A stretch of DNA of 64,000 bases, from contig JAIMBT010000017.1 in assembly GCA_023511295.1 (NCBI GenBank), forward strand, positions 1 through 64,000, in the 5' to 3' direction. This DNA is from Alicyclobacillus sp. GTDB taxonomy: Bacteria; Bacillota; Bacilli; Alicyclobacillales; Alicyclobacillaceae. Made by a program: the position numbers and the translations under genes. Shown here in pieces: positions 1-64,000 of the stretch. Positions within the stretch are counted from its first letter, which is position 1, and each line of letters starts with the position of its first letter. Below the pieces are notes generated by a model, which was not told the DNA's origin, ran no database searches, and was given only the letters and a program-made list of their open reading frames with translations.

Positions 1-876
1 GTCAAGAAGGACCTCATCGGCTGGCGGCTGGGCCGCGTGATCACGGTTGTGGATCGCGGGTTCAACAGCGATGCCAATCTGCGAGAGTTGCAGAAGACCG
101 GCGGTCATTACATAGCTGGAGAGAAGATGTCGTCTGGCAAGCCGAGCGTGGAAGATGCCCTCTCTCGCCCCGGACGGTTCAAGACAGTCCGCGACAATCT
201 CGAGGTGAAAGAGATTGTCGTGGGGGATGGGGAAGCCCGCGTCCGGTACGTATTGGTGCGAAATCCGGACGAAGCCAGGCGGGACGCATTGCGGCGGGAG
301 TCCCATCTCGAGAAACTACGGACAGAGCTGGCAAGGCTCAAGAAACTGGACGGCGAGGCGCACACCAAGGCACACTGCGCTCTGCAGAGCCACCCGACCT
401 ACAAGCGGTTGCTCAAGGCCGATAAGCGAGGCGATCTGCGCATCGACACTCAGGCTGTCAAGGAACTGGAGCGGCTGGATGGCAAGTACCTCATCCGCAC
501 ATCGGATGACACGCTGTCAGCGGAGGATGTGGCCCTGGGGTACAAGCAGTTGTGGTAGGTGGAGGCGGCCTTTCGCTCCCTCAAACAGACGATGGAGTTA
601 CGGCCCATGTACCACCGCAGGGATGACCGCACCCGCGCGCATGTGTTACTGTGCTGGCTTGCACTGCTGCTCGTCCGCGTGGCGGAGAACCGTACAGGGA
701 GTCCCTGGCGGCATATCCGCAGTGTCATGAACCAGATGCATCTGGTCACGTACACTTCGGGGAAAGGTAAGGTGCGCCAGCGTACGGCTGTGACGCCTGA
801 GCAAGCAGAGATTCTCAAGGCGCTCGGGTACGAGCATCCACCGCTGATTCACGAGATATCCACAGAAAGGTCGTAG
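1..876 (+). pseudogene. IS1634-family transposase, 3' part, interrupted by an amber codon
   Basis: The reading frame is open from base 1, so the gene starts upstream of the window. The protein shows the C-terminal part of an IS1634 (IS4 superfamily) DDE transposase: TVVDRGFNSDANL near the start, then LDGKYLIRTSDDTLSAEDVA, and after the interruption VEAAFRSLKQTMELRPMYHR and RAHVLLCWLALLLVRVAE. A TAG codon at 556-558 splits the frame exactly inside the conserved YKQLW-x-VEAAFR stretch. The same frame continues on both sides, so a single CAG-to-TAG change explains it. The C-terminal piece carries the conserved Glu of the YREK-like region, so the truncated product should be inactive. Family assignment is confident; inactivity is inferred. 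Confidence 0.9.
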
Positions 877-898
877 GCACTACACGAGGCTATCACAG

Positions 899-933
899 TC
901 CCGGAATCCCAGTAACGGCACGGAGTTCCGGGA
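899..933 (+). terminator. Inverted repeat downstream of the transposase (terminator or IS end)
   Basis: TCCCGGAA (899-906) pairs with TTCCGGGA (926-933) and is followed by TTTCG. It may terminate transposase transcription or form part of the right end of the element. The left end is outside the window, so the terminal repeat cannot be confirmed. The rest of 877-1167 shows no gene. A possible extended -10 (TGCTATGGT, 1055-1063) with a poor -35 is the only promoter-like signal before the next gene. Confidence 0.45.
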
Positions 934-1167
934 TTTCGCATATCTACGGCTGTCGAAGCCGAGATAAACCACCAGTCTTAATACGTGTTGTTCTCTGGTA
1001 CAGATGACGGGCGTTTGTTTTGGGTCGCGAACCATTTTTAGCTTCCACTCCACTTGCTATGGTGAATGTACGAGGTGCGTAGACGGCGCCAGTCATCGAG
1101 GCAACACACCGTGGCGAACTAGGAACAGTGACGACCACAGACTTCACCCGTACGGAGGGACCTGACC

Positions 1168-2121
1168 ATGACGCTCAAACAAACGCTCGAAGTTTTTGAA
1201 TTACTGGATGACGCGGTCGTAAGTGGGGAGACGGTGAAAACCTACTTTGCTTCGCGGGGTGCCAAGCACATCCACGTGCAGACTGTCAGCGGGCCGAAAG
1301 GTAGCACCGACTTCATCGAGATTGTCATACCCGGGAGGCGTGGAAAGCTGCTCGGGGGTCAGGTGCCAACACTCGGAATCATCGGTCGATTGGGAGGCAT
1401 CGGGGCTCGCCCCAACCAGACAGGTCTGGTGTCGGACGCGGATGGCGCGGTCGCGGCCCTCAGCGCGGCACTCAAGTTGACCGATATGCAGCACAAAGGT
1501 GACGCTTTGGCGGGAGATATCATCGTGGCGACGCACATCTGCCCGAACGCACCGGTTCGGCCGCACAAACCCGTCCCGTTCATGGAGGCGCCGGTTGACG
1601 TCTACACCATGAACCAGTACGAAGTGCGGGAAGACATGGACGCTATCCTATCCATTGACACGACCAAGGGAAACCGTGTCTTCAACCACCGCGGCATTGC
1701 CATCTCTCCGACTGTGAAGGAAGGATACATCCTCAAGTTCAGCGATGATCTCGTGTCCCTTCTGGAAATGTCAACGGGTATGCTTGCGAATACCTTTGCT
1801 GTGACGATGCAGGACATCACCCCATACGGGAACGAATTGTATCACATCAACAGTATTCTGCAGCCATCCGTCGCGACGCGTGCGCCGGTTGTTGGGGTGG
1901 CCATCACCGCCCAGGCGACGGTACCGGGCTGTGCCACGGGTGCGAGTCACGAGGTGGACATCGCGCTTGCGGCGAAGTTCTGTATCGAAGTGGCGAAGGC
2001 ATACGGTGAAGGCAAATGCAGTTTTTATGATGCGGACGAGTTTGATCGTCTCGTACAGTTGTACGGACCGATGCACCGGCTGCAAACACTTGGGACGGAG
2101 CAAGCGGGGGTGCAGTCGTAG
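1168..2121 (+). CDS. DUF1177 family protein
   Basis: 317 aa, ATG start preceded by GGAGGG at 1156-1161. It matches the DUF1177 family as I recall it: N-terminus MTLKQTLEVFELLDD, a central THICPNAPVRPHKPVPFM segment and a C-terminal VPGCATGASHEVDIALAAKF segment. No signal peptide or membrane segment is visible, so it is probably cytosolic. The biochemical role is unknown. It opens a ten-gene rightward operon with a hydantoin-racemase-like protein, AroM, an NCS1 permease, a nitrilase-fold hydrolase, three DUF917 proteins and a HyuA-like protein. Its place in that set suggests an enzyme acting on the same substrate. The conserved His/Cys residues of the THICPNAP motif are candidate metal or catalytic ligands (inference). 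Family call is good, function unassigned. Confidence 0.8.
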   Translation: MTLKQTLEVFELLDDAVVSGETVKTYFASRGAKHIHVQTVSGPKGSTDFIEIVIPGRRGKLLGGQVPTLGIIGRLGGIGARPNQTGLVSDADGAVAALSAALKLTDMQHKGDALAGDIIVATHICPNAPVRPHKPVPFMEAPVDVYTMNQYEVREDMDAILSIDTTKGNRVFNHRGIAISPTVKEGYILKFSDDLVSLLEMSTGMLANTFAVTMQDITPYGNELYHINSILQPSVATRAPVVGVAITAQATVPGCATGASHEVDIALAAKFCIEVAKAYGEGKCSFYDADEFDRLVQLYGPMHRLQTLGTEQAGVQS

Positions 2122-2153
2122 CGCATGGGCCCGGATGGTTCCCAACCGGAGGG

Positions 2154-3695
2154 ATGTCCATGGCGAAATCGCCGTTTACGGTCGAGCGGATGCTCCAACT
2201 ACCCGTCATGCAGGACGCAAAGGTCGTGGGCGGGCTTGCAGGCCTCGTGAATGAAATCCGCTGCGTGGACGTTGTGGAGGTTCCGGACGTCCATGGTTGG
2301 CTTCGGAAGGGCGAATTCGTCCTGACGACCGGCTACTCGTTCCGGTCCGACCCGAACGGCCTGTGCAAAATTATCGAAGAGATGCGGCTTGCGGAGGGAG
2401 CAGCCGTCGGGTTCAAGCCGAAGCGATTTCTGGAGGCGACTCCACCAGAGGCCATCCAACTCAGTAACCAGCATCGCATCCCGCTGATCGAGATCCCGCC
2501 GGCAATCCCGTATATCGAAATCACGCAGCCGATAATGGAACAGATTCTCGACTCCCAACTGGCTATGATGCGGGAGATCTACAGGGTCAATGGCCGCTTC
2601 GCCAAGCTGCTCGCAACGGAACGTGGGCAAGAGTTGTTAGACGTTTTAGGACAGTTGCTCGGCTGCGAGACTGCACTGTTAACAACGGCTGGCAGCGTCG
2701 AGATGCGGACGGCTGGTTTCCGCGTGGAAGACGTTCAGACGACTCGAGACGTATGTTCTGGCCAAGTGACTTTGGCCACCCTCGCACTGACACGGAGCGT
2801 GGGGTCCGAAAACGCGTTTGAGGACATGTGCTTGGAGCAAGTGGTGGCGCTCCTGTCCTTAAATCTGACGGCGAAGAGGGCGGGTGGGCAGCCGGCGCAA
2901 CAAGTGAGGGAACAGTTTCTGGTTGAGCTGCTTTCGGACCGCCTCCCGATTGAGGGCGTGTTGCAGCAAAGAGCGCGGCAATGTCGCTGGCCCATAGGTC
3001 CGGCGTGGGCGGTCGCTCTCGTGGAACCTGCTCCAGATACGCGCACCGACTCCCGGGATTGGGTCCACCTCCTCAACCTTGTCTCGAATGGCCAGCAGCA
3101 CGTTCACGGCCAGCGGAGTGTTGCCACCGTGCTGGGTCAGCAGCTCGTGTTTGCATGCGCGCTGACTCAGCAAGGGTTCACGGAACAGGTGGAAGAGTCG
3201 TTGCACCTCGTCCGCCAAATCGTCAAGAGGTTGGAAGAAATGATTGGAATCCGGCTCCGGGCTGTGATTGGCGAGCCGCGCCGTGAATTGCGAAATTTGG
3301 TGCAGAGTTATGAGGAGGCCAAGCGCGCTCTGGAGGTCGCTGGGAGGGTCGGCGCCGGACGAGATGTGCTACACTGGACCGACTTTTACGTGGAGGACCT
3401 GCTATGGGATGTGAGGGAACATCCGTCCCTGTCGCGACTCTGTCGGGCCCTGATTCTGCCGATTGAGGAATACGACAAAGAAAACGGAACAGATCTGTTG
3501 CGAACCCTTGATGCGTACCTCCGGTGCGGTGGGAATACTCGGCAAGTGGCGGAGGAACTGTTCGTCCATCGCAATTCGGTGCACTACCGCTTAGAACGGA
3601 TCCAAGACATCATCGGCAAGAGTTTGAGCGACCCGGAGACGGCTTTTCGGTTGAACCTTTGTTTGCGGGCGTGGAAACTTGGATTCGGCACTTAG
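2154..3695 (+). CDS. PucR-family transcriptional regulator
   Basis: 513 aa. The ATG follows GGAGGG (2150-2155 overlaps the codon, so initiation at the next ATG, MAKSPF at 2160, is equally possible). The N-terminal ~120 residues form a PucR ligand-sensing domain (FTVERMLQLPVMQDAKVVGG, EFVLTTGYSF). The middle is GGDEF-like in fold only. The C-terminus is the PucR helix-turn-helix: LRTLDAYLRCGGNTRQVAEE followed by LFVHRNSVHYRLERIQDIIG. PucR proteins control purine, allantoin and related N-heterocycle catabolism. As second gene of the operon it is the obvious local regulator, probably responding to the transported or ring-opened substrate (inference). Confidence 0.92.
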   Translation: MSMAKSPFTVERMLQLPVMQDAKVVGGLAGLVNEIRCVDVVEVPDVHGWLRKGEFVLTTGYSFRSDPNGLCKIIEEMRLAEGAAVGFKPKRFLEATPPEAIQLSNQHRIPLIEIPPAIPYIEITQPIMEQILDSQLAMMREIYRVNGRFAKLLATERGQELLDVLGQLLGCETALLTTAGSVEMRTAGFRVEDVQTTRDVCSGQVTLATLALTRSVGSENAFEDMCLEQVVALLSLNLTAKRAGGQPAQQVREQFLVELLSDRLPIEGVLQQRARQCRWPIGPAWAVALVEPAPDTRTDSRDWVHLLNLVSNGQQHVHGQRSVATVLGQQLVFACALTQQGFTEQVEESLHLVRQIVKRLEEMIGIRLRAVIGEPRRELRNLVQSYEEAKRALEVAGRVGAGRDVLHWTDFYVEDLLWDVREHPSLSRLCRALILPIEEYDKENGTDLLRTLDAYLRCGGNTRQVAEELFVHRNSVHYRLERIQDIIGKSLSDPETAFRLNLCLRAWKLGFGT

Positions 3696-3953
3696 AATCT
3701 AGATGCTGCCCGAGCAGAACCGTTGAGGTCTTACCCGTCCCTCGGGGTGGGGGATTTGTGCACATGCCTAAATCGACGTCCGCACCTTTGGAATGCTCTC
3801 CATGTTCCTGCCTTCAAGGAGCCCACTACAATGTTAAGCGAGGGAATATACCAATCATTCTGTCTAAATGCAGCATCCCTCGAGTTTCAGACAACCCTGT
3901 TTGGACCGTGGAGGTTGCTGACGGTCGGACAAGGGACAAGTGAGGTGGTTGAG

Positions 3954-4616
3954 GTGATTGGTGTGGTCCGAGTGGTAACCCTCGAGGATGAGGACCTCCT
4001 GGCCGCGCATGGAAACGTCATCTTCGCACGGTATGGTTTGCAGACCATCAGTCGTTGTATCCCGAATCAACCGTATGGGGTCCACGACGACTACACGGAG
4101 CGGGTGGCGACACCGAAGATCATCGAAGTCGGAATGGCGTTGGCTGAACAAGGCGTGGAGGCCGTGGTTGTGAGTTGTGCTGCAGACCCTGCCGTTTCAG
4201 AACTCCGTACTCGCCTGTCCATCCCCGTGATTGGCGCGGGAAGCGCGGCGGCGCTGGTCGCGAGAGGGTTGGGTCAGCGGGTTGGTGTACTTGGGATTAC
4301 GGAGCACGTGCCGCCTGTAATTGAAACCGAGTTGGAGGATCTTCTTGTCGGCTACGCTCGGCCGGACGGTGTGGTCGCGACCACAGATCTCTTGACGGAG
4401 TTCGGGCGTCAGTCGGCCATCCAAGCAGCTGAGTCCCTGCTTGCAGGCGGCGCTCAGACGATTGTGTTTGCGTGTACCGGATTTACAACCATTGGCTTAG
4501 CACAGACGCTGCGAAACAAATTCGCGTGCGCGGTGGTGGATGCAGTGGAAGCCGAAGGATTACTGGCGTGGTATGCCTGTCGTGGAGCGGATCGCATGGT
4601 CGAAGCGAGGGTGTAA
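3954..4616 (+). CDS. Hydantoin racemase-like protein (Asp/Glu racemase superfamily)
   Basis: 220 aa from a GTG at 3954. This start gives MIGVVRVVTLEDEDLLAAHG, the usual length of the family, and has GAGGTGG just upstream. The frame is open further upstream but the extra residues have no family features. Two cysteines occupy the catalytic positions of hydantoin racemases: C75 in VVVSCAADPAVSELR (the CxxDP signature) and C174 in VFACTGFTTIG. Such enzymes interconvert the enantiomers of 5-substituted hydantoins by two-base catalysis. The CxxDP motif favours hydantoin racemase over aspartate or glutamate racemase. The 258-bp gap after the pucR-like gene has no clear terminator or promoter. Confidence 0.82.
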   Translation: MIGVVRVVTLEDEDLLAAHGNVIFARYGLQTISRCIPNQPYGVHDDYTERVATPKIIEVGMALAEQGVEAVVVSCAADPAVSELRTRLSIPVIGAGSAAALVARGLGQRVGVLGITEHVPPVIETELEDLLVGYARPDGVVATTDLLTEFGRQSAIQAAESLLAGGAQTIVFACTGFTTIGLAQTLRNKFACAVVDAVEAEGLLAWYACRGADRMVEARV

Positions 4617-4681
4617 GGCCGCCGCATTGGATGGGCGGCGATTTCTGCCCTCGTGCAAGGTGTCAGCGGGAGGTGAATCGG

Positions 4682-5350
4682 GTGAGAACCATCGGCGCCA
4701 TAACAATCGGTCAATCCCCACGAACCGATGTCGTACCGGAGTTGGAAATGTGGGCTGGGACGGGTGCTGTCTTTCGGGAAATGGGCGCATTGGACGGTTT
4801 GACGGCGGAAGAAGTACGGAAGATGGGCCCAGCTGCTTCCGATGGCGTGTTGGTGACTCGGATGCGCGACGGGACGTCCGTTACCCTCGCCGACCAAGCC
4901 GTCATTCCGCGGGTTCAGCAGTGTATACGGCAACTGGAAGATGAAGTATCCGCTATTGTCCTTTTGTGTACGGGCACGTTTCCGCCGCTCGACGCCAAAG
5001 TCCCCATTTTAATTCCAGAGCACCTTTTGACGAATTTCGTCCGTGGAGTGGCAGTCTCGAAGCCTTTGAGACTAGGCGTGATGACCCCTGATGCAGGTCA
5101 GTTTCCGGCGCAACGGCAGCGCTGGGGTCAAGTGGCAGCCGAAGTCGTGACACGGGCGGCTTCCCCTTACGACGGCCCGGAAGCCGTGTTGGATGAGGGG
5201 CGACGTTTTCGCGAGGACCGGGTCGACCTGGTGGTTCTGGACTGTATGGGCTACACCTCCGAAATGCGTACGGTTCTTCGTAATGAACTGCCGTGCCCGG
5301 TGGTGTTGGCGAGAGCCGTGGTCGGGCATTTCGCAGCTGAGCTGTTGTAA
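4682..5350 (+). CDS. AroM-like protein
   Basis: 222 aa from a GTG at 4682, with GGGAGGTGA at 4668-4676. The frame is open further upstream, but the AroM signature TIGAITIGQSPRTDVVPE begins exactly here. AroM proteins are distant relatives of the Asp/Glu/hydantoin racemase fold and have no firmly established reaction. Cysteines in VLLCTGTFPPLD and VVLDCMGYTSEM sit where the racemase superfamily keeps its catalytic pair. Its position directly after the racemase-like gene suggests that two members of the same fold act on related intermediates. Family call is confident; role is inferred. Confidence 0.82.
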   Translation: MRTIGAITIGQSPRTDVVPELEMWAGTGAVFREMGALDGLTAEEVRKMGPAASDGVLVTRMRDGTSVTLADQAVIPRVQQCIRQLEDEVSAIVLLCTGTFPPLDAKVPILIPEHLLTNFVRGVAVSKPLRLGVMTPDAGQFPAQRQRWGQVAAEVVTRAASPYDGPEAVLDEGRRFREDRVDLVVLDCMGYTSEMRTVLRNELPCPVVLARAVVGHFAAELL

Positions 5351-5459
5351 CAGTGAACACATGGAAGCCAATGGAGATGATGCTTCAGGGGAGACATCCA
5401 AATCAAGGCGCAGAATACACGCAGGACACTGAAAATTGAGATGGAATGAGGGAGGAGAA

Positions 5460-6797
5460 ATGAGCATTTCGAAGCAGTCGTCCGTACAAGAGGCTGACGA
5501 CTTCTCGCTGTCGCGGGTACCTACCGACAAGCGGTACCCATGGCTGACTGTGACAGTGATGCGGTTTGGGCAGATGTCGGCCATGTCGCAGTTTTTATTG
5601 GGGGCCACGCTCGGCTACGGAATGACGTTTTGGCACGCGGTGGCGGCGTTGACGTTGGGGGCTGTGATTTTGGAGCTCATTGCCATTTTCGCGGGGTACA
5701 TTGGGATGAAGGAAGGCCTGCAGACGTCCCTGCTGGCACGTTGGACTGGGTTCGGAAAGTACGGTTCTGCCCTGCTTGGACTCGTGATTGGAATTTCCAG
5801 CATCGGTTGGTTCGGCATCCAAAATGGCGTGTTTGCGTCCGGCCTGCAAAGCCTGATTGGCGGCCTTCCGTTGTGGGCGTGGTCCATCCTCTCCGGTGTC
5901 TTCGTCATCGCCGTCGTCTACTTTGGTGTCGCCTCGATGGGATGGACGGCCTATGTGACGGTACCGTTGTTCCTCATCGTGTGCTTTTTCTCCATCGGGC
6001 GTGCACTGACCGGCCATCCGCTGGGCGGTCTGGTCGCGAGTGCTGCTCCAGGTCCGCACATTTCCATTGCGGTCGGGTCTTCGTTGGTGGCTGGCTCCTT
6101 CATCGTCGGCGGAGTCATCTCGCCGGACATGACCCGGTTCAACCGCTCGCTTGCAGACGTCGTCAAGCAAACCGTGATTGGCATCACGTTGGGTGAGTAT
6201 ACAGTAGGCGTCATTGGCGTCCTGTTGGCGCACGCGATGAAGACAGCCAACATCGTCAACATCGTCCTCTCCACCAGCGGCGTGGTCGGTACGGTGATTC
6301 TCATCACGGCCACCTTAAAAATCAACGACTGGAACCTGTACGACTCGACGCTCGGACTCGTCAACGCGTTGGAGGTCTTCACGAATCGGAAATTCAACCG
6401 GAAACACATGACGTTGTACGTGGGCGCTGTTGGGGTCATTCTGTCAGCGCTCGGAATTCTCAACCACTTCGTCGGATTCCTCGATATCCTGGGCGTGTTC
6501 GTCCCACCGGTCTTCAGCATCATGATTGTCGAATACTTCCTCCTCAGGCGCTTCCGCGAACAGCTTGACACATCCCGCGTTCGTGGAGCACTCCCGAGTT
6601 CGGCCGAGTCCTGGAACATTGTTTGCCTTGTCGCCTGGGTCATCGGGGCGCTGAGTGCGGAGTTTATCAAGTGGGGCATCTCGTCCATCAACTCGCTCGT
6701 CATTGCCGCGATTGCCTACTACGTTCTCGGTCTCATCTTTCTGAACCGCAGCCGCGGGGCTGAGGCGACGACCGGAGTTAGCCGGGAAGGGGTCTAG
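5460..6797 (+). CDS. NCS1-family permease (cytosine/hydantoin/allantoin type)
   Basis: 445 aa from an ATG at 5460 with GGAGGAG at 5451-5457. An ATG at 5436 is possible but has no ribosome site. The protein is strongly hydrophobic with about 12 membrane segments. NCS1 features include PWLTVTVMRFGQMSAMSQFL at the first helix, IGISSIGWFGIQNGVFASGL in helix 3 and VGGVISPDMTRFNRS in the middle. The family imports cytosine, purines, allantoin or aryl-hydantoins (Mhp1) with sodium or protons. The helix-3 segment has the IGWFGIQ pattern of CodB-like proteins, so cytosine-like substrates cannot be excluded. The operon context makes a hydantoin-like ring more likely (inference). Confidence 0.88.
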   Translation: MSISKQSSVQEADDFSLSRVPTDKRYPWLTVTVMRFGQMSAMSQFLLGATLGYGMTFWHAVAALTLGAVILELIAIFAGYIGMKEGLQTSLLARWTGFGKYGSALLGLVIGISSIGWFGIQNGVFASGLQSLIGGLPLWAWSILSGVFVIAVVYFGVASMGWTAYVTVPLFLIVCFFSIGRALTGHPLGGLVASAAPGPHISIAVGSSLVAGSFIVGGVISPDMTRFNRSLADVVKQTVIGITLGEYTVGVIGVLLAHAMKTANIVNIVLSTSGVVGTVILITATLKINDWNLYDSTLGLVNALEVFTNRKFNRKHMTLYVGAVGVILSALGILNHFVGFLDILGVFVPPVFSIMIVEYFLLRRFREQLDTSRVRGALPSSAESWNIVCLVAWVIGALSAEFIKWGISSINSLVIAAIAYYVLGLIFLNRSRGAEATTGVSREGV

Positions 6798-6818
6798 CGG
6801 GCGTGGCTACCCATGGGG

Positions 6819-6835
6819 GCGGAAACGGTTTCCGC
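6819..6835. promoter_or_regulatory. Perfect 17-bp inverted repeat (operator-like)
   Basis: GCGGAAAC-G-GTTTCCGC lies between the permease stop and the hydrolase start. The core AAACGGTTT resembles LacI-family/cre operators, but the outer bases deviate from the CcpA consensus. It could also fold as a short RNA hairpin. Function unproven. Confidence 0.4.
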
Positions 6836-6883
6836 TGCTTGTGCGGCTTCCGCCGAGTCACGGTCGAGGGAGTGTGATGGGAG

Positions 6884-7741
6884 TTGACGCGTGTCGAACT
6901 TGCGCTCGTCCAGTTTGAGAGTGAGATGCTGGATGTGAGGCAGAACGCAGAGAAGGCCCTTTCGATGATGGAGGCGTGTGCAGAACGTGGTACGGACCTC
7001 ATTGTCTTCCCAGAGCTCTTCACAACGGGATACGACCCGCGCATTGTCGGTTCCAGATACTATGATCTCGCCGAGCCTATAGATGGGCCCACACTCGGGG
7101 CTTTCAAAGAGCAAGCGCGGAGGCTCGGAGTGAACGTCATTGTCCCCATGGCTTGCGCGGACAAAAGCTATGGCCGCATCTATAACTCGGCTGTCGCCAT
7201 CGATAGAAACGGGTACGTGTTGGGTTGCTACCACAAAGTTCACCTGTGGTCGCATGAACGGAACTACTTCACGCCGGGGCACCAATTCCCCGTCTTCCAC
7301 TTTGACTTCGGTAAGGTCGGTATCATGATCTGCTATGACGGTGGATTCCCAGAGGTCGCGCGGGCACTCGCGAGAAACGGTGCCGAGTTGATTGTCTGCC
7401 CATCAGCGTTCGCAGCATCCGACATCCACATGTGGGATATCTACTTTTTGGCACGAGCTTTGGAGAATACGTGTTACGTTGCTGGCATCAATCGGGTTGG
7501 CGTAGAAGGGGACCTGGAGTTCTTCGGAAAGAACAAGGTGGTTGACCCGGACGGAAGGGTCATGTTGGAAGGCACAGTCGGGAAAGAGGAAGTGCAGCGG
7601 GTCGGGATAGACCTAGAACGTATCAAGGACCTCCGCAAGAAGAACCCGTTCCTCCGCGATTTGCGGCCGGAAGTGTACGCTTCATCCATGCAATCGCAGG
7701 GGTGCCAACTCCAGGGGATGCAAGGGGGGACGATGTCATGA
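6884..7741 (+). CDS. Carbon-nitrogen hydrolase (nitrilase superfamily), candidate N-carbamoyl amino acid amidohydrolase
   Basis: 285 aa from a TTG at 6884 with GGGAG upstream. The full Glu-Lys-Cys triad of the superfamily is visible: E44 in VFPELFTTGY, K118 in YHKVHLW and C150 in MICYDGGFPE. Length is typical. The superfamily includes D-carbamoylases and beta-ureidopropionase, which remove the carbamoyl group left after hydantoin ring opening, releasing ammonia and CO2. The CYDGGFPE motif is not the exact form of characterised D-carbamoylases, so an omega-amidase or other amidase is possible. The stop overlaps the next start (ATGA), indicating translational coupling. Confidence 0.87.
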   Translation: MTRVELALVQFESEMLDVRQNAEKALSMMEACAERGTDLIVFPELFTTGYDPRIVGSRYYDLAEPIDGPTLGAFKEQARRLGVNVIVPMACADKSYGRIYNSAVAIDRNGYVLGCYHKVHLWSHERNYFTPGHQFPVFHFDFGKVGIMICYDGGFPEVARALARNGAELIVCPSAFAASDIHMWDIYFLARALENTCYVAGINRVGVEGDLEFFGKNKVVDPDGRVMLEGTVGKEEVQRVGIDLERIKDLRKKNPFLRDLRPEVYASSMQSQGCQLQGMQGGTMS

Positions 7742-8850
7742 ACATTGGGATTGAAGAAGTCCGGGACATTGCCCGTGGGGCGACCATCCTCGGCTGTGGG
7801 GGCGGAGGCGACCCGGATATCGGCCGCTTGATGGCAGAAACGGCGATTGCGGAGAACGGACCGGTGCGTCTGATGGACCCGATGGATCTTCCGGACGACA
7901 CCTTTGTCCTCGCTTCTGCGATGATGGGGGCGCCGACCGTCGTGATCGAGAAGATCCCGAAGGGCACAGAGCCATTACAGGCGTTTCGACGGATGGAGGC
8001 GTATCTGGGGAAAACCGCAGGGGCCGTTTGTCCGATGGAGTGTGGCGGGCTCAATAGCACGATTCCCATCCTGGTGGCGGCACAGACCGGGCTACCGCTC
8101 TTGGACGGCGACGGCATGGGGCGAGCTTTCCCGGAGTTACAGATGGAAACCTTCTCCGTCTATGGCGTTCGCGGGACGCCGGCCTGTGTTGTCGACGAGG
8201 ATGGCAACGCGGTCCTTTGCGAAACCGAACGAGACGCGGACATGGAATGGCTGATGCGCGGTGTCACGATTCGGATGGGCGGCGCTGCATACCTTGCCCA
8301 TTACCCGATGACAGGGGCGGATTTCAAGCGGACGGCCGTCCGGAATACCATGACCCTCGCGCACAACCTCGGCAAGTCGGTTCGCCTGAACCGCGTCCGC
8401 AAAGAAAGCCCGGTTGACACGATTCGAGACGCCTTTGCAGCGACCGACTACGGCGCGGTGGTGGAGGTATTCCGCGGTAAGGTCCTGGACGTCCAGCGTG
8501 AAACGCGGCGGGGGTTCGCGCTGGGTAGCGTCGTCGTCGAAGGCGTAGACGGGTTTCGGGGTAGCCAGCTTCGGGTCTCGTTTCAGAACGAAAACCTCGT
8601 GGCGTGGCGGGACGGGATTCCGGTGGCCTGCGTCCCAGATTTGATCATCTTTCTCGACGCGGAGGCAGGGGATGCCATTCCAACGGAGCGGATCCACTAC
8701 GGGCAGCGTGTCACCGTGTTGAGTGTGGAAGCACCCCCGCTCATGACAAGCCCGGAGGCGTTGAAGGTTTGGGGACCACGGGCGTTTGGGTACGGCGATC
8801 TGTCTCTCTCCGACGTCCGGGCCCATCGCGTTCACATCTACCAACTTTGA
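7738..8850 (+). CDS. DUF917 family protein, copy 1
   Basis: 370 aa from the ATG at 7738 (GGGGGA at 7725-7730), overlapping the previous stop by 4 bp. DUF917 hallmarks: ILGCGGGGDPDIGRL near residue 20, CPMECGGLNSTIP near 100, LDGDGMGRAFPELQM near 125 and SFQNENLVAWRDG near 285. As I recall, one DUF917 branch has been characterised as S-methyl-thiohydantoin desulfurase, and the family often sits beside hydantoinase/oxoprolinase genes. Copy 1 alone has Cys in both the Gly-rich loop (GCGGGG) and the MECGG loop; copies 2 and 3 have Thr and Ala/Val there. This suggests it is not functionally equivalent to them (inference). No membrane segments. Confidence 0.87.
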   Translation: MNIGIEEVRDIARGATILGCGGGGDPDIGRLMAETAIAENGPVRLMDPMDLPDDTFVLASAMMGAPTVVIEKIPKGTEPLQAFRRMEAYLGKTAGAVCPMECGGLNSTIPILVAAQTGLPLLDGDGMGRAFPELQMETFSVYGVRGTPACVVDEDGNAVLCETERDADMEWLMRGVTIRMGGAAYLAHYPMTGADFKRTAVRNTMTLAHNLGKSVRLNRVRKESPVDTIRDAFAATDYGAVVEVFRGKVLDVQRETRRGFALGSVVVEGVDGFRGSQLRVSFQNENLVAWRDGIPVACVPDLIIFLDAEAGDAIPTERIHYGQRVTVLSVEAPPLMTSPEALKVWGPRAFGYGDLSLSDVRAHRVHIYQL

Positions 8851-8866
8851 GGAAGGAGGCGCGGAC

Positions 8867-9967
8867 GTGGCCTTCCGCATTGGTATCGAAGACCTGCGAG
8901 ACATCGCGGTTGGGGCGACGTTTCTCGGGACTGGGGGCGGGGGTGACCCGTATATTGGCCGCTTGATGGCAGAGACGGCCATCCGAGACAACGGTCCAAT
9001 CACGGTCCTCGAGATGTCAGATCTCACGGACGATATGTGGATTGTCCCGAGTGCCATGATGGGTGCACCAACGGTGATGTTAGAGAAAATCCCGAACGGA
9101 AGCGAGATGATAGACGCGTTTGAACGTCTCCGGGCTCGCACTGGCCAAACCATCTCGGCGACGATGCCCATCGAGGCCGGAGGCATCAACTCTATGATCC
9201 CGCTGGCCGTGGCCGCCCGACTCGGCCTACCAGTGGTGGACGCCGACGGGATGGGCCGCGCATTCCCAGAATTGCAGATGGTCTCGTTCAGCCTGCATGG
9301 GATTTCCGCGACACCGATGATCCTCGTCGACGAGCGACGCCAACAGGTGTCACTCGATACGATGAACAATACCTGGACGGAGGCGTTGTCCCGAACGGCG
9401 ACGATGGTGATGGGTGGCAGCTCATCTATCGCGCTGTATCTGATGACGGGTGCGCAGGTTCGCGCATATAGCGTGCCACATTCACTGTCGCATGCACGAC
9501 ACATTGGAGAACGGTGGCGTGCGTGTAAGTCGCTCGATGAGCCGATGGAACGATTGATTGAGGCGCTCGGTGCGTACCGGCTGTTCGACGGAAAGATTGT
9601 CGACCTGTTGCGCCGAACCGTGGCAGGATTTGCGCGCGGAGAAGTGGCCATGGAGGGGATGGGCCGGGATCAGGGCCACGGGATGCGGCTTGACTTTCAG
9701 AACGAGAATCTCGTTGCGGTTCGGGACGGGGAGGTCGTCGCCAGCGTACCGGACCTGATCTGCGTGCTAGACCAAGACAGTCTCTTGCCCGTCACCACCG
9801 AGGGGCTGCGCTACGGTCGGCGCGTCACCGTGATTGGGCTGCCCTGTGCCCCTGTATGGCGCACGCCGGTCGGTATCCGCAACGTCGGTCCCCGTTACTT
9901 CGGATACGACGTCGACTACATTCCCATCGAAATGAGGTATGGTCATGAGCCTGCGACTCGGTATTGA
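8867..9967 (+). CDS. DUF917 family protein, copy 2
   Basis: 366 aa from a GTG at 8867 with GGAAGGAGG at 8851-8859. The frame is open upstream but the alignment with copy 1 starts at this GTG (MAFRIGIEDLRDIAVGATFL). Motifs: GTGGGGDPYIGRLMAETAI, IEAGGINSMIPLAVAA, DADGMGRAFPELQMVSFS and FQNENLVAVRDGEVV. It is clearly a paralogue of copy 1 (shared IGRLMAETAI and MGAPTV blocks) but lacks the two cysteines noted there. The 3' end overlaps the next gene by 23 bp. It may form a hetero-oligomer with the other copies or act on a different intermediate; the sequence cannot tell. Confidence 0.86.
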   Translation: MAFRIGIEDLRDIAVGATFLGTGGGGDPYIGRLMAETAIRDNGPITVLEMSDLTDDMWIVPSAMMGAPTVMLEKIPNGSEMIDAFERLRARTGQTISATMPIEAGGINSMIPLAVAARLGLPVVDADGMGRAFPELQMVSFSLHGISATPMILVDERRQQVSLDTMNNTWTEALSRTATMVMGGSSSIALYLMTGAQVRAYSVPHSLSHARHIGERWRACKSLDEPMERLIEALGAYRLFDGKIVDLLRRTVAGFARGEVAMEGMGRDQGHGMRLDFQNENLVAVRDGEVVASVPDLICVLDQDSLLPVTTEGLRYGRRVTVIGLPCAPVWRTPVGIRNVGPRYFGYDVDYIPIEMRYGHEPATRY

Positions 9968-11546
9968 CGTCGGCGGCACGAACACAGACGCGGTTATCCT
10001 GGACGAATCAGGGACGCTGCTGGCCAAGGCAAAACGTCCCACAACCCCCGATGTGACGAGCGGCATCCGGAACGTTCTGCAAGCGGTCCTGGAACGCGCA
10101 GATGGGCAGGCCATTGATCGGCGTGACATCCGTCAGGCAATGCTGGGAACGACCCATTGCACGAACGCAATCGTAGAACGCAAGGGCTTGTCGAGTGTGG
10201 CTATTCTGCGCATCGGCGCTCCGGCCTCTCTGGCGATTCCTCCGCTTGCGGATTGGCCGGAAGACCTCGTTGAGAAACTCCAAGCGCACGCTGAAATTGT
10301 AGAAGGCGGACATGAATTCGACGGCAGGGAGATTGTACCGCTGAACGAGCGGGCGATTCTCGATTTTGCGCATCGGGTAAAAGGCGTGCGGGCCATCGCG
10401 GTCACGGGTATCTTTGCGCCGGTGTCGGACGCCCACGAAAAGCGGGCAGAGGAACTCCTTCGCGAGGTGCTCGGCGAGGACGTCTCGATATCGTTGTCTT
10501 CCCAAATCGGGAGTGTCGGATTGCTTGAGCGCGAGAACGCGACCATCCTCAACGCCGCATTGACGGACGTGGCAATCCGCGCGACTCAAGCTTTCTCCGA
10601 CGCGCTTGCAGAGGCACACATCGAGGCCGAGAAATTTTTCGCTCAAAACGATGGCACCTTGATGCGGCTGGACTACGCACTTCGGTACCCTATCCTGACC
10701 GTGGCTTCCGGCCCGACCAACAGTTTGCGTGGTGCAGCCTATCTCACGGGCAGATCGGACGCGGTCGTCATTGACGTCGGCGGCACAACGTCCGACATCG
10801 GCGTACTCTTGAATGGCTTCCCGCGGGAGTCGTCTATCGCCGTCGAGATTGGCGGCGTTCGCACGAACTTCCGCATGCCGGACCTGATCTCGATGGGGCT
10901 CGGAGGAGGTACGATGGTGATCGGCGAAGCGCATCGGATTCGGGTGGGGCCGGAGAGCGTGGGCTACAGGTTGACGTCCGAGTCGCGAATCTTTGGCGGT
11001 AGGGTGCTCACGATGAGCGACATCGCCGTCCGCTCGGGTCGTGCTTCGTTCGGAGATCCGGAGCGGGTTGCGGATGTTGCCGAATCGCTCTGCGTGTCCG
11101 CCTTGCAGAGCGCTCACGACATGCTGGCCGACGGTCTAGATCGCATGAAAACCTCAGCTGCCGGTGTTCCCGTCATCGCTGTCGGTGGTGGCAGCTTCCT
11201 CATTCCAGACGAGATGGTCGGCGCCAGCGAGGTGTTGCGGCCAGAGAACAGCGACGTCGCAAACGCCATCGGCGCCGCGATTGCACAGGTCAGCGGCGAG
11301 GTTGACCGCATCTTCAGCCTCGAGCAGCGCGGTCGTCAGGCCGTACTCGATGAGGCAAAGCAACAGGCCATAGACGCTGCTGTCCAAGCTGGAGCCGATG
11401 CCAGTGCGGTCCAGATTATCGAGGTGGAGGAGATTCCACTTGCATACCTGCCTGGAAACGCGGCTCGGATTCGCGTCAAAGCTGCAGGCCCGTTGGCCAG
11501 CTTGACGGCAGCCCAGACAGCGGCCGGGCAGGGGGCAGAGCGGTGA
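9945..11546 (+). CDS. Hydantoinase/oxoprolinase-like protein (HyuA-type, short form)
   Basis: 533 aa. The ATG at 9945 is chosen over 9939 because TGAGG (9933-9937) then sits 7 nt upstream. The N-terminal ASKHA-fold ATPase motif is LGIDVGGTNTDAVILDESG; the second phosphate loop is VVIDVGGTTSDIGVLLNG; then SMGLGGGTMVIGEAHR. HyuA/oxoprolinase A subunits are usually about 650-700 aa, so this belongs to the shorter DUF917-associated group. ATP-dependent oxoprolinase/N-methylhydantoinase enzymes open lactam or hydantoin rings. No separate HyuB subunit is present in the window, so a DUF917 protein may act as partner (inference). It overlaps both neighbours. Confidence 0.87.
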   Translation: MSLRLGIDVGGTNTDAVILDESGTLLAKAKRPTTPDVTSGIRNVLQAVLERADGQAIDRRDIRQAMLGTTHCTNAIVERKGLSSVAILRIGAPASLAIPPLADWPEDLVEKLQAHAEIVEGGHEFDGREIVPLNERAILDFAHRVKGVRAIAVTGIFAPVSDAHEKRAEELLREVLGEDVSISLSSQIGSVGLLERENATILNAALTDVAIRATQAFSDALAEAHIEAEKFFAQNDGTLMRLDYALRYPILTVASGPTNSLRGAAYLTGRSDAVVIDVGGTTSDIGVLLNGFPRESSIAVEIGGVRTNFRMPDLISMGLGGGTMVIGEAHRIRVGPESVGYRLTSESRIFGGRVLTMSDIAVRSGRASFGDPERVADVAESLCVSALQSAHDMLADGLDRMKTSAAGVPVIAVGGGSFLIPDEMVGASEVLRPENSDVANAIGAAIAQVSGEVDRIFSLEQRGRQAVLDEAKQQAIDAAVQAGADASAVQIIEVEEIPLAYLPGNAARIRVKAAGPLASLTAAQTAAGQGAER

Positions 11547-12607
11547 GGGAACTGCGAGAGGAGAACCTGCGAGACATTTCGGTTGGAGCAGCTTTTCTCG
11601 GAACCGGTGGCGGGGGCAATCCACACATTGGACTCCTTACGGCCATCGAGGTGCTTCGCCAAGGGTTTCATATCCGCCTTGCCGACCCGGTAGAGCTCGA
11701 CCCCGGCACGCCAGCCGCCGCAATGTTTGGAATCGGCGCGCCAACAGTCAGTGTGGAAAAAATCCGTAACGGCAGTGAAAGTGTCACCGCACTGGAAGCG
11801 TTGCAGCGCCATACGGGTCAGGAGTTTGGCGCGATAGCGCCGATTGAAGTTGGCGGCATCAATTCAATGGTGCCGTTGACCCTCAGCGCCATTACGGGAT
11901 TACCGGTTCTCGATCTCGACGGGATGGGCCGAGCGTTTCCAGAAGTTCAGATGGTCACCTACTCCATTTACGGAATTTCGTCCTCTCCCATGGCGATTGC
12001 AGACGAACGCGGGAACGTCAGCGTGATTGAGTCTCTGAACGACCGCTGGATGGAGCGGCTCGTTCGCTCGTTGGTGGTCGTGAAAGGCGGGCATGCCGAC
12101 GCCGTGGGATTCCACTCGACTGTGGGTGAGTTTCTCCGGTCCGGCATCCCCTACACCTTTACACTGGCGGAACAGATTGGCCGCATCATCCGCGGCAGTT
12201 CCGACGTGTGGGGGGAGTTGCGTGAAACCGTCGGATCGGACGTGGTTTTTGAGGGAAAGATTTCGGATTTGGAGCGAAAGACCCACGCTGGTTTCTCGCG
12301 AGGCGTGGCGACGGTTGAAGGGATGGGAGTGTATCGCGGCACCACCTTGAAGGTTGCCTTTCAGAACGAGAACCTGGTTGCGTCGATGGATGGGGACCCA
12401 ATTGCTACCGTACCAGACCTCATCACGTTCATGGATTTCGACAGCGCGAAGCCGCTGACGACTGAGGTGATCCGCTACGGCATGCGTGTACGCGTGGTCG
12501 TGACGCCCTGCCACGACAAGTGGCGAACACCCGAGGCTCTGGCGGTCGTCGGACCGGAAGCATTCGGGTATCCATTCGCCTATCGACCGGGAGTAGAATC
12601 AGGTTGA
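11543..12607 (+). CDS. DUF917 family protein, copy 3
   Basis: 354 aa from the GTG at 11543, overlapping the HyuA-like stop (GTGA). Motifs: FLGTGGGGNPHIGLL, IEVGGINSMVPLTLSA, LDGMGRAFPEVQMVTYS and AFQNENLVASMDG. It is the most divergent of the three copies: Asn replaces Asp in the GGGG(D)P loop, and the segment before MFGIGAPTVSVEKIR differs. It closes the operon, with a terminator about 20 bp downstream. Three DUF917 genes in one operon is unusual; one or two is the arrangement I would expect. Confidence 0.86.
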   Translation: MRELREENLRDISVGAAFLGTGGGGNPHIGLLTAIEVLRQGFHIRLADPVELDPGTPAAAMFGIGAPTVSVEKIRNGSESVTALEALQRHTGQEFGAIAPIEVGGINSMVPLTLSAITGLPVLDLDGMGRAFPEVQMVTYSIYGISSSPMAIADERGNVSVIESLNDRWMERLVRSLVVVKGGHADAVGFHSTVGEFLRSGIPYTFTLAEQIGRIIRGSSDVWGELRETVGSDVVFEGKISDLERKTHAGFSRGVATVEGMGVYRGTTLKVAFQNENLVASMDGDPIATVPDLITFMDFDSAKPLTTEVIRYGMRVRVVVTPCHDKWRTPEALAVVGPEAFGYPFAYRPGVESG

Positions 12608-12628
12608 GGACCAAGTTCGGGCACTTGC

Positions 12629-12660
12629 GCCCCCCTCCGGGAACCCTGGCGGGGGGCTTT
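12629..12660 (+). terminator. Intrinsic terminator of the hydantoin-type operon
   Basis: GCCCCCC (12629-12635) pairs with GGGGGGC (12651-12657), followed by TTT and a GU-rich tail. The loop can pair further (CCGGG with CCCTGG). Confidence 0.7.
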
Positions 12661-12949
12661 GTGTGTGCGCTCGGCATAGAAAGCCTAAGCAATCCCGAGG
12701 GGGCACTCGACTAAACGGACGACAGCTGGCGCTGGTCGGGTCACTCGAGAGTGAACGCTCCCCGCAGTGCCACATCAAAGGTACTGTCAAACCCGACGCA
12801 GGAATCTGGCTTGTAACAGGCAATCCCCCACAGATTGCCCGCGCCGCCCGATTCGCATAGACTGAGGTTATACAGAGGTTGCGAGGCGCGCGGCGTGCGC
12901 GCCCTGGCCTCTCGGCCATGCGTTGTCGAATACATGGAGGGAATTCACC
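12661..12949. other. Gene-free stretch with candidate promoter and two hairpins
   Basis: No coding region is supported here. A weak promoter TTGCCC (12835-12840), 17 bp, TAGACT (12858-12863) could drive the next two genes. Two adjacent perfect hairpins follow in the leader: GGCGCGC/GCGCGCC (12885-12903) and TGGCC/GGCCA (12905-12918). The ribosome site GGAGGG is at 12936-12941. I do not recognise a known RNA family. Confidence 0.45.
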
Positions 12950-13423
12950 GTGAAGAAAGGTTTGGCGGGGTGCGCCGCGGCAGTCCTGCTGCTGTGGTCA
13001 GCGCCTGCCTTTGCATTGCCGACCGTCGCTGCGGCATCTCAGCCTGTGCAGGCCGGCGCCCAGACGGCTGTGGAGGCACCGGTCCGTTCGTCGTCCACGT
13101 CCTCCGCAAGCCGCTCCGTCGTCCCTGGCGAGATTGCGCGCTACCACTCGGGATTCCGGTCGTCCTCGAGCCGTTTGCGCAGCGCGCCGTGGAGCACGGG
13201 GCGCTACAGTGGAAGCTACGGGACGCGGACGGGAAGTTTGTTTGGATATGGGACCGGATCACACCTGTTCTCCTTTGGCACCGGCTTTCTCCTCGGGAGC
13301 ATGTTTCACCCGTTCGGCGGCTACTACGGGTTGGGTTACCACTCGTTCTCACTGATTGGGCTCGTGTTTGACCTCGTCATCCTGTACATCATCTGGCGCA
13401 TCGTCCGCCGGTTTTTCAGGTGA
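12950..13423 (+). CDS. Small exported Ser/Gly/Tyr-rich protein with C-terminal membrane helix
   Basis: 157 aa from a GTG at 12950, GGAGGG 9 nt upstream. The N-terminus MKKGLAGCAAAVLLLWSAPAFA is a classical signal peptide (cleavage probably after AFA). A Ser/Arg-rich region follows, then a Gly/Tyr/Phe-rich region (GSYGTRTGSLFGYGTGSHLF). It ends in a hydrophobic helix LIGLVFDLVILYIIWRIVRR, which should anchor the C-terminus in the membrane. I recognise no family; similar small proteins with a Gly-rich middle and terminal helix occur in Bacillales without known function. It is followed 17 bp later by the yxcD-like gene, so the two may be co-transcribed. Confidence 0.75.
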   Translation: MKKGLAGCAAAVLLLWSAPAFALPTVAAASQPVQAGAQTAVEAPVRSSSTSSASRSVVPGEIARYHSGFRSSSSRLRSAPWSTGRYSGSYGTRTGSLFGYGTGSHLFSFGTGFLLGSMFHPFGGYYGLGYHSFSLIGLVFDLVILYIIWRIVRRFFR

Positions 13424-13440
13424 CACAGGGAGGGTGACGG

Positions 13441-13740
13441 ATGCAGCTGCACATGTCGGAGCAGGACGTTGTCGACGCGTGTGCGGTGTACGTCGCGCGG
13501 CGCTGCCAGGCGGACCCGCGGGATGTGGTGGTAGATCTCATCTACGACCGCGGATTCGCGGCGGAGGCGCGGGCGGGTTGGCAGACGGTTCGCCTCTCGG
13601 AGCAGGAGATGGTGGACGCCATCGCAGAGTTTCTTGAGGCCTACCACAACTTTGACCCGTACGCGCTCGACATCCAACTCCAGTTCCCGGACGAGAACCG
13701 GATTGAAGCGTACGTTGTGGTGGGAGCTTTGCCCGGGTAG
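13441..13740 (+). CDS. YxcD family protein (DUF2653)
   Basis: 99 aa, ATG preceded by GGGAGGG. The sequence fits the YxcD/DUF2653 family of Bacillales: MQLHMSEQDVVDACAVYVAR, WQTVRLSEQEMVDAIAEFLE, ending in a beta-rich PDENRIEAYVVVGAL. Length is normal for the family. No biochemical function is known. It is a cytosolic protein judging by the absence of signals. A hairpin terminator follows directly. Confidence 0.8.
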   Translation: MQLHMSEQDVVDACAVYVARRCQADPRDVVVDLIYDRGFAAEARAGWQTVRLSEQEMVDAIAEFLEAYHNFDPYALDIQLQFPDENRIEAYVVVGALPG

Positions 13741-13768
13741 CATGCAGAACGTCATACTGTGAATCGTC

Positions 13769-13815
13769 GGGGCCGCCCGCCGACAAGAGGGGCAGGCCCC
13801 CTTTCTGCATCTTTT
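13769..13815 (+). terminator. Intrinsic terminator after the yxcD-like gene
   Basis: GGGGCC (13769-13774) pairs with GGCCCC (13795-13800), extended inside by CCC/GGG. The tail is CTTTCTGCATCTTTT. Confidence 0.65.
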
Positions 13816-13840
13816 GATGGTCCTATACAAATGCTACAAT
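13814..13840 (+). promoter_or_regulatory. Candidate promoter of the ROK gene (extended -10)
   Basis: TTGATG (13814-13819), 15 bp, then TGC-TACAAT (-10 at 13835-13840). The short spacer is offset by the TGn extended -10. The -10 overlaps the palindrome-like ACAATTCATTTGC (13836-13848), which resembles the element at 19534-19546. Confidence 0.5.
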
Positions 13841-13848
13841 TCATTTGC
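13836..13848. promoter_or_regulatory. Candidate operator, ACAATTCAATTGT-like copy 1
   Basis: ACAATTCATTTGC matches 11 of 13 bases of the perfect palindrome at 19534-19546 and overlaps the -10 box. A further partial copy, AATTCAATTG (13913-13922), overlaps the TTG start of the ROK gene. The HutC-type regulator of this operon is the obvious candidate ligand (inference). Confidence 0.35.
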
Positions 13849-13919
13849 CTCGAGACATCCTTGTTTCCACGGAACCTGGCCTCGTGTCCATGGTATCCAG
13901 CACTTTGGGGGGAATTCAA

Positions 13920-14840
13920 TTGGGAGCCGAATTTGTACTCGCGTTTGATTACGGAGGGACGAAAATTGCAGTCGGATCTGCATCGTTGGACGGCCAGCTG
14001 ATTGCGCGTACCGAACTCAGAACCGCTGATTATGGCGATGCACAGTCCGTCGTTCAGGCTGGGATTCACGCGGGCTTGGATTTGATGGAGGAGACACAAC
14101 GCCATCGGGCGGGGGCGGTCGTGACATCGATTGGGGTCTCTACGATGGGGGTGACCCAACCGGATCGCGTATTGCTGGCCCCGAATGTGCCAGGTTGGGC
14201 GGAACTGGGCATCGAGGGCATGTTCCAGTCAGCGTTTCCAGGATTACCGATTGCGATTGAAAATGACGTTAAGTGCGCCGCCCTGGCGGAGCTCCGGAGG
14301 GGCGAATTGCGGGATGTGGACTACGGAATCTACCTGAATCTAGGAACCGGGATCATGGTCGTTCTGACCGCAGACGGCAAAATCATGCGAGGCCACCACG
14401 GCGCATCGGGAGAAATTGCATACAACCTCCTGAGTACGAGACCAGCGAAGGGGGTTCAGGAGGGCGTCGCTCCGCTGGAAGAGGTTGTTGGCGGCCGATT
14501 CATTGGAATTCGAGGGAGTGCACATTTTCAGCGGACCATCACGGCGAAGGACCTCTTCGAACTGTATCGCGTGGGCGATGCCGAAGCTCGGCGGTTCCTT
14601 GACGACACCCTGGAGGAGTTGGCTTACCACCTCGTGAACCTCTGCACCGTCTGGGACCCGGACAGGGTTGTGCTCGGGGGCGGTATGGTAGGGGCCCATG
14701 ACGTCATTCTACCGGTCCTCTGCCCGTATTTGACTCGGTACGTACCATTCCCGCCCGAAATTCGCATTGCGAAATTCCAAAATGACGCCGCACTGCACGG
14801 AGCTGTGGAATTGGCAATCTCCGCAACGCGGGACATTTGA
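13920..14840 (+). CDS. ROK-family sugar kinase without the zinc motif
   Basis: 306 aa from a TTG at 13920, with GGGGGG at 13907-13912. Upstream ATGs lie close to the promoter and lack a ribosome site. ROK features: phosphate loop LAFDYGGTKIAVG, catalytic Asp in IENDVKCAALAE, second ATP loop YLNLGTGIMVVL, late VVLGGGMVGAH. There is no N-terminal DNA-binding domain, so it is an enzyme and not a NagC-type repressor. The usual zinc site (GEIGH...CxCGxxGCxE) is lost: the protein reads GEIAYN and then GVQEGVAPLEE with no cysteines. It probably phosphorylates the hexosamine or hexose delivered by the adjacent importer (galactosamine or GalNAc is my inference). Confidence 0.85.
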   Translation: MGAEFVLAFDYGGTKIAVGSASLDGQLIARTELRTADYGDAQSVVQAGIHAGLDLMEETQRHRAGAVVTSIGVSTMGVTQPDRVLLAPNVPGWAELGIEGMFQSAFPGLPIAIENDVKCAALAELRRGELRDVDYGIYLNLGTGIMVVLTADGKIMRGHHGASGEIAYNLLSTRPAKGVQEGVAPLEEVVGGRFIGIRGSAHFQRTITAKDLFELYRVGDAEARRFLDDTLEELAYHLVNLCTVWDPDRVVLGGGMVGAHDVILPVLCPYLTRYVPFPPEIRIAKFQNDAALHGAVELAISATRDI

Positions 14841-14877
14841 TGCAAGAGTGTCTACTTCAAATTCTCTAAAGATCCAG

Positions 14878-14906
14878 TTGACCCATCAACCCGTTTATGG
14901 GATATT
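14878..14906 (+). promoter_or_regulatory. Promoter of the ABC importer/GH4 operon
   Basis: TTGACC (14878-14883), 17 bp, GATATT (14901-14906). Transcription should start near 14912-14914, inside the cre site. Confidence 0.6.
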
Positions 14907-14920
14907 TGAAAGCGTATACA
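14907..14920 (+). promoter_or_regulatory. CcpA cre site
   Basis: TGAAAGCGTATACA fits the consensus TGNAANCGNWNWCA at every position and is flanked by A/T. It overlaps the predicted transcription start of the operon, a classical position for catabolite repression. Confidence 0.75.
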
Positions 14921-14959
14921 ACACGGTGAGTGCTCGACAACGGTTAAAGGGGGAGAATG

Positions 14960-16312
14960 ATGAACCGCAAGGCTGCATTCATCGCAGGGCTCACGATGCT
15001 GGGAGTCGTGGTTTCGGGTTGTGGTACGACGGGATCTTCATCGCCGGGGAGCAGCAGCGATTCCAACAGCGCCTCGGGTGCGAGTTCCATCAGCGGACAA
15101 ACCATCTCGGTGGTGTTTACTTCAACCCCGCCTCCGCAGAAGCTCCTCGATGAATTCACAAAACAGACCGGGGTCAAAGTGAAATGGACCACGGTCGCGT
15201 GGGACGACCTGCAAACAAAAATCACAGCTGCTGCGACTGCGAACACCTACTTTGCCGATGTCACGGACGTGGACTGGTCTCGCGTTGGGCAATTTTACGA
15301 CACGAAATGGTTCTTGCCGCTGAATCAGTATCTGGACGTCAGCGCTCTGCAAAAGGATGTACCCCAGTTGAACGAATTTACATCGCACGGGGAACTCATC
15401 GGGATGCCGGTGGACGCCTCGTTCATGGTGACGACCGTCAACACTGCGGACTTCAAAAAGGCTGGCATCACCACGATGCCGACCTCGTTCAGCGAATACA
15501 ACGCAGACTTGCAGAAACTGGTCAGTTCCGGCGTGAACAAAAGTCCGCTCGGCATCCCCTTCGCGGCCGCGGAAGGTCTATCGACGTACTGGTATGAGAC
15601 CACGGCTGCCTTCGGCGGAAGCGTGTTGAGCCCGGATGACAAGCCGTTGTTCACAGATCCGAACTCTGCAGGATACAAGGCGATGGAATGGATGGTGAAT
15701 GCGTACAAGTCGGGGCTTGTCCCAAAAGGGAACATCAACATGATTGACTCGGACGAGATGCAAAACGAGATGGCCAACAATCGAATCGCGACGATTTTCT
15801 CCGATTACTCCGGGAACGTCGGGACCTTGTACAACGTTCCGTCCCAATCGAAGGTCGTTGGCCAGGTAAGTTACATTCCTACCCCTGGTGTCTCCGGGAT
15901 TGGGCCCAACCTCGGTAACCCAGACGGCATGGGGATTCCGAAGACGGCCAAGCATCCTGCTGCGGCTGCCGCGTTCATCAAGTGGTTTACGAGCCCCGAG
16001 ATTCAGGCTGATATTGCAGGTGCGCATGGTCCCAGCCTCTCCATCGTCGATTGGCCGCTTCCCTGCCGCCTGAGCGCCATGCAGCAACTTGTGGCCGCTG
16101 ATACGAACAAGACGCTTGAGGCGTCGCTCATGGAGCAGTTGTTCAAAGACCATACACAGCCGCCGTTCCAGGGCGGAGCACCCGCGTGGTACGCACAATT
16201 TAGCAACGCCGTCTATACGAACATTCATTCGGCGGCGCTTGGCCAAGAGACGGTGGAGCAGGCCGTTCAGGCGATTGCTTCGACGGTCAACAGCCTCAAT
16301 CAGAACGGCTAA
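14960..16312 (+). CDS. Sugar ABC transporter substrate-binding lipoprotein
   Basis: 450 aa. Two ATGs lie in tandem (14957, 14960); the second is better spaced from AAAGGGGG. Signal peptide with lipobox VVSGC (Cys21), then a Ser/Gly linker. The mature protein fits the family 1 extracellular solute-binding fold of MalE/UgpB-like proteins: ISVVFTSTPPPQKLLDEFTK, GMPVDASFMVTTVNTADFKK, GIPFAAAEGLSTYWYETTAA, GNPDGMGIPKTAKHPAAAAA. It should capture a mono- or oligosaccharide outside the membrane and pass it to the two following permeases. Expression should be high and catabolite-repressed, given the promoter and cre site directly upstream. Confidence 0.9.
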   Translation: MNRKAAFIAGLTMLGVVVSGCGTTGSSSPGSSSDSNSASGASSISGQTISVVFTSTPPPQKLLDEFTKQTGVKVKWTTVAWDDLQTKITAAATANTYFADVTDVDWSRVGQFYDTKWFLPLNQYLDVSALQKDVPQLNEFTSHGELIGMPVDASFMVTTVNTADFKKAGITTMPTSFSEYNADLQKLVSSGVNKSPLGIPFAAAEGLSTYWYETTAAFGGSVLSPDDKPLFTDPNSAGYKAMEWMVNAYKSGLVPKGNINMIDSDEMQNEMANNRIATIFSDYSGNVGTLYNVPSQSKVVGQVSYIPTPGVSGIGPNLGNPDGMGIPKTAKHPAAAAAFIKWFTSPEIQADIAGAHGPSLSIVDWPLPCRLSAMQQLVAADTNKTLEASLMEQLFKDHTQPPFQGGAPAWYAQFSNAVYTNIHSAALGQETVEQAVQAIASTVNSLNQNG

Positions 16313-16338
16313 GGGTTTGTTGTAGAGTCTCGGGCTTT

Positions 16339-16372
16339 GGCGGGCAGGGGTGAAATCCGCCCTTGCCTCGCC
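16339..16372 (+). other. Strong intercistronic hairpin between binding protein and permease
   Basis: GGCG-GGCA-GGGG (16339-16350) pairs with CCCT-TGCC-(T)-CGCC (16360-16372), a 12-bp stem with one bulged base. A TTTT run follows 8 nt later. Probably an mRNA stability or partial termination element lowering permease expression relative to the binding protein. Confidence 0.55.
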
Positions 16373-16400
16373 GCCAACGCTTTTAGGTGGAGGGCTGAGG

Positions 16401-17327
16401 ATGATACAGCCAAACACGGCGACTGCACCGCCGCGGAAGAAGCTACGGGTGGGGCAGTCCGCCAGCAACCAACTGTTAGGATATGCCCTGGTGCTGCCGC
16501 TGGTGTTTTTCATCGGGTTCTTGTCCATCTACCCGACCGTGCTAACGTTCATTGACTCGTTCTTTACAGACAATCCTCTCGACCCTCCGGTTCGTTTTAC
16601 CGGGCTACAAAACTATTTCGAGATGTTTAAAAACCCGATGATCAACCACAGTTGGGGCAACACGGCTATCTACGTGGTCATCGGCGTGCTCATCACGACG
16701 GTATTGTCGACCGGCATCGCGCTCGCGTTACGGGACAACTTCAAGGGGCGTGGTATCGTCCTCGCGATTCTTATTCTCCCGTGGGCACTGCCTGGTGTTA
16801 CAGAGGGCATCATATGGCAGTGGATCTACGACCCTACGTTCGGCGTGCTGAACAGCGTGTTACATTCCGCACACATCATCCACGCCTACCACGTGTGGTT
16901 GGGGAGCAGCCGCTTCGGGACCATCTTCTTCATCGCGGTTGTCCAAATATGGCAGATCACGCCGCTTGCGACCATCTTGATTTTGGCGAGTCTACAGAGT
17001 ATACCGCAGGAACTGTATGACGCTTCGACGGTCGATGGTGCTGGGTGGTGGCGAACGACGTTTACGATGACGATTCCGCTCATTCGGCCGGGTTTGGCGA
17101 TTGCGGTCATCGAGGCGTTAATCACATTCCTCAACATTTTCGACCAAGTCTACGTTCTAAACGGGAACGCGAGCACGGGGAATTCCATCATGCTTCAGAC
17201 CTACAACACCACCTTCCAAAATCTGAACTTCGGCGAGGGATACGCTCTGTCCTTCATGACGGTCATCATCACCATGCTGGTTTCGGTCGGACTCCTGAAG
17301 TTGATCTACAGGAGGGTGGACTACTGA
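16401..17327 (+). CDS. Sugar ABC transporter permease (MalF type)
   Basis: 308 aa from the ATG at 16401, GGAGGG at 16389-16394. Six hydrophobic helices follow a basic N-terminus (PPRKKLRVGQSASNQLLGYA). The cytoplasmic EAA loop that contacts the ATPase is visible as QELYDASTVDGAGWWRTTFT followed by MTIPLIRPG. It pairs with the next gene, with which it overlaps by 1 bp (TGATG). No ATPase gene is present nearby, so a shared MsmX/MsiK-type ATPase encoded elsewhere is expected. Confidence 0.92.
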   Translation: MIQPNTATAPPRKKLRVGQSASNQLLGYALVLPLVFFIGFLSIYPTVLTFIDSFFTDNPLDPPVRFTGLQNYFEMFKNPMINHSWGNTAIYVVIGVLITTVLSTGIALALRDNFKGRGIVLAILILPWALPGVTEGIIWQWIYDPTFGVLNSVLHSAHIIHAYHVWLGSSRFGTIFFIAVVQIWQITPLATILILASLQSIPQELYDASTVDGAGWWRTTFTMTIPLIRPGLAIAVIEALITFLNIFDQVYVLNGNASTGNSIMLQTYNTTFQNLNFGEGYALSFMTVIITMLVSVGLLKLIYRRVDY

Positions 17328-18169
17328 TGAAATCGAGACTTGGGGTTGGGCGTTGGATCGTCGTCGCCCTCGTCTGCGTCTGGTCCCTCTTCCCAGTCTA
17401 TTGGTCGTTGAACACCAGCCTGATGACCACGCCGGATGCGGAGTCCGTCCCTGCGCATTTTTGGCCGACGCCACTGAGCCTGTCCAGCTATCGGCAGATT
17501 TTCAGTTCGACGGGAGACAACGCCATCTGGCCAAATTTCAGCCAGGCCATTGTGAACACGACGATTGAATGTGTGGCGGCCACTATCGTGACCGTGGTTG
17601 TCTCTGTGCTAGGCGCCTACGCGTTTGCTCGGCTGAAGTTCCGATTCAAGAACGTCATTCTGTTCGTGGTGATTGCGACGCTTTCACTTCCAGCGTACGC
17701 CACCTTGATTCCCCTGTACCGGATGATGGCGAATTGGAACCTCGTCAACACCTATACGGGCATCGTGCTGGTCTACGTCTCCGGGTTTCTGCCGCTTGCG
17801 CTATGGATTCTGTACAACTACTTCACGACGATTCCGGTGGAACTTGACGAGGCAGCGTTCATCGACGGTGCATCACCCTTGAAAACGATGTTTCACGTGA
17901 TGTTACCCCTGTCCGCTCCGGGTCTCGCCTCGGCCGCCATCATTACGTTTTTGTCGGCATGGGGGCAGTTCCTTTTCCCGTTGGTTTTGGCCTCCGACGG
18001 ATCGACACAACCGTTTACTGTCTTTATGACGTCGCTCCAGACACGCCATACCGTGCCGTTTCCGCTGATGAATGCGGTTGGCGTGATGTCCATCATCATC
18101 CCCGCGCTGATTGTCGTGTTCCTGAACCGATACATCATCCGGGGGCTGATTGCGGGCAGCAGTAAGTAG
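17327..18169 (+). CDS. Sugar ABC transporter permease (MalG type)
   Basis: 280 aa from the ATG at 17327, overlapping the previous stop; GGAGGG at 17311-17316. Six membrane helices, with a periplasmic-facing segment NTSLMTTPDAESVPAHFWPT after helix 1. The EAA loop is VELDEAAFIDGASPLKTMFH followed by VMLPLSAPG. It ends in a short basic tail. Together with the preceding permease it forms the membrane pore of the importer whose binding protein is encoded at 14960. Confidence 0.92.
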   Translation: MKSRLGVGRWIVVALVCVWSLFPVYWSLNTSLMTTPDAESVPAHFWPTPLSLSSYRQIFSSTGDNAIWPNFSQAIVNTTIECVAATIVTVVVSVLGAYAFARLKFRFKNVILFVVIATLSLPAYATLIPLYRMMANWNLVNTYTGIVLVYVSGFLPLALWILYNYFTTIPVELDEAAFIDGASPLKTMFHVMLPLSAPGLASAAIITFLSAWGQFLFPLVLASDGSTQPFTVFMTSLQTRHTVPFPLMNAVGVMSIIIPALIVVFLNRYIIRGLIAGSSK

Positions 18170-18213
18170 CCGCGCAATTCGAATCTTGCACATGGAGAAG
18201 GAGTGGGGCTGGC

Positions 18214-19521
18214 ATGACGAAGATCTCTATCATCGGCGCTGGGAGTGCAGTGTTCACCAAAAACATCGTGGTGGACATCCTGAGCATTCCAACCTTAGAA
18301 GAGGGTGAGATTGCCCTCGTCGACATCGACGAGCGACGGTTGTCACTGGCGCGGCAACTCGTGTTAGCGGTGCTCCAGTTGACAGGAAAAGAGAAGTGGC
18401 GTGTCACCGCGTCTGTCAACCGAAGAGATGTGATTGCAGGCTCGGATTTCGTCATCAACCAGATTGAGGTAGCTGGACTGCAAACGGTGAAGTACGAGTA
18501 CGAGATTCCGTTGAAATACGGCGTGAAACAATGCATTGGCGACACATTGGGGCCTGGGGGACTGTTCAAAACGCTGCGAACCATCCCGGAATGGGTGGCT
18601 ATCGTCCAAGACGTAGAGGATCTGTGTCCCGACGCGACCATTCTCAACTACACCAACCCCATGTCGGCGGTGACCTTGGCGACCACGCGGGTCACAGAGC
18701 TGCCGGTTGTGGGGCTATGTCACTCCATCCAGCATACGTCCCATCAACTTGCAGAGTACCTGGATGTGCCGTACGAGGAGCTGAAGTGGAGGGCCGGCGG
18801 AATCAACCATATGTCCTGGTTTGTAGAGCTCACGCACAACGGCGCAGATATGTACCCAGTTCTTGTGCAAAAGATGACGGATCCCGAGTTTCTGGCAAAA
18901 GACCCAGTCCGCTTTGACGCGATGAAATACCTTGGCGCGTTCGTCTCGGAGTCGAGTGGCCACTTTTCCGAGTACATTCCGTACTACCGCAAACGGCAGG
19001 ATCTCATCGACCGGCATTGCAGTGCGGGTTACAACGGAGCCACAGGATTCTATGCCACGAACTGGCCAACGTGGCGCAAGGAAAGTGATGAAAGAATCCA
19101 GCGCTTCTTAAATGGAGAAGAGCAGATTGAGCTCGAAAACAGTGGCGAATACGCTTCCATCATCATAGAAAGCATGGTCACGAACCGCCCTGCGGTGATT
19201 TACGGCAACGTGTTGAACGAGGGACTCATCAGCAATTTACCGGCGAATGGCGTCGTCGAAGTGGCCTGTCTCGTGGACAGGAATGGCATCCATCCCTGCA
19301 AGTTTGGCAACCTGCCGGAGCACCTCGCCGCGCTGTGCCGCAGCAACATGGCATTCTTCGAGCTCTCCGTTCAGGCCGTGCTTGAGCGGGACAAGGACAA
19401 GGCGCTGCATGCGTTGATGGTGGATCCTTTGACGTCTGCTGTCTGCTCACTCGAGGAAATTAAAGCTATGTTCGACGAGTTATTTGAGGCGGAACGGGAC
19501 TACATCGGTTCCTTTCATTGA
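18214..19521 (+). CDS. GH4 alpha-galactosidase-type glycosidase (MelA-like)
   Basis: 435 aa, ATG with AAGGAG upstream. The N-terminal Rossmann NAD site is ISIIGAGSAVFTKNIVVDIL. GH4 metal-binding residues appear in GLCHSIQ and GGINHMSWF, and TLGPGGLFKTLRTIPEW is conserved. GH4 enzymes use NAD+ and Mn2+ in an oxidation-elimination mechanism. The CHS signature after the strand is the one reported for alpha-galactosidases, and the whole sequence resembles E. coli MelA (SEHFAEY/SGHFSEY, VIYGNVLNEGLISNLP). It probably hydrolyses an imported alpha-galactoside or galactosaminide in the cytosol. Strict substrate unknown. Confidence 0.88.
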   Translation: MTKISIIGAGSAVFTKNIVVDILSIPTLEEGEIALVDIDERRLSLARQLVLAVLQLTGKEKWRVTASVNRRDVIAGSDFVINQIEVAGLQTVKYEYEIPLKYGVKQCIGDTLGPGGLFKTLRTIPEWVAIVQDVEDLCPDATILNYTNPMSAVTLATTRVTELPVVGLCHSIQHTSHQLAEYLDVPYEELKWRAGGINHMSWFVELTHNGADMYPVLVQKMTDPEFLAKDPVRFDAMKYLGAFVSESSGHFSEYIPYYRKRQDLIDRHCSAGYNGATGFYATNWPTWRKESDERIQRFLNGEEQIELENSGEYASIIIESMVTNRPAVIYGNVLNEGLISNLPANGVVEVACLVDRNGIHPCKFGNLPEHLAALCRSNMAFFELSVQAVLERDKDKALHALMVDPLTSAVCSLEEIKAMFDELFEAERDYIGSFH

Positions 19522-19533
19522 TGGCCGACAAAG

Positions 19534-19546
19534 ACAATTCAATTGT
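19534..19546. promoter_or_regulatory. Perfect palindrome ACAATTCAATTGT
   Basis: ACAATT-C-AATTGT sits just before the ribosome site of the SIS gene. Similar sequences lie at the -10 and start codon of the ROK gene (13836-13848, 13913-13922). Candidate operator for the HutC-type regulator of this operon. Confidence 0.4.
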
Positions 19547-19561
19547 AGAGGAGAGAGGCGG

Positions 19562-20599
19562 ATGAGCTACACCCTGGAGGAGATCCGCAGACAGCCGCAG
19601 GATTGGGCAATGACGTTGCGACAGATGGAGGGTCAAGCGGAACGTTGGCGGCAGACGTTTCGCGACCGGGGATACGAGAATGTGTATTTCACCGGTTGCG
19701 GCACGTCCTACTACATTTCGATTGCGGCCGCGTACGTCTTTCAGGAAATCACCGGAATCCACACGAGTGCCCACCCGGCTTCCGAAGTCATGCTCATGCC
19801 GGAGAAGCTGTTTGACCGGAAGCAGCGCAACCTGTTGATTGGGGTCGGGCGTTCGGGCGCGACCACAGAATCGGTCGAAGCCATTCGCCGGTTTCGCGAG
19901 GATGGATATGGCGATGCCCTGTCCATCGCGTGTCGCACTTCGGCACCGGCGTCGGCAGTGGCAACGTACGCCATCGAACTGGGCCACGTCGTGGAGCACA
20001 GCATCGTGATGACCGGGACGTTCACCAACCTGCTGCTCGCGGCCCAGGTTCTCGCCGGCATGGTGTCTGGCAACGTTGACTATCTGGCACACCTTCGCCA
20101 GCTTCCCGAAGCAGGGGCATGCGTCTTGGACAAATCGGACGACGTGGCCCAGACGTACGGGCGAGATCTTGGCATCCAGAGGGTGATCTATCTTGGGCTC
20201 GGTGGGTATTATGGCATTGCCTCAGAAGCCGTCCTGAAACTCAAGGAAATGACGCAGACTGCAACGGAGGCTTACAATCCACTGGAATTTCGCCACGGAC
20301 CCATCTCCATGGTGGAGAAAGGGACGTTGGTGGTCCTGTTCCGCAGTGACGTCGCACCCCAACTTCAGACGGATGTCCTCCGAGACGTTCGGGGCTTGGG
20401 CGGAAGAGCGCTCCTCGTCTCGGACCTGGCATCCGGAGAGCCGGAGAGCTTAGCGATCAACGCAGGTTTGCCAGACACGGCGCGAGGGATTCTGTATGCA
20501 CCATTTGCACAATTGACGGCCTACCATCGGGCGGTTGCGTTGGGGTTAGATCCAGATAAACCGCGTAACTTGTCCCAAGTCGTCACTCTGCAGGTTTGA
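19562..20599 (+). CDS. SIS-domain sugar isomerase/deaminase (AgaS-like)
   Basis: 345 aa, ATG at 19562 with GAGGAGAGAGG upstream. Two SIS domains in tandem: first with YFTGCGTSYYISIAAAYVF and IGVGRSGATTESVEAIRRF, second with IYLGLGGYYGIASEAVLKLK and YNPLEFRHGPISMVEKGTLV. The N-terminal TLEEIRRQPQDW and the EFRHGP block match AgaS-type proteins, which convert galactosamine-6-P to tagatose-6-P with loss of ammonia. GlmS-like isomerases share this half, but there is no glutaminase domain here. With the class II aldolase and LacC-type kinase downstream, AgaS-like activity is the best reading (inference). Confidence 0.85.
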   Translation: MSYTLEEIRRQPQDWAMTLRQMEGQAERWRQTFRDRGYENVYFTGCGTSYYISIAAAYVFQEITGIHTSAHPASEVMLMPEKLFDRKQRNLLIGVGRSGATTESVEAIRRFREDGYGDALSIACRTSAPASAVATYAIELGHVVEHSIVMTGTFTNLLLAAQVLAGMVSGNVDYLAHLRQLPEAGACVLDKSDDVAQTYGRDLGIQRVIYLGLGGYYGIASEAVLKLKEMTQTATEAYNPLEFRHGPISMVEKGTLVVLFRSDVAPQLQTDVLRDVRGLGGRALLVSDLASGEPESLAINAGLPDTARGILYAPFAQLTAYHRAVALGLDPDKPRNLSQVVTLQV

Positions 20600-20651
20600 A
20601 TGGAGGTCGGTTCCAACGCCACAGGCGCTTAACCCAGACAGCATCATCCCG

Positions 20652-21347
20652 TTGTACCATCAATTGAAAGGCATTTTACGGGACAAGATTGAATCCGGCG
20701 TCTGGAAGCCGGATGAGCTGATAGATTCCGAACATCAGCTCATGTCACAGTACGGTGTGAGCCGGAACACCGTGAAGCGCGCCATTGAAGACTTGGTGCA
20801 GGAGGGTTTGCTGAAACGGATTCAGGGCAAGGGGACATTTGTCTCCTTGCCCAAAATAGAGCACTCCCTTGGCGGCTTTTATAGCTTTAGCAAGGTGTTG
20901 CGCGCGAAGGGCATCGAATCGAGAGACGTCATTCTCAGCATTGAACAGAAAGCGGCTCTTCCAAGCATCGCTGGTTACCTGAAGATCTCTGCCGGGACGA
21001 TGGTTCACGAGTTGAAGCGGCTGCGCTGCGCGTTGAACGAGCCCATTATCTTTGAAACCAGCTACATCCCAGTTGGAATCGCCGCGAGTATCACGGAAGC
21101 AGACCTGTTGGACAACGGTCTGTATGACCTGCTTCGTGAACGGTACAACGTTGCCGTTGTAAAGGCGAAGGAATCGTTTGAACCGGTTCTCATCGACACC
21201 TATGAGGCGGCGCTCCTCGACGTCCGGGAAGGGTTCCCAGCTTTGCTGCTCGACCGCATCGCCTATGACGTCGCGGGTACCCCCATTGAATACTGTCGGT
21301 CGATTGTACGCGGAGACCGCTGCAAGTTTTACACGGAACTTCTATAA
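20652..21347 (+). CDS. GntR-family regulator, HutC/YvoA subfamily
   Basis: 231 aa from a TTG at 20652. The winged helix (YHQLKGILRDKIESGVWKPD, YGVSRNTVKRAIEDLVQEGL, RIQGKGTFV) and the UTRA effector domain (LKRLRCALNEPIIFETSYIP onward) are complete. The start is doubtful. The TTG has no ribosome site, while the frame is open upstream and reads ALNPDSIIPLYHQL, as HutC proteins normally do. GGAGG (20602-20606) is correctly spaced only from an ACG at 20616, which would give 243 aa. Probably senses an aminosugar phosphate and controls this operon (inference). Confidence 0.85.
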   Translation: MYHQLKGILRDKIESGVWKPDELIDSEHQLMSQYGVSRNTVKRAIEDLVQEGLLKRIQGKGTFVSLPKIEHSLGGFYSFSKVLRAKGIESRDVILSIEQKAALPSIAGYLKISAGTMVHELKRLRCALNEPIIFETSYIPVGIAASITEADLLDNGLYDLLRERYNVAVVKAKESFEPVLIDTYEAALLDVREGFPALLLDRIAYDVAGTPIEYCRSIVRGDRCKFYTELL

Positions 21348-21433
21348 CAAACGGTACCGGCGGTATTCGCGGCTGTGGAGTCTTTCAAAACACACGCCTG
21401 GCGCCGTCAGCGGGAAAGGAGAGAGATTTAGAC

Positions 21434-22303
21434 ATGCCATTGGTGACATCTCAAGAAATCCTGCACGGCGCCCGCCGAGGCGGATATGCCGTCGCGGGGT
21501 TTGCAGCGTACAACATGGAAACCGTCCAGGCTGTGGTTGAGGTCGCGGAGGAACTCCAGGCGCCCGTGTTCATTCAAACCACTCCAGCGACCATTCGCAG
21601 TTCCGGCATTCGGTTTCTCCACGCCATCGTCAAGGCTGCGGCTGACGGTGCCCGCGTGCCGGTTGTCTTACACCTCGACCACGGCGAGTCCTACGAACAG
21701 GTCATCGAATGCCTGCGTCACGGGTATACGTCCGTGATGATTGACGGGTCTCGATACGCCTTTGCGGACAACGTCGCCCTGGTCCGAGAAGCCGTGAGAA
21801 GTGCGCACGCTGTCGGCGTGCCTGTTGAAGCGGAGTTGGGGAGAGTCGGCGGCGTCGAGGACGATCTTTCCGTGGATGCGCAGGAAGCAGCGTATACGGA
21901 CCCGGAGGAAGCCAGACGATTTGTTGAACTGACGGGTGTGGATTCCCTGGCCGTCGCCATCGGGACGGCACACGGTTGGTACCATGGAGAACCAAACCTC
22001 GACCTTCAGCGGCTCGAACACGTGGCAGCGCAGCTGAGCGCGGACTTTCCACTCGTGCTGCACGGCGCTTCAGGTCTGCACGATGCGCAGATCAAGCAGA
22101 CGATTGTGCGGGGCATCAGCAAGTTCAACATTGCGACGGAACTCAAAATGCCGTTTGCAAAAGCTCTTCGGGATTACTTTTGCGCGAATCCCACCGGCAT
22201 TGACCCGCGAACCTACTTTCCGCAGGCGAAGGAAGCCTATAAGGCTGTTGTAAGGGAGAAGATTTTACTTTCCGGATCACAAGGGAGGGCCCTGTCGTTG
22301 TAG
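21434..22303 (+). CDS. Class II ketose-bisphosphate aldolase (tagatose/fructose type, KbaY/GatY-like)
   Basis: 289 aa, ATG at 21434 after GGAAAGGAGAG. Class II zinc aldolase features: VAGFAAYNMETVQAVVEVAE, the zinc ligand region VVLHLDHGESYEQVIECL, VEAELGRVGGVED, AVAIGTAHGWYHGEPNLD and VLHGASGLHDAQIK. The family splits fructose- or tagatose-1,6-bisphosphate into dihydroxyacetone phosphate and glyceraldehyde-3-phosphate. Between an AgaS-like gene and a LacC-type kinase, tagatose-1,6-bisphosphate is the likely substrate. Sequence alone does not exclude fructose bisphosphate. Confidence 0.88.
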   Translation: MPLVTSQEILHGARRGGYAVAGFAAYNMETVQAVVEVAEELQAPVFIQTTPATIRSSGIRFLHAIVKAAADGARVPVVLHLDHGESYEQVIECLRHGYTSVMIDGSRYAFADNVALVREAVRSAHAVGVPVEAELGRVGGVEDDLSVDAQEAAYTDPEEARRFVELTGVDSLAVAIGTAHGWYHGEPNLDLQRLEHVAAQLSADFPLVLHGASGLHDAQIKQTIVRGISKFNIATELKMPFAKALRDYFCANPTGIDPRTYFPQAKEAYKAVVREKILLSGSQGRALSL

Positions 22304-22351
22304 CACCCCTCGCAGAGGTTGACAACGCGAGATGCGAAAGGGGCAAAGCCG

Positions 22352-23329
22352 ATGAGTCGGGCCGGGCGAGCGGTATGCGTCACACTCAATGCCGCCATCG
22401 ATCGAACCTATTACAGCGAGTATCTGCGGATTGGTCAGGGCAATCGAGTCACGCGCACCATCGCGCAAGCCGGAGGCAAGGGCAACAACGTCGCGCGCGC
22501 CATTCACAGGCTGGGCGGAACGGTGGTGTCGACGGGGTTCGTCGGAGGACAAAATGGCAGGTTCATCGTCGATGGTCTAAGCCGAGAGGGAATTTGCAAC
22601 GACTTTTGTGAGGTCTCGGGCGGCGAATCGCGGGTTTGTCTCACCATCGTTTCGGCGGACCAGCCATCACCCACGGAAATCATGGAGCCGGGAATCCATG
22701 TCACCTCCGAGGACGTGCAACGATTGTCTAGCAAACTTCAATATTTGGTCGGGCCGGACGATGTCGTAATTTTCTCCGGCAGCCTTCCTCCGGGATGCAG
22801 CGCGGAGGATTTGACGAACCTCATTTCCCTGGCGAAGCAAATCGGTGCGCGCGTCATCGTTGACACCAGCGGAGAAGCACTGGAGCGGGCTATCGAAAGC
22901 AAGCCGTACGCCGTGAAGCCGAATGAACAGGAAGCTGCTGTCCTCGTGAAATCGGCCCAATGGGAGCTTGGCACCTCACGATGCAACGGTCACCCGTTGC
23001 GCCGCCAGGTCGTCAGACTGCACCAACGCGGCGTGGACTTTCCAATCATCACGCTGGGGGCAAATGGTGCCATTGCTTGCGATGCCGAACGGATCTATGA
23101 AATTACCCCGCCAGGGGTTGCTGCAATCAACACCGTAGGCTCCGGTGACGCATTCCTCGGCGGATTTGTCTATGGGATGCTCGAATGCCAAGACACCGTC
23201 CAGACGCTTGCGCTGGCTGCAGCCGCGGGGGCAGTGAACGCGACACGGGAGTCTGCAGCTGCCATCGATAAGGCCGAGGTTTTTCGACTGGCTGCGGACG
23301 TTCGCATCATGTCGACTAGATGGCCGTAG
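22352..23329 (+). CDS. PfkB-family 1-phosphofructokinase/tagatose-6-phosphate kinase (LacC/FruK type)
   Basis: 325 aa from the ATG at 22352 (AAAGGGG 8 nt upstream); a TTG at 22319 is less well supported. PfkB signatures: CVTLNAAIDRTYYSEYLRIG, AGGKGNNVARAIHRLGG near the N-terminus and the catalytic INTVGSGDAFLGGFVYGM near the C-terminus. The GGKGxN motif places it in the LacC/FruK branch. In this operon it would phosphorylate tagatose-6-P to tagatose-1,6-bisphosphate. A short insertion around SAQWELGTSRCNGHPLRRQ is not part of the family core. A role as 1-phosphofructokinase remains possible. Confidence 0.87.
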   Translation: MSRAGRAVCVTLNAAIDRTYYSEYLRIGQGNRVTRTIAQAGGKGNNVARAIHRLGGTVVSTGFVGGQNGRFIVDGLSREGICNDFCEVSGGESRVCLTIVSADQPSPTEIMEPGIHVTSEDVQRLSSKLQYLVGPDDVVIFSGSLPPGCSAEDLTNLISLAKQIGARVIVDTSGEALERAIESKPYAVKPNEQEAAVLVKSAQWELGTSRCNGHPLRRQVVRLHQRGVDFPIITLGANGAIACDAERIYEITPPGVAAINTVGSGDAFLGGFVYGMLECQDTVQTLALAAAAGAVNATRESAAAIDKAEVFRLAADVRIMSTRWP

Positions 23330-23399
23330 CCTTGCTGCTCTCGCGACGACTTCTCAGGGTACCTGTACGCCGGCGGTGGCGTGGGAGGAGGGGTGTGTA

Positions 23400-24782
23400 G
23401 TGCATCGGCCGAGCAAGATTGTCCTCATTGGAGCCGGTAGCGCGGTGTTTACCCAGGGGCTGTTAGCGGATTTCATCCTCGCAACGGACCTTCATCCGTT
23501 GGAAATTGACCTTGTGGACGTTGACGAAGAGGTCCTCGGTGCCATTTCATCCGTCGCACAAAAAATGGTGGACAGTCGCCCGTGTGATATCAAAATATCG
23601 GCGTCAACGGATCGAAGAGAAGTTCTTCCTGGCGCGGATGTCGTGGTCACGACGGTTGCGGTCGGTGGCCGACGGGCCTGGGAGACAGACGTGTTCATTC
23701 CAAGGCAATACGGCATCTACCAACCGGTCGGCGACACCACCATGCCAGGTGGTATTTCTCGCGCTCTGCGCATGATCCCGGTCATGATGGAGATTGCACA
23801 GGATGTTGCAGAACTGTGTCCCCAGGCGTATTTCTTCAACTACTCCAACCCGATGACGGCCATCTGCACCGCCATTCTCCGAGAAACGGGCGTGGACGTC
23901 ACGGGCCTGTGCCACGGGGTGTTGCAAGCGGTAGAGCACCTCGCCAAGTTCATCGGTGAAGACCCTAGCGATGCACGTGCCATCGGCGTTGGCATCAATC
24001 ACCTGACCTTCCTCTACGATTTCCGGGTTTCGGGCCGAGACGCGTGGGGGAAGGTCAATGAGGTCTTGGCATGGCAGAGAAGGAACATGCCCATGCCAGC
24101 GAAAGTCACGGATTTCTTTTCCTCAATGGGCCGTTACAATCCAGCGCGACCTGTCTATTACGACAATTTGTTCTCTTGGGAGCTCTACGAGCAGCTCGGC
24201 GCGTTCCCGGCCGTCCTCGACCGCCATGTCGTGGAGTTCTTCCCAGAGCGGTTTGCGGGAGGAGCGTATTACGGACGAGTTCTCGGCAAGGACGCATATT
24301 CTTTTGAAAATGTCGTTGCCTGGGGAGACAGAGACCACGCCGACTTGCTCCTCCGTGCTGGCGGGGAGAAGGATCTGAATGAACAGTCGTTTCACCGAAG
24401 CTCCGGTGAACATGAGCAGTTGGTCGATATCCTCCGTTCCCTCTATCAGGACGAGCGCAAAGTGTTCTCTGTCAATCGGCAAAACCAAGGAGCGGTCCCG
24501 AACCTGCCGCAGGACGCGGTGTTGGAAATGCCTGCTGTGGCGGCCGGACGCGGGTTTTACCCGCTCTTCTTGGCGGATTTTCCGGACCAGTTGGTGCCGA
24601 TTTTGGAGCGCAGGATTCAGGTCGTGGACCTGACGGTGGAGGCGGCGCGAACCGGAGATCGAGGCTTGGTCGTCCAGGCGCTTCTGGCCGATGGGTCGGT
24701 AACTTCCCGCGAGACGGCAGAGCTACTGGCGGACGACCTGTTGCGCGCACACCGGGAATATTTGCCCCGGTTCTTCCGTTGA
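23400..24782 (+). CDS. Second GH4 glycosidase, CHG-type (alpha-glucuronidase-like)
   Basis: 460 aa from a GTG at 23400, with GGAGGAGGGG at 23384-23393. NAD site IVLIGAGSAVFTQGLLADFI; metal-site segments GLCHGVLQAVEHL and VGINHLTFLYDF; DTTMPGGISRALRMIPVM. The CHG signature is the one I associate with GH4 alpha-glucuronidases, whereas the first GH4 of the operon has CHS (galactosidase). The C-terminal NRQNQGAVPNLPQDAVLEMP resembles the uronide-active branch. The operon may therefore handle a heterosaccharide with both galactose-type and uronic-type alpha links (inference). It is the last gene of the operon and converges on the helicase. Confidence 0.82.
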   Translation: MHRPSKIVLIGAGSAVFTQGLLADFILATDLHPLEIDLVDVDEEVLGAISSVAQKMVDSRPCDIKISASTDRREVLPGADVVVTTVAVGGRRAWETDVFIPRQYGIYQPVGDTTMPGGISRALRMIPVMMEIAQDVAELCPQAYFFNYSNPMTAICTAILRETGVDVTGLCHGVLQAVEHLAKFIGEDPSDARAIGVGINHLTFLYDFRVSGRDAWGKVNEVLAWQRRNMPMPAKVTDFFSSMGRYNPARPVYYDNLFSWELYEQLGAFPAVLDRHVVEFFPERFAGGAYYGRVLGKDAYSFENVVAWGDRDHADLLLRAGGEKDLNEQSFHRSSGEHEQLVDILRSLYQDERKVFSVNRQNQGAVPNLPQDAVLEMPAVAAGRGFYPLFLADFPDQLVPILERRIQVVDLTVEAARTGDRGLVVQALLADGSVTSRETAELLADDLLRAHREYLPRFFR

Positions 24783-24841
24783 ACGAGGCCCACTTGGGGC
24801 GTTCTGACAGCATCATATCCGCGTGCGGGTAGACTGCAAAC

Positions 24842-27800
24842 CTATATCTGCAGCAGCTCCCGCACGTCCTCTTCCGTCAGGGCCGTCAGGCCCTCGCTGC
24901 CGGCCTGGACGACCATGTCGATGAGGTCGCGCTTGTGTTTCTGTAGCTCGTACATCTTCTCCTCAATCGTCCCGCGCGTGACCATGCGCACCACTTGGAC
25001 GGTCTGTTTCTGGCCCAGGCGGTGCGCCCGGTCGGTTGCTTGCTGCTCGACGGCGGGGTTCCACCAGAGGTCGTAGAGAATCACCGTATCCGCGCCGGTC
25101 AGGTTCAGACCGGTACCGCCCGCTTTGAGCGAGATCAAGAAAACCGGGGTCGCCCCAGCGTTGAACTCCTGGCACAGGCGCAGGCGTTCCTTGGCGGGGG
25201 TCTCGCCGTCCAGGTAGAAATGCTCGATGCCGCGGGCGGCCAGGGCGTCGCGAATCAACTGGAGCATCGACGTGAACTGGGAGAAGATGAGCATGCGGTG
25301 GTTGCCCGCGATGGACTCATCCACGAGCTCCAACAACTGCTCGAATTTGCCGGATTCGCCGTTGTACCCTTCCACACACAGGGCGGGGTGGCAGCAGATT
25401 TGGCGCAGGCGCGTGAGGCCGGCGAGGATGCGCAGGCGCTCCTTCTGGAACCCGTCGCGGGCCAGGTTTTCGCGCGTCTCGCGCTGAAGGCGCGCGAGGT
25501 AGGCGAGGTACAGCTTCTTCTGGTCAGCGGTCAGCTCGGACGTGTGCAGGGTCTCAATCTTCTCCGGCAGCTCGGTCAGGACGTCCTGCTTCAGGCGGCG
25601 GAGGATGAACGGGCGGACGCGCTTGGCCACCTGTTCCTTGGACAAGGCGGCGAACGCCCGGTGGCTGCCGAGCAGCTCCGGGAAGACGGTGTGAAAGATG
25701 GACCACAGATCGTCCAGGGCGTTCTCCACAGGTGTGCCCGTCAGCGCGAAGCGGAAATCGCTCTCGATGTCGCGCGTCGCCTGGGCCGTCTGGGTCCCGT
25801 GGTTCTTGATGGCCTGCGCTTCGTCCAGGATGAGCGCACGAAACCGCCGGCTGGCATACGCGTCTGCGTCGCGGCGCAGCAGCGGGTACGAGGTGATGAG
25901 CACGTCATACGCGTCTGCTGCCGCGAGCAGCCGTTCACGGTCCTCGGCGCTGCCTGCAACCACCGCTGCCCGCAGACCCGGGGCGAACGTCTCCAGCTCG
26001 TGCAACCAGTTGTACGTCAGCGACGCCGGGCAGACGATGAGGGAGGGGGGGCCAGCGAGATCGGCCGTGCCTGAGGGTGCAGCGGCCGGCTTGTCCAGAA
26101 GCGTCGCTGCGCGCTCCTCCTTGTCTGACAACAGGAACGCGATGGTCTGAACCGTCTTGCCAAGGCCCATGTCGTCGGCCAGGATGCCGCCGAAGCCGTA
26201 CTGCGCGAGCGTCTTCATCCACTGGAACCCAAACACCTGGTAGCGGCGCAGGGTGGTCCGAAGGCCCTCCGGGATCTTCGCCTCGACGTTGTCCGGGTTG
26301 CGCAGGTTGTCCAGCCACTGACGCAGGTTCCGCCCGAGCTTGACGGCGGAGAGGGGGGCGGCATCCGAAGGCCCTTCGATCAGGGGCAGCGCGCGCAGGG
26401 CGGGCAGCCGCACCGACATCCCGCTGTCCGCGGCCGTGGCGGTCCGCTTCTTCTCCCGCAGGTCGCGCGGTTCCAACCCTAAGTTGGAGACCACTTTCGC
26501 CAACTCCGCGAACCCCTGGTTCTCGAGGGACACGAAGGACCCGTCGCGCAGCCGGTGGTACCGCCGCTTCTCGACGAGCGCCCACAGTACCGCGCGGACT
26601 TCGTCTTCGTCGAGATTGTCCATGTCAAACGAGACCTCCAGCCAGTTGGTCTGGCGGTCCAATTCCAAACGCGCCGACGGGCGGGCTGGTGGGCGGACTT
26701 TGCCGTCGACCCGCGACGTTGCGTACACCTCGGCCACGGCCTGGAGGTCTGGCAGGCGGTGGTACAAAAACTCGTAGATCTGCGCTTCGTCGAACAGCCA
26801 GAGTTCGCCGTCGCGCACCGCGAACTGGGCCTGCTCGAGCTGCTGGACAACCTGCATCTCCTTGGCGCTGTCCCGCACCAGGATGCGGTCTGCCGTTTCG
26901 CCGCCGACGTCGCCGTCCGCTGCACCGTCCGCGAACGGGTGGATAGCCAGCTCGCCGTAGACAAACGCCACCCGTGCCACCAAGGCGTCGTCGCGCCAGT
27001 CAAGGTACACCTTCGCCGTGAGCGGGACCTCAACCATCCGGTCTTCAATCCGTGGGTCGACCTCCACCTGCGCGGCCTGCCTGAGCGGCGGCAGCACGGT
27101 GCTGACGACCGCAGGGAGCGCCTCGTCTGGGATAGCGATGGCTTCGTCAGGGCTGTGGCGAAGAAGCCGCTGCAGCGCCAGCAGCCGTTCGAACGCGCCG
27201 CGGTCCATCGGGTAGATGGTGCCGTGGGCGAGGACCACGCCGTAGTGGGGGAGCACTTTTAGGTTGTCCAGCCCTTCAAACTGCAGCGCGTGATGACCGT
27301 TCGGGTGGGGCTCCAAGCGGGCCACGACCGGTGGCCGCTCTGCCGCCCGCAGAGGCTTCAGCAAACCGTAGGTTTCTACTACGGTGTGCGCCTGCAACAA
27401 CAGCGGGTACAGGGTGGCCCACATCTTCGGCGGGATGCTGAGGGTCCGGTCCTTGTCCAAGATGGTGGGCGTCGAATACGAATGGAGCAGGGTTTGGTAA
27501 TACGTTTCCTCCTGCATCGCCTCTATCAGGAGCCGGACAATCTCCCCGTCGATCTCGTTGAACCGATGCTGCCCCGGCGTATACGTGAACCGCGGCGTGA
27601 ACGCGTAGGGCCGGTCATCCGCGACCGCCCCGAGAAACTCGCGGATCTTCCGGACGACGTACGTCCGCTGGGGCCCGACCTTCATCGAGATGCCAATCAC
27701 ATCCCGGAAGGAGGGCACCGGGTGGCAGGACCATTCCACCACCAGGTCTTGCGGAGGGGATGCGCTCCGGCCGCTCGCGGCAGATGGGGCGGCGGCTTGC

Positions 27801-28261
27801 CCGCGAAACAGCTCCAGCAGTTGGGTCAACCGCGTTGAATCGGGTCTGCTGGAGGCGGGGACTGCTGCCGGCGCGGCTTCCGGCCATGCGTCGGCCGGCG
27901 GCGCTTCGGGGGCCGCTGCGGCCGCATCTGGGACCGTCTCGGACGTCGCCGCTGTCGCGGGGTCAGGCCTGAGGATGTGACCGTCCGCCACCTTCAACAG
28001 GACCGCCACCACGTGCTTGCAGCCGCCGGAATTCGCGAACGCCGGGCAGTCGCAGGTCGACCGCAGGACATCGCCGTCAATGTATACGTGGACCGTGTAC
28101 GCGCGCTGGCCACGGACCGTCGCCGTCCACGTGCGAAACTCCGCGTCGGTGGGCACAAGCAAGGACACCCGGCCCTGGTTGTAATACGCCCGGCCCCGTT
28201 CGTACAACGTGGTGCCGAGCGCCTCGCGAATGGCCGCGCGCGAAATGAGCCCTCGTGCCAT
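24842..28261 (-). CDS. SNF2-family DEAD/H-box helicase with SWIM zinc finger
   Basis: 1139 aa from the ATG at 28261 (GGGAGGA upstream on the minus strand); a further in-frame ATG at 28300 lacks a ribosome site. Order: N-terminal SWIM zinc finger (CDCPAFANSGGCKHVVAVLL, about residues 65-85), an Ala/Pro-rich linker, a long bacterial SNF2-associated region, then the SNF2 ATPase. ATPase motifs: ILADDMGLGKTVQTIAFLLS (Walker A), LILDEAQAIKN (Walker B), FALTGTPVENALDDLW, and motif VI RAHRLGQKQTVQVVRMVTRG. Such proteins translocate on DNA and are linked to repair or transcription recycling (HepA/RapA relatives). It stands alone with its own promoter and does not look like part of a defence cluster. 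Confidence 0.93.
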   Translation of the reverse strand: MARGLISRAAIREALGTTLYERGRAYYNQGRVSLLVPTDAEFRTWTATVRGQRAYTVHVYIDGDVLRSTCDCPAFANSGGCKHVVAVLLKVADGHILRPDPATAATSETVPDAAAAAPEAPPADAWPEAAPAAVPASSRPDSTRLTQLLELFRGQAAAPSAASGRSASPPQDLVVEWSCHPVPSFRDVIGISMKVGPQRTYVVRKIREFLGAVADDRPYAFTPRFTYTPGQHRFNEIDGEIVRLLIEAMQEETYYQTLLHSYSTPTILDKDRTLSIPPKMWATLYPLLLQAHTVVETYGLLKPLRAAERPPVVARLEPHPNGHHALQFEGLDNLKVLPHYGVVLAHGTIYPMDRGAFERLLALQRLLRHSPDEAIAIPDEALPAVVSTVLPPLRQAAQVEVDPRIEDRMVEVPLTAKVYLDWRDDALVARVAFVYGELAIHPFADGAADGDVGGETADRILVRDSAKEMQVVQQLEQAQFAVRDGELWLFDEAQIYEFLYHRLPDLQAVAEVYATSRVDGKVRPPARPSARLELDRQTNWLEVSFDMDNLDEDEVRAVLWALVEKRRYHRLRDGSFVSLENQGFAELAKVVSNLGLEPRDLREKKRTATAADSGMSVRLPALRALPLIEGPSDAAPLSAVKLGRNLRQWLDNLRNPDNVEAKIPEGLRTTLRRYQVFGFQWMKTLAQYGFGGILADDMGLGKTVQTIAFLLSDKEERAATLLDKPAAAPSGTADLAGPPSLIVCPASLTYNWLHELETFAPGLRAAVVAGSAEDRERLLAAADAYDVLITSYPLLRRDADAYASRRFRALILDEAQAIKNHGTQTAQATRDIESDFRFALTGTPVENALDDLWSIFHTVFPELLGSHRAFAALSKEQVAKRVRPFILRRLKQDVLTELPEKIETLHTSELTADQKKLYLAYLARLQRETRENLARDGFQKERLRILAGLTRLRQICCHPALCVEGYNGESGKFEQLLELVDESIAGNHRMLIFSQFTSMLQLIRDALAARGIEHFYLDGETPAKERLRLCQEFNAGATPVFLISLKAGGTGLNLTGADTVILYDLWWNPAVEQQATDRAHRLGQKQTVQVVRMVTRGTIEEKMYELQKHKRDLIDMVVQAGSEGLTALTEEDVRELLQI

Positions 28262-28327
28262 GCCGAATCCTCCCGCATCCTGTCCGGGCCGTCCCGCCAT
28301 GCGGACAGGTCCGATCTCTACGTCTCT

Positions 28328-28356
28328 ATGATACGAGAGATGGCCGGTCCTGTCGA
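28328..28356 (-). promoter_or_regulatory. Promoter of the SNF2 helicase gene
   Basis: On the minus strand: TCGACA (28356-28351), 17 bp, TATCAT (28333-28328), each 5 of 6 to consensus. In the leader, CCTGTCC (28279-28285) and GGACAGG (28303-28309) form an inverted repeat. Confidence 0.65.
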
Positions 28357-28380
28357 AGGGGCCCGCGCGGACGGCGGGGC

Positions 28381-29562
28381 CTACACCTTGCTCGTGCCGG
28401 GAACCACCGCGTTGTTGGGGCTGGTTTGCGTCTTCGGTTCGCTGGACTTCGCCGTGCTTGGCGTTCTGTTCGTTGTCGATCCCGCTGTGCCACCGGCTCT
28501 GCCGGCCTGGTTCACATGGCCAGTGCCGCCAGGGTGACCGGCTTTCTCGGTGCGGTGCGGCATGCGGTAGATGCCGGTCGGCGGGTTGGCGGTGTCGATG
28601 ATGGCTTGAACGGCTTCCGCCGGCGTGATGTAGGGCCGGCCGATGTCAATCCGATGCAGGTAATCGTGGTTCGAGTACGGTGAGACGTAGCCGTTGTTGG
28701 TCGTGAACAGGAACTGGTACCCCGCCTTGTTTGCGATGTAGGTGGCCATCGGCGTGCCGTACCCGTACGGCCACGCGAACTCCGTCACCGGATGGCCCGT
28801 CACCCGGCTCAGCTCGGTGCGCGCCTGTACAAAGTCGCTGTACACGCGGTGATAGTACTGGCTCGGCGTCTCCAGCTTGCCGTCCACCACAATGCGGGTA
28901 TCGAAGACCGGCGTGAGTTTTCCGTTGGGACCTTTCACCTCGTAGTGCGACTGATAGGTGTGGCTTTCGAACACCATGCCGTCGTGGGCCATCTGCTGAA
29001 TTTGGTACAACTTCAGGAATTCGCCGTGGATCTTCGAGTCCATGGACCCGACGATATCGAAGAACGTCCCCTGCATCTCGTGCTGAACCAGCGCGGGCAG
29101 GGCGTACGTGTACATGTCGCGGTAACCGTCGTCGAACGTCAGCAGCACGGCATTCGGCGGGACCGACCCGCGGTGATCTAGAAAGTTGATGAACTGCTGG
29201 TTCGTGATGACGTTGAAATGCTCGTGAATCGCGTTGAGGTCCGCGTCAAACTGTTGCGGCGTGATGACAAAGGACGAGTACACGCGCGGCGAGATGTCGT
29301 GAAACGTGACCACAACGACTTTGTTCCGATAATACACCTGATGACTCAGGTCTACGTTCAGGTGGTGCATATCCAGCGGCTGCACGTTGACGACCGGATT
29401 GGGGCTGCTGGACGACCGGTGCACGGCAACCGCCACGGCCTGTGGCGGGAGGGTCTTCGGTTTCGCGGCCGTCGTCTGCTGATTCGGTGCGCAACCTGTG
29501 ATGCTGGCGATGAGGGCGCCAACCCCCAAGATTCCGGTGAAGACTCGATGGGCGCGCTTCAT
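28381..29562 (-). CDS. Polysaccharide deacetylase lipoprotein (NodB domain)
   Basis: 393 aa from the ATG at 29562 (CAGGGGG upstream). Lipoprotein signal MKRAHRVFTGILGVGALIAS followed by ITGC (Cys24). The NodB homology domain has VVTFHDISPR, the metal-binding LLTFDDGYRDMYTYALPAL, the H-[ST]-x-x-[ST]-H motif in FESHTYQSHY, and FAWPYGYG. All catalytic motifs are intact, so it should be an extracellular, membrane-tethered, zinc-type de-N-acetylase of peptidoglycan or an exopolysaccharide (PgaB/IcaB-like in layout). The C-terminus is low-complexity (Gly/Thr/Ser/Pro). It precedes the helicase on the same strand, but the helicase has its own promoter. Confidence 0.9.
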   Translation of the reverse strand: MKRAHRVFTGILGVGALIASITGCAPNQQTTAAKPKTLPPQAVAVAVHRSSSSPNPVVNVQPLDMHHLNVDLSHQVYYRNKVVVVTFHDISPRVYSSFVITPQQFDADLNAIHEHFNVITNQQFINFLDHRGSVPPNAVLLTFDDGYRDMYTYALPALVQHEMQGTFFDIVGSMDSKIHGEFLKLYQIQQMAHDGMVFESHTYQSHYEVKGPNGKLTPVFDTRIVVDGKLETPSQYYHRVYSDFVQARTELSRVTGHPVTEFAWPYGYGTPMATYIANKAGYQFLFTTNNGYVSPYSNHDYLHRIDIGRPYITPAEAVQAIIDTANPPTGIYRMPHRTEKAGHPGGTGHVNQAGRAGGTAGSTTNRTPSTAKSSEPKTQTSPNNAVVPGTSKV

Positions 29563-30033
29563 GCGGTACACCCCCTGACGTCGATGGTGATGATGAGTGA
29601 GTATAAGACGGAACTGTGAAGACTGTTTCAACGGAGTTTGAACCTTTCATCACAAGTCGCGAAGGATGGAGACGGCCGCGGTGGACGCTCATAAGAAATC
29701 CTGATAGCGCTTTCTGGTTTCGCGGCGTCCATTCCGCTTGGCACAAGGCGCTGTCCCGTCCATTTCGCGCGCCGCACCGCCTCCAGATGGTTCACAGCCG
29801 CGCGTTGTCCGACGTAAAACCAACTATTTCGATAAAATTTGTTTGTTGACCGGTGCGAACCGCGTCTGATAGTCTGGCAACGGAGCTTCATGCCCTGATA
29901 GGTTTGAACGAAAATGAACGTAAAAGGGGCGGGTTTCAGGCTTCGAAGCGAGAGACTGCAGCGAGCGAGGCTGCGTGCGGACCGCAAGGTAACCGCTTAC
30001 CCGTACATGCTATATCGAAAGGAGATGAACTGG
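29563..30033. other. Divergent intergenic region with candidate symporter promoter
   Basis: No gene supported. A candidate promoter for the rightward symporter is TTGACC (29846-29851), 16 bp, GATAGT (29868-29873). The long leader 29880-30033 is rich in short complementary stretches (CTGCAGCGAGCGAGGCTGCG near 29957), but I recognise no riboswitch class or T-box. No good promoter was found for the leftward deacetylase. Confidence 0.4.
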
Positions 30034-31305
30034 TTGAGCAAAAAGCTCGCGCTGTACATTTTCGCTGGACTCATCCTCGGCGCCATCGTGGGACTCATCT
30101 TCCCATCGTTCGGCGTCGCCATCCAGCCGATTGGGAAGATCTTTCTAAACCTCATCGAGATGGTTGTCATCCCACTGGTGTTCTCGACGCTGGTGGTGGG
30201 CGCCTCCGGGATTGCGGACCTGAAGCGCATGGGGCGCATCGGCCTGAAAACCATCATCTGGTTTGAGGTCATCACCACCATCATTCTCGTCATCGGCCTC
30301 TTGCTGGCCAACCTGTTCCACCCCGGCACGGGTGTGCAGTTGCAGCATGCGCACGTCGGGGACTACAGTGCGGCGAAGGGCCAGAAGATCGACATCGTGT
30401 CGATGCTCGTCAACATCCCGCCGTCCAACGTGTTCCAGGCGCTCTCCAGCGACTCGATGCTGTCTATCGTGTTCTTCGCGACCATGCTCGGCTTGGCGGT
30501 TGCGACCGTCGCAGGGGATGCGGGCAAGTCCGTCATCCGCTTCTTCGAAGGCATCTCGCAGGCGACGTTCACCCTCATCCGCTGGGTGATGCACACGGCG
30601 CCCATCGGCGTATTTGCCCTGTCGGCGTATGCGGCTGGGAAGTACGGGGTTCAGGTGTTCCTGCCGCTCGCCAAGGTGATTGGCGTCACCTACCTGGGCC
30701 TGGCGATTGTCATCTTTGTGCTGTTCCCACTCGTCTGCCGCTTCATCCTGCACGTTCCGTTCTTCAAGGTGTTCTGGGGTATCATGGACTTGTTCCTGAT
30801 TGCGTTCTCGACGACGAGTTCGGAGGCTGTGATGCCGCAGCTCATCTCATTTGCAGAGGAGATTGGCGTGCCGAAGGCCATCTCGTCGTTTGTCATCCCG
30901 CTGGGACTCTCGTGGAACGACGATGGGACCAGCCTGTACTTGTCCGTCGCGGCGATGTTCGTGGCGCAGATGGGTGGCCTGCACTTGTCCATCGGCCAGG
31001 AGGTCACGATGATCTTGATGCTCATCCTGACCTCGAAAGGCATGGCGGGCGTGCCGATGGCTGGTTTCGTCGTCCTGCTCACAACCGCGACCGCGGTCGG
31101 ATTGCCGCTGCAGGGTGTGGCGCTGCTGGCTGCCATTGACCGCGTGCTCGATATGGCGCGCACGGCCGTCAACGTGATTGGCCATCCGGTCGCGGCGATT
31201 GCGGTGGCGAAGTGGGAGAAGGAGTTTGACGAGCGTAAGCTGCGCGCGTACTTCGAGCGGCGGCGAGGCGCTGAGCCAAGCGCGTCCGGCACCTCGGTGT
31301 CGTAA
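30034..31305 (+). CDS. Dicarboxylate/amino acid:cation symporter (DctA/GltP family)
   Basis: 423 aa. The TTG at 30034 is chosen because AAAGGAG (30018-30024) is then 9 nt upstream; an ATG at 30025 abuts the ribosome site. About eight membrane helices plus two re-entrant loops. Family motifs: IFLNLIEMVVIPLVFSTLVV, the Ser-rich hairpin FSTTSSEAVMPQL and GLSWNDDGTSLYLSVAAMFV. The normal family form of the latter is SxNxDGTxxY, so the site is nearly intact. Imports aspartate, glutamate, fumarate or succinate with cations. The following LysR, aspartase and racemase genes make aspartate or fumarate the probable substrate. Confidence 0.9.
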   Translation: MSKKLALYIFAGLILGAIVGLIFPSFGVAIQPIGKIFLNLIEMVVIPLVFSTLVVGASGIADLKRMGRIGLKTIIWFEVITTIILVIGLLLANLFHPGTGVQLQHAHVGDYSAAKGQKIDIVSMLVNIPPSNVFQALSSDSMLSIVFFATMLGLAVATVAGDAGKSVIRFFEGISQATFTLIRWVMHTAPIGVFALSAYAAGKYGVQVFLPLAKVIGVTYLGLAIVIFVLFPLVCRFILHVPFFKVFWGIMDLFLIAFSTTSSEAVMPQLISFAEEIGVPKAISSFVIPLGLSWNDDGTSLYLSVAAMFVAQMGGLHLSIGQEVTMILMLILTSKGMAGVPMAGFVVLLTTATAVGLPLQGVALLAAIDRVLDMARTAVNVIGHPVAAIAVAKWEKEFDERKLRAYFERRRGAEPSASGTSVS

Positions 31306-31341
31306 GGTCGGCCGCCCCGAAACGTACGCGAGCTCGGTTGT

Positions 31342-31391
31342 ACCGGCGTGATGGGGCGCATGGTGGGGCTGCACCGGCGTGATGGAGCGCA
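31342..31391 (+). repeat. 19-bp direct repeat, 31 bp apart
   Basis: ACCGGCGTGATGGGGCGCA (31342-31360) recurs as ACCGGCGTGATGGAGCGCA (31373-31391) with one mismatch. It lies between the symporter stop and the lysR-type start. Thirty-one bp is about three helical turns, so it could be a tandem protein-binding site or a small duplication. Confidence 0.5.
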
Positions 31392-31499
31392 CTGATGAAC
31401 TGGAAACAAACGGACAAGCTGTGGACAGGCACCCATGTGCGGGGTCTGTCCACGGTTGCATTGGGTGCAGAGGATGCGAAGAAGGCAGGTCGATGGGCC

Positions 31500-32363
31500 G
31501 TGAACATTGAGAACATGGAGGCGTTCGTATACGTCTGCCACCTCGGGAGCTTCAGCAAGGCGGCGGAGGCGCTGTTTCTGACACAGCCGGCCGTGACCGC
31601 GCGGATTCAGTCGCTGGAGCGAGACCTTGGGACGAGGCTGTTCCACCGCAACCGCGCGAAGGTGACGCTGACGCCGGAGGGGGAGTCGTTCTTCCCGTAC
31701 GCGCAGCACATCCTGCAGGCGTATCAGGCCGCCAAGCTGAAACTCCAGGATGAGCTGAAGGCGCCGAAGGAGCTTCGGATTGGCTGCGCGACCTCCATCG
31801 CCAACTACCTCATCCCGGAACTGCTTCCCGCGTTCCACCGGAGGTTCCCGGCTGTCCGCACGCGGGTCCTGACCGGCCACTCCAATGACATCCTCGTTAA
31901 GGTGCTCAACGGTGAGGTGGACTTCGGCATTGTGCGGACGGTCACACACCCAAAGGTGGAGTCGCTGTTGTTCCGGACGGACCCCATCGGTCTCTTCGTC
32001 CCACCGGGCCACCCGTTTCTGTCTGGCGGCAGCGTGACGATTGAACAAGTCGCTGTCGAGCCCCTCATCTTCTTTGACTACGGGTCGATGGATTGGCTCA
32101 TGATTCAGCGCATGTTCACGTCGAAGGGCTTGCAACCGAACATCGTCTTTGAAGTGGACAGCATGGAGACAGCGAAGCGTTCCGTCATGCACGGCGCGGG
32201 CATCAGCTTCCTCCCGTTCCACTGCGCGCAGCAAGAGCTGGAACAGCAGCACCTGTTCCACGTCCCACTCTCGCCGCCGGTGGAGATCTCCATCCGCATG
32301 GACTTCATCTATCTGCGCGATACGGTGCACTCGCCGTTCCTGAAGTTCTTCGCGGGGGCCTGA
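31500..32363 (+). CDS. LysR-family transcriptional regulator
   Basis: 287 aa from a GTG at 31500, giving the typical LysR N-terminus MNIENMEAFVYVCHLGSFSK. Longer frames to 31395 add residues with no family character. The helix-turn-helix is GSFSKAAEALFLTQPAVTAR; an effector-binding domain follows (ELRIGCATSIANYLIPELLP onward). It lies between the symporter and aspartase genes on the same strand, so it probably controls one or both in response to a dicarboxylate or aspartate (inference). The ribosome site is weak (GGCAGG). Confidence 0.88.
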   Translation: MNIENMEAFVYVCHLGSFSKAAEALFLTQPAVTARIQSLERDLGTRLFHRNRAKVTLTPEGESFFPYAQHILQAYQAAKLKLQDELKAPKELRIGCATSIANYLIPELLPAFHRRFPAVRTRVLTGHSNDILVKVLNGEVDFGIVRTVTHPKVESLLFRTDPIGLFVPPGHPFLSGGSVTIEQVAVEPLIFFDYGSMDWLMIQRMFTSKGLQPNIVFEVDSMETAKRSVMHGAGISFLPFHCAQQELEQQHLFHVPLSPPVEISIRMDFIYLRDTVHSPFLKFFAGA

Positions 32364-32459
32364 CGCTTCGCGCTGCGGCTGGTTCGATTTTGTCGATAGC
32401 CGTTATAAAGCCTTTCAATCATCCCTCCGAATCGACGGCGCTATAATCGGTGCAGACCG

Positions 32460-32480
32460 CGGCCGGCAAGGTGCCGGCCG
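32460..32480 (+). other. GC-rich perfect hairpin in the aspartase leader
   Basis: CGGCCGGC-AAGGT-GCCGGCCG: 8-bp stem, 5-nt loop, no U run. It follows a TATAAT (32442-32447) that lacks a clear -35, so the -10 may need an activator such as the upstream LysR protein. The hairpin would lie in the 5' leader of the aspartase mRNA. Confidence 0.4.
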
Positions 32481-32570
32481 GGCGAAGTGCCGACCGCGTA
32501 TGGCTGACGGCAGCCCAAACAGAGGCCGCCTCTACGAAACGGCGCGGCGAGACGGGAGGACATCCACATC

Positions 32571-33995
32571 ATGCAGGCACAACAGGTGCGCATTGAACAC
32601 GACTTTCTCGGCGACCGGGAGGTCCCAGACGCTTGTTACTACGGGGTGCAGACGCTGCGGGCGCTGCAGAACTTCCCCATCACCGGGTACCGCATGCCGC
32701 CAGAGCTCATCCGCGCCATCGCCACGGTGAAGAAGTGCGCGGCGCTCGCCAACATGGAGATTGGGCGCTTGGACGAGCGCATTGCGAAGGCCATCGTCGC
32801 GGCGGCGGAAGAGATTATCGAAGGGAAGCTGCACGACCAGTTCCTGGTCGATCCCATTCAAGGCGGCGCAGGCACGTCGTTCAACATGAACGCCAACGAA
32901 GTGATTGCGAACCGCGCGCTGGAGCTGCTCGGCGAAGCGAAGGGGAACTACCGCGTCATCAGTCCGAACTCGCATGTGAACATGGCACAGTCGACGAACG
33001 ACGCGTTTCCGACCTCGATTCACCTCGCAGTGCTCGCACAACTCTCCGGCTTGCTCGAGGTGCTCCGCGGGTTAGCGGCCGCGTTCCGCGCGAAGGCCGA
33101 GGCGTTTGCGGACGTCATCAAGATGGGTCGCACGCATTTGCAGGACGCGGTGCCCATCCGGATGGGACAAGAGTTCGAGGCGTACGCGCGGGTGCTCGAG
33201 CGGGATATCGAGCGGATTGAGCGGTCGAAACAGGGGCTCTACGAAATCAACATGGGCGCCACGGCGGTGGGCACAGGGCTCAATGCCGACCCGGTGTACA
33301 TGCGGCGGGTGGTTGAGCTGCTGGTGGAGACGACGGGCTATCCGCTCTGCAGCGCCGGCCACCTCGTCGACGCGACGCAGAACACGGACGCTTACACGGA
33401 GGTCTCGGCGGCGCTGCGAATTTGCATGACCAACATGTCCAAGGTCGCGAACGACCTGCGCCTGATGGCGTCCGGCCCGCGCGCGGGGCTGGCGGAGATT
33501 CGCTTGCCGGCTCGCCAGCCGGGGTCTTCCATCATGCCGGGGAAAGTGAACCCCGTGATGGCGGAGGTGGTGAACCAGGTCGCATTCCAAGTGATTGGCA
33601 ACGACCACACCATCACCCTGGCATCGGAAGCCGGCCAGCTGGAGCTGAACGTGATGGAACCCGTGTTGGTGTTCAACCTGCTCCAATCCATCACCATCAT
33701 GACGAACGTGCTTCGGTCTTTCACCGAGTACTGTGTGAAGGGCATCGAGCCGAACCGGGAGCAGTGCAAAGCGTACGTGGACCGGAGTGTTGGGGTCGTC
33801 ACGGCACTCAGCCCGCACATCGGCTACGAGGCGGCGGCGCGGCTGGCGCAGGAGGCGCTGGCGACGGGCAGGCCGCTGCGGGAGCTGTGCGTGGAGGAAC
33901 ACATCCTGACGGAGGCGCAGCTAGATTGCATCCTAGATCCCTACGAGATGACCCGCCCGGGCATCGCCGGGGCCGCAGCGCCGGTGCGGGCGTAA
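32571..33995 (+). CDS. aspA: Aspartate ammonia-lyase
   Basis: 474 aa, ATG after GGGAGGACA. The fumarase/aspartase superfamily signature GSSIMPGKVNPVMAE is near residue 319, with MNANEVIANRALELLG, NSHVNMAQSTNDAFPTSIHL and KMGRTHLQDAVPIRMGQE also present. N-terminus RIEHDFLGDREVPDACYYGV is of the aspartase type and not class II fumarase. It catalyses L-aspartate to fumarate plus ammonia, reversibly, as a cytosolic tetramer. The next gene is an Asp/Glu racemase, so D-aspartate could be channelled into this reaction. The C-terminus is slightly long and Ala/Pro-rich. Confidence 0.94.
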   Translation: MQAQQVRIEHDFLGDREVPDACYYGVQTLRALQNFPITGYRMPPELIRAIATVKKCAALANMEIGRLDERIAKAIVAAAEEIIEGKLHDQFLVDPIQGGAGTSFNMNANEVIANRALELLGEAKGNYRVISPNSHVNMAQSTNDAFPTSIHLAVLAQLSGLLEVLRGLAAAFRAKAEAFADVIKMGRTHLQDAVPIRMGQEFEAYARVLERDIERIERSKQGLYEINMGATAVGTGLNADPVYMRRVVELLVETTGYPLCSAGHLVDATQNTDAYTEVSAALRICMTNMSKVANDLRLMASGPRAGLAEIRLPARQPGSSIMPGKVNPVMAEVVNQVAFQVIGNDHTITLASEAGQLELNVMEPVLVFNLLQSITIMTNVLRSFTEYCVKGIEPNREQCKAYVDRSVGVVTALSPHIGYEAAARLAQEALATGRPLRELCVEEHILTEAQLDCILDPYEMTRPGIAGAAAPVRA

Positions 33996-34045
33996 GCGGC
34001 CTCCACCCATCCGCAGGAGGCGTGCGACAGCGAGGAGTGGACACC

Positions 34046-34786
34046 ATGGAGAAGACAATCGGTGTGCTCGGCGGCATGGGGCCGCTCGCGACCGTTGACA
34101 TGATGCACAAGATTATCCTGAACGACCCCGCGCCGACCGACCAGGCGCACCTGCATGTGATTGTGGACTGTGACCCGAAGATTCCCGACCGGACAGCGGC
34201 TATCCTGGAGGGCGGTGCGGACCCGGTCCCGCGCATGGTCGCGTCCGCCCGCCGGCTCGTGCAGGCGGGGGCGGATGTCATCGTGATGGCCTGTAACACG
34301 GCGCATTACTTCTATGACCAGGTGCAAGCATCGATCCCGGTCCCCATCCTCCACATGCAGCGGGAGGCGGCCGCGTTCGCGGTGCGGGCGGGTTACCGAA
34401 AGCTCGGCTTGCTCGCGTCGACCGGTACGGTCCGTACGGGGCTGTACCAAGCGTGTTTCCACACCTTCGGCGTGGACATCGTCACGCCGGACGATGCGCT
34501 GCAGGCGTCGGTGATGCAAGGGATTCGCGCGGTCAAGGCCGGGGACTTGGACCGTGGGGCTGCGGCCTTCCAGGCGGCCGGACAAGCCTTGCTCGCTGCC
34601 GGGGCGGAGGCGGTCATCGCGGGGTGCACCGAGATCCCGATTGTGTTGCGGTCGGGGCCGGAGCTCTGCGTGATGGACCCGACGGAGGTCACGGCGCAGG
34701 CAGCCGTCCGCTGGGCGGCGACAGGCGGTGGATTCGCTGAGGCGGCGGTCGCGTTGGCGGCGGGAGACGCGAGGGGGGCCGATTGA
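34046..34786 (+). CDS. Aspartate/glutamate racemase family protein
   Basis: 246 aa, ATG at 34046 with GAGGAG at 34032-34037. Both catalytic cysteines are present: C83 in VMACNTAHYFYD and C194 in IAGCTEIPIVL. The N-terminus TIGVLGGMGPLATVDMMHKI is typical of aspartate racemases (YgeA/RacX group). It interconverts D- and L-aspartate (or glutamate) without a cofactor. Position right behind aspA suggests supply of L-aspartate from D-aspartate for aspartase, or the reverse. The stop overlaps the start of the next small frame (TGATG). Confidence 0.9.
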   Translation: MEKTIGVLGGMGPLATVDMMHKIILNDPAPTDQAHLHVIVDCDPKIPDRTAAILEGGADPVPRMVASARRLVQAGADVIVMACNTAHYFYDQVQASIPVPILHMQREAAAFAVRAGYRKLGLLASTGTVRTGLYQACFHTFGVDIVTPDDALQASVMQGIRAVKAGDLDRGAAAFQAAGQALLAAGAEAVIAGCTEIPIVLRSGPELCVMDPTEVTAQAAVRWAATGGGFAEAAVALAAGDARGAD

Positions 34787-34998
34787 TGCGCTGGACGGAC
34801 CTCGACACCCCGGCGGTGGTGGTCAACGACGAGGTGGTGCAGGCGAACCGGTCGACTGACTTGCGGATTGGCGACAAGGTGCGGATTTTGCCGGCGCACG
34901 TCTGTGTGATGATGAATATGTGCCGCACGGTGTACCTCGAGCAGGGCGGCAAGGTGACGAGCGAGCTGGCCGTCGACGCGCACTGGGCCAGCCGGTAG
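34786..34998 (+). pseudogene. Collapsed D-threonine aldolase/D-serine dehydratase-like gene (central part missing)
   Basis: 70 aa, ATG at 34786 overlapping the racemase stop. The N-terminus LDTPAVVVNDEVVQAN looks like the first strand and helix of alanine-racemase-fold D-threonine aldolases. It runs straight into LRIGDKVRILPAHVCVMMNM and YLEQGGKVTSELAV, the C-terminal zinc-binding His-x-Cys end of the same family. About 300 central residues, including the PLP lysine, are absent. The most economical reading is an in-frame internal deletion of a former full-length gene. The frame is still intact and coupled to the racemase, so a small protein may be made. Assignment rests on pattern recognition without alignment. 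Confidence 0.6.
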
Positions 34999-35097
34999 CG
35001 GCGCGGCTCGGCCGCGGTTCGTGCACCTGCGAGTCCGTCGCGAAGCGACGGAGCTGCGTCGAGTGGCATCAGTCGAGTTGCATGAGGACGGTCGAAG
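34999..35097 (+). other. 3' region of the aspartase operon with a perfect hairpin
   Basis: Contains TCCGTCGC-GAA-GCGACGGA (35034-35052), an 8-bp stem with a GAA triloop, upstream of the terminator. No gene is supported. Confidence 0.5.
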
Positions 35098-35124
35098 GCA
35101 CGCGGATAGCCCGCGTGCTTTTTT
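35098..35124 (+). terminator. Strong intrinsic terminator of the aspartase operon
   Basis: GCACGCGG (35098-35105) and CCGCGTGC (35111-35118) form a perfect 8-bp stem with loop ATAGC, followed directly by six T (35119-35124). It separates the aspartase operon from the lipid-synthase operon. Confidence 0.9.
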
Positions 35125-35180
35125 GCGTGCCTCCGGGTTCGTCTTGCGACCGTTCGTCCACCTTGTCGACGTTCGTCGAT

Positions 35181-35218
35181 TTGGGACATCTGGCACGAAA
35201 GGTGGGACGGTTGGGACA
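35181..35218 (+). repeat. TTGGGACA direct repeat upstream of the lipid-synthase operon
   Basis: TTGGGACA at 35181-35188 and 35211-35218, start to start exactly 30 bp, with a related GTGGGACG between. Such helically phased repeats often bind regulators. No convincing promoter was identified within 35125-35346. Confidence 0.35.
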
Positions 35219-35346
35219 CGCGGAGCCAATAGAATAAACGACGGGAAGCGACAGGAAGGCTCCTGAATGGCCAGCCGGCGAGGCAGGGGTGCCCATCGGT
35301 TGTCCATGACACGCGAAGCGACCTGCGGATGAGGGGGGACCGGACC

Positions 35347-36672
35347 GTGAGCAGAGGCAGTTCACGGGATACGCCATCGGTGGGAAAGCGGAGCGCCTGG
35401 GTCTACTTCACCCGGTCGCTCGTGTTCAACGGACTGGAAAACATCGTCCCCCAAGCGTTTCTTCTTCGCTGGGCCACGGGTAACCGGGACGTGCTGCTGA
35501 TGTCGTGTCTGGCGGCGTCTTCCCTGTCCGCTATCGCCGGTGCGCTGTTGTCGGCACGGGTTGGCCGATTTCTGGACAAGTCGTCGAGAGGAATCCGGAA
35601 CAGCCTGCTGTTGGTCCTGCTGCTCGGCATGTCTGCAGGCTGGATTCTTATGTTCGCGGTCCGGCACTACGCGGTGTTTCTCGTGCTGACGTGCGTCGTC
35701 GCCGTGGGGGTCGAGCTGGTGTTCAACGTCATGGACAATCGATACGTTCACGCTCAGTCTGGCGCGGCATTGGACGAGCATCTGGGTCGAGCCACCGTCT
35801 CTCAAATGATGGCAATCACCGTCGGGCCATTCTACTTCGCATTGTTTCAGGGATTCCGCGTGAACGCCATTGTTCTGACCGTGCTGTGCGTCGGGTTGGT
35901 GCTCACCGTTCTGACGACCTATCGGCCGTTGCGAGGCGACCGCGTGCAGGGCGGCGGTTGGCGGCGCGAACGCAACTGGAGGCGGCCGAATTTGCGGCGA
36001 ACGGATGTCCTGTTTCTCACCTTCAGTTGCGCGATGTTCTGTTCATCGGTGGTGATGGCGTCCAACTGCATCTATATCCTGAAAGAGTTTTATCGCGTTG
36101 GCAACGCCGTTCAACTGGGTGGCATCGCGATTGGCTGCAGCAGTGTGGTCGGTATCTTCGCCATCGCGGTATACCGTTTCACCTCCACACGTCGCGCGCA
36201 CACAAACCCGTCGCCGACTCCGGGCGTACTCCGGTCAGGGGTCTTTGAGACCGCGCTGTACCTGTTTGCGGTCGTCATGCTCCTCGTCAAAGCGGTTCCG
36301 GCGTACTGGTACTTCTTGACCTTGGCCTGCCTGGCTGGATGTGCCTACGGTCTCTTCCAGCTGACTTCACGTCAGTACGCGAGTTCCCGCATCTCGCAGG
36401 CCGGCAGTGAACAGGTCTTGACCTGGTTCAACCTGCTGCAGAGTGTGGCTTCCCTCGCTGGTTTTCTGACAGGTTTGGTGGTTTCTCTCCTGTCGGTATG
36501 GCTGCACGCCTCCTACACCCTGATGGTCATCGGGACCATGGCGCTGTACGTGCTGGTGGCTTTGGTGGCGCTGGCCCTACTGGGTCTCCACCGTACCGGC
36601 CGCGACTCGGTGGGGCCAGGGCAGTGGAACGCGCGCCCTGCACAGACTGAAGGGAGTGATACGCTTGTCTGA
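35347..36672 (+). CDS. Major facilitator superfamily transporter
   Basis: 441 aa from a GTG at 35347 (AGGGGGG 8 nt upstream); an ATG at 35329 is the alternative. About 12 hydrophobic helices with a cytoplasmic basic loop after helix 6 (RGDRVQGGGWRRERNWRRPN). MFS motif A-like sequence ARVGRFLDKSSRGIRN lies between helices 2 and 3. It is the first gene of the lipid-synthase operon and its stop overlaps the synthase start, so it is translationally coupled. A role in export of the lipid product or import of a precursor is possible; the sequence does not decide. Confidence 0.85.
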   Translation: MSRGSSRDTPSVGKRSAWVYFTRSLVFNGLENIVPQAFLLRWATGNRDVLLMSCLAASSLSAIAGALLSARVGRFLDKSSRGIRNSLLLVLLLGMSAGWILMFAVRHYAVFLVLTCVVAVGVELVFNVMDNRYVHAQSGAALDEHLGRATVSQMMAITVGPFYFALFQGFRVNAIVLTVLCVGLVLTVLTTYRPLRGDRVQGGGWRRERNWRRPNLRRTDVLFLTFSCAMFCSSVVMASNCIYILKEFYRVGNAVQLGGIAIGCSSVVGIFAIAVYRFTSTRRAHTNPSPTPGVLRSGVFETALYLFAVVMLLVKAVPAYWYFLTLACLAGCAYGLFQLTSRQYASSRISQAGSEQVLTWFNLLQSVASLAGFLTGLVVSLLSVWLHASYTLMVIGTMALYVLVALVALALLGLHRTGRDSVGPGQWNARPAQTEGSDTLV

Positions 36673-39600
36673 GTTTCCACACGTCCCGATTGCCGTCGTC
36701 GGATTTTCCGCGCTCTTTCCCGGCTCTCCGGATACGCCGGGGTTTTGGAAGAGTATTGTCCAGGGGCGTGACTTGGTTACGGAGGTCCCTCCGTCCCATT
36801 GGTTAGTGGACGACTATTTCGATCCCAATCCCGGCACGCAAGATAAAACGTACGCGAAGCGCGGGGCGTTTTTGTCGCCGGTGGAGTTTCCGGTTCTCGA
36901 TTTCGGCATCCCGCCCAGTGCCATCCCGCACACCGACACGGCGCAGTTGCTGGCGTTGCTGGTGGCCAAACGGGCATTCGATGAAGCGACGAGGGGGGCG
37001 AGTGTGGAGGTCGACCGAGATCGGATTGGTGTGATTCTCGGGTCCATTGGCGCGACCGAATTGTTCACAGAGATGTCGAGTCGCCTTCAGCGGCCGCTGT
37101 GGGCGGATGCCTTGCGGGCCTGCGCCATTCCCGACGATGAGATTGAAGAGATCTGCGACGCCATTGCCGATTGCTATGCGCCGTGGAGTGAGAGCACGTT
37201 TCCGGGGTTGCTGAGCAACGTGGTGGCGGGGAGGATTGCGAACCGCCTCAACCTCGGCGGCGAGAATTTCACGGTGGACGCGGCCTGCGCGAGTTCGCTG
37301 GCCGCGGTGGAGATGGCGGTGCGCGCGCTCGAGAGCGGCTCCGCAGACCTGATGCTCACCGGCGGCGTGGATGCGCTGAACACTATCTTCACGTTCACGT
37401 GCTTCACGAAGACGCCGGCTCTGTCCCCCACCGGAGACAGCCGACCGTTTTCCGACCAGGCGGACGGGACCATCCTCGGCGAAGGGGTCGGGGTGTTGGC
37501 CCTCAAGCGGTTGGCGGACGCCGAGCGGGACGGCAACGCCATCTACGCGGTGATTCGGGGCATCGGGTCGTCTTCCGACGGCCGGGCGAAGAGTGTGTAT
37601 GCCCCCCATGCCAAGGGGCAGGCGAAGGCGCTGCGCCGGGCGTACGAGATGGCCGGATACGCCCCGCGTACGGTGGAGTTGGTCGAGGGGCATGGGACGG
37701 CGACGGCTGCCGGGGATGCGGCGGAAGTCGAAGCGTTGCGGGAAGTGTTCGAGGCGGACGGCGCGCCTTCGCAGGCGTGGTGTGCGTTGGGGTCGGTGAA
37801 GTCGCAGATTGGGCATACCAAGGCGGCAGCAGGGGCGGCCGGGTTGTTCAAGGCCGTGATGGCGCTGCACCACAAAGTCTTGCCGCCGACGATAAAGGTG
37901 GAGCGCCCGAACCCGGAGCTGAAGCTGGAGGAGAGTGCGTTTTACCTGAACACGGAGGCGAGGCCGTGGATTCGCGCGAAGGGCCAACCGCGGCGCGCAT
38001 CGGTGAGTTCGTTTGGATTTGGGGGCAGCAACTACCACGTGACCTTGGAGGAGTACCAGGGTCCCAAGCGTCCTGGGAAGCTGCGGACGAGCGGGGTGGA
38101 ACTGGTACTGGTGAGCGGGGCGAGCGCGGGCGAGGTGGTGGAACGGAGTCAGGGACTACTGGCAGACCTTGCGGCGGGGGCGACACTCGTCGAGTTGGCG
38201 AGACAGACGCAGCTAGCGTGGGACCATGCCAAGCCGGCGCGCCTCGCTGTGCTGGCGGCCGATGAAGCCGAGCTCGGGGAGCGCTTGCAGCACGCGATTT
38301 CGCACATCCAGGCCGAACCAGAGCGGAGCATCCGCCAGATGAACCGGCTGCATTACGCGGTGGGCAGGGAGCCGGGGAAGGTGGCGTTCCTGTTTCCGGG
38401 GCAGGGGAGCCAGTATATCGGGATGGGCGCCGACTTGGCGATGACGTTTGAGGCGGCGCGGGCGGTGTGGGATGAGGCTGCAGAGGTGGAGATTGAGGAT
38501 GGGCTTCGGGTTCACGACGTGGTGTTTCCACAGCCGGTGTTCATCGAGGCGGCGCGCCGGGCGCAGCAGGAGCGGTTGACGCGGACGGAGTGGGCGCAGC
38601 CGTGTATCGCGGTGGCGAGTATGGCGGGCTTGGCAGTTCTCCGGTCCTTGAACATTCAGCCCGACTGCGTGGCGGGCCACAGCTTCGGGGAAACCACCAG
38701 CCTGTATGCAGCGGGGGTGTGGGATATCGCCTCCACCATTCAGATTTGTCGCGGTGTGGCCCGGCTCGCGAAGGATACCGCTCCTGGCGCGATGGCCGCC
38801 GTCTTCAGCCGGGCCGATGTGGACGAATTGAGCCCGCTGTTTGAAGCGTGCGGGGTCGCCGTTGCGAACTACAACTCTCGGAAGCAGTGCGTCATCACCG
38901 GCCAGCCGCAACAAATCGAACAATTGAAGGAGCGGCTGCCGGCCAAAACACGGCTCCAGTCCATTCCGGTCGACGTCGCGTTCCACTCCCCAGCAGCGGA
39001 ACCGATTGTGCCGCCATTTCGCGAAATGCTCCGGGCGTATACGGCCCGCATGCCGAGGGTGGACGTGTACTCCTGCCTAACGGGCGAGAAGTATACGGCG
39101 GAGACCAGCGAAGCGGTGCTGAATCAATACGTGCAGGTCGCAGCCCGTCCGGTGCGGTACGCGCAACAGGTTGCTGCGATGTACCGCGACGGTGTGCGAA
39201 CGTTTATCGAAGTCGGTCCTGGGTCTGTGCTCGCCGGCATCACGGAACAGTGTCTGGACGGCAAGGAGGCCACCGTCGCCAGCCTGGACCGCAACGGCTC
39301 CCGGGGGCTCACGGGTCTGTGGAATGCGCTGGCCCAGTTAGCGGTTGCCGGCGTACCGTTGCGCCTTGCGGGCATATGGAGTGAGTTCGGTGACCCGGAA
39401 GGGACGACCTCATCTACGTCTCTCAACAGCTCGAATGGCCCGCGCGTGATGATCTCTGGCGCCAATAGTGGCCGCCCTTATCCCGCCGCGTTTCTGGAAG
39501 AACCAGATGCAACGACGACGCCAGAGCCGTCCACCGAGCGCGATGCTCGAAGTGGGCCACCGGAACCGAAAGTGCCTACTCAGCTGGTCGGCTCTCGCGA

Positions 39601-40402
39601 GTCCGTGCCGTTTCGCGTCCCAGAGGTCTCCCAACCACAGGTTGATACCTTGCAACATCTCGCATTGGAAGAAGGAGGACAAACCGTGAATCAGCTGAAC
39701 GCCTCGATGAGCGACAGACTTCTCATCCTGCAGGAACTGCAGCGGCATATGACGGAAGCGCACATTTCCTATCAAAAGACGATGGCCGAGGTACACGAAA
39801 CGTATTTGCGGCTATGCGACCTCGCCATCCGTCAAGCGGCCAACACGCAGACCGATATCGTCCTCGAACCGGAGCGGTCTGCCGTTCCAGCAGTTGCGAT
39901 GGCCGCCCCGTCGCTCCCCGTTCCATCGTTCCCGGTCCCGCGCTTGGATGACCGGGGCCCCACCTGGCAGGAATCGAACGCAAAGGAGGCGGCGCCTGCG
40001 TTGGAGGTGGCCGAGACGGCGCGGAGTGCAGATGTGTGGCCTTCGGTCGAGCACCAGGCCACCGCGGCAAACCCGCCAGTAGAAGTCAGCCAGATAAACG
40101 GAGCGCACGAGACGAGTGTGAGCCCGCAAAGTCCGTCTGCCGACATTGCGGCCGTGTTTCTCGATATCGTCGCGGAGAAGACGGGGTATCCGCGAGACAT
40201 CCTGGAACTTGACATGGACATGGAAGGGGACCTCGGGATTGACTCCATCAAACGCGTGGAGATTCTATCGGCGGTTCAAGACCGGGTGCCGACGTTGCCG
40301 GAGATTTCGTTGAGCGAGCTGGCCACCCTCGGCACGCTTCGACAGGTGATTGCGTACGTTCAGCAGGCCGAAACGACAGCCGCTGGGGCCGACGGACGAT
40401 GA
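36665..40402 (+). CDS. PUFA-synthase-like polyketide synthase, KS-AT-ACP (PfaA-like)
   Basis: 1245 aa from a TTG at 36665, 8 nt after AAGGGAG; a GTG at 36656 abuts the ribosome site. Order: ketosynthase (1-450) with active Cys208 in VDAACASSLAAVE and the His motifs EGHGTATAAGD and QIGHTKAAAG; acyltransferase (565-850) with FPGQGSQYIGMGA, Ser673 in GHSFGE and AFHSP; a linker with SGANSGRPYP; a helical stretch (about 1010-1060, HMTEAHISYQKTMAEVHETY); one acyl carrier domain with Ser1194 in DLGIDSIKRVEIL. The DSIKRVEIL motif is the PUFA-synthase type. PfaA proteins normally carry several ACPs and a KR; here there is one ACP and no KR. Residues 199-604 are encoded by a tract identical to the next gene. 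Confidence 0.92.
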   Translation: MSEFPHVPIAVVGFSALFPGSPDTPGFWKSIVQGRDLVTEVPPSHWLVDDYFDPNPGTQDKTYAKRGAFLSPVEFPVLDFGIPPSAIPHTDTAQLLALLVAKRAFDEATRGASVEVDRDRIGVILGSIGATELFTEMSSRLQRPLWADALRACAIPDDEIEEICDAIADCYAPWSESTFPGLLSNVVAGRIANRLNLGGENFTVDAACASSLAAVEMAVRALESGSADLMLTGGVDALNTIFTFTCFTKTPALSPTGDSRPFSDQADGTILGEGVGVLALKRLADAERDGNAIYAVIRGIGSSSDGRAKSVYAPHAKGQAKALRRAYEMAGYAPRTVELVEGHGTATAAGDAAEVEALREVFEADGAPSQAWCALGSVKSQIGHTKAAAGAAGLFKAVMALHHKVLPPTIKVERPNPELKLEESAFYLNTEARPWIRAKGQPRRASVSSFGFGGSNYHVTLEEYQGPKRPGKLRTSGVELVLVSGASAGEVVERSQGLLADLAAGATLVELARQTQLAWDHAKPARLAVLAADEAELGERLQHAISHIQAEPERSIRQMNRLHYAVGREPGKVAFLFPGQGSQYIGMGADLAMTFEAARAVWDEAAEVEIEDGLRVHDVVFPQPVFIEAARRAQQERLTRTEWAQPCIAVASMAGLAVLRSLNIQPDCVAGHSFGETTSLYAAGVWDIASTIQICRGVARLAKDTAPGAMAAVFSRADVDELSPLFEACGVAVANYNSRKQCVITGQPQQIEQLKERLPAKTRLQSIPVDVAFHSPAAEPIVPPFREMLRAYTARMPRVDVYSCLTGEKYTAETSEAVLNQYVQVAARPVRYAQQVAAMYRDGVRTFIEVGPGSVLAGITEQCLDGKEATVASLDRNGSRGLTGLWNALAQLAVAGVPLRLAGIWSEFGDPEGTTSSTSLNSSNGPRVMISGANSGRPYPAAFLEEPDATTTPEPSTERDARSGPPEPKVPTQLVGSRESVPFRVPEVSQPQVDTLQHLALEEGGQTVNQLNASMSDRLLILQELQRHMTEAHISYQKTMAEVHETYLRLCDLAIRQAANTQTDIVLEPERSAVPAVAMAAPSLPVPSFPVPRLDDRGPTWQESNAKEAAPALEVAETARSADVWPSVEHQATAANPPVEVSQINGAHETSVSPQSPSADIAAVFLDIVAEKTGYPRDILELDMDMEGDLGIDSIKRVEILSAVQDRVPTLPEISLSELATLGTLRQVIAYVQQAETTAAGADGR
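37259..38477 (+). repeat. 1219-bp perfect direct repeat, copy A
   Basis: Identical base for base to 41039-42257 (offset 3780), covering the KS active site through the start of the AT domain. Similarity continues with scattered mismatches to 37191 on the left and about 38690 on the right, then stops abruptly. Confidence 0.97.
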
Positions 40403-40435
40403 GTCGGTCCGTTATCAGAGCGGAGAGGAGGGGCG

Positions 40436-43400
40436 ATGGTGTCCGCGCAACGTATGGCGATTGCGGTTGTCGGGTATGAGACCCTGTTTCCTGGTTCCAC
40501 CAACCGAACTGGGTTCTGGCGGGACATCCTGGCGGGCCGCGACTGTATCACGGATGTTCCGCCCTCCCACTGGTTGTTGGACGATTATTACGATGCCAAT
40601 CCAGGCACAGAGGACAAAACGTATGGCCGCCGGGGCGGGTTCATACCGTCCGTACCATTTTCCACGCTGGAATTCGGGATGCCGCCGAACGTCCTTCGTC
40701 ACACCGACACGACGCAACTGCTCGCGCTGCTACTCGCCAAACAGGTCCTGAGCGAAGCCTTGGGGGAGGACGTTGCTGCACAGGAATTCCCGGAACTCGA
40801 CAGGGTCGGCGTGATACTCGGCGTCGCTTCCGGGACCCAACTTGCCTCCGACATGGTCGGGCGGATTGGCCGGCCCATCTGGCAGCGGGTCCTGCGTCAG
40901 CGCGGGTTTACGGAAGCGCGCGTACGCGCGATTTGCGATGCGATGGAAGCCCGGTTCACCCCGTGGAGTGAGAGCACGTTTCCGGGGTTGCTGAGCAACG
41001 TGGTGGCGGGAAGAATCGCGAACCGCCTCAACCTCGGTGGCGAGAATTTCACGGTGGACGCGGCCTGCGCGAGTTCGCTGGCCGCGGTGGAGATGGCGGT
41101 GCGCGCGCTCGAGAGCGGCTCCGCAGACCTGATGCTCACCGGCGGCGTGGATGCGCTGAACACTATCTTCACGTTCACGTGCTTCACGAAGACGCCGGCT
41201 CTGTCCCCCACCGGAGACAGCCGACCGTTTTCCGACCAGGCGGACGGGACCATCCTCGGCGAAGGGGTCGGGGTGTTGGCCCTCAAGCGGTTGGCGGACG
41301 CCGAGCGGGACGGCAACGCCATCTACGCGGTGATTCGGGGCATCGGGTCGTCTTCCGACGGCCGGGCGAAGAGTGTGTATGCCCCCCATGCCAAGGGGCA
41401 GGCGAAGGCGCTGCGCCGGGCGTACGAGATGGCCGGATACGCCCCGCGTACGGTGGAGTTGGTCGAGGGGCATGGGACGGCGACGGCTGCCGGGGATGCG
41501 GCGGAAGTCGAAGCGTTGCGGGAAGTGTTCGAGGCGGACGGCGCGCCTTCGCAGGCGTGGTGTGCGTTGGGGTCGGTGAAGTCGCAGATTGGGCATACCA
41601 AGGCGGCAGCAGGGGCGGCCGGGTTGTTCAAGGCCGTGATGGCGCTGCACCACAAAGTCTTGCCGCCGACGATAAAGGTGGAGCGCCCGAACCCGGAGCT
41701 GAAGCTGGAGGAGAGTGCGTTTTACCTGAACACGGAGGCGAGGCCGTGGATTCGCGCGAAGGGCCAACCGCGGCGCGCATCGGTGAGTTCGTTTGGATTT
41801 GGGGGCAGCAACTACCACGTGACCTTGGAGGAGTACCAGGGTCCCAAGCGTCCTGGGAAGCTGCGGACGAGCGGGGTGGAACTGGTACTGGTGAGCGGGG
41901 CGAGCGCGGGCGAGGTGGTGGAACGGAGTCAGGGACTACTGGCAGACCTTGCGGCGGGGGCGACACTCGTCGAGTTGGCGAGACAGACGCAGCTAGCGTG
42001 GGACCATGCCAAGCCGGCGCGCCTCGCTGTGCTGGCGGCCGATGAAGCCGAGCTCGGGGAGCGCTTGCAGCACGCGATTTCGCACATCCAGGCCGAACCA
42101 GAGCGGAGCATCCGCCAGATGAACCGGCTGCATTACGCGGTGGGCAGGGAGCCGGGGAAGGTGGCGTTCCTGTTTCCGGGGCAGGGGAGCCAGTATATCG
42201 GGATGGGCGCCGACTTGGCGATGACGTTTGAGGCGGCGCGGGCGGTGTGGGATGAGGTCGCAGAGGTGGAGATTGAGGAGGGGCTTCGGGTCCACGACGT
42301 GGTGTTTCCGCAGCCGGTGTTCACCGCGGAGGGGCGCCGGGCGCAGCAGGAGCGGTTGACGCGGACGGAGTGGGCGCAACCGTGTATCGCGGCGGCGAGT
42401 ATGGCGGGGTTGGCGGTGCTCCGGTCCTTGAACATTCAGCCGGACTGCGTGGCGGGCCACAGCTTTGGCGAATTGACCGCACTTCACGCCGCGGGTGCGA
42501 TGGATGCGCGAACCCTGATTGCGCTTGCACGGCACCGGGGGGAACGGATGGCTGCGGCATCTGACACTCCAGGCGCCATGTTCAGCGTGTTTGCGCGGGA
42601 ATCCGCGTTTGCGGACCTGATGCGCGACCTGCCGGTTGTCGTGGCGAACCGCAACGCGCCGGAACAGGTGGTCGTCGGCGGGCCTCTGGACGACATGCTC
42701 GAGTTGGAACGGCGTCTGACCAAAGCGGGCATTCGCTCTACTCGCCTCAACGTATCCACGGCGTTTCACTCGCCGCTGGTCGCGGCAGCAGCAGACGACC
42801 TTGCGGAGACGCTTTCGAAGATGAAGGTGTCGCGTCCCACCATACCGGTCATTTCGAACACGTATGCCAGACCGTATCCCGCAACGGTCGCTCAAATCAA
42901 GCGTCAGATAGCGCAACAACTGGCGAAGCCGGTCCTGTTTCAAGCTCAAATCGACGCGATGTACGACCAGGGTGTGCGCACCTTCATCGAAGTGGGACCG
43001 GGATCTACCCTGGCAGGGCTCACCACACAATGCTTGGTTGAGCGCAGCGCCGTGGTCGTGAGTCTCGATAAGCGCGGCCAGCGGTTGAACGGTTTCTGGA
43101 ACGGGTTGGCACAGTTGGCCGTCGCGGGCCTCCCGATGGATTTCTCTGCAATGTGGCAGGAGTTCCAGGAAATCCGAGCGCAGGCACCTGCAAAGGGCGA
43201 AGCGGCCAGGGGTGCCGTGGTGATGTTGAACGGATCGAACGTCGGGAAGCCGTATCCCCGCATCCGTCCGAATGGGCCGGCGCTTCGGCCGGCTGAACAG
43301 CCGGGCACCGCTGCGCCCCAGCCGACCCTCGATAGAGGGGTCGTGACCCTGGTGCCGGTGCGGCCCGGCGGGACGTCCATCCTCGACGGCTTTCCGCGGC

Positions 43401-44827
43401 ATCACCGGGTGGCCGTAACCGATGACGGCCGCGGCGTGGCTCAGGCGCTGGTTCGACGGTTGCGGGACGCCGGCTACCCCGCGTCGGTTGTCCGTCAGGT
43501 TCCGGACGACGCCAAGCTGGTCATTCACCTCGCAGCCCTCCGCGACCTGGACCGTGTGGAATCGGCGATTGGGTGCAATGAGGAGGCGTTTCTCCTGTGT
43601 CAGGGGCTGTCGACCGAATTTCGAGCGGATGGCCGACTCGTCCTGGTTCAGTCGACGGACGGCGACTTTGGCGCTTCGGGTCGCGGCGGTGCGCGCGCGT
43701 GGTCGGCCGGTATCGCCAGTCTGGCCAAGACGGTGGCGCGGGAGTGGCCGGGTGTGCAGGTCAAAGCCTTGGACATCGCCATGACGGGTCAGCGCGTGGA
43801 AGACGTTGCGCGACGTATTTTCGAGGAGATATCCCAGGGTGGCGCGACGTTGGAAGTCGGGTTGCAACCGGGGGACGTTCGCGTGACGCCGGTTGTGGAG
43901 CCGCGCCCGCTCAGCTACGCAAATCGCAACCGCGCGGCAACGCTGCTCGACCCGGGGGCGGTGGTGGTCGTCACAGGGGGGGCTCGCGGCGTCACCGGCC
44001 GTTGCTTGGAGGAATTGGCGAAGGAAGTGCAACCTCAGTTCGTGATCTTCGGCCGGACACGTCTGCGCCCGGAATGGCACCCGGAACTCGACGCTTTGGA
44101 CCACTCGCAAGTCATGGAGTGGATTTGGCGAGCGGAGCGGGAAGCAGGCAGACGTCCCGTCCCCGCGGCGTTATCCCAGCGGGCCAAGGACATCCTGGCG
44201 GAGCGCGACGTTCGACAAACCTTGCACCGCTTGTCGCAAGCCGGTGCAAAAGTCGCTTACCAGTCCGTGGACGTCCGTGATTCCCAGGCTCTGCACACGG
44301 CCATTCAGTGGACCCGACGACAGTTTGGGCCCATCGCGGGCCTGATTCATGGAGCGGGCGTGATTGAGGACGCGCTCATCTCGGACAAGTCCGTGGAGCA
44401 GTTCCGACGCGTCTTTGAAACGAAGGTGCGCCCGGCTCAAGTCTTTCTCGAAGCCACCAAGGATGACCCCATTCGGCTCATCTGCCTGTTCTCGTCGGTT
44501 GCCGCACGATACGGGAACCAAGGTCAGAGCGATTACGCTATGGCGAATGAAGTGCTGAACAAAGTCGCGAGACAGGAACAGGCCCGGCGAGGCGCTTCGT
44601 GCGTCGTCCGTTCGATTGCCTGGGGGCCGTGGGACGGCGGCATGGTGGATGGTGCACTGAAGTCCCATTTGACGCGCCTTGGCGTGGGCCTCATCGACAT
44701 CCAAACGGGTGCGCGCGCCTTTGTAGAGGAACTTCTGTGCGGGGACGGTCACCCGGAAGTGGTCGTACAAGCGATGGGCGACCGGGCATCTGCGGACATG
44801 GGCCGCATGGAGGTGAAATCCAGTTGA
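40436..44827 (+). CDS. PUFA-synthase-like polyketide synthase, KS-AT-KR
   Basis: 1463 aa, ATG with GAGAGGAGGGG upstream. Ketosynthase (1-455) with Cys211, acyltransferase (578-850) with Ser676 in GHSFGELTALHAAG and AFHSPLVAA, a LNGSNVGKPYP linker near 930, then a ketoreductase (about 1010-1400). The KR has VVVTGGARGVTGRCLEEL for NADPH and the Ser-Tyr pair in LFSSVAARYGNQGQSDYAMA (Tyr1367). There is no ACP. The KS is catalytically complete and is not a chain-length-factor type, because its active-site region lies in the tract identical to the previous gene. Works in trans with the ACP of the first protein (inference). The start of the next gene overlaps its stop. Confidence 0.92.
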   Translation: MVSAQRMAIAVVGYETLFPGSTNRTGFWRDILAGRDCITDVPPSHWLLDDYYDANPGTEDKTYGRRGGFIPSVPFSTLEFGMPPNVLRHTDTTQLLALLLAKQVLSEALGEDVAAQEFPELDRVGVILGVASGTQLASDMVGRIGRPIWQRVLRQRGFTEARVRAICDAMEARFTPWSESTFPGLLSNVVAGRIANRLNLGGENFTVDAACASSLAAVEMAVRALESGSADLMLTGGVDALNTIFTFTCFTKTPALSPTGDSRPFSDQADGTILGEGVGVLALKRLADAERDGNAIYAVIRGIGSSSDGRAKSVYAPHAKGQAKALRRAYEMAGYAPRTVELVEGHGTATAAGDAAEVEALREVFEADGAPSQAWCALGSVKSQIGHTKAAAGAAGLFKAVMALHHKVLPPTIKVERPNPELKLEESAFYLNTEARPWIRAKGQPRRASVSSFGFGGSNYHVTLEEYQGPKRPGKLRTSGVELVLVSGASAGEVVERSQGLLADLAAGATLVELARQTQLAWDHAKPARLAVLAADEAELGERLQHAISHIQAEPERSIRQMNRLHYAVGREPGKVAFLFPGQGSQYIGMGADLAMTFEAARAVWDEVAEVEIEEGLRVHDVVFPQPVFTAEGRRAQQERLTRTEWAQPCIAAASMAGLAVLRSLNIQPDCVAGHSFGELTALHAAGAMDARTLIALARHRGERMAAASDTPGAMFSVFARESAFADLMRDLPVVVANRNAPEQVVVGGPLDDMLELERRLTKAGIRSTRLNVSTAFHSPLVAAAADDLAETLSKMKVSRPTIPVISNTYARPYPATVAQIKRQIAQQLAKPVLFQAQIDAMYDQGVRTFIEVGPGSTLAGLTTQCLVERSAVVVSLDKRGQRLNGFWNGLAQLAVAGLPMDFSAMWQEFQEIRAQAPAKGEAARGAVVMLNGSNVGKPYPRIRPNGPALRPAEQPGTAAPQPTLDRGVVTLVPVRPGGTSILDGFPRHHRVAVTDDGRGVAQALVRRLRDAGYPASVVRQVPDDAKLVIHLAALRDLDRVESAIGCNEEAFLLCQGLSTEFRADGRLVLVQSTDGDFGASGRGGARAWSAGIASLAKTVAREWPGVQVKALDIAMTGQRVEDVARRIFEEISQGGATLEVGLQPGDVRVTPVVEPRPLSYANRNRAATLLDPGAVVVVTGGARGVTGRCLEELAKEVQPQFVIFGRTRLRPEWHPELDALDHSQVMEWIWRAEREAGRRPVPAALSQRAKDILAERDVRQTLHRLSQAGAKVAYQSVDVRDSQALHTAIQWTRRQFGPIAGLIHGAGVIEDALISDKSVEQFRRVFETKVRPAQVFLEATKDDPIRLICLFSSVAARYGNQGQSDYAMANEVLNKVARQEQARRGASCVVRSIAWGPWDGGMVDGALKSHLTRLGVGLIDIQTGARAFVEELLCGDGHPEVVVQAMGDRASADMGRMEVKSS
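41039..42257 (+). repeat. 1219-bp perfect direct repeat, copy B
   Basis: Second copy of the tract at 37259-38477, within the KS-AT-KR gene. The edges do not coincide with domain borders, and no insertion-sequence features flank it. Confidence 0.97.
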
Positions 44828-47800
44828 AGGCACGAATCAACACTCACTCCGAGGCGGGTCCAGCGCTGCGCGACTACTGGCGGCGTTGGTATCAAGACGT
44901 ATCGGAGACTCACCAACAGTACCTGCACGCGTCCGTCTCGTTGTATCAGAGATACATGGACAACCAGGGTCTTCTGGTGGGCACTCTCAGCCAGATGGGA
45001 CCGGACATCGTCGACACGACAGACGTCGTCGAAACCGTGGTGCTGTCGAAAGGTCAGCTCGATTTGCTTGCGGCCGGCCGGGTCGCGGAGTGCCTCGGGG
45101 CGGATTTCACGGTCTGCGACGCGCACGTCCGGACACCGCGCCTCCCCCAGGCGGATACCATGTGGCTCGATGGATTGACCATTCAGCGGGCAGTGAATGG
45201 GACGAGCCCAGGCGGCGTCGTCCTACATGCGGCCTGTGATTTTGAACGACTGTTCAACGCAGGGCCCGGCGCAGAGCGCGCCCTGCTGGAGGCGGTGCAA
45301 ACGGCCAGTTTGCAGGCGCTTGCCGCGTACATGATACAGACCGGTCAGACCCTGAATCACGATGGCTGGCGCTTTGAACAGACGTCCGGGTTCCATGCGA
45401 CGCAGGGGAGCCTAACGTGGCTGCGAGACCATCCGGTTGCCGCGATAGAGATGCGCATCCACCCAGCGGACTGCAGTGTCCGTGCGAACGCACGGGTGAC
45501 GGACGGGACACATACGTGGCGGGGTGAGGGGTTTATTGCGGCCCTTGTGCCAGACTGGCCTCTGCAAGACCACCCAGAGCTGATGAACATCGAGGACCCT
45601 GTCCCGGCGTTCTCGGACGGCGAAATCGTGTTCAATCGTCGGGCCATGGCGGAGTTTTCGCTCGGCCGGCCGTCGCGTGCGCTCGGCTCCCGTTATCAGG
45701 CCTTTGACGCGGAACGCCAGTTCTCTCGTCTCCCAGGTCCCGCGTACCAGTGCCTGTCGCGGGTTTGCGATGTCGAAGTGCCAAACCCGGGAGAGACGGA
45801 CCGGAAACTCAAGGTGGTGGCAGAATACGACGTTCCACCGGACGCGTGGTATTTTGCCGCCAATGGCGGGACCATGCCGTTTTGTATCCTACTCGAGACG
45901 GCGTTGCAGCCCTGCGGGTGGTTGGCTCTGTACGCGGGTATCCCGCTGGAGTCGGACAAAGATCGCTGGTTTCGGAATTTGGACGGTTCAAGCGTGCAGT
46001 ACCGGACGCTCCGTCCGGACGTCGGCACCATCCGCACCGAGGCATCCTTGGTGTCGGAATCGAGATTCATGGACACGTGGATTGGGACCTACGACATCAC
46101 CTGCACGGTGCGCGGCGAAGTGGTCTTTCGCGCCAAGGCTACCTTTGGATATTTCACGCGCCAAGATCTAGCCCGGCAAGTTGGGTTGCAGACGACGGAC
46201 GACGAGCGAGATCGTCTGACGGAACCGTCGCCCTTTCAGACGTCGGGTCAAGAATGGTCGGAAATCCGGTCGCTCTTGCAATCCAATCTGTCGATGCTGG
46301 ACCGAGTGAGTGGCTACTGGCCGGGAGGTGGTCGGTTCGGACTCGGCAGAATCCGCGGCGAGAAACAGGTCCGGGCAAGTGAGTGGTTCTTCAAGGCCCA
46401 TTTCTACACCGATCCGGTCCAACCCGGGTCACTCGGAATTGAAGCGATGATTCAGTTGTTGAAATGTTTCAGCCTCCAGGAATCTCTTCAGGAGGGCATC
46501 GCAGATTTTGTTTTTACCCATGTTCCGAACCAGTCTTGTGAATGGACCTACCGCGGCCAAGTTCTGCCGACAAACGGTCAAATCACCGTTGATTTGGATG
46601 TGTCGTCCATTGAACGTTCGGCGTCGGGCGTGAAGGTGATGGCCGACGGCACGCTGTGGGTGGACGGGAAAAAGATTTACCGTGTCCGCAATCTCGGTAT
46701 CCGACTCAGCAACCGAGCGGATGAATTAGGGGAATCATCGGTCGCTGCGGCGGATGCCGGCGAAGAGGTCATCAGTCCGGCCGTACAAACGTGGCTGAAC
46801 GACCACTGTCCAACCTATACCGCACCGGCGCTGCCGTTCATGTTCATGGTAGACCGCCTGGCAGCGGCCGCCCTGGCGAAACGCCCCAATGCGGTGGTCA
46901 TCGGTTTGGAGCAGGTTCAGGTGAACAACTGGCTGGTGTGCGACAAACCGCGCAAGTTGCGGACGGAAGTGGCGGCGGACCCGAGCAACCCCGATGTGTT
47001 CGATGTGACGTTGCTCTGTTGGCGGGACGCCTTGACCGAATCACTTTCTCGGTATGAACCGATTGCACAAGGCCGGGTTCACTTGGGGCCAGCTTATCCG
47101 CACACGGCTCCCTGTTCGCCCCTTGAGCGTTTGATAGACCCGTGTGACGACGGGGACCCGTATCAGACAGGGCGGATGATGCACGGTCCGACGTTTCAGG
47201 TGGTGCAGCAGATCACGTACGGGACGAACGGCGCCGACTATACGCTCGACGCGTCCATCCGGTCGGTCCCGAAGGGCTGCCTGAATCAGCTCCTGCTGGA
47301 CGGGGTGACGCACGGGATTCCCAACCATCGACTGAACCTAGCGTTCCCGGAGCTCTCGGAGGAGTACGTGGTCTTTCCCAAAGCCATCGAGTGGGCGCGC
47401 ATCCACCGCCCGATTCCGGACGCGGGGAGCGTGTCTTGCGAGCTGCGACCCGATGGGTTCTGGGACGGAAAGAAATTCCCGGCCTTCCGAGTTCGGATGT
47501 ACCAAGGGGACAGGGAGATTCTCGAGATGCGCTTGGTCGGCGTGCTGTTTCCCAAAGGTGCGCTGGCGCAAGTAGATCTGGCCGACCTGCGAAAGTTTTT
47601 GCGGGACCAAGTGCACGTCCCGAATGTCAGCTTGTCGACATGGGACGGTATGATGACTCGCGTCCAACTCGCGGATATCAAGAGCTTCGACTGGTTTCCA
47701 GGAACGGTGGCTTCGGTCTATGCGACGAGCGGAGCGTTGCCTGCGTTGGGCCTGAACGTCGCGGTCAAGGAACACGTGGCGCGACGGGAACGGGTCCATC

Positions 47801-48906
47801 CGCGATTTGTGACCGTGTCAGACGATGGTTCCTGCGCCTGGTCAGAGGGGAACCCACTCGTACGCTATTCGCTCGCAACGTCGGCGAAGGGGCGCGAGAT
47901 ACAGGTCTCCGACAGGCGACCGCCGGCACGGGACGTGGCCCGCCTGGTCGGGTTCTGGCAAGCGTACGCCGGGGCTCCCGACGGATGGCTGGTGGATGAC
48001 CTTATGACGGGGTTGGTGGAGGTTTTGACGCGGCGAGTCCGGGTTCTCGACCCTGCAGGGTTGGCGAACCTGAAGGGCAAGCCGGTCATCTTCATGGCGA
48101 ATCATCAGACGGCCATTGAATCGACGTGGTTTCTCTATCTGGCCTCGGCGCTGCACCGTACGCCCGTCATGGCCGTGTCCAAGGCGGAGCACCGGGACTC
48201 GTGGGTCGGCCAACTGGTTGAAGCGATGGCGCATCCCTCCGTCCGGCTTTCGGAACTCCTGGTGTACTTCCAACAACAGGATGGCCTCTCGCTCCTCCCG
48301 TTGCTTGAAGAACTCGGAAGCAAGGTTCGCACAACGGGGCATTCCGTGCTGATTCACGTGGAAGGCGCGCGGATGTACAGCGCCAGGGACATCGTCCGCA
48401 ACATCAGCGCTGGACTGGTCGACTTCGCGATGAACGAACAACTGCCCATCGTGCCCGTGTGGTTTGGCGGCGGTTTGCCTGTGCGGCCGGTGAAGGATTT
48501 GCTGGATGTGCCCGCTGGTTTGGCACCGCAAGACGTGTTCTTTGGTTCGCCGATTGACCCACAGCAACTTCAGGGCCGGTATCTGCGGGACCGCAAGATG
48601 TTGATTCTGGATGCCATTAACCAAACCGGCGCGGTTTCCAGGCAGGGTGGGTTGAACCGCGGCAACAAAGGCCTGGCTTCCGAAGTCGCCCAATTGGTCG
48701 GCAAATGGAACATGGACCCGGCGTATGCGCTGCTGGTTGCCGGCCTGTCGGCGTTGCGGCACCCGGGACCTGACACCGTACAAATCCTGAAGGGTCTGCG
48801 CGATGGCGTATTGCGAGTTGACAGCGATGCGCACGGACGCTGGTTGGGCGAGGTCGCGCAGTTGTTGTACGGCCCCAGTGGGCCCCGAGTGGAGTTCGGG
48901 AGCTAG
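44824..48906 (+). CDS. PfaC-like multi-dehydratase fused to an acylglycerol-phosphate acyltransferase
   Basis: 1360 aa from a TTG at 44824 (GGAGG at 44809-44813), overlapping the previous stop. An N-terminal helical stretch (LRDYWRRWYQDVSETHQQYL) resembles the helix of the KS-AT-ACP protein. FabA/PfaC-type hot-dog segments follow: AWYFAANGGTMPFCILLETA near 341, AHFYTDPVQPGSLGIEAMIQ near 530, a PKS-DH-like WLNDHCPTYTAPALPFMFMV near 659 with MMHGPTFQVV near 786 and LLDGVTHGIPNH near 823. The C-terminus (1085-1300) is an AGPAT/PlsC domain: FMANHQTAIES and IHVEGARMYS. PfaC normally has KS and CLF ahead of the dehydratases; both are absent. The fused acyltransferase suggests direct transfer of the finished acyl chain to a glycerophospholipid (inference; a similar fusion is known in myxobacterial PUFA synthases). 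Confidence 0.88.
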   Translation: MKARINTHSEAGPALRDYWRRWYQDVSETHQQYLHASVSLYQRYMDNQGLLVGTLSQMGPDIVDTTDVVETVVLSKGQLDLLAAGRVAECLGADFTVCDAHVRTPRLPQADTMWLDGLTIQRAVNGTSPGGVVLHAACDFERLFNAGPGAERALLEAVQTASLQALAAYMIQTGQTLNHDGWRFEQTSGFHATQGSLTWLRDHPVAAIEMRIHPADCSVRANARVTDGTHTWRGEGFIAALVPDWPLQDHPELMNIEDPVPAFSDGEIVFNRRAMAEFSLGRPSRALGSRYQAFDAERQFSRLPGPAYQCLSRVCDVEVPNPGETDRKLKVVAEYDVPPDAWYFAANGGTMPFCILLETALQPCGWLALYAGIPLESDKDRWFRNLDGSSVQYRTLRPDVGTIRTEASLVSESRFMDTWIGTYDITCTVRGEVVFRAKATFGYFTRQDLARQVGLQTTDDERDRLTEPSPFQTSGQEWSEIRSLLQSNLSMLDRVSGYWPGGGRFGLGRIRGEKQVRASEWFFKAHFYTDPVQPGSLGIEAMIQLLKCFSLQESLQEGIADFVFTHVPNQSCEWTYRGQVLPTNGQITVDLDVSSIERSASGVKVMADGTLWVDGKKIYRVRNLGIRLSNRADELGESSVAAADAGEEVISPAVQTWLNDHCPTYTAPALPFMFMVDRLAAAALAKRPNAVVIGLEQVQVNNWLVCDKPRKLRTEVAADPSNPDVFDVTLLCWRDALTESLSRYEPIAQGRVHLGPAYPHTAPCSPLERLIDPCDDGDPYQTGRMMHGPTFQVVQQITYGTNGADYTLDASIRSVPKGCLNQLLLDGVTHGIPNHRLNLAFPELSEEYVVFPKAIEWARIHRPIPDAGSVSCELRPDGFWDGKKFPAFRVRMYQGDREILEMRLVGVLFPKGALAQVDLADLRKFLRDQVHVPNVSLSTWDGMMTRVQLADIKSFDWFPGTVASVYATSGALPALGLNVAVKEHVARRERVHPRFVTVSDDGSCAWSEGNPLVRYSLATSAKGREIQVSDRRPPARDVARLVGFWQAYAGAPDGWLVDDLMTGLVEVLTRRVRVLDPAGLANLKGKPVIFMANHQTAIESTWFLYLASALHRTPVMAVSKAEHRDSWVGQLVEAMAHPSVRLSELLVYFQQQDGLSLLPLLEELGSKVRTTGHSVLIHVEGARMYSARDIVRNISAGLVDFAMNEQLPIVPVWFGGGLPVRPVKDLLDVPAGLAPQDVFFGSPIDPQQLQGRYLRDRKMLILDAINQTGAVSRQGGLNRGNKGLASEVAQLVGKWNMDPAYALLVAGLSALRHPGPDTVQILKGLRDGVLRVDSDAHGRWLGEVAQLLYGPSGPRVEFGS

Positions 48907-48949
48907 GGAGGCCGTATCATTCCACCACCCAGGGAGGGGTCTCACAGGC

Positions 48950-50539
48950 ATGAAAGCGGCCGCAGTCGACATCTTTCAATTGAGTTACCTGAAGTTCGCC
49001 GTCGAGCAGATTCGCGAGCCTCTGCACATCGTGACAGATGGGCGAACGAACACGGTGTGGGTGGTCACGGCCTCGGACTGGCGAAACGGCGTCGATCAAA
49101 GCGGGCGTGGCCAACTGGATTGGGTGGCCACGGTCCCTCCGTGCCATCCCGAGTGGCTTGGGGACCGGTCATTCCTAGAGGCACACCACTTGCGGTTCCC
49201 GTACCTTGCCGGCGAAATGGCAAACGGGATTGCCACCAGCCGGATGGTCATCGCCATGGCGAACGCCGGCATGATGGGGTTCTTCGGAGCGGGTGGACTC
49301 GCCGTGGAGGCGGTCGAGCGGGCGGTACAGGAGATAGGAGGGGTTCTCGGCGCAACGGGACGTCCGTGGGGGGTCAACCTGATTCATTCGCCCTACGACC
49401 CTGCATTGGAGGGTGCTTTGGTCGATTTGTACCTCCGCTCTGGCGTCACCCGCGTATCTGCGTCCGCGTTCTTGCGACTCACCCCGGCCGTGGTTCGCTT
49501 TGCGTTCGCGGGTCTCCGGCGGACTTCCGATGGCCAGATTGTTCGGCCGCACCACGTCTTCGCCAAAATCTCCCGCTCCGAGGTCGCGAGGCAGTTTTTG
49601 TCGCCCCCTCCACGGGAGATACTCGACGGACTGGTTCAGATGGGTCAACTGACCGCGGAGGAGGCCGAGTTGGCTGCGAACCTCCCGGTTGCGGAAGATA
49701 TCACGGTCGAAGCGGATTCCGGCGGACATACGGACGGGCGGCCACTGCTCGTGCTCCTGCCGGAGATCTTGCGCGTGCGCGACCAGATCTGTGGACAATT
49801 CCACTACGCGTGTCCGGTGCGTGTCGGCGCTGCTGGAGGGATTGGTACGCCGGAAAGTGCTGCCGCAGCCTTTGCTGCTGGAGCGGCGTACGTCTTGACC
49901 GGATCGATCAACCAGTGTTCGGTGGAGTCCGGTGCATCCGAAGTCGTCAAGCAGATGCTAGCGGAGGCCAGTGCAACGGACGTCGCCACGGCGCCGGCCG
50001 CGGACATGTTTGAACTCGGCTCGAAGGTCCAGGTGTTAAAGAGAGGAACCCTGTTCGCGTCAAGGGCGACGCAACTGTACGAACTGTACCGCTCGTACGG
50101 AAGTCTGACGGACATTCCCATCGCGGTTCGGTCTCGGCTAGAAAAGGAGATCTTTCGGGCGACATTGGATGAAATCTGGGATGGCACTCGATCATTCTTT
50201 GCTCTGCGTGACGAGTCGCAACTGCGAAAGGCAGAGGCAGACCCCAAACACAAGATGGCACTGGTGTTTCGATGGTATTTAGGGAACGCGAGCAAGTGGG
50301 CGATACGCGGGCAGCGGGATAGGCAGACGGACTATCAGATTTGGTGCGGACCGGCCATGGGGGCGTTCAACGAATGGGTGAGAGGCACCTTTCTACAAAG
50401 TGTGCAACAGAGATCGGTCGTTCAGATGGCGCTGAACCTGCTGGAAGGAGCCGCAGTGGCCACGCGGGCACAGCACCTGCGAAGCGCTGGCGTTCGCGTG
50501 CCGAACAACGTGTTCGCGTTTCAGCCCCGCCCCTTATGA
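48950..50539 (+). CDS. PfaD-like enoyl reductase (FMN-dependent)
   Basis: 529 aa, ATG at 48950 with AGGGAGGGG upstream; longer upstream frames have no family features. TIM-barrel FMN protein of the FabK/nitropropane-dioxygenase type: EMANGIATSRMVIAMANAGM, FGAGGLAVEAVERAV, DITVEADSGGHTDGRPLLVL, GAAGGIGTPESAAAAFAAGA and YVLTGSINQ. The long C-terminal region with MFELGSKVQVLKRGTLFASR and DYQIWCGPAMGAFNEWVRGT is the PfaD extension. It supplies the enoyl reduction missing from the multidomain proteins. In PUFA synthases this is a separate subunit, as here. Confidence 0.93.
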   Translation: MKAAAVDIFQLSYLKFAVEQIREPLHIVTDGRTNTVWVVTASDWRNGVDQSGRGQLDWVATVPPCHPEWLGDRSFLEAHHLRFPYLAGEMANGIATSRMVIAMANAGMMGFFGAGGLAVEAVERAVQEIGGVLGATGRPWGVNLIHSPYDPALEGALVDLYLRSGVTRVSASAFLRLTPAVVRFAFAGLRRTSDGQIVRPHHVFAKISRSEVARQFLSPPPREILDGLVQMGQLTAEEAELAANLPVAEDITVEADSGGHTDGRPLLVLLPEILRVRDQICGQFHYACPVRVGAAGGIGTPESAAAAFAAGAAYVLTGSINQCSVESGASEVVKQMLAEASATDVATAPAADMFELGSKVQVLKRGTLFASRATQLYELYRSYGSLTDIPIAVRSRLEKEIFRATLDEIWDGTRSFFALRDESQLRKAEADPKHKMALVFRWYLGNASKWAIRGQRDRQTDYQIWCGPAMGAFNEWVRGTFLQSVQQRSVVQMALNLLEGAAVATRAQHLRSAGVRVPNNVFAFQPRPL

Positions 50540-50588
50540 GCGATGGGACAGGCGGGCGCGGTGGGCCACGCCCTGGGAGAACCTGGCC

Positions 50589-51293
50589 ATGGTGAATCTC
50601 GTTGCTGTGAAATGGCGTCCGGAGGAAGCGGATAGACTGCAGCGTGCGTTCCTCGAATTCCTTTCGGAAGACAAACAGAAGCGGGTGTCCCGATGCATGC
50701 ATCCGATGACACGCCGACAGGTTCTGGTTGCTGACCTGTTCGTGCGGGCCGTGCTCGGGAGACACCTGAATGTGACGAACCGACAACTGGCATTCGAACG
50801 AAACGAATACGGGAAACCCTCGCTTCGCGGGATTTCCCACGTGCATTACAACGTCTCGCACTCCCATGAGTGGATCTTGTGCGCCGTCGGTACCGTCGAG
50901 GTCGGGGTGGACATTCAGTACATGCAGCCGTTTGACCACCGGACCGTTCACCGCTACCTGCATCCCGCGGAGCAAGAGGACATCGCTGGGCAAGACGGTG
51001 CCGCGCAGCAGTTGGAGCGATTCTACGCGATTTGGACACGCAAGGAAAGTTACGTGAAAGCGTTGGGGCGGGGATTGGCTGAACCTTTCTCGTCGTTCTG
51101 TGTGGCTATTGGCCCGAGGGAAGATTCGCCCTTGGTGGACGCTGTGTCCCGAAGTCCGTGGCGTTTCACGTCCTGTTGGGTGGATGCGGGCTATCAAGCG
51201 ACACTTTGTACGCCGGCCGCGGCGCATGTCGACCCCGTCGTCCAGGTGTGGCCCATGGAGGCGTTCGAGCAGATGCTGGTCCAGATGGCGTAG
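50589..51293 (+). CDS. 4'-phosphopantetheinyl transferase, Sfp type
   Basis: 234 aa, ATG at 50589 after GGGAGAA. Sfp/EntD-type motifs: FERNEYGKPSL, VHYNVSHSHEW, VGVDIQYMQPF and the C-terminal FYAIWTRKESYVKALGRGL, with the metal-binding Asp and the WxxKES block intact. It transfers phosphopantetheine from CoA to the Ser of acyl carrier domains, almost certainly Ser1194 of the KS-AT-ACP protein in this operon. Length is normal for the Sfp branch. Confidence 0.93.
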   Translation: MVNLVAVKWRPEEADRLQRAFLEFLSEDKQKRVSRCMHPMTRRQVLVADLFVRAVLGRHLNVTNRQLAFERNEYGKPSLRGISHVHYNVSHSHEWILCAVGTVEVGVDIQYMQPFDHRTVHRYLHPAEQEDIAGQDGAAQQLERFYAIWTRKESYVKALGRGLAEPFSSFCVAIGPREDSPLVDAVSRSPWRFTSCWVDAGYQATLCTPAAAHVDPVVQVWPMEAFEQMLVQMA

Positions 51294-51408
51294 GGCTAGA
51301 GTCCCATGGTTGACAGCAGCCTGCGCGGTGAAGTTCGTGGATGCGTGCGGGAGGTTGAGGAGGTGCTAGATCATCACTCGGTGGCGTGAAAAATCCCTCG
51401 GCTGGCTC

Positions 51409-52251
51409 ATGATTGCACCGTATCTGGTGTTTGTTGCCGTGTTCGTTATCGGCCCACTGGTCTACGTGGCCGTGTTGAGCACATACCGGTGGAATCTGTT
51501 GAGCCCGAGGCCGGTGGAGGTTGGTTTCCGAAACTATGTCTACTTGTGGAATTCTTCCGTGTTCCGCGAGTCTGTGTCCAACAGTCTGTTGCTCGCCATC
51601 GGCATGTTTGTGTTCTCGCTCCCACTGGGCTTCTTCTTCGCTGTTCTACTCAACATGAAACTCCGTGGGACCGTGATTTACCGTTCCATTTTATTCAGTT
51701 CCTACGTGATTCCGCTCACCGCATCGGGCCTGGTGTTCACATTGCTGCTGAACACGCACGATGGCTTGCTGAACAGGGTGCTGGAGCAATTCGGTCTGCA
51801 ACCGATTGACTGGCTTGGGTCGAGCCATGATGCCCTGTGGTCGGTTCTGATGGTATCGGTCTGGCAATATGTGGGGTACTACATGTTGATCTTCTTAGCG
51901 GGCCTGCAGAATGTCCCCGAATCGCTGCTGGATGCGTGTCGCGTAGATGGGGGCAGCCGATGGCGAACGCTTTGGCACGTGACGCTGCCGTGCATCTCGC
52001 CAAATGTGTTTTTCGCCATCGTCGTTTGTCTGATTCAGTCGTTTCAGACGTTCGACCAAGTGTACGTGATGACGGGCGGGGGGCCAGACAATGCCACGTC
52101 AACGCTCACGTACTACCTCTTTAACAAAGGGTTTCAAATGGTGGATATCGGCCCGGCGGCTGCAGCCTCGGTTGTGCTCCTGGTGATTCTGGCCCTGCTG
52201 TCGTTCCTGCAGATGTCGCTGGGTCGACGATGGGTGGTGGATGAATTCTGA
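51409..52251 (+). CDS. Sugar ABC transporter permease (MalF/UgpA type), start probably upstream
   Basis: 280 aa from the ATG at 51409, but this start has no ribosome site and cuts into helix 1. The frame is open back to 51370 and reads ITRWREKSLGWLMIAPYLVF, a typical basic N-terminus. GAGGAGGTG (51357-51365) sits 6-9 nt before two consecutive ATC codons (51370, 51373). No ATG, GTG or TTG is available there, so an ATC start (292-293 aa, the usual family length) or a sequence error is likely. Six helices; EAA loop ESLLDACRVDGGSRWRTLWH followed by VTLPCISPN. It overlaps the next permease by 1 bp. Confidence 0.88.
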   Translation: MIAPYLVFVAVFVIGPLVYVAVLSTYRWNLLSPRPVEVGFRNYVYLWNSSVFRESVSNSLLLAIGMFVFSLPLGFFFAVLLNMKLRGTVIYRSILFSSYVIPLTASGLVFTLLLNTHDGLLNRVLEQFGLQPIDWLGSSHDALWSVLMVSVWQYVGYYMLIFLAGLQNVPESLLDACRVDGGSRWRTLWHVTLPCISPNVFFAIVVCLIQSFQTFDQVYVMTGGGPDNATSTLTYYLFNKGFQMVDIGPAAAASVVLLVILALLSFLQMSLGRRWVVDEF

Positions 52252-53084
52252 TGCAACGCGTGCGAGTTCGCCGGATGGCGGGGCATCTCATCCTGATGGT
52301 GGCTTGTGGGCTCTGCCTCATTCCACTCTACTGGATGCTGCGCAGTGCCGTTTCAACCAATGGAGACATCTTCAGTCCTTCATTACAGTTTTTTCCCTCC
52401 CGACTGGAGTGGTCCAACTTTGCTCAAGCATGGCGCGCGGAGCCGTTTGCCATTTTCTTCTTCAATAGTTTCGCTTCCAACGCGGCCATCGTCGCGTGCC
52501 AGTTGGTCACCTCCGCCTTGGCGGCCTATTCTCTAGTGTTCGTGGAGTATCGGTTCAAACAGGCGGTGTTTTTCGTGATGCTGATTGGCATGATGGTGCC
52601 GATGCAAGCGACCTTTATCCCCATCTACAACCTGCTGAGTGTCGTCCACCTCATCAACACCTATGGCGCATTGATCTTGCCGTTTGTGGGTTCTGCGTTC
52701 GGGGTGTTTCTGTTGCGGCAGGCGTTTTCAGCGATTCCAAAGGAAATGGTTCGCGCCGCCAGGGTGGATGGTGCGAACGAGTTCTACATCCTTTGGAAAA
52801 TCGTACTGCCGAACGCGAAACCAGCGCTGACGACACTTCTGTTGCTGAACTTTGTTTACCACTATAACGCGCTGTTCTGGCCACTGATTGCAACCAATTC
52901 AACCAACATGCGAGTCATCCCTGTGGCGCTCTCCTACTTTTTGAGCCAGGACGCTGGTCAAGGACTACAGTGGAATCTCATGATGGCAGCCGACGTGTTC
53001 TCGGTTGTCCCAGTGCTGCTGCTGTTTTTGGTCGGACAACGATACTTTGTCCAGGGGGTCGCCAGTCTCTCCAACAAGGGGTGA
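52251..53084 (+). CDS. Sugar ABC transporter permease (MalG/UgpE type)
   Basis: 277 aa, ATG overlapping the previous stop (TGATG). Six helices with the periplasmic segment AVSTNGDIFSPSLQFFPSRL after helix 1 and the EAA loop KEMVRAARVDGANEFYILWK followed by IVLPNAKPALTT. Partner of the preceding permease. A hairpin (53080-53098) begins at its stop codon. No ATPase gene is encoded with this importer. Confidence 0.92.
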   Translation: MQRVRVRRMAGHLILMVACGLCLIPLYWMLRSAVSTNGDIFSPSLQFFPSRLEWSNFAQAWRAEPFAIFFFNSFASNAAIVACQLVTSALAAYSLVFVEYRFKQAVFFVMLIGMMVPMQATFIPIYNLLSVVHLINTYGALILPFVGSAFGVFLLRQAFSAIPKEMVRAARVDGANEFYILWKIVLPNAKPALTTLLLLNFVYHYNALFWPLIATNSTNMRVIPVALSYFLSQDAGQGLQWNLMMAADVFSVVPVLLLFLVGQRYFVQGVASLSNKG

Positions 53085-53098
53085 GCGTCACGCTCACC
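53080..53098 (+). other. Intercistronic hairpin between permease and binding protein
   Basis: GGTGAGCG-TCA-CGCTCACC, a perfect 8-bp stem with a triloop, overlapping the permease stop codon and lacking a U tract. Likely an RNA-processing or stability element. Confidence 0.55.
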
Positions 53099-53140
53099 GT
53101 TCACATAGATTTGAGATGACATGCTAGAGGGGTGGGTAAC

Positions 53141-54481
53141 ATGAATCGTCGCATGATGGTGTCCATATCGATTGGCGCGATGCTGTCGGCCGTTCTGGCC
53201 GGGTGTGGCGCATCCTCAACGCAAAGCTCCGGTTCACAGTCGACCGGGAACACAGTCTCGGGATCCAACAAGCCAGTGACCGTCACCTTCTGGTACGGGA
53301 TTGGCGGACAATTGAGCCAACAAATTCAGCAGATGGTGCAACAGTTCAACCGTACACATCCTGGGATTCACGTCGTTGCAACGTATCAAGGAAGCTATTC
53401 GGGCGGCGGGGCCGAGCAACAGAAGCTACTCGCGGCGCTAAAAGCGGGCGATCCGCCCGATATTGCGCAAATCGAGGTTCACTCCATGCCACTGTTTTCA
53501 AGCGCCGGGAAGCTTGCCGACATCACCTCGTTGATGAACCAAAGCGCATCGGACAAGCCCACAGACTTCTTGCAAGGGATGCTCGCATCGACCCAATTCC
53601 AGGGCCACTACTACGGGCTCCCGTTCAATCGCAGCGTACCGGTCTTCTATTACAACAAGGCCCTGTTCGCGAGTGCGGGCATTTCATCTCCGCCGGCCAC
53701 TTGGACGCAGTTGACGCAGGACGCCCGTCAGCTGACGCACGGCAGCGGGACCAGCAAGGTGTACGGGTTTGAACCGCTGGTAGACTGGTGGCCGTGGGAA
53801 TACGAAGTGATGTCGAGTGGGGGCACCATTCTCTCTTCGGATGGACAATCTGCGACATTTGGCCAGCCGAATGCGCTCGGCATTTTGGAAGCGGAATCGA
53901 AGCTTGTGCAATCGGGCGACGCGATGGTTGAGTCCGGGCCGAATTACTGGGATTTGATGATCTCGGACTTTGCGCACGGGAAAGTAGCGATGGACATTGA
54001 TTCTATCGGCTCAGCTGGCGAGATTGCGTCCGAAATCAACCACAAGTTCCAGTGGGGTACAGCCATTCTGCCGACCTACCAAGGCCACAAGTTGGCTGTT
54101 CCGCCTGGTGGGGGCGACATCGCGATAATGAGCGGAATTCCAAAGCAACAACAGCAGGCAGCGTGGACGTTCATGGAGTGGTGGACCTCTCCGGCACAGG
54201 ACGCAACATGGTCCATGGAGACCGGCTACCTCCCGACGCACACAGCGACGGTGAACCTCGGGAGCTATCAATCGTTTCTGAAGAGCAACCCGCAGTATCA
54301 GGTGGCGTTGTCCGAGTTGAAATACCAAGTGAGCGCGCCGGCGTCGCCAAACTACTTGACGGTGGTGCAGGACGTTCAACAGGGCTTGCAAGCCATCTTT
54401 GATGAAGGCAAGCCTGTGACGTCCACCATGCAACAAGTTGCGGGACAGGTGGACCACGACCTTCAGTCGATGGGAGACTAA
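53141..54481 (+). CDS. Sugar ABC transporter substrate-binding lipoprotein (UgpB-like)
   Basis: 446 aa, ATG at 53141 with GAGGGG upstream. Lipobox VLAGC (Cys22) then a Ser/Thr/Gly linker. Family 1 solute-binding fold: VTVTFWYGIGGQLSQQIQQM, HPGIHVVATYQGSYSGGGAE, GDPPDIAQIEVHSMPLFSSA and YGLPFNRSVPVFYYNKALFA. The FWYG and NRSVPVFYYNK segments resemble glycerol-3-phosphate/UgpB-type binding proteins more than MalE, so a glycerophosphodiester, glycerol phosphate or sugar ligand is possible. Order is permease-permease-binding protein, the reverse of the importer at 14960. Confidence 0.9.
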   Translation: MNRRMMVSISIGAMLSAVLAGCGASSTQSSGSQSTGNTVSGSNKPVTVTFWYGIGGQLSQQIQQMVQQFNRTHPGIHVVATYQGSYSGGGAEQQKLLAALKAGDPPDIAQIEVHSMPLFSSAGKLADITSLMNQSASDKPTDFLQGMLASTQFQGHYYGLPFNRSVPVFYYNKALFASAGISSPPATWTQLTQDARQLTHGSGTSKVYGFEPLVDWWPWEYEVMSSGGTILSSDGQSATFGQPNALGILEAESKLVQSGDAMVESGPNYWDLMISDFAHGKVAMDIDSIGSAGEIASEINHKFQWGTAILPTYQGHKLAVPPGGGDIAIMSGIPKQQQQAAWTFMEWWTSPAQDATWSMETGYLPTHTATVNLGSYQSFLKSNPQYQVALSELKYQVSAPASPNYLTVVQDVQQGLQAIFDEGKPVTSTMQQVAGQVDHDLQSMGD

Positions 54482-54528
54482 GGAACGGTAAACGTCGTTT
54501 GAAATACCCCTACGTGCAGCGTTGAGAG

Positions 54529-54554
54529 GGAGGGGACCGCATGCCCCTCCTTCT
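54529..54554. terminator. Bidirectional terminator between convergent genes
   Basis: GGAGGGG (54529-54535) and CCCCTCC (54544-54550), then TTCT. It lies between the binding-protein stop and the end of the leftward LysR gene. Confidence 0.6.
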
Positions 54555-54608
54555 GTCACGTCACTCCTGTGGTTCCGCAGGCCAAGTGGGCCGGCCATCC
54601 TCTCCAGC

Positions 54609-55496
54609 CTACCCAGGATACTCCCACGCGAACAGGTACTCGATGAACTGTTCTAGCGCCTTGGTGCGAAATTGGGACACGTTCGTCGCGCAGAAGATGT
54701 CCCGGTGAATCGGGTGACCCTGGATGCGCACGGCGTGCAGCAGGCGGAAGCGCAGGTCTGTCTGAATGACGAATTTCGAGGCGAGCGCGACGCCCAGCCC
54801 CGCCCGAACTGCCTCCTTGATGACCTGCGTACTCCCGAACTCCATGACAGAAGCGGGCGTGAAATCGAGCGTACGAAACGCTTGGTCCGTCACGTCGCGG
54901 GTGCCCGACCCGGGTTCTCGAAGAATCCACGTCTCGCCTGCGAGTTCCTCCATCCCGACGGACTCGATACCCGCCAAGCGATGTCCGGGTGGTACGATGA
55001 CCACCAGTTCGTCGGTCGCCAAGCGCCTCACTTCCATCTCCGACGTGTCCACTGTCCCCTCTACAATGCCGACGTCCGCCTGCCGCTCTCGGGCCTGCAC
55101 CTGGATGCGCTTGGAGTTCATGATGGTGATCTTCGGCGTGACGCGCGGGTAGCGCTGCTTGAACCCCGCGAGGATGTAGGGGAGCATGTACTCGCCAAAG
55201 GTGTAGCTCGATCCGATGGCCAGCCGGCCCACGGGCTCGTTGGCGAGATCGTGAATGAGCGTTTGCGCCCGTTCGTATTCGTCCACAATCCGCCTCGCGT
55301 GAAAGTAGAGGATCTCGCCCGCTCGGGTCAGCCGTACGAATTTGTTGGTTCGATCCAGCAACTTGGCCCCGTACTCACGCTCCAGCGCCTCCATCTCGCG
55401 GCTGACGGCGGACTGCGTGAGGTGCAGAGACTCCGCTGCCCGGGTGAAGCTCTCGTGTTTCACCACGGTCACGAAGGTGTACAGATGCCGGTCCAC
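54609..55496 (-). CDS. LysR-family transcriptional regulator (CysL/CbbR-like)
   Basis: 295 aa from a GTG at 55496 (GAGGAGGG upstream on the minus strand). Helix-turn-helix SFTRAAESLHLTQSAVSREM; effector domain GRLAIGSSYTFGEYMLPYIL, and SGTRDVTDQAF as in sulfur- and carbon-related LysR proteins. It is divergent from the D-cysteine desulfhydrase gene across a 150-bp gap, the standard arrangement for a LysR protein and its target. Candidate signals of the target are TTGGCA (55584-55589) and GATATG (55607-55612), a weak pair that would need activation. Probable ligand: a sulfur amino acid (inference). Confidence 0.9.
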   Translation of the reverse strand: MDRHLYTFVTVVKHESFTRAAESLHLTQSAVSREMEALEREYGAKLLDRTNKFVRLTRAGEILYFHARRIVDEYERAQTLIHDLANEPVGRLAIGSSYTFGEYMLPYILAGFKQRYPRVTPKITIMNSKRIQVQARERQADVGIVEGTVDTSEMEVRRLATDELVVIVPPGHRLAGIESVGMEELAGETWILREPGSGTRDVTDQAFRTLDFTPASVMEFGSTQVIKEAVRAGLGVALASKFVIQTDLRFRLLHAVRIQGHPIHRDIFCATNVSQFRTKALEQFIEYLFAWEYPG

Positions 55497-55646
55497 CGGC
55501 GTCGCCCTCCTCTGTCATGAAGGAACATCATGAACAACGCGCATGCACGCGATGACAACCATTCGCTTTACGCATTTCTCTACTTGGCATACACTTCGGT
55601 TGAATTGATATGGTTTCCTTCCGATTGCAACGAGGAGGTATACGTG

Positions 55647-56684
55647 ATGAATCTCGCAAAGTTTCCCCGCCGTCGGTACACGCGAGGGGCAACGCCCATC
55701 GAAGCCGTACCGCGGTTTTCCGAAGCGGTGGGCGGGCCGACCATCTACATCAAGCGCGATGATCTCTTGGGTCTCACCTCCGGCGGGAACAAGACGCGCA
55801 AGTTGGAGTTTCTGATGGCCGACGCGCTGGCGCAGGGGGCGGATATCATCATCACCTGTGGTGCGGTCCAATCCAACCACTGCCGACTGACCGCCGCTGC
55901 AGCGGTGAAGGAAGGACTCTCCTGCCGGTTGGTGTTGGAGGAGCGGGTGAAAGACAGCTACGACGAGGATGCAAGTGGAAACAACTTCCTCTTCCGGCTC
56001 CTCGGCGTCGAAAGTTTCACCGTCGTTCCGGGCGGTTCCGACATGATGGCGGAGATGGAGGCGGTGGCCGAGCAGGCCAAGGCCGAGGGGCGGCGCCCGT
56101 ACATCATTCCGGGGGGCGGATCGAACGAGATTGGCACGACCGGATACGTCGCCTGCGCGGAGGAGATTCTGGGGCAGATGTTTGACCTCGGCGTAACCTT
56201 CGACTACGTCGTCTGCGCGAGCGGCAGTGGTGGCACGCACGCCGGCCTCGTCACCGGGTTCTACGGCAACAACAGCGGGATTTCGGTGATTGGCATCGAC
56301 GTGAGCCGGCCGCGCGACGTCCAGGAGGCCTTGATTTACGACCTGGCCGAACGGACGGCCGAACACGTGGGCATCCGCGGCGGGCTGCCGCGCGAGACGG
56401 TTCGCTGCTTCGACGAGTACGTGGGCCCAGGCTATTCGCGCCCGACGCCAGAGATGGTGGAAGCGGTCAACCTGATGGCGAAGACAGAAGGGATTTTGCT
56501 CGATCCGGTGTACACGGGCAAGGCGATGGCTGGTCTGATTGGGCTCAGTCGGAGCGGCTTCTTCCGCCGGGAGGACAAGGTGTTGTTCGTGCACACGGGT
56601 GGATCGCCCGCGCTGTACGCGTACATGCCGGTCATTTTGGATGGCCAGACGCCGAAGGTGACGAAGGTCGCGCCCGTGTCGTGA
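55647..56684 (+). CDS. D-cysteine desulfhydrase/ACC deaminase family PLP enzyme
   Basis: 345 aa from the ATG at 55647 with GAGGAGGT 7 nt upstream. Fold-type II PLP enzyme: YIKRDDLLGLTSGGNKTRKL (the Lys of GGNK is the Schiff-base lysine), TCGAVQSNHCRLTAAAAVKE, IIPGGGSNEIGTTGYVACAE, VVCASGSGGTHAGLVTGF and FVHTGGSPALYAY. The family converts D-cysteine to pyruvate, sulfide and ammonia, or opens ACC. Overall length and the SNEIGTTGYVACAEEI block favour D-cysteine desulfhydrase (DcyD). The divergent LysR gene and the following racemase-like gene fit a D-amino-acid catabolic role. Confidence 0.88.
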   Translation: MNLAKFPRRRYTRGATPIEAVPRFSEAVGGPTIYIKRDDLLGLTSGGNKTRKLEFLMADALAQGADIIITCGAVQSNHCRLTAAAAVKEGLSCRLVLEERVKDSYDEDASGNNFLFRLLGVESFTVVPGGSDMMAEMEAVAEQAKAEGRRPYIIPGGGSNEIGTTGYVACAEEILGQMFDLGVTFDYVVCASGSGGTHAGLVTGFYGNNSGISVIGIDVSRPRDVQEALIYDLAERTAEHVGIRGGLPRETVRCFDEYVGPGYSRPTPEMVEAVNLMAKTEGILLDPVYTGKAMAGLIGLSRSGFFRREDKVLFVHTGGSPALYAYMPVILDGQTPKVTKVAPVS

Positions 56685-56804
56685 GGTGAATGAGGGGGCA
56701 GAGCACATCGAGCGCGCACGTGTCGTCCGGTGTATGACAAAGTGGGCGGCGGCCCGGTCTGAAAGGGAACTGGGCGCGCGAACAGCGGCAGGAGGTGGGG
56801 GCGG

Positions 56805-57602
56805 ATGAAGACGATTGGCATCATCGGTGGACTGGGGCCACTGGCCGGCGCGCACTTCTACAGGCGGCTGGTGGAACGCACGCCGGCGGACAGCGATGAG
56901 GAGCACATCCCGGTGGTCCTCGTCTCAGACCCGACGGTGCCGAGCCGCATCGATCACCTGTCGGGCCGGGGCGAGTCCCCGCTGCCGAAGCTGGTGTCTG
57001 TATGCCAGCGGATGGTCCAGGCCGGGGCGGATGCCATCGCCCTGCCGTCGACTACGACGAGCATCTATCAGCCGATGCTGGCGGAACAGGTGCCGGTGCC
57101 CATCCTCTCGCTGATTGAGGAGGTCGCGGACGTGGTGGCTGTGAGCGGCTGCCGGCGCGTCGGGGTGCTCGGCACCACCCCGACGCGGACCTTCGCGGTG
57201 TACGAGCAGGCGTTTGCCGCCCGTGGCATCACCGCCGTCTACCCGGACGAGGCGTCGCAAGCGGAGGTGATGGCGGTGATTCACGCCGTGAAGGGCGCGA
57301 GCGGACGAACGGCAAGTCAGCGCGCGGTCTCTGGCGTCGGAACGGGCTTGGCGGAGGTAAGGGAGACCGCGAGCGGCACCGACGCGTGGGCGGTCTGGCG
57401 CGCGCAGATGGCTGAGGTCGCGTCACGACCGTGGGCCGTGGATGTGGACGGCCTGCTGCTCGGGTGTACCGAGCTGCCGGTGCTGTTCCCCGATGAGCGC
57501 TCGCAAGCGGATCTCGCCGCCCGCTGTGCGGTGTTCAGCTCGACGGACATCCTCGCCGCGGCGACGGTCCGGTTTGCACTGGGCGACGTGGCGGTGCGGT
57601 GA
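56805..57602 (+). CDS. Aspartate/glutamate racemase homologue lacking the first catalytic Cys
   Basis: 265 aa, ATG at 56805 after GGAGGTGGGG. N-terminus MKTIGIIGGLGPLAGAHFYR and second active-site motif LLLGCTELPVLF (Cys221) are intact. At the first site, where racemases have P-C-N-T, it reads ALPSTTTSIYQP with Ser82. Some L-specific racemases, such as E. coli YgeA, also lack this cysteine and act on one enantiomer only, so the protein may be unidirectional or have another activity. A Ser/Thr/Gly-rich insertion (GRTASQRAVSGVGTGLAEVR) lies before the last strand. It follows the desulfhydrase by 120 bp. Confidence 0.85.
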   Translation: MKTIGIIGGLGPLAGAHFYRRLVERTPADSDEEHIPVVLVSDPTVPSRIDHLSGRGESPLPKLVSVCQRMVQAGADAIALPSTTTSIYQPMLAEQVPVPILSLIEEVADVVAVSGCRRVGVLGTTPTRTFAVYEQAFAARGITAVYPDEASQAEVMAVIHAVKGASGRTASQRAVSGVGTGLAEVRETASGTDAWAVWRAQMAEVASRPWAVDVDGLLLGCTELPVLFPDERSQADLAARCAVFSSTDILAAATVRFALGDVAVR

Positions 57603-57688
57603 GGTGGAGTAGGATAGGTTTACATGGGAGGTTGGTCTGACAGTTTGACGAAGGGGGGTTCACTTGGGGGCGCAGTGCAAGATGCTCC

Positions 57689-57717
57689 TTCACCGGCAAA
57701 AGACAGAATATTATATT
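57689..57717 (+). promoter_or_regulatory. Candidate promoter of the APC permease gene
   Basis: TTCACC (57689-57694), 17 bp, TATATT (57712-57717). The local sequence is distinctly AT-richer than its surroundings. Confidence 0.5.
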
Positions 57718-57801
57718 GGTTCATTTGGGAATGGTTTTTCCGTAAACTCTCACCACAACCGCGACATGTATGAAATCGTATCACGAAGGGGGTGCCTGAC
57801 C

Positions 57802-59325
57802 GTGTCGCATCATTCGCTGAATCGAGCACTCGGATTGTTGTCCGTTGTCGCCTTCGGACTGACAAATGAGATTGCATCCGGCCTGTTTTTCGTATCGACG
57901 CAGATTCAACAGAGTTCTCCAGGCGTTGGCAGTCTCGTACCACTGTTGATGATTGTAGGCGGGATAATCACCTTTCTCACCGTTCTTGCGTATCGGTACT
58001 TCTTTGCGTCCGGGTTAGTTGGAGCGGGTGGTGAATACGTGATTATCTCTCGCTCGTTAAGTCCGGGTGTGGCTTTTGTTGTGACGTTTCTGGCGTGGTT
58101 CGGGTTCACTGGTTCGCTCGGAACACTCGCCTATTCTGCGCCGAAGTTCCTGTCGACGGCCTTCTTGTCCCTTGGCGCGACGGGGGTAGGCAATTTCCTG
58201 GCCTCCAACGTCGGCATTCTCATCACCGGGCTCCTCATTCTATGGGTGTTCTGGGCCATCCATGTGTTCGGCGTGAAACTGGCTGGGACGCTGACGACGA
58301 TTGCGATGTTTCTCGTGTTCGCGGTGGCATTGGTGATGATTATCGCAGGTTTTGCCACGAACCACGGTGCATTCGACGCAGCACTCGTACACCGTGCTCA
58401 TGTAAACTTACAGTCCGTTATCGCGGCCTCTCCGGTGCGGCACGTCAGCGTACGGGTGGCATTCGCCAGCGCGTTGCCGACTCTGTTCTTTGGTTACCTT
58501 GGGCTCTCGACTGCTACGCAGACCGGGGGAGAGGCCAAAAATGCGGCGAAGTCCCTGGCTCAGGCAGTCCTTATTACGGTCATCCTAGTGACAATTGTGT
58601 ACACACTCTTCGCCTGGGCCGTCTACCATGCGGTTCCCTGGCAAGTCATCTCAGGTCTGTCGGCGATGAAGCTTTCGTCATATACGACGTCGTCCGGTTT
58701 GCTCCAGTTTGTCATGCCCTCGTGGATGGCTTCGCTCATCAACCTTTGCGTTGCCTTGATTGTCGCGAAGACGTTCTTGCCAATCTTCTTAGCCCAGTCT
58801 CGATGGGTCTACGCATGGGGAGAGGATCATCTCATTCCCGCCGTGTTCTCCAAAACCCACCGGAAATTTAGGACTCCAGTATTAGCCCTCACCCTGAGTG
58901 CACTGTTCGGATCTGCCAGTCTGATGGAGTCCATCAAATTGGGCTTCGTGTTCGGTGTGAACATCCGTGTCTTGTCCGTGATGCTGGTGTTCTTCTTTAT
59001 GGGGTTGGGTTTGATCACGTTTCCAACGCACGCGCCAAAACTGTACGCCGGCAATACCTCGTCTCTCGCTCGCAAACGCTCTTTGCAAGTGCTCCTGGGT
59101 GTCGTTTTGATGATGGTTGCGGTATGGTTCTCGGTGTCGATTACGCTATCGTCTGTATTGAGTCCACTTTATCTCCAACCTGCCTTTCAGTCGGGCATTG
59201 TTGTGGTGATTGCCATCGTCATTTACCAGGTTTACTTGGCGAAGTTACGCAGTCAGGGCACGTCATCGGAAGCGTACGTTCGGGCCCGCGAGCGGTTTCT
59301 CGAACCTCCTGGTGTCGACGGATAG
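57802..59325 (+). CDS. APC-superfamily amino acid permease
   Basis: 507 aa from a GTG at 57802, AAGGGGG at 57786-57792. Longer frames begin upstream of the candidate promoter. About 12-13 hydrophobic helices. APC features: LGLLSVVAFGLTNEIASGLF in helix 1, GLVGAGGEYVIISRSLSPGV in helix 3, LPTLFFGYLGLSTATQTGGE in helix 6 and KTHRKFRTPVLALTLSAL in helix 10. Imports an amino acid or amine with protons or sodium. Placement after the desulfhydrase/racemase pair hints at a D-amino acid or sulfur amino acid, but it has its own promoter and terminator. Confidence 0.88.
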   Translation: MSHHSLNRALGLLSVVAFGLTNEIASGLFFVSTQIQQSSPGVGSLVPLLMIVGGIITFLTVLAYRYFFASGLVGAGGEYVIISRSLSPGVAFVVTFLAWFGFTGSLGTLAYSAPKFLSTAFLSLGATGVGNFLASNVGILITGLLILWVFWAIHVFGVKLAGTLTTIAMFLVFAVALVMIIAGFATNHGAFDAALVHRAHVNLQSVIAASPVRHVSVRVAFASALPTLFFGYLGLSTATQTGGEAKNAAKSLAQAVLITVILVTIVYTLFAWAVYHAVPWQVISGLSAMKLSSYTTSSGLLQFVMPSWMASLINLCVALIVAKTFLPIFLAQSRWVYAWGEDHLIPAVFSKTHRKFRTPVLALTLSALFGSASLMESIKLGFVFGVNIRVLSVMLVFFFMGLGLITFPTHAPKLYAGNTSSLARKRSLQVLLGVVLMMVAVWFSVSITLSSVLSPLYLQPAFQSGIVVVIAIVIYQVYLAKLRSQGTSSEAYVRARERFLEPPGVDG

Positions 59326-59386
59326 TCATTTCACCGGAGCTTCGAGCCCTGAGCGGATTGGCCCTCTGTCATCTAGATACCAGATA

Positions 59387-59430
59387 CCCCAGCGCTGAGT
59401 TCTGATATCCGGTGCTGGGGAATTCTATCT
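59387..59430 (+). terminator. Intrinsic terminator after the APC permease
   Basis: CCCCAGC (59387-59393) pairs with GCTGGGG (59414-59420), tail AATTCTATCTT. A second weak repeat (ATCTAGATAC, ACCAGATACC) lies just upstream. Confidence 0.7.
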
Positions 59431-59534
59431 TGCAGGGAGGCGAAGGAGACCCTCATTCGGTTCACCTGGTGTACCTAGATCCACCCTCCTCGATATGTTC
59501 GCCTTGTCATACCCTTTTCATCCGAATTTATCTA

Positions 59535-59562
59535 TTGAAATGTTTCTTTCAAGACATATAAT
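59535..59562 (+). promoter_or_regulatory. Strong sigma-A promoter of the lrp-like/peptide-transporter operon
   Basis: TTGAAA (59535-59540), 16 bp, TATAAT (59557-59562). Start of transcription near 59569. This rules out the in-frame ATGs at 59495 and 59540 as starts of the next gene. Confidence 0.75.
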
Positions 59563-59623
59563 TGCTCCTATACGAAATTCGCACCATCGTTTACGGTATC
59601 CGCAAAGAAGGGAGGGTACAGCC

Positions 59624-60097
59624 GTCGATACCCCACCGTTTGGTCTTGATTCACTGGATTTGGCCATCATTGATTGCGTGGCACAAAATGGAAGAATACC
59701 GTTTGTGGAAATTGCGAGCCTTGTGAACGTCTCTGAGGCGACGGTGCGAAATCGAGTTCAGCGACTCACGACGTCCGGAATCCTGACTTTCGTTGGGGTG
59801 GTTGACCCGTTTCGGACGGGCCTGTATTCGGTTGCCTTGATTGCAATCCAAGTAGAAGAAACGATGTTGCACGAAGCGTGTCAAAAATTGTCGCAATTGA
59901 AGCAAACCCGATTCGTGGTCGCCTGCGCGGGACTTTACAACGTCATGGTGGAAGTCCTTGCCTACACGACGGAGGAATTGATGCATTTTGTGGCGGACGC
60001 ATTGCCAAGCATACCTGGGATCCGCCAATTTACAGTCAGCCAGGAGCTCAAGCTGTACAAGAATGCGTTCAATTACGTAAGGGGGGCGGAATCGTGA
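59624..60097 (+). CDS. Lrp/AsnC-family transcriptional regulator
   Basis: 157 aa if read from a GTC at 59624. GGGAGGG (59610-59616) lies 7 nt upstream and the length is normal for the family. No ATG, GTG or TTG is available between the promoter and the helix-turn-helix; the first canonical codon downstream (TTG in LDLAIID) would cut the domain. Helix-turn-helix: LDSLDLAIIDCVAQNGRIPF, then ASLVNVSEATVRNRVQRLTT. The RAM ligand domain follows (YSVALIAIQVEETMLHEACQ, FVVACAGLYNVMVEVLAYTT). The stop overlaps the next start (GTGA). Likely controls the following transporter in response to an amino acid or peptide (inference). Confidence 0.85.
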   Translation, partial: VDTPPFGLDSLDLAIIDCVAQNGRIPFVEIASLVNVSEATVRNRVQRLTTSGILTFVGVVDPFRTGLYSVALIAIQVEETMLHEACQKLSQLKQTRFVVACAGLYNVMVEVLAYTTEELMHFVADALPSIPGIRQFTVSQELKLYKNAFNYVRGAES

Positions 60098-61716
60098 ACA
60101 AGAAACACTGGCTGTCGGTCCTGGCGCTCACATCGGTAGCGGGCCTGCTTTTGGCAGGGTGCGGTGGGGGGGCGAGTGGCTCCAGTAGTAGCGGTGGTGG
60201 TGGGGCGAATGCACCTGCCCAGAACGCTGCGAGCAACTCAACCGCCGCATCCGGAACGTCAAAGCCTGCGGTGAACAGCAACACGTTGGTGATTGCGGAT
60301 GGACTTGGTGACCCGCAGAGTTGGGACCCGATTGCGACGTTTGTCATTGCCTGGGGTGAGATTGCGAACAACATCTTCGATGGCCTCGTGTATCGTGGGC
60401 CGGATTTGAAGATTCAGCCCGGACTCGCAACGTCCTGGACGTACAAAGATCCAAAGACCCTGGAGTTCACGCTCCGCAAGGGTGTCAAGTTCCAAGACGG
60501 CGAGCCGTTCAACGCAGAGGCCGTGAAGTTCACGTTCGACCGATTACTGGCGGATAAGAAGAGCCCACAACTCTCCAACTATACTTCCATTCAGTCCGTG
60601 CAAGTGGTAGACGACTACCATGTCATCTTCCATCTCAAGACGGTGGATCCGGTTCTCATCACGAAGCTCGCTGGTTATGGGGCAATGATTGTTCCGCCTC
60701 AGTATATCAAGGAGCACGGCGATTCTTACTTTGCGAATCATCCCATCGGCACTGGAGCCTATCAGGTGGTCGACTATAAGCCGGGCGAATCGGTGACGCT
60801 CAAGGCGAACCCAGACTACTGGCGCGGCGCGCCGAAAATCCAGAACATCCAAATCAAGTTCGTTCCCGACGCCAACACGCGGATGTCCATGATGCAAGCA
60901 GGAACAGTGGATATCGTGGAGGATGTTCCACCGGCGCAGGCACAAATGGTGAAGAGCGACCCGAACTTCAACCTTGATGTGGCCGGAAGCCCAACGGTGT
61001 CCGAGATCCGCTTTGATACCAGCAAGCCCTACATGAACAATGTCGACGTGCGTCAGGCCATCAACTACGCGATCGACAAGAACGCCATCATTCAAAAAGT
61101 GCTGAATGGGTACGGGCAGCCGGTGTCGACTTTCCAGGGTGCGCAGTCGTTCGGCAACGACCCGAACCTGAAACCCTACCCCTACGACCCGCAAAAGGCC
61201 GAGCAGCTCCTTCAGAAGGCGGGCGTACCGAAAGGAACGACGCTGACACTGACGTACGATGGAAGCGATTCGACGTTCAGCGAGGTAGCCCAGGCTGTCC
61301 AGGAGGAGTTGCAACAAGTGGGGCTAAACCTGAAGTTGCAGCCGGAGGACACCAATACCTTCTACAACCAGCTCATCCCTCAGGGCAAGGCGGGGGATAT
61401 GCACGAATTTGGATGGGGCGGCTGGACGCTCGACTTCGACAACACGGCTGAATTACTGTACTCGAAGGGTCAGTTCTGGAACCCGGATTTCAGTAATCCA
61501 CAGATTACAGCCTTGCTGAACCAGGAACGGAGCACGAATGATCAGTCCGTCCGCCAGCAGGCTTTCTACAAAATGGACCAGCTTTTGCAACAGCTGGCGG
61601 TCGAAGTGCCCCTGTACCAACAGGACACGATCTGGGCCGTTCGAAACAGCATTCAAGGCTGGGTGACACCGCCCGACGAGCGGATGGACCTTTGGGATTT
61701 GTCCTACTCCAATTAA
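60094..61716 (+). CDS. Peptide-type ABC transporter substrate-binding lipoprotein (SBP family 5)
   Basis: 540 aa from a GTG at 60094 (AAGGGGGG upstream), overlapping the lrp-like stop. Lipobox LLAGC (Cys23), then a low-complexity Gly/Ser/Ala linker to about residue 65. SBP_bac_5 fold: LATSWTYKDPKTLEFTLRKG, VKFQDGEPFNAEAVKFTFDR, HPIGTGAYQVVDYKPGESVT and VRQAINYAIDKNAIIQKVLN. Binds peptides, nickel-type complexes or other small ligands outside the cell. A 49-bp hairpin separates it from the permease. Confidence 0.92.
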   Translation: MNKKHWLSVLALTSVAGLLLAGCGGGASGSSSSGGGGANAPAQNAASNSTAASGTSKPAVNSNTLVIADGLGDPQSWDPIATFVIAWGEIANNIFDGLVYRGPDLKIQPGLATSWTYKDPKTLEFTLRKGVKFQDGEPFNAEAVKFTFDRLLADKKSPQLSNYTSIQSVQVVDDYHVIFHLKTVDPVLITKLAGYGAMIVPPQYIKEHGDSYFANHPIGTGAYQVVDYKPGESVTLKANPDYWRGAPKIQNIQIKFVPDANTRMSMMQAGTVDIVEDVPPAQAQMVKSDPNFNLDVAGSPTVSEIRFDTSKPYMNNVDVRQAINYAIDKNAIIQKVLNGYGQPVSTFQGAQSFGNDPNLKPYPYDPQKAEQLLQKAGVPKGTTLTLTYDGSDSTFSEVAQAVQEELQQVGLNLKLQPEDTNTFYNQLIPQGKAGDMHEFGWGGWTLDFDNTAELLYSKGQFWNPDFSNPQITALLNQERSTNDQSVRQQAFYKMDQLLQQLAVEVPLYQQDTIWAVRNSIQGWVTPPDERMDLWDLSYSN

Positions 61717-61764
61717 CTTGTGGCGATGCGTTGCCTGTCGAACGCCTGTGCACTGGTCGAAATT

Positions 61765-61813
61765 GGGTCGGGCTTCTGCTGGAGCGTGTCTCTCGGCTTT
61801 GGAAGTCCGACCC
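61765..61813 (+). other. Long intercistronic hairpin between binding protein and permease
   Basis: GGGTCGGGCTTC (61765-61776) pairs with GAAGTCCGACCC (61802-61813) through 12 bp including one G-U pair, with no U run. Probably stabilises or separates the binding-protein mRNA from the permease message. Confidence 0.6.
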
Positions 61814-61864
61814 ATCCGGCCTTGAACCGCTCATCAACCGCCCTCGGAGAGGAGGACGCATCAC

Positions 61865-62794
61865 GTGGCTCGCTATATCATCAAGCGGTTGTTGCACACG
61901 GTCATTGTCCTGATTGGGATCTCGTTGATTGTATTCATCACGATTCGGTTGACGGGGAATCCCGTCGCGGCGATGCTCCAGAACGGCACGCCGTCCAAGC
62001 AGGCGATCGCCCAGTTGACGGCTGCCCTGGGGCTCAATAAGCCGTTGATTGTCCAGTATTGGATCTTTTTGCGCGGTGCCGTGACCTTGAACTTTGGCAC
62101 CTCGTATGCCACTGGGCAGCCTGTCATGCAGATGATCATGCAGCGCATGGGAGCGACGGCAGAACTGGCGGTTGGCGGTATCATCGTCGGGTTGGTGTTG
62201 GCCTTTCCCGTCGGCATCGCGTCAGCCATTTGGCGGGGTACCGTCGTAGACCTTTTCGGGCGCACCTTCGCGCTGCTCGGCATTTCATTTCCAAACTACT
62301 GGCTCGGCACGATGTTCATTCTGATTTTCTCTGTCTGGCTGCACCTCCTCCCAGTGGCGGGAGATAACGGCTTTGTCTCACTGGTGCTGCCCTCGGTGAC
62401 CCTCGGGCTCATTCTGGCAGGCATTCTGGCCAGACTGGTGCGATCGAGCATGCTGGACGTCCTGTCGGCACAATATCTCACGACGGCACGTGCCAAAGGG
62501 CTGCATTGGTGGCGCGTTACGATCTCTCACGCACTTCGAAATGCCCTGTTGCCGACCATCACCATGATTGGACTGCAGTTCGGTGGGCTACTCGGCGGCA
62601 TTGTCATTCTTGAACAGGTCTTTGCTTGGCCTGGAATCGGGCAACTGGTGATTAAGGCCATCGACCAACGAGATTATCCGGTCGTTCAAGGCGTTGTGTT
62701 GTTTCTCGCTTTCCTGTTGATTCTAGTCAACCTCGTAACTGACCTCAGTTATGCTTTCGTCGATCCGCGTGTTCGAATCGGGGGTGAGAAGTGA
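61865..62794 (+). CDS. Peptide-type ABC transporter permease (DppB/OppB-like)
   Basis: 309 aa, GTG at 61865 with GAGAGGAGGA upstream. N-terminus MARYIIKRLLHTVIVLIGIS is the DppB signature. Six helices, LLGISFPNYWLGTMFILIFS, EAA loop YLTTARAKGLHWWRVTISHA followed by LRNALLPT, and EQVFAWPGIGQLVIKAIDQR near the end. Forms the pore with the next gene product. The stop overlaps the next start. Confidence 0.94.
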   Translation: MARYIIKRLLHTVIVLIGISLIVFITIRLTGNPVAAMLQNGTPSKQAIAQLTAALGLNKPLIVQYWIFLRGAVTLNFGTSYATGQPVMQMIMQRMGATAELAVGGIIVGLVLAFPVGIASAIWRGTVVDLFGRTFALLGISFPNYWLGTMFILIFSVWLHLLPVAGDNGFVSLVLPSVTLGLILAGILARLVRSSMLDVLSAQYLTTARAKGLHWWRVTISHALRNALLPTITMIGLQFGGLLGGIVILEQVFAWPGIGQLVIKAIDQRDYPVVQGVVLFLAFLLILVNLVTDLSYAFVDPRVRIGGEK

Positions 62795-63714
62795 TGAATG
62801 CACAGCTGTCGCCGGTGCACGCGACGGACGGACTTCAGCCCGTGGTTCACCGCCGCCGAAGGTCCGGCATCGCCTACTTCTTCACTCGGCTCCTCACGAA
62901 CACGGGTGGTCTCATCGGGGCTATCTTGATTCTCCTCGCCGCCGTTTGTGCTGTCTTCGCTCCCTGGATTGCGCCACATGACCCGACCGCCGGTACCATC
63001 TTGAATCGGCTCGATCCGCCTGTGTGGATGAAGGGTGGAGACCCACAGTTCTTGCTCGGTACGGACCCCGTGGGGCGCGATGTGCTGTCTCGTATCATCT
63101 GGGGTGCACGCGACTCGCTCTATATCGGGATCAGCTCGATTGTGCTCTCGGTCGTGATTGGGGTGCCGGTCGGTTTGCTGGCGGGTTACTTTGGCCGCTG
63201 GGTAGACGATTTGCTGATGCGAATCACGGATATCATGTTGACCTTTCCGTTCATTCTGCTCGCGATTCTCGTGATGGCCTTGTTTGGCACGGGTGTCAAC
63301 AAGGTTGTCATCGTGCTCGGTATCTCGGGATGGGCCAGTTTTGCACGCGTGGTGCGAAGTCAAGTGCTGTCCCTGCGTGAGCAGGAATACGTCATGGCTG
63401 CAACCATCATCGGGGCGCCGACGTGGCGCATCATCTTCCGCCATCTCTTTCCCGGAACGATTAGCCCAATCACGGTGATTGCCACGATGAACATCGCGGT
63501 GAACATCCTGCTCGCCTCCGGGTTGTCCTTCCTTGGTTTGGGCGTGGATCCCTCCATACCGGATTGGGGCGGGATGCTGGCGTCCGGCCAAATCTATTTA
63601 ACGACTGCATGGTGGGTCGACGTCTTCCCAGGTGTGGCATTGATGCTGACAGTGCTCGGATTTAACCTGTTTGGCGATTGGCTCCGCGACTACTTGGAGC
63701 CGCAAGACAAGTAA
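62794..63714 (+). CDS. Peptide-type ABC transporter permease (DppC/OppC-like)
   Basis: 306 aa from the ATG at 62794 (GTG 62791 also possible), GGGGGTGAG upstream. DppC pattern: one helix, then the external segment FAPWIAPHDPTAGTILNRLD and LLGTDPVGRDVLSRIIWGAR, then five helices. EAA loop EYVMAATIIGAPTWRIIFRH followed by LFPGTISP. C-terminus GFNLFGDWLRDYLEPQDK is standard. No ATPase subunit has appeared by the window edge; it may follow downstream. Confidence 0.94.
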   Translation: MNAQLSPVHATDGLQPVVHRRRRSGIAYFFTRLLTNTGGLIGAILILLAAVCAVFAPWIAPHDPTAGTILNRLDPPVWMKGGDPQFLLGTDPVGRDVLSRIIWGARDSLYIGISSIVLSVVIGVPVGLLAGYFGRWVDDLLMRITDIMLTFPFILLAILVMALFGTGVNKVVIVLGISGWASFARVVRSQVLSLREQEYVMAATIIGAPTWRIIFRHLFPGTISPITVIATMNIAVNILLASGLSFLGLGVDPSIPDWGGMLASGQIYLTTAWWVDVFPGVALMLTVLGFNLFGDWLRDYLEPQDK

Positions 63715-63747
63715 GGCCCCCATCACGTGCCGAAGGAGGGTTGCCTT

Positions 63748-64000
63748 GTGACCTTGGACAAGATATGGACGACCAGCGGGTTGCTTCGGCGCGACGGCGT
63801 TCGCGGTGTTGCGCTGCGTCAACCGCTGTGGGTTCAACCGCTTCCCGCACCGCCTTCCGGTCTCACTGGGACGGAGGCAGACGCAGATGGATGGGTAAAC
63901 GCGGACAGGCCACGTTCCGCCTCGGCAGACGTCGCCTCGATGCAAGCCGGGCTGGTCGAGGTGGCGTGCCGACTCGGCCTTGAGTGCCTGTTCCTTCCGC
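63748..64000 (+). CDS. Unrecognised gene, N-terminal part only
   Basis: A GTG at 63748 with GAAGGAGGG 8 nt upstream opens a frame that stays open to the window edge (84 residues seen). N-terminus MTLDKIWTTSGLLRRDGVRG, then a Pro/Ala-rich stretch, then ASMQAGLVEVACRLGLECLF. No signal peptide. I recognise no family from this fragment. It lies 33 bp after the DppC-like gene on the same strand and so should belong to the same operon; a hydrolase acting on the imported compound would fit, but the sequence does not show it. Confidence 0.6.
   Translation, partial: MTLDKIWTTSGLLRRDGVRGVALRQPLWVQPLPAPPSGLTGTEADADGWVNADRPRSASADVASMQAGLVEVACRLGLECLFLP

Follow-up and report, generated by a model that had tools for sequence, protein, structure and literature searches.

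A PUFA synthase-like gene cluster with two PfaA-type ketosynthase subunits in Alicyclobacillus

Previously, Pfa-like clusters have been reported from 10 phyla, with Bacillota represented in that survey by only one cluster, the type T of Clostridium thermocellum (PMC3098273). The sequence-only reading of the locus described here had placed such clusters mainly in marine gammaproteobacteria, myxobacteria and some actinobacteria. Type L (Aetherobacter, Minicystis, Sorangium; Pfa1-Pfa3) has been defined by a fused pfaBC with KS-CLF-DH2-AT and by pfaD at the 5′ end (PMC3098273), and dehydratase proteins terminating in an AGPAT are known from these myxobacterial synthases (PMC4882568, PMC8436480, PMC6731297). 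In type D, PfaA is split into KS-AT-ACP5 and KR proteins; type H has a split pfaA, and single-ACP clusters are not excluded from the Pfa class (Shulse and Allen). Besides, a cyanobacterial hybrid clade resembles our locus in its split PfaA and CLF-less pfaBC, and CLF-less PUFA-like hybrid clusters serve PKS-NRPS products (PMC13291983). No PUFA synthase study in Bacillota was found among the literature matches listed.

The present study describes a PUFA synthase-like secondary-lipid cluster, as the sequence-only reading had recognised, in the window (the whole 64,000-nucleotide stretch of Alicyclobacillus DNA analysed); one Spo0A match above cut-off backs the Bacillota assignment of this spore former. 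With type L it shares a PfaD-type enoyl reductase (ER), PfaA-type KS-AT and a PfaC-like protein combining FabA-like and PKS-like dehydratases (DH) with a C-terminal AGPAT (PF01553, NHxxxxE). Unlike in type L, neither the PfaC KS-CLF didomain nor a PfaC-type AT was found in the window cluster, the first FabA-like DH is dead, the ACP is single, the KR lies on its own KS-AT protein with no DH found after it, and the ER is downstream. The nearest DH sequence by tree path, at 36% identity in a tree that warns of long branches, also comes from Bacillota: Paenibacillus eucommiae (L005, NZ_JAGGLB010000009.1). There, too, separate ACP and KR proteins replace one PfaA, and the order is ACP protein, KR protein, DH-AGPAT protein and ER. 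Unlike our cluster, it has two ACPs and a KR-PSDH protein without KS-AT, and its PfaC retains KS, a CLF-like domain, AT and the first FabA-like DH motif.

AGPAT-ended PfaC proteins and split PfaA are thus already known features. Both had been taken for parts of a new layout; both are present here, but the proposal that the AGPAT fusion is new is ruled out by the type L precedents and by 77 of the best 80 relatives, and a split PfaA was already known from types D and H. An identical layout was found neither in the best 80 relatives, 23 of them cut at the contig start, nor in type L; type T, like our cluster from Bacillota, has its layout given only as a figure (PMC3098273), so an earlier description may exist there. 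In the available text on types D and H and the cyanobacterial clade, neither a KS-AT-KR paired with a KS-AT-ACP nor an AGPAT is mentioned. The phosphopantetheinyl transferase (PPTase) motif in the window, YNVSH, is nearer to the (F/S)NxSH of types A-L than to the hShxH of types M-T (Shulse and Allen). What is unusual is that both ketosynthases (KS) are PfaA-type with no KS-CLF of the PfaC kind, that the first FabA-like DH has lost its catalytic motif, and that there are identical KS-AT tracts, a second copy and Ugp-like genes. The sequence-only reading had not picked out the identical tracts, the duplicate cluster, the Ugp-like importer, the dead dehydratase or the descent of both KS from PfaA.

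Gene and domain layout

Domain calls from Pfam and NCBIfam profiles plus motif checks bore out the earlier account of the domain content and order of six genes, all on the plus strand (Table 1). Of the reported overlaps, two hold: the MFS stop overlaps the start of the KS-AT-ACP gene, and the KS-AT-KR stop (TGA, 44825-44827) overlaps the likely start of the DH gene, whose longest-ORF start (44599) is probably too early. The remaining junctions are gaps of 33, 43 and 49 nt.

Table 1. Coordinates of the cluster, its domains and the adjoining genes in the window
Feature	Position	Strand	Basis or remark
Whole cluster	35347-51293	+	MFS, KS-AT-ACP, KS-AT-KR, multi-dehydratase-acyltransferase protein, PfaD-type ER, Sfp-type PPTase
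MFS transporter	35347..36672	+	first in block; GTG start; Pfam MFS_1, E 1.1e-09
KS1-AT1-ACP protein	36656..40402	+	Pfam/NCBIfam, motif checks, KS trees
1219-bp tract, first copy	37259..38477	+	base-for-base identical to 41039-42257 in next gene
Single ACP of KS-AT-ACP protein	about 40157-40360	+	ACP serine motif
KS2-AT2-KR protein	40436..44827	+	Pfam/NCBIfam, motif checks, KS trees; KR at about 43958-44635
1219-bp tract, second copy	41039..42257	+	base-for-base identical to 37259-38477
PfaC-like DH-AGPAT protein without KS-CLF	44824..48906	+	likely TTG start after GAGGTG; 1360 aa
Degenerate first FabA-like DH	45025..45618 (approximate)	+	HFKNDPCMPGTLM-type motif lost
FabA-like DH with catalytic His and Glu (AHFYTDPVQPGSLGIE)	46264..46728 (approximate)	+	Pfam, alignment
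PKS-like (PS-)DH	46729..47988 (approximate)	+	His and Asp...His conserved
AGPAT (PlsC-type) acyltransferase domain	48067..48465	+	Pfam PF01553; NHxxxxE kept
PfaD-type enoyl reductase	48950..50539	+	TIGR02814 655.4 bits (cut-off 449.25); probable ATG 48950; 529 aa
Sfp-type 4′-phosphopantetheinyl transferase	50589..51293	+	Pfam ACPS, 3.1e-17
UgpA-like ABC permease, possibly associated	51409..52251	+	best NCBIfam match UgpA, 7.3e-38, below cut-off
UgpE-like ABC permease, possibly associated	52251..53084	+	best NCBIfam match UgpE, 2e-45, below cut-off
UgpB-like solute-binding protein, possibly associated	53132..54481	+	best NCBIfam match UgpB, 3.8e-34, below cut-off

Both KS-AT proteins carry a PfaA-type KS with Cys/His/His and an AT, which in the first shows GHSFGE and AFHS motifs; the first protein also has a coiled-coil-like linker. 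Against TIGR02813 (PfaA, cut-off 1010.1 bits), KS-AT-KR scored 1108.8 (above) and KS-AT-ACP 912.8 (below); this profile and the KS trees place the pair with the PfaA-type KS-AT of Pfa synthases, as the TIGR02814 score does for the PfaD-type ER. The motif check gave one ACP serine motif in KS-AT-ACP and none in KS-AT-KR, in place of the tandem ACPs of Pfa synthases, and neither an ACP nor a PS-DH after the KR was found in the second protein. Hence the earlier description of a KR moved to the second KS-AT protein, no CLF found and one ACP stands, and the cluster still contains the KS, ACP and KR (at least one of each) by which Shulse and Allen define the Pfa class. The PPTase shows YGKP, VRAVLG and WTRKES stretches besides YNVSH.

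The DH protein is predicted to run from an N-terminal coiled-coil-like stretch through a dead FabA-like DH, a pseudo-DH, a FabA-like DH and a PKS-like DH to the AGPAT. The "DH-DH-DH" of the sequence-only reading therefore holds in part: the later FabA-like DH and the PKS-like DH keep their catalytic residues in 79/79 aligned rows, window and second copy included (His and Glu in the one, His and Asp...His in the other, whose Pfam PKS_DH_N match is weak and below cut-off), but the first FabA-like DH lacks its motif. Its catalytic His is present in 49/52 relatives; in the second copy the motif, read by eye, is also lost. LC-PUFA synthases are expected to have two active FabA-like DH, and by its motifs our protein would have one. 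FabA stretches number two in the window and one in the second copy, versus four and four in two relatives. The AGPAT N, H and E are present in 76/79 rows, the other three being gaps, and the window has EGAR where most other relatives displayed have EGTR.

Two PfaA-type ketosynthases and a second cluster copy

The complete cluster occurs a second time, at about 82% nucleotide identity, on another contig (C27). In quick trees computed without bootstraps, all four host KS grouped with PfaA and were separated from 48 PfaC KS, with an SH-aLRT of 100 for N-terminal and C-terminal halves alike. The candidate explanation that KS2 is a degenerate PfaC KS is thereby ruled out, both halves grouping with PfaA. 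KS N-terminal identity is about 50%, and in the N-half tree the KS1 of both clusters group together, as do the KS2.

The 1219-bp tract spans the catalytic half of the KS and the KS-AT linker and extends into the AT. In 50-bp bins at fixed register, identity falls from 100% through a fringe of 72-98% to 22-56% upstream and 14-66% downstream. This drop, together with the grouping of KS N-halves across clusters, rules out one recent whole-gene duplication. The C27 copy has a separate 1447-bp identical tract in its own KS-AT pair; therefore, the pairs were homogenised independently in each copy. There is a residual chance that the exact repeats arose as an assembly artefact. Within-cluster homogenisation of KS and AT is shared with the concerted evolution of modular PKS (rapamycin family, mycolactone; PMC4256081). 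The difference is that the homogenised enzyme in our case is an iterative lipid synthase and that two paralogous clusters are affected.

Purifying selection acts between the two copies: dN/dS was 0.05 to 0.31 in all nine gene pairs tested (MFS 0.21, ER about 0.11 (0.114), UgpA-like 0.05, UgpB-like 0.10), and the degenerate first FabA-like DH gave 0.33 versus 0.10 for the active one. That C27 is a contaminating contig of a sister species, which bears on the copy and not on function, appears improbable. Similarity between the copies extends beyond the cluster, with piecewise identities of 77-92%, and tracts are homogenised within contigs, not between them, as this would predict. Against it, reported contamination is 0.69%, and 19.9 kb of the window lacks any duplicate, as does 16.2 kb of unshared C27, save 34- and 116-bp matches on C27 itself. 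A further 8.0 kb of C27 is partnered on contig C4 at 71-75% (one 111-bp piece at 87%), which looks like an older duplication.

Proposed function and product

From this content we infer how the subunits may cooperate and what they may make. With about even confidence, we read the cluster as a reduced, type L-derived secondary-lipid synthase whose chain, saturated or mono/oligo-unsaturated and probably close to C18 in length, is passed to a glycerolipid via the fused AGPAT. The PPTase would activate the single ACP, AT1 and AT2 would load malonyl units, and all condensations would fall to KS1 and KS2 with their homogenised catalytic core, KS2 taking over the work of KS-CLF in other systems. The KR of the second subunit would serve the ACP carried by the first subunit, dehydration would be shared by a FabA-like and a PKS-like DH, and PfaD would reduce. 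The fused AGPAT may then move the finished acyl group onto a lysophosphatidic-type acceptor, as is presumed for myxobacterial AGPAT with 1-acylglycerol-3-phosphate (PMC6731297), and the adjoining Ugp-like importer may supply glycerol-3-phosphate or glycerophosphodiester.

Since KS-CLF is absent and the first FabA-like DH is dead, the chain would be saturated or mono/oligo-unsaturated and not EPA/DHA, in line with the earlier suggestion that the product is probably not a standard EPA/DHA one. KS-A has been credited with short-chain and C16/C18 substrates and KS-CLF with C10 and C20 (PMC9702510), and the final elongation with the PfaC KS-CLF (PMC12895367). Another report gives KSA a range of C18-C20 (PMC8305795), and therefore a C20 product, at most, is possible. 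In a Thraustochytrium synthase, no DHA was made after mutation of DH1, and a DH2 mutant still produced it (PMC9667614). Isomerisation by the remaining FabA-like DH is still possible, and in other systems the loss of its homologue, not of DH1, may matter.

It seems rather unlikely that the product is not a membrane glycerolipid but a specialised lipid-like metabolite (a signal, a surfactant or an antibiotic lipid) that leaves the cell through the MFS protein. The MFS gene does head the block and is retained in both copies, and the hybrid PKS-NRPS products mentioned above are fed by comparable CLF-less synthases; however, no NRPS, thioesterase or modular PKS was found among 20 flanking proteins scanned, and the AGPAT keeps its catalytic residues. 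The above-cut-off PfaD and KS-AT-KR scores, with relatives mostly from type L-like clusters, would suit an LC-PUFA synthase of the ordinary EPA/DHA/ARA type whose genes have been rearranged. We consider this quite improbable, as KS-CLF (credited with the last elongation), PfaC-type AT, ACP repeats and a DH after the KR were not found and the first FabA-like DH is dead. The lack of KS-CLF, of ACP repeats and of one PS-DH, together with the inactive first FabA-like DH, could suggest a decaying cluster retained as a relic, which is very improbable: the six genes are open in both copies under the dN/dS given, and the remaining catalytic residues and homogenised KS-AT pairs are found in each.

Our preferred reading of a glycerolipid-directed synthase has a bolder, doubtful extension. 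The operon would be a self-contained phosphatidate machine, importing glycerol-3-phosphate or glycerophosphodiester, with the two KS-AT subunits as a pseudo-heterodimer replacing KS-CLF on the single ACP, the AGPAT esterifying the backbone directly and bypassing the type II fatty-acid pool, and the two operons making two lipid variants. The locus offers a natural experiment on which PUFA synthase parts set chain length and double bonds. It has lost KS-CLF, the PfaC-type AT, the ACP repeats and the activity of one FabA-like DH, and selection has maintained in both copies the PfaA-type KS, a FabA-like and a PKS-like DH, the ER and the AGPAT. Its product would test, in Bacillota, how KS-A and KS-CLF are proposed to share the elongation work, as well as direct release to lipid by AGPAT.

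Relatives and genomic surroundings

The contig scan retained the best 80 of 553 relatives, so that a distant cluster with this layout may have escaped it. The DH proteins came mostly from type L-like clusters: in 52 a KS-type domain is fused to the DH protein, 23 are truncated at the contig start with their upstream domains outside the available sequence, and five have no KS in the DH ORF (L051, whose frames are broken, L071 from a short contig, and L080, L082 and L084, which are AT-DH without AGPAT). "CLF" in these relatives denotes a second, partial KS-like match without the Cys motif and does not come from a CLF model. None of the 80, 23 of them cut as above, has the KS-AT-ACP/KS-AT-KR pair; a KR ORF without ACP occurs in 6/49 relatives having a KR-DH ORF, some cut at contig ends. 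In the plasmid search, query P0004 gave 23 records, of which one, from Azospirillum lipoferum at 34%, reached 80% query coverage, and P0003 gave 16, none with that coverage.

Downstream of the cluster, both copies have UgpA/E/B-like (glycerol-3-phosphate-type) importer genes, the UgpE-like gene having homologous DNA on C27, and the nearest PDB chains to the UgpB-like protein are UspB/UgpB. The best matches are to UgpA, UgpE and UgpB, all below the equivalog cut-offs, and neither the Ugp-like nor the MFS genes matched the available DNA of the 80 relatives; therefore, the link of the importer to the synthase is weak. The genome also has FabF above cut-off and one stand-alone PF01553 acyltransferase, so the cluster is not the sole route.

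Composition of the cluster and its relatives

The sequence-only reading had noted a PUFA-synthase-like cluster, and this observation is real and well made. The domains and their catalytic motifs could be located within one block (table). The cluster is a variant of an already known kind of synthase, and its most interesting features are those which that reading missed. A motif check in the window found the catalytic Cys, His and His of the KS, the AT motifs GHSFGE and AFHS, the ACP motif LGIDS and the KR motif FSS...YxxAN; the PKS-like DH, the second FabA-like DH and AGPAT also keep their catalytic motifs. The DH protein (PfaC-like, with several dehydratases and a terminal AGPAT) probably starts at TTG 44824, overlapping the stop of the preceding gene, and the probable start of ER is ATG 48950. 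The host genome, 3.43 Mb in 42 contigs with 99.6% completeness and 0.69% contamination, has one over-cut-off match to Spo0A, consistent with an endospore-forming Bacillota host.

Coordinates of the cluster, its second copy and the associated repeats (C14, contig of the window; C27, another contig of the same genome)
Feature	C14	C27	Strand	Remark
MFS, KS-AT-ACP, KS-AT-KR, DH...AGPAT, PfaD-type ER, PPTase	35347-51293			single co-directional block
Second cluster copy, all six genes		26863-42920	minus	
Larger duplicated block	28554-57604 + 63689-67370	21677-46668 + 68-3749		DNA comparison
Identical bases common to both KS-AT genes	37259-38477 and +3780			1219 bases

A single scan of genome contigs, with the DH protein as query, found 553 relatives, of which the best 80 were kept, with best-segment identities of 30-40%. 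Their domains were called by a scan with the window's own domains, in which a partial KS-like domain was read as CLF. Among these best 80 of 553, 77 carry AGPAT on the DH protein (absent from L080, L082 and L084), and PMC4882568, PMC8436480 and PMC6731297 describe the fusion for type L (myxobacterial) synthases. The AGPAT-ended dehydratase protein, previously taken as new, is therefore ordinary among relatives. A KS-type domain is fused to the DHs in 52/80, usually as KS plus the partial KS-like domain; the DH ORF lacks KS in 5/80, and 23/80 DH loci are cut by the contig start. KR lies with DH in one ORF in 49 relatives, with ACP in 43 and without it in 6. By the domain scan, a KS-AT-KR ORF without ACP occurs in 0/80 of the same best relatives. 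No product for this layout is described among the matches listed from the open-licence PMC literature, the type T cluster of Clostridium thermocellum lying outside the comparison.

The DH protein was found in none of 60 other relatives in the genome set searched and in none of 397 other genomes of the phylum at 1e-10, while 11/397 other genomes in the class-level sample matched weakly, through the FabA-like stretch alone (E 1e-4 to 8e-4); these samples overlap and did not bring up L005 and L032, the two Bacillota relatives from the contig scan. The search for KS-AT-KR in 58 other genomes of the order at 1e-60 yielded one further match, which had 32% identity and covered KS-AT only. In similar actinobacterial clusters of Kibdelosporangium and Rhodococcus rhodnii (L080, L082, L084), an AT-DH protein shown with neither KS-CLF nor AGPAT is followed by separate KS, AT and KR genes.

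Two cluster copies and their ketosynthases

Homology between the window and C27 extends past the cluster on both sides, at 77-92% DNA identity in pieces. The duplicated block also holds genes for a polysaccharide deacetylase, a dicarboxylate symporter, a PLP enzyme and an Asp/Glu racemase; an aspartase-type lyase stretch at about 31.7-35.1 kb of C14 has no match in C27. The dN/dS values between window and C27 were 0.21 for MFS, 0.19 for KS-AT-ACP, 0.15 for KS-AT-KR, 0.17 for DH-AGPAT, 0.11 for ER and 0.31 for PPTase, and 0.05, 0.10 and 0.08 for the UgpA-like, UgpB-like and PLP enzyme genes. Contamination by a sister species is an unlikely source of the C27 copy, because no second copy exists in the genome for 19.9 kb of the window, nor for 16.2 kb of the unshared part of C27, apart from two short matches that lie within that contig; as a qualification, a further 8.0 kb of C27 resembles contig C4 at 71-75%. 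This duplicated stretch (C27 46999-55000, C4 9972-15574) hints at repeated segmental duplication in the host genome.

Quick trees of KS N-halves and C-halves (65 rows each: 48 PfaC, 13 PfaA, 4 from window and C27) placed all four host KS on the PfaA side, with SH-aLRT 100 against PfaC in both, and as one group (support 81 and 92, respectively). The AT C-halves fell on that side as well, forming two distinct long branches. We read the KS-AT pair as a duplicated PfaA, of which one copy would have kept the ACP and the other the KR. Two separate acquisitions are also possible, since the N-half support is low and the AT branches are separate. By tree path, the nearest DH relatives are L005 (Paenibacillus eucommiae) and L032, both Bacillota, although the tree program flags a meeting of long branches at this point. 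P. eucommiae shares the gene order of the window cluster but differs in having [..AT-ACP-ACP][KR-PSDH] and a PfaC still with KS-CLF-AT; its arrangement is plausibly the ancestral state.

Around the tract common to both KS-AT genes, identity is 72-98% in the fringe and 14-66% outside (50-bp bins, fixed register). The C27 cluster has 1447 identical bases between its own two KS-AT genes, and in most 100-bp bins the KS-AT portion of gene 1 shows 78-98% identity between window and C27. The N-half tree pairs the KS1 of one cluster with the KS1 of the other, and likewise the two KS2, whereas in the C-half tree the nearest row of each host KS is its partner within the same cluster. These tracts and opposite pairings suggest that the pair was homogenised independently inside each cluster by gene conversion. 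Concerted evolution is known for PKS domains, according to PMC4256081.

Dehydratases and predicted product

In relatives (n = 52), the first FabA-like unit carries the motif HFxNDPCMPGTLM, whose His is kept in 49; of the other three, one has D, one R and one a gap at that position. The motif is lost in the window and, by eye, in C27. The DH-like segment before this unit, seen in the relatives inspected, is replaced in the window by a coiled-coil-like stretch that by eye resembles PfaA linkers. Pfam FabA stretches number 2 in the window and 1 in C27, as against 4 each in M. rosea and P. eucommiae, and dN/dS is 0.33 for the degenerate FabA-like part versus 0.10 for the active FabA-like DH. The PfaC KS of Mycobacterium angelicum (L057 (6557)) is missing its Cys motif, and the actinobacterial PfaC-like proteins L058 and L080 lack the His of the first FabA-like DH; thus, single activities have been lost elsewhere too.

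In published work, short-chain and C16/C18 condensations are credited to KS-A and C10/C20 to KS-CLF (PMC9702510), the last elongation is credited to the PfaC KS-CLF (PMC12895367), and loss of FabA-like DH1 activity in a thraustochytrid synthase abolished DHA, whereas DH2 loss did not (PMC9667614). From this division and the DH1 result, we predict a chain of about C18 with few double bonds. C20, at most, would be allowed, as PMC8305795 gives KSA C18-C20 and KSC C20-C22. AGPAT would then release the finished chain onto a glycerol backbone. The host genome also has FabF over the cut-off and one stand-alone PF01553 acyltransferase, so the cluster's pathway is a secondary one.

The genes after the cluster match UgpA, UgpE and UgpB best, all below cut-off, and had no match in the available DNA around the best 80 of 553 relatives; that they supply the acyl acceptor is a lead only. 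Elsewhere in the window, 1168-11546 holds genes for DUF1177, a PucR regulator, an Asp/Glu racemase family member, a purine/cytosine-type permease, a carbon-nitrogen hydrolase and hydantoinase, and resembles a cluster for the breakdown of hydantoin or purines.
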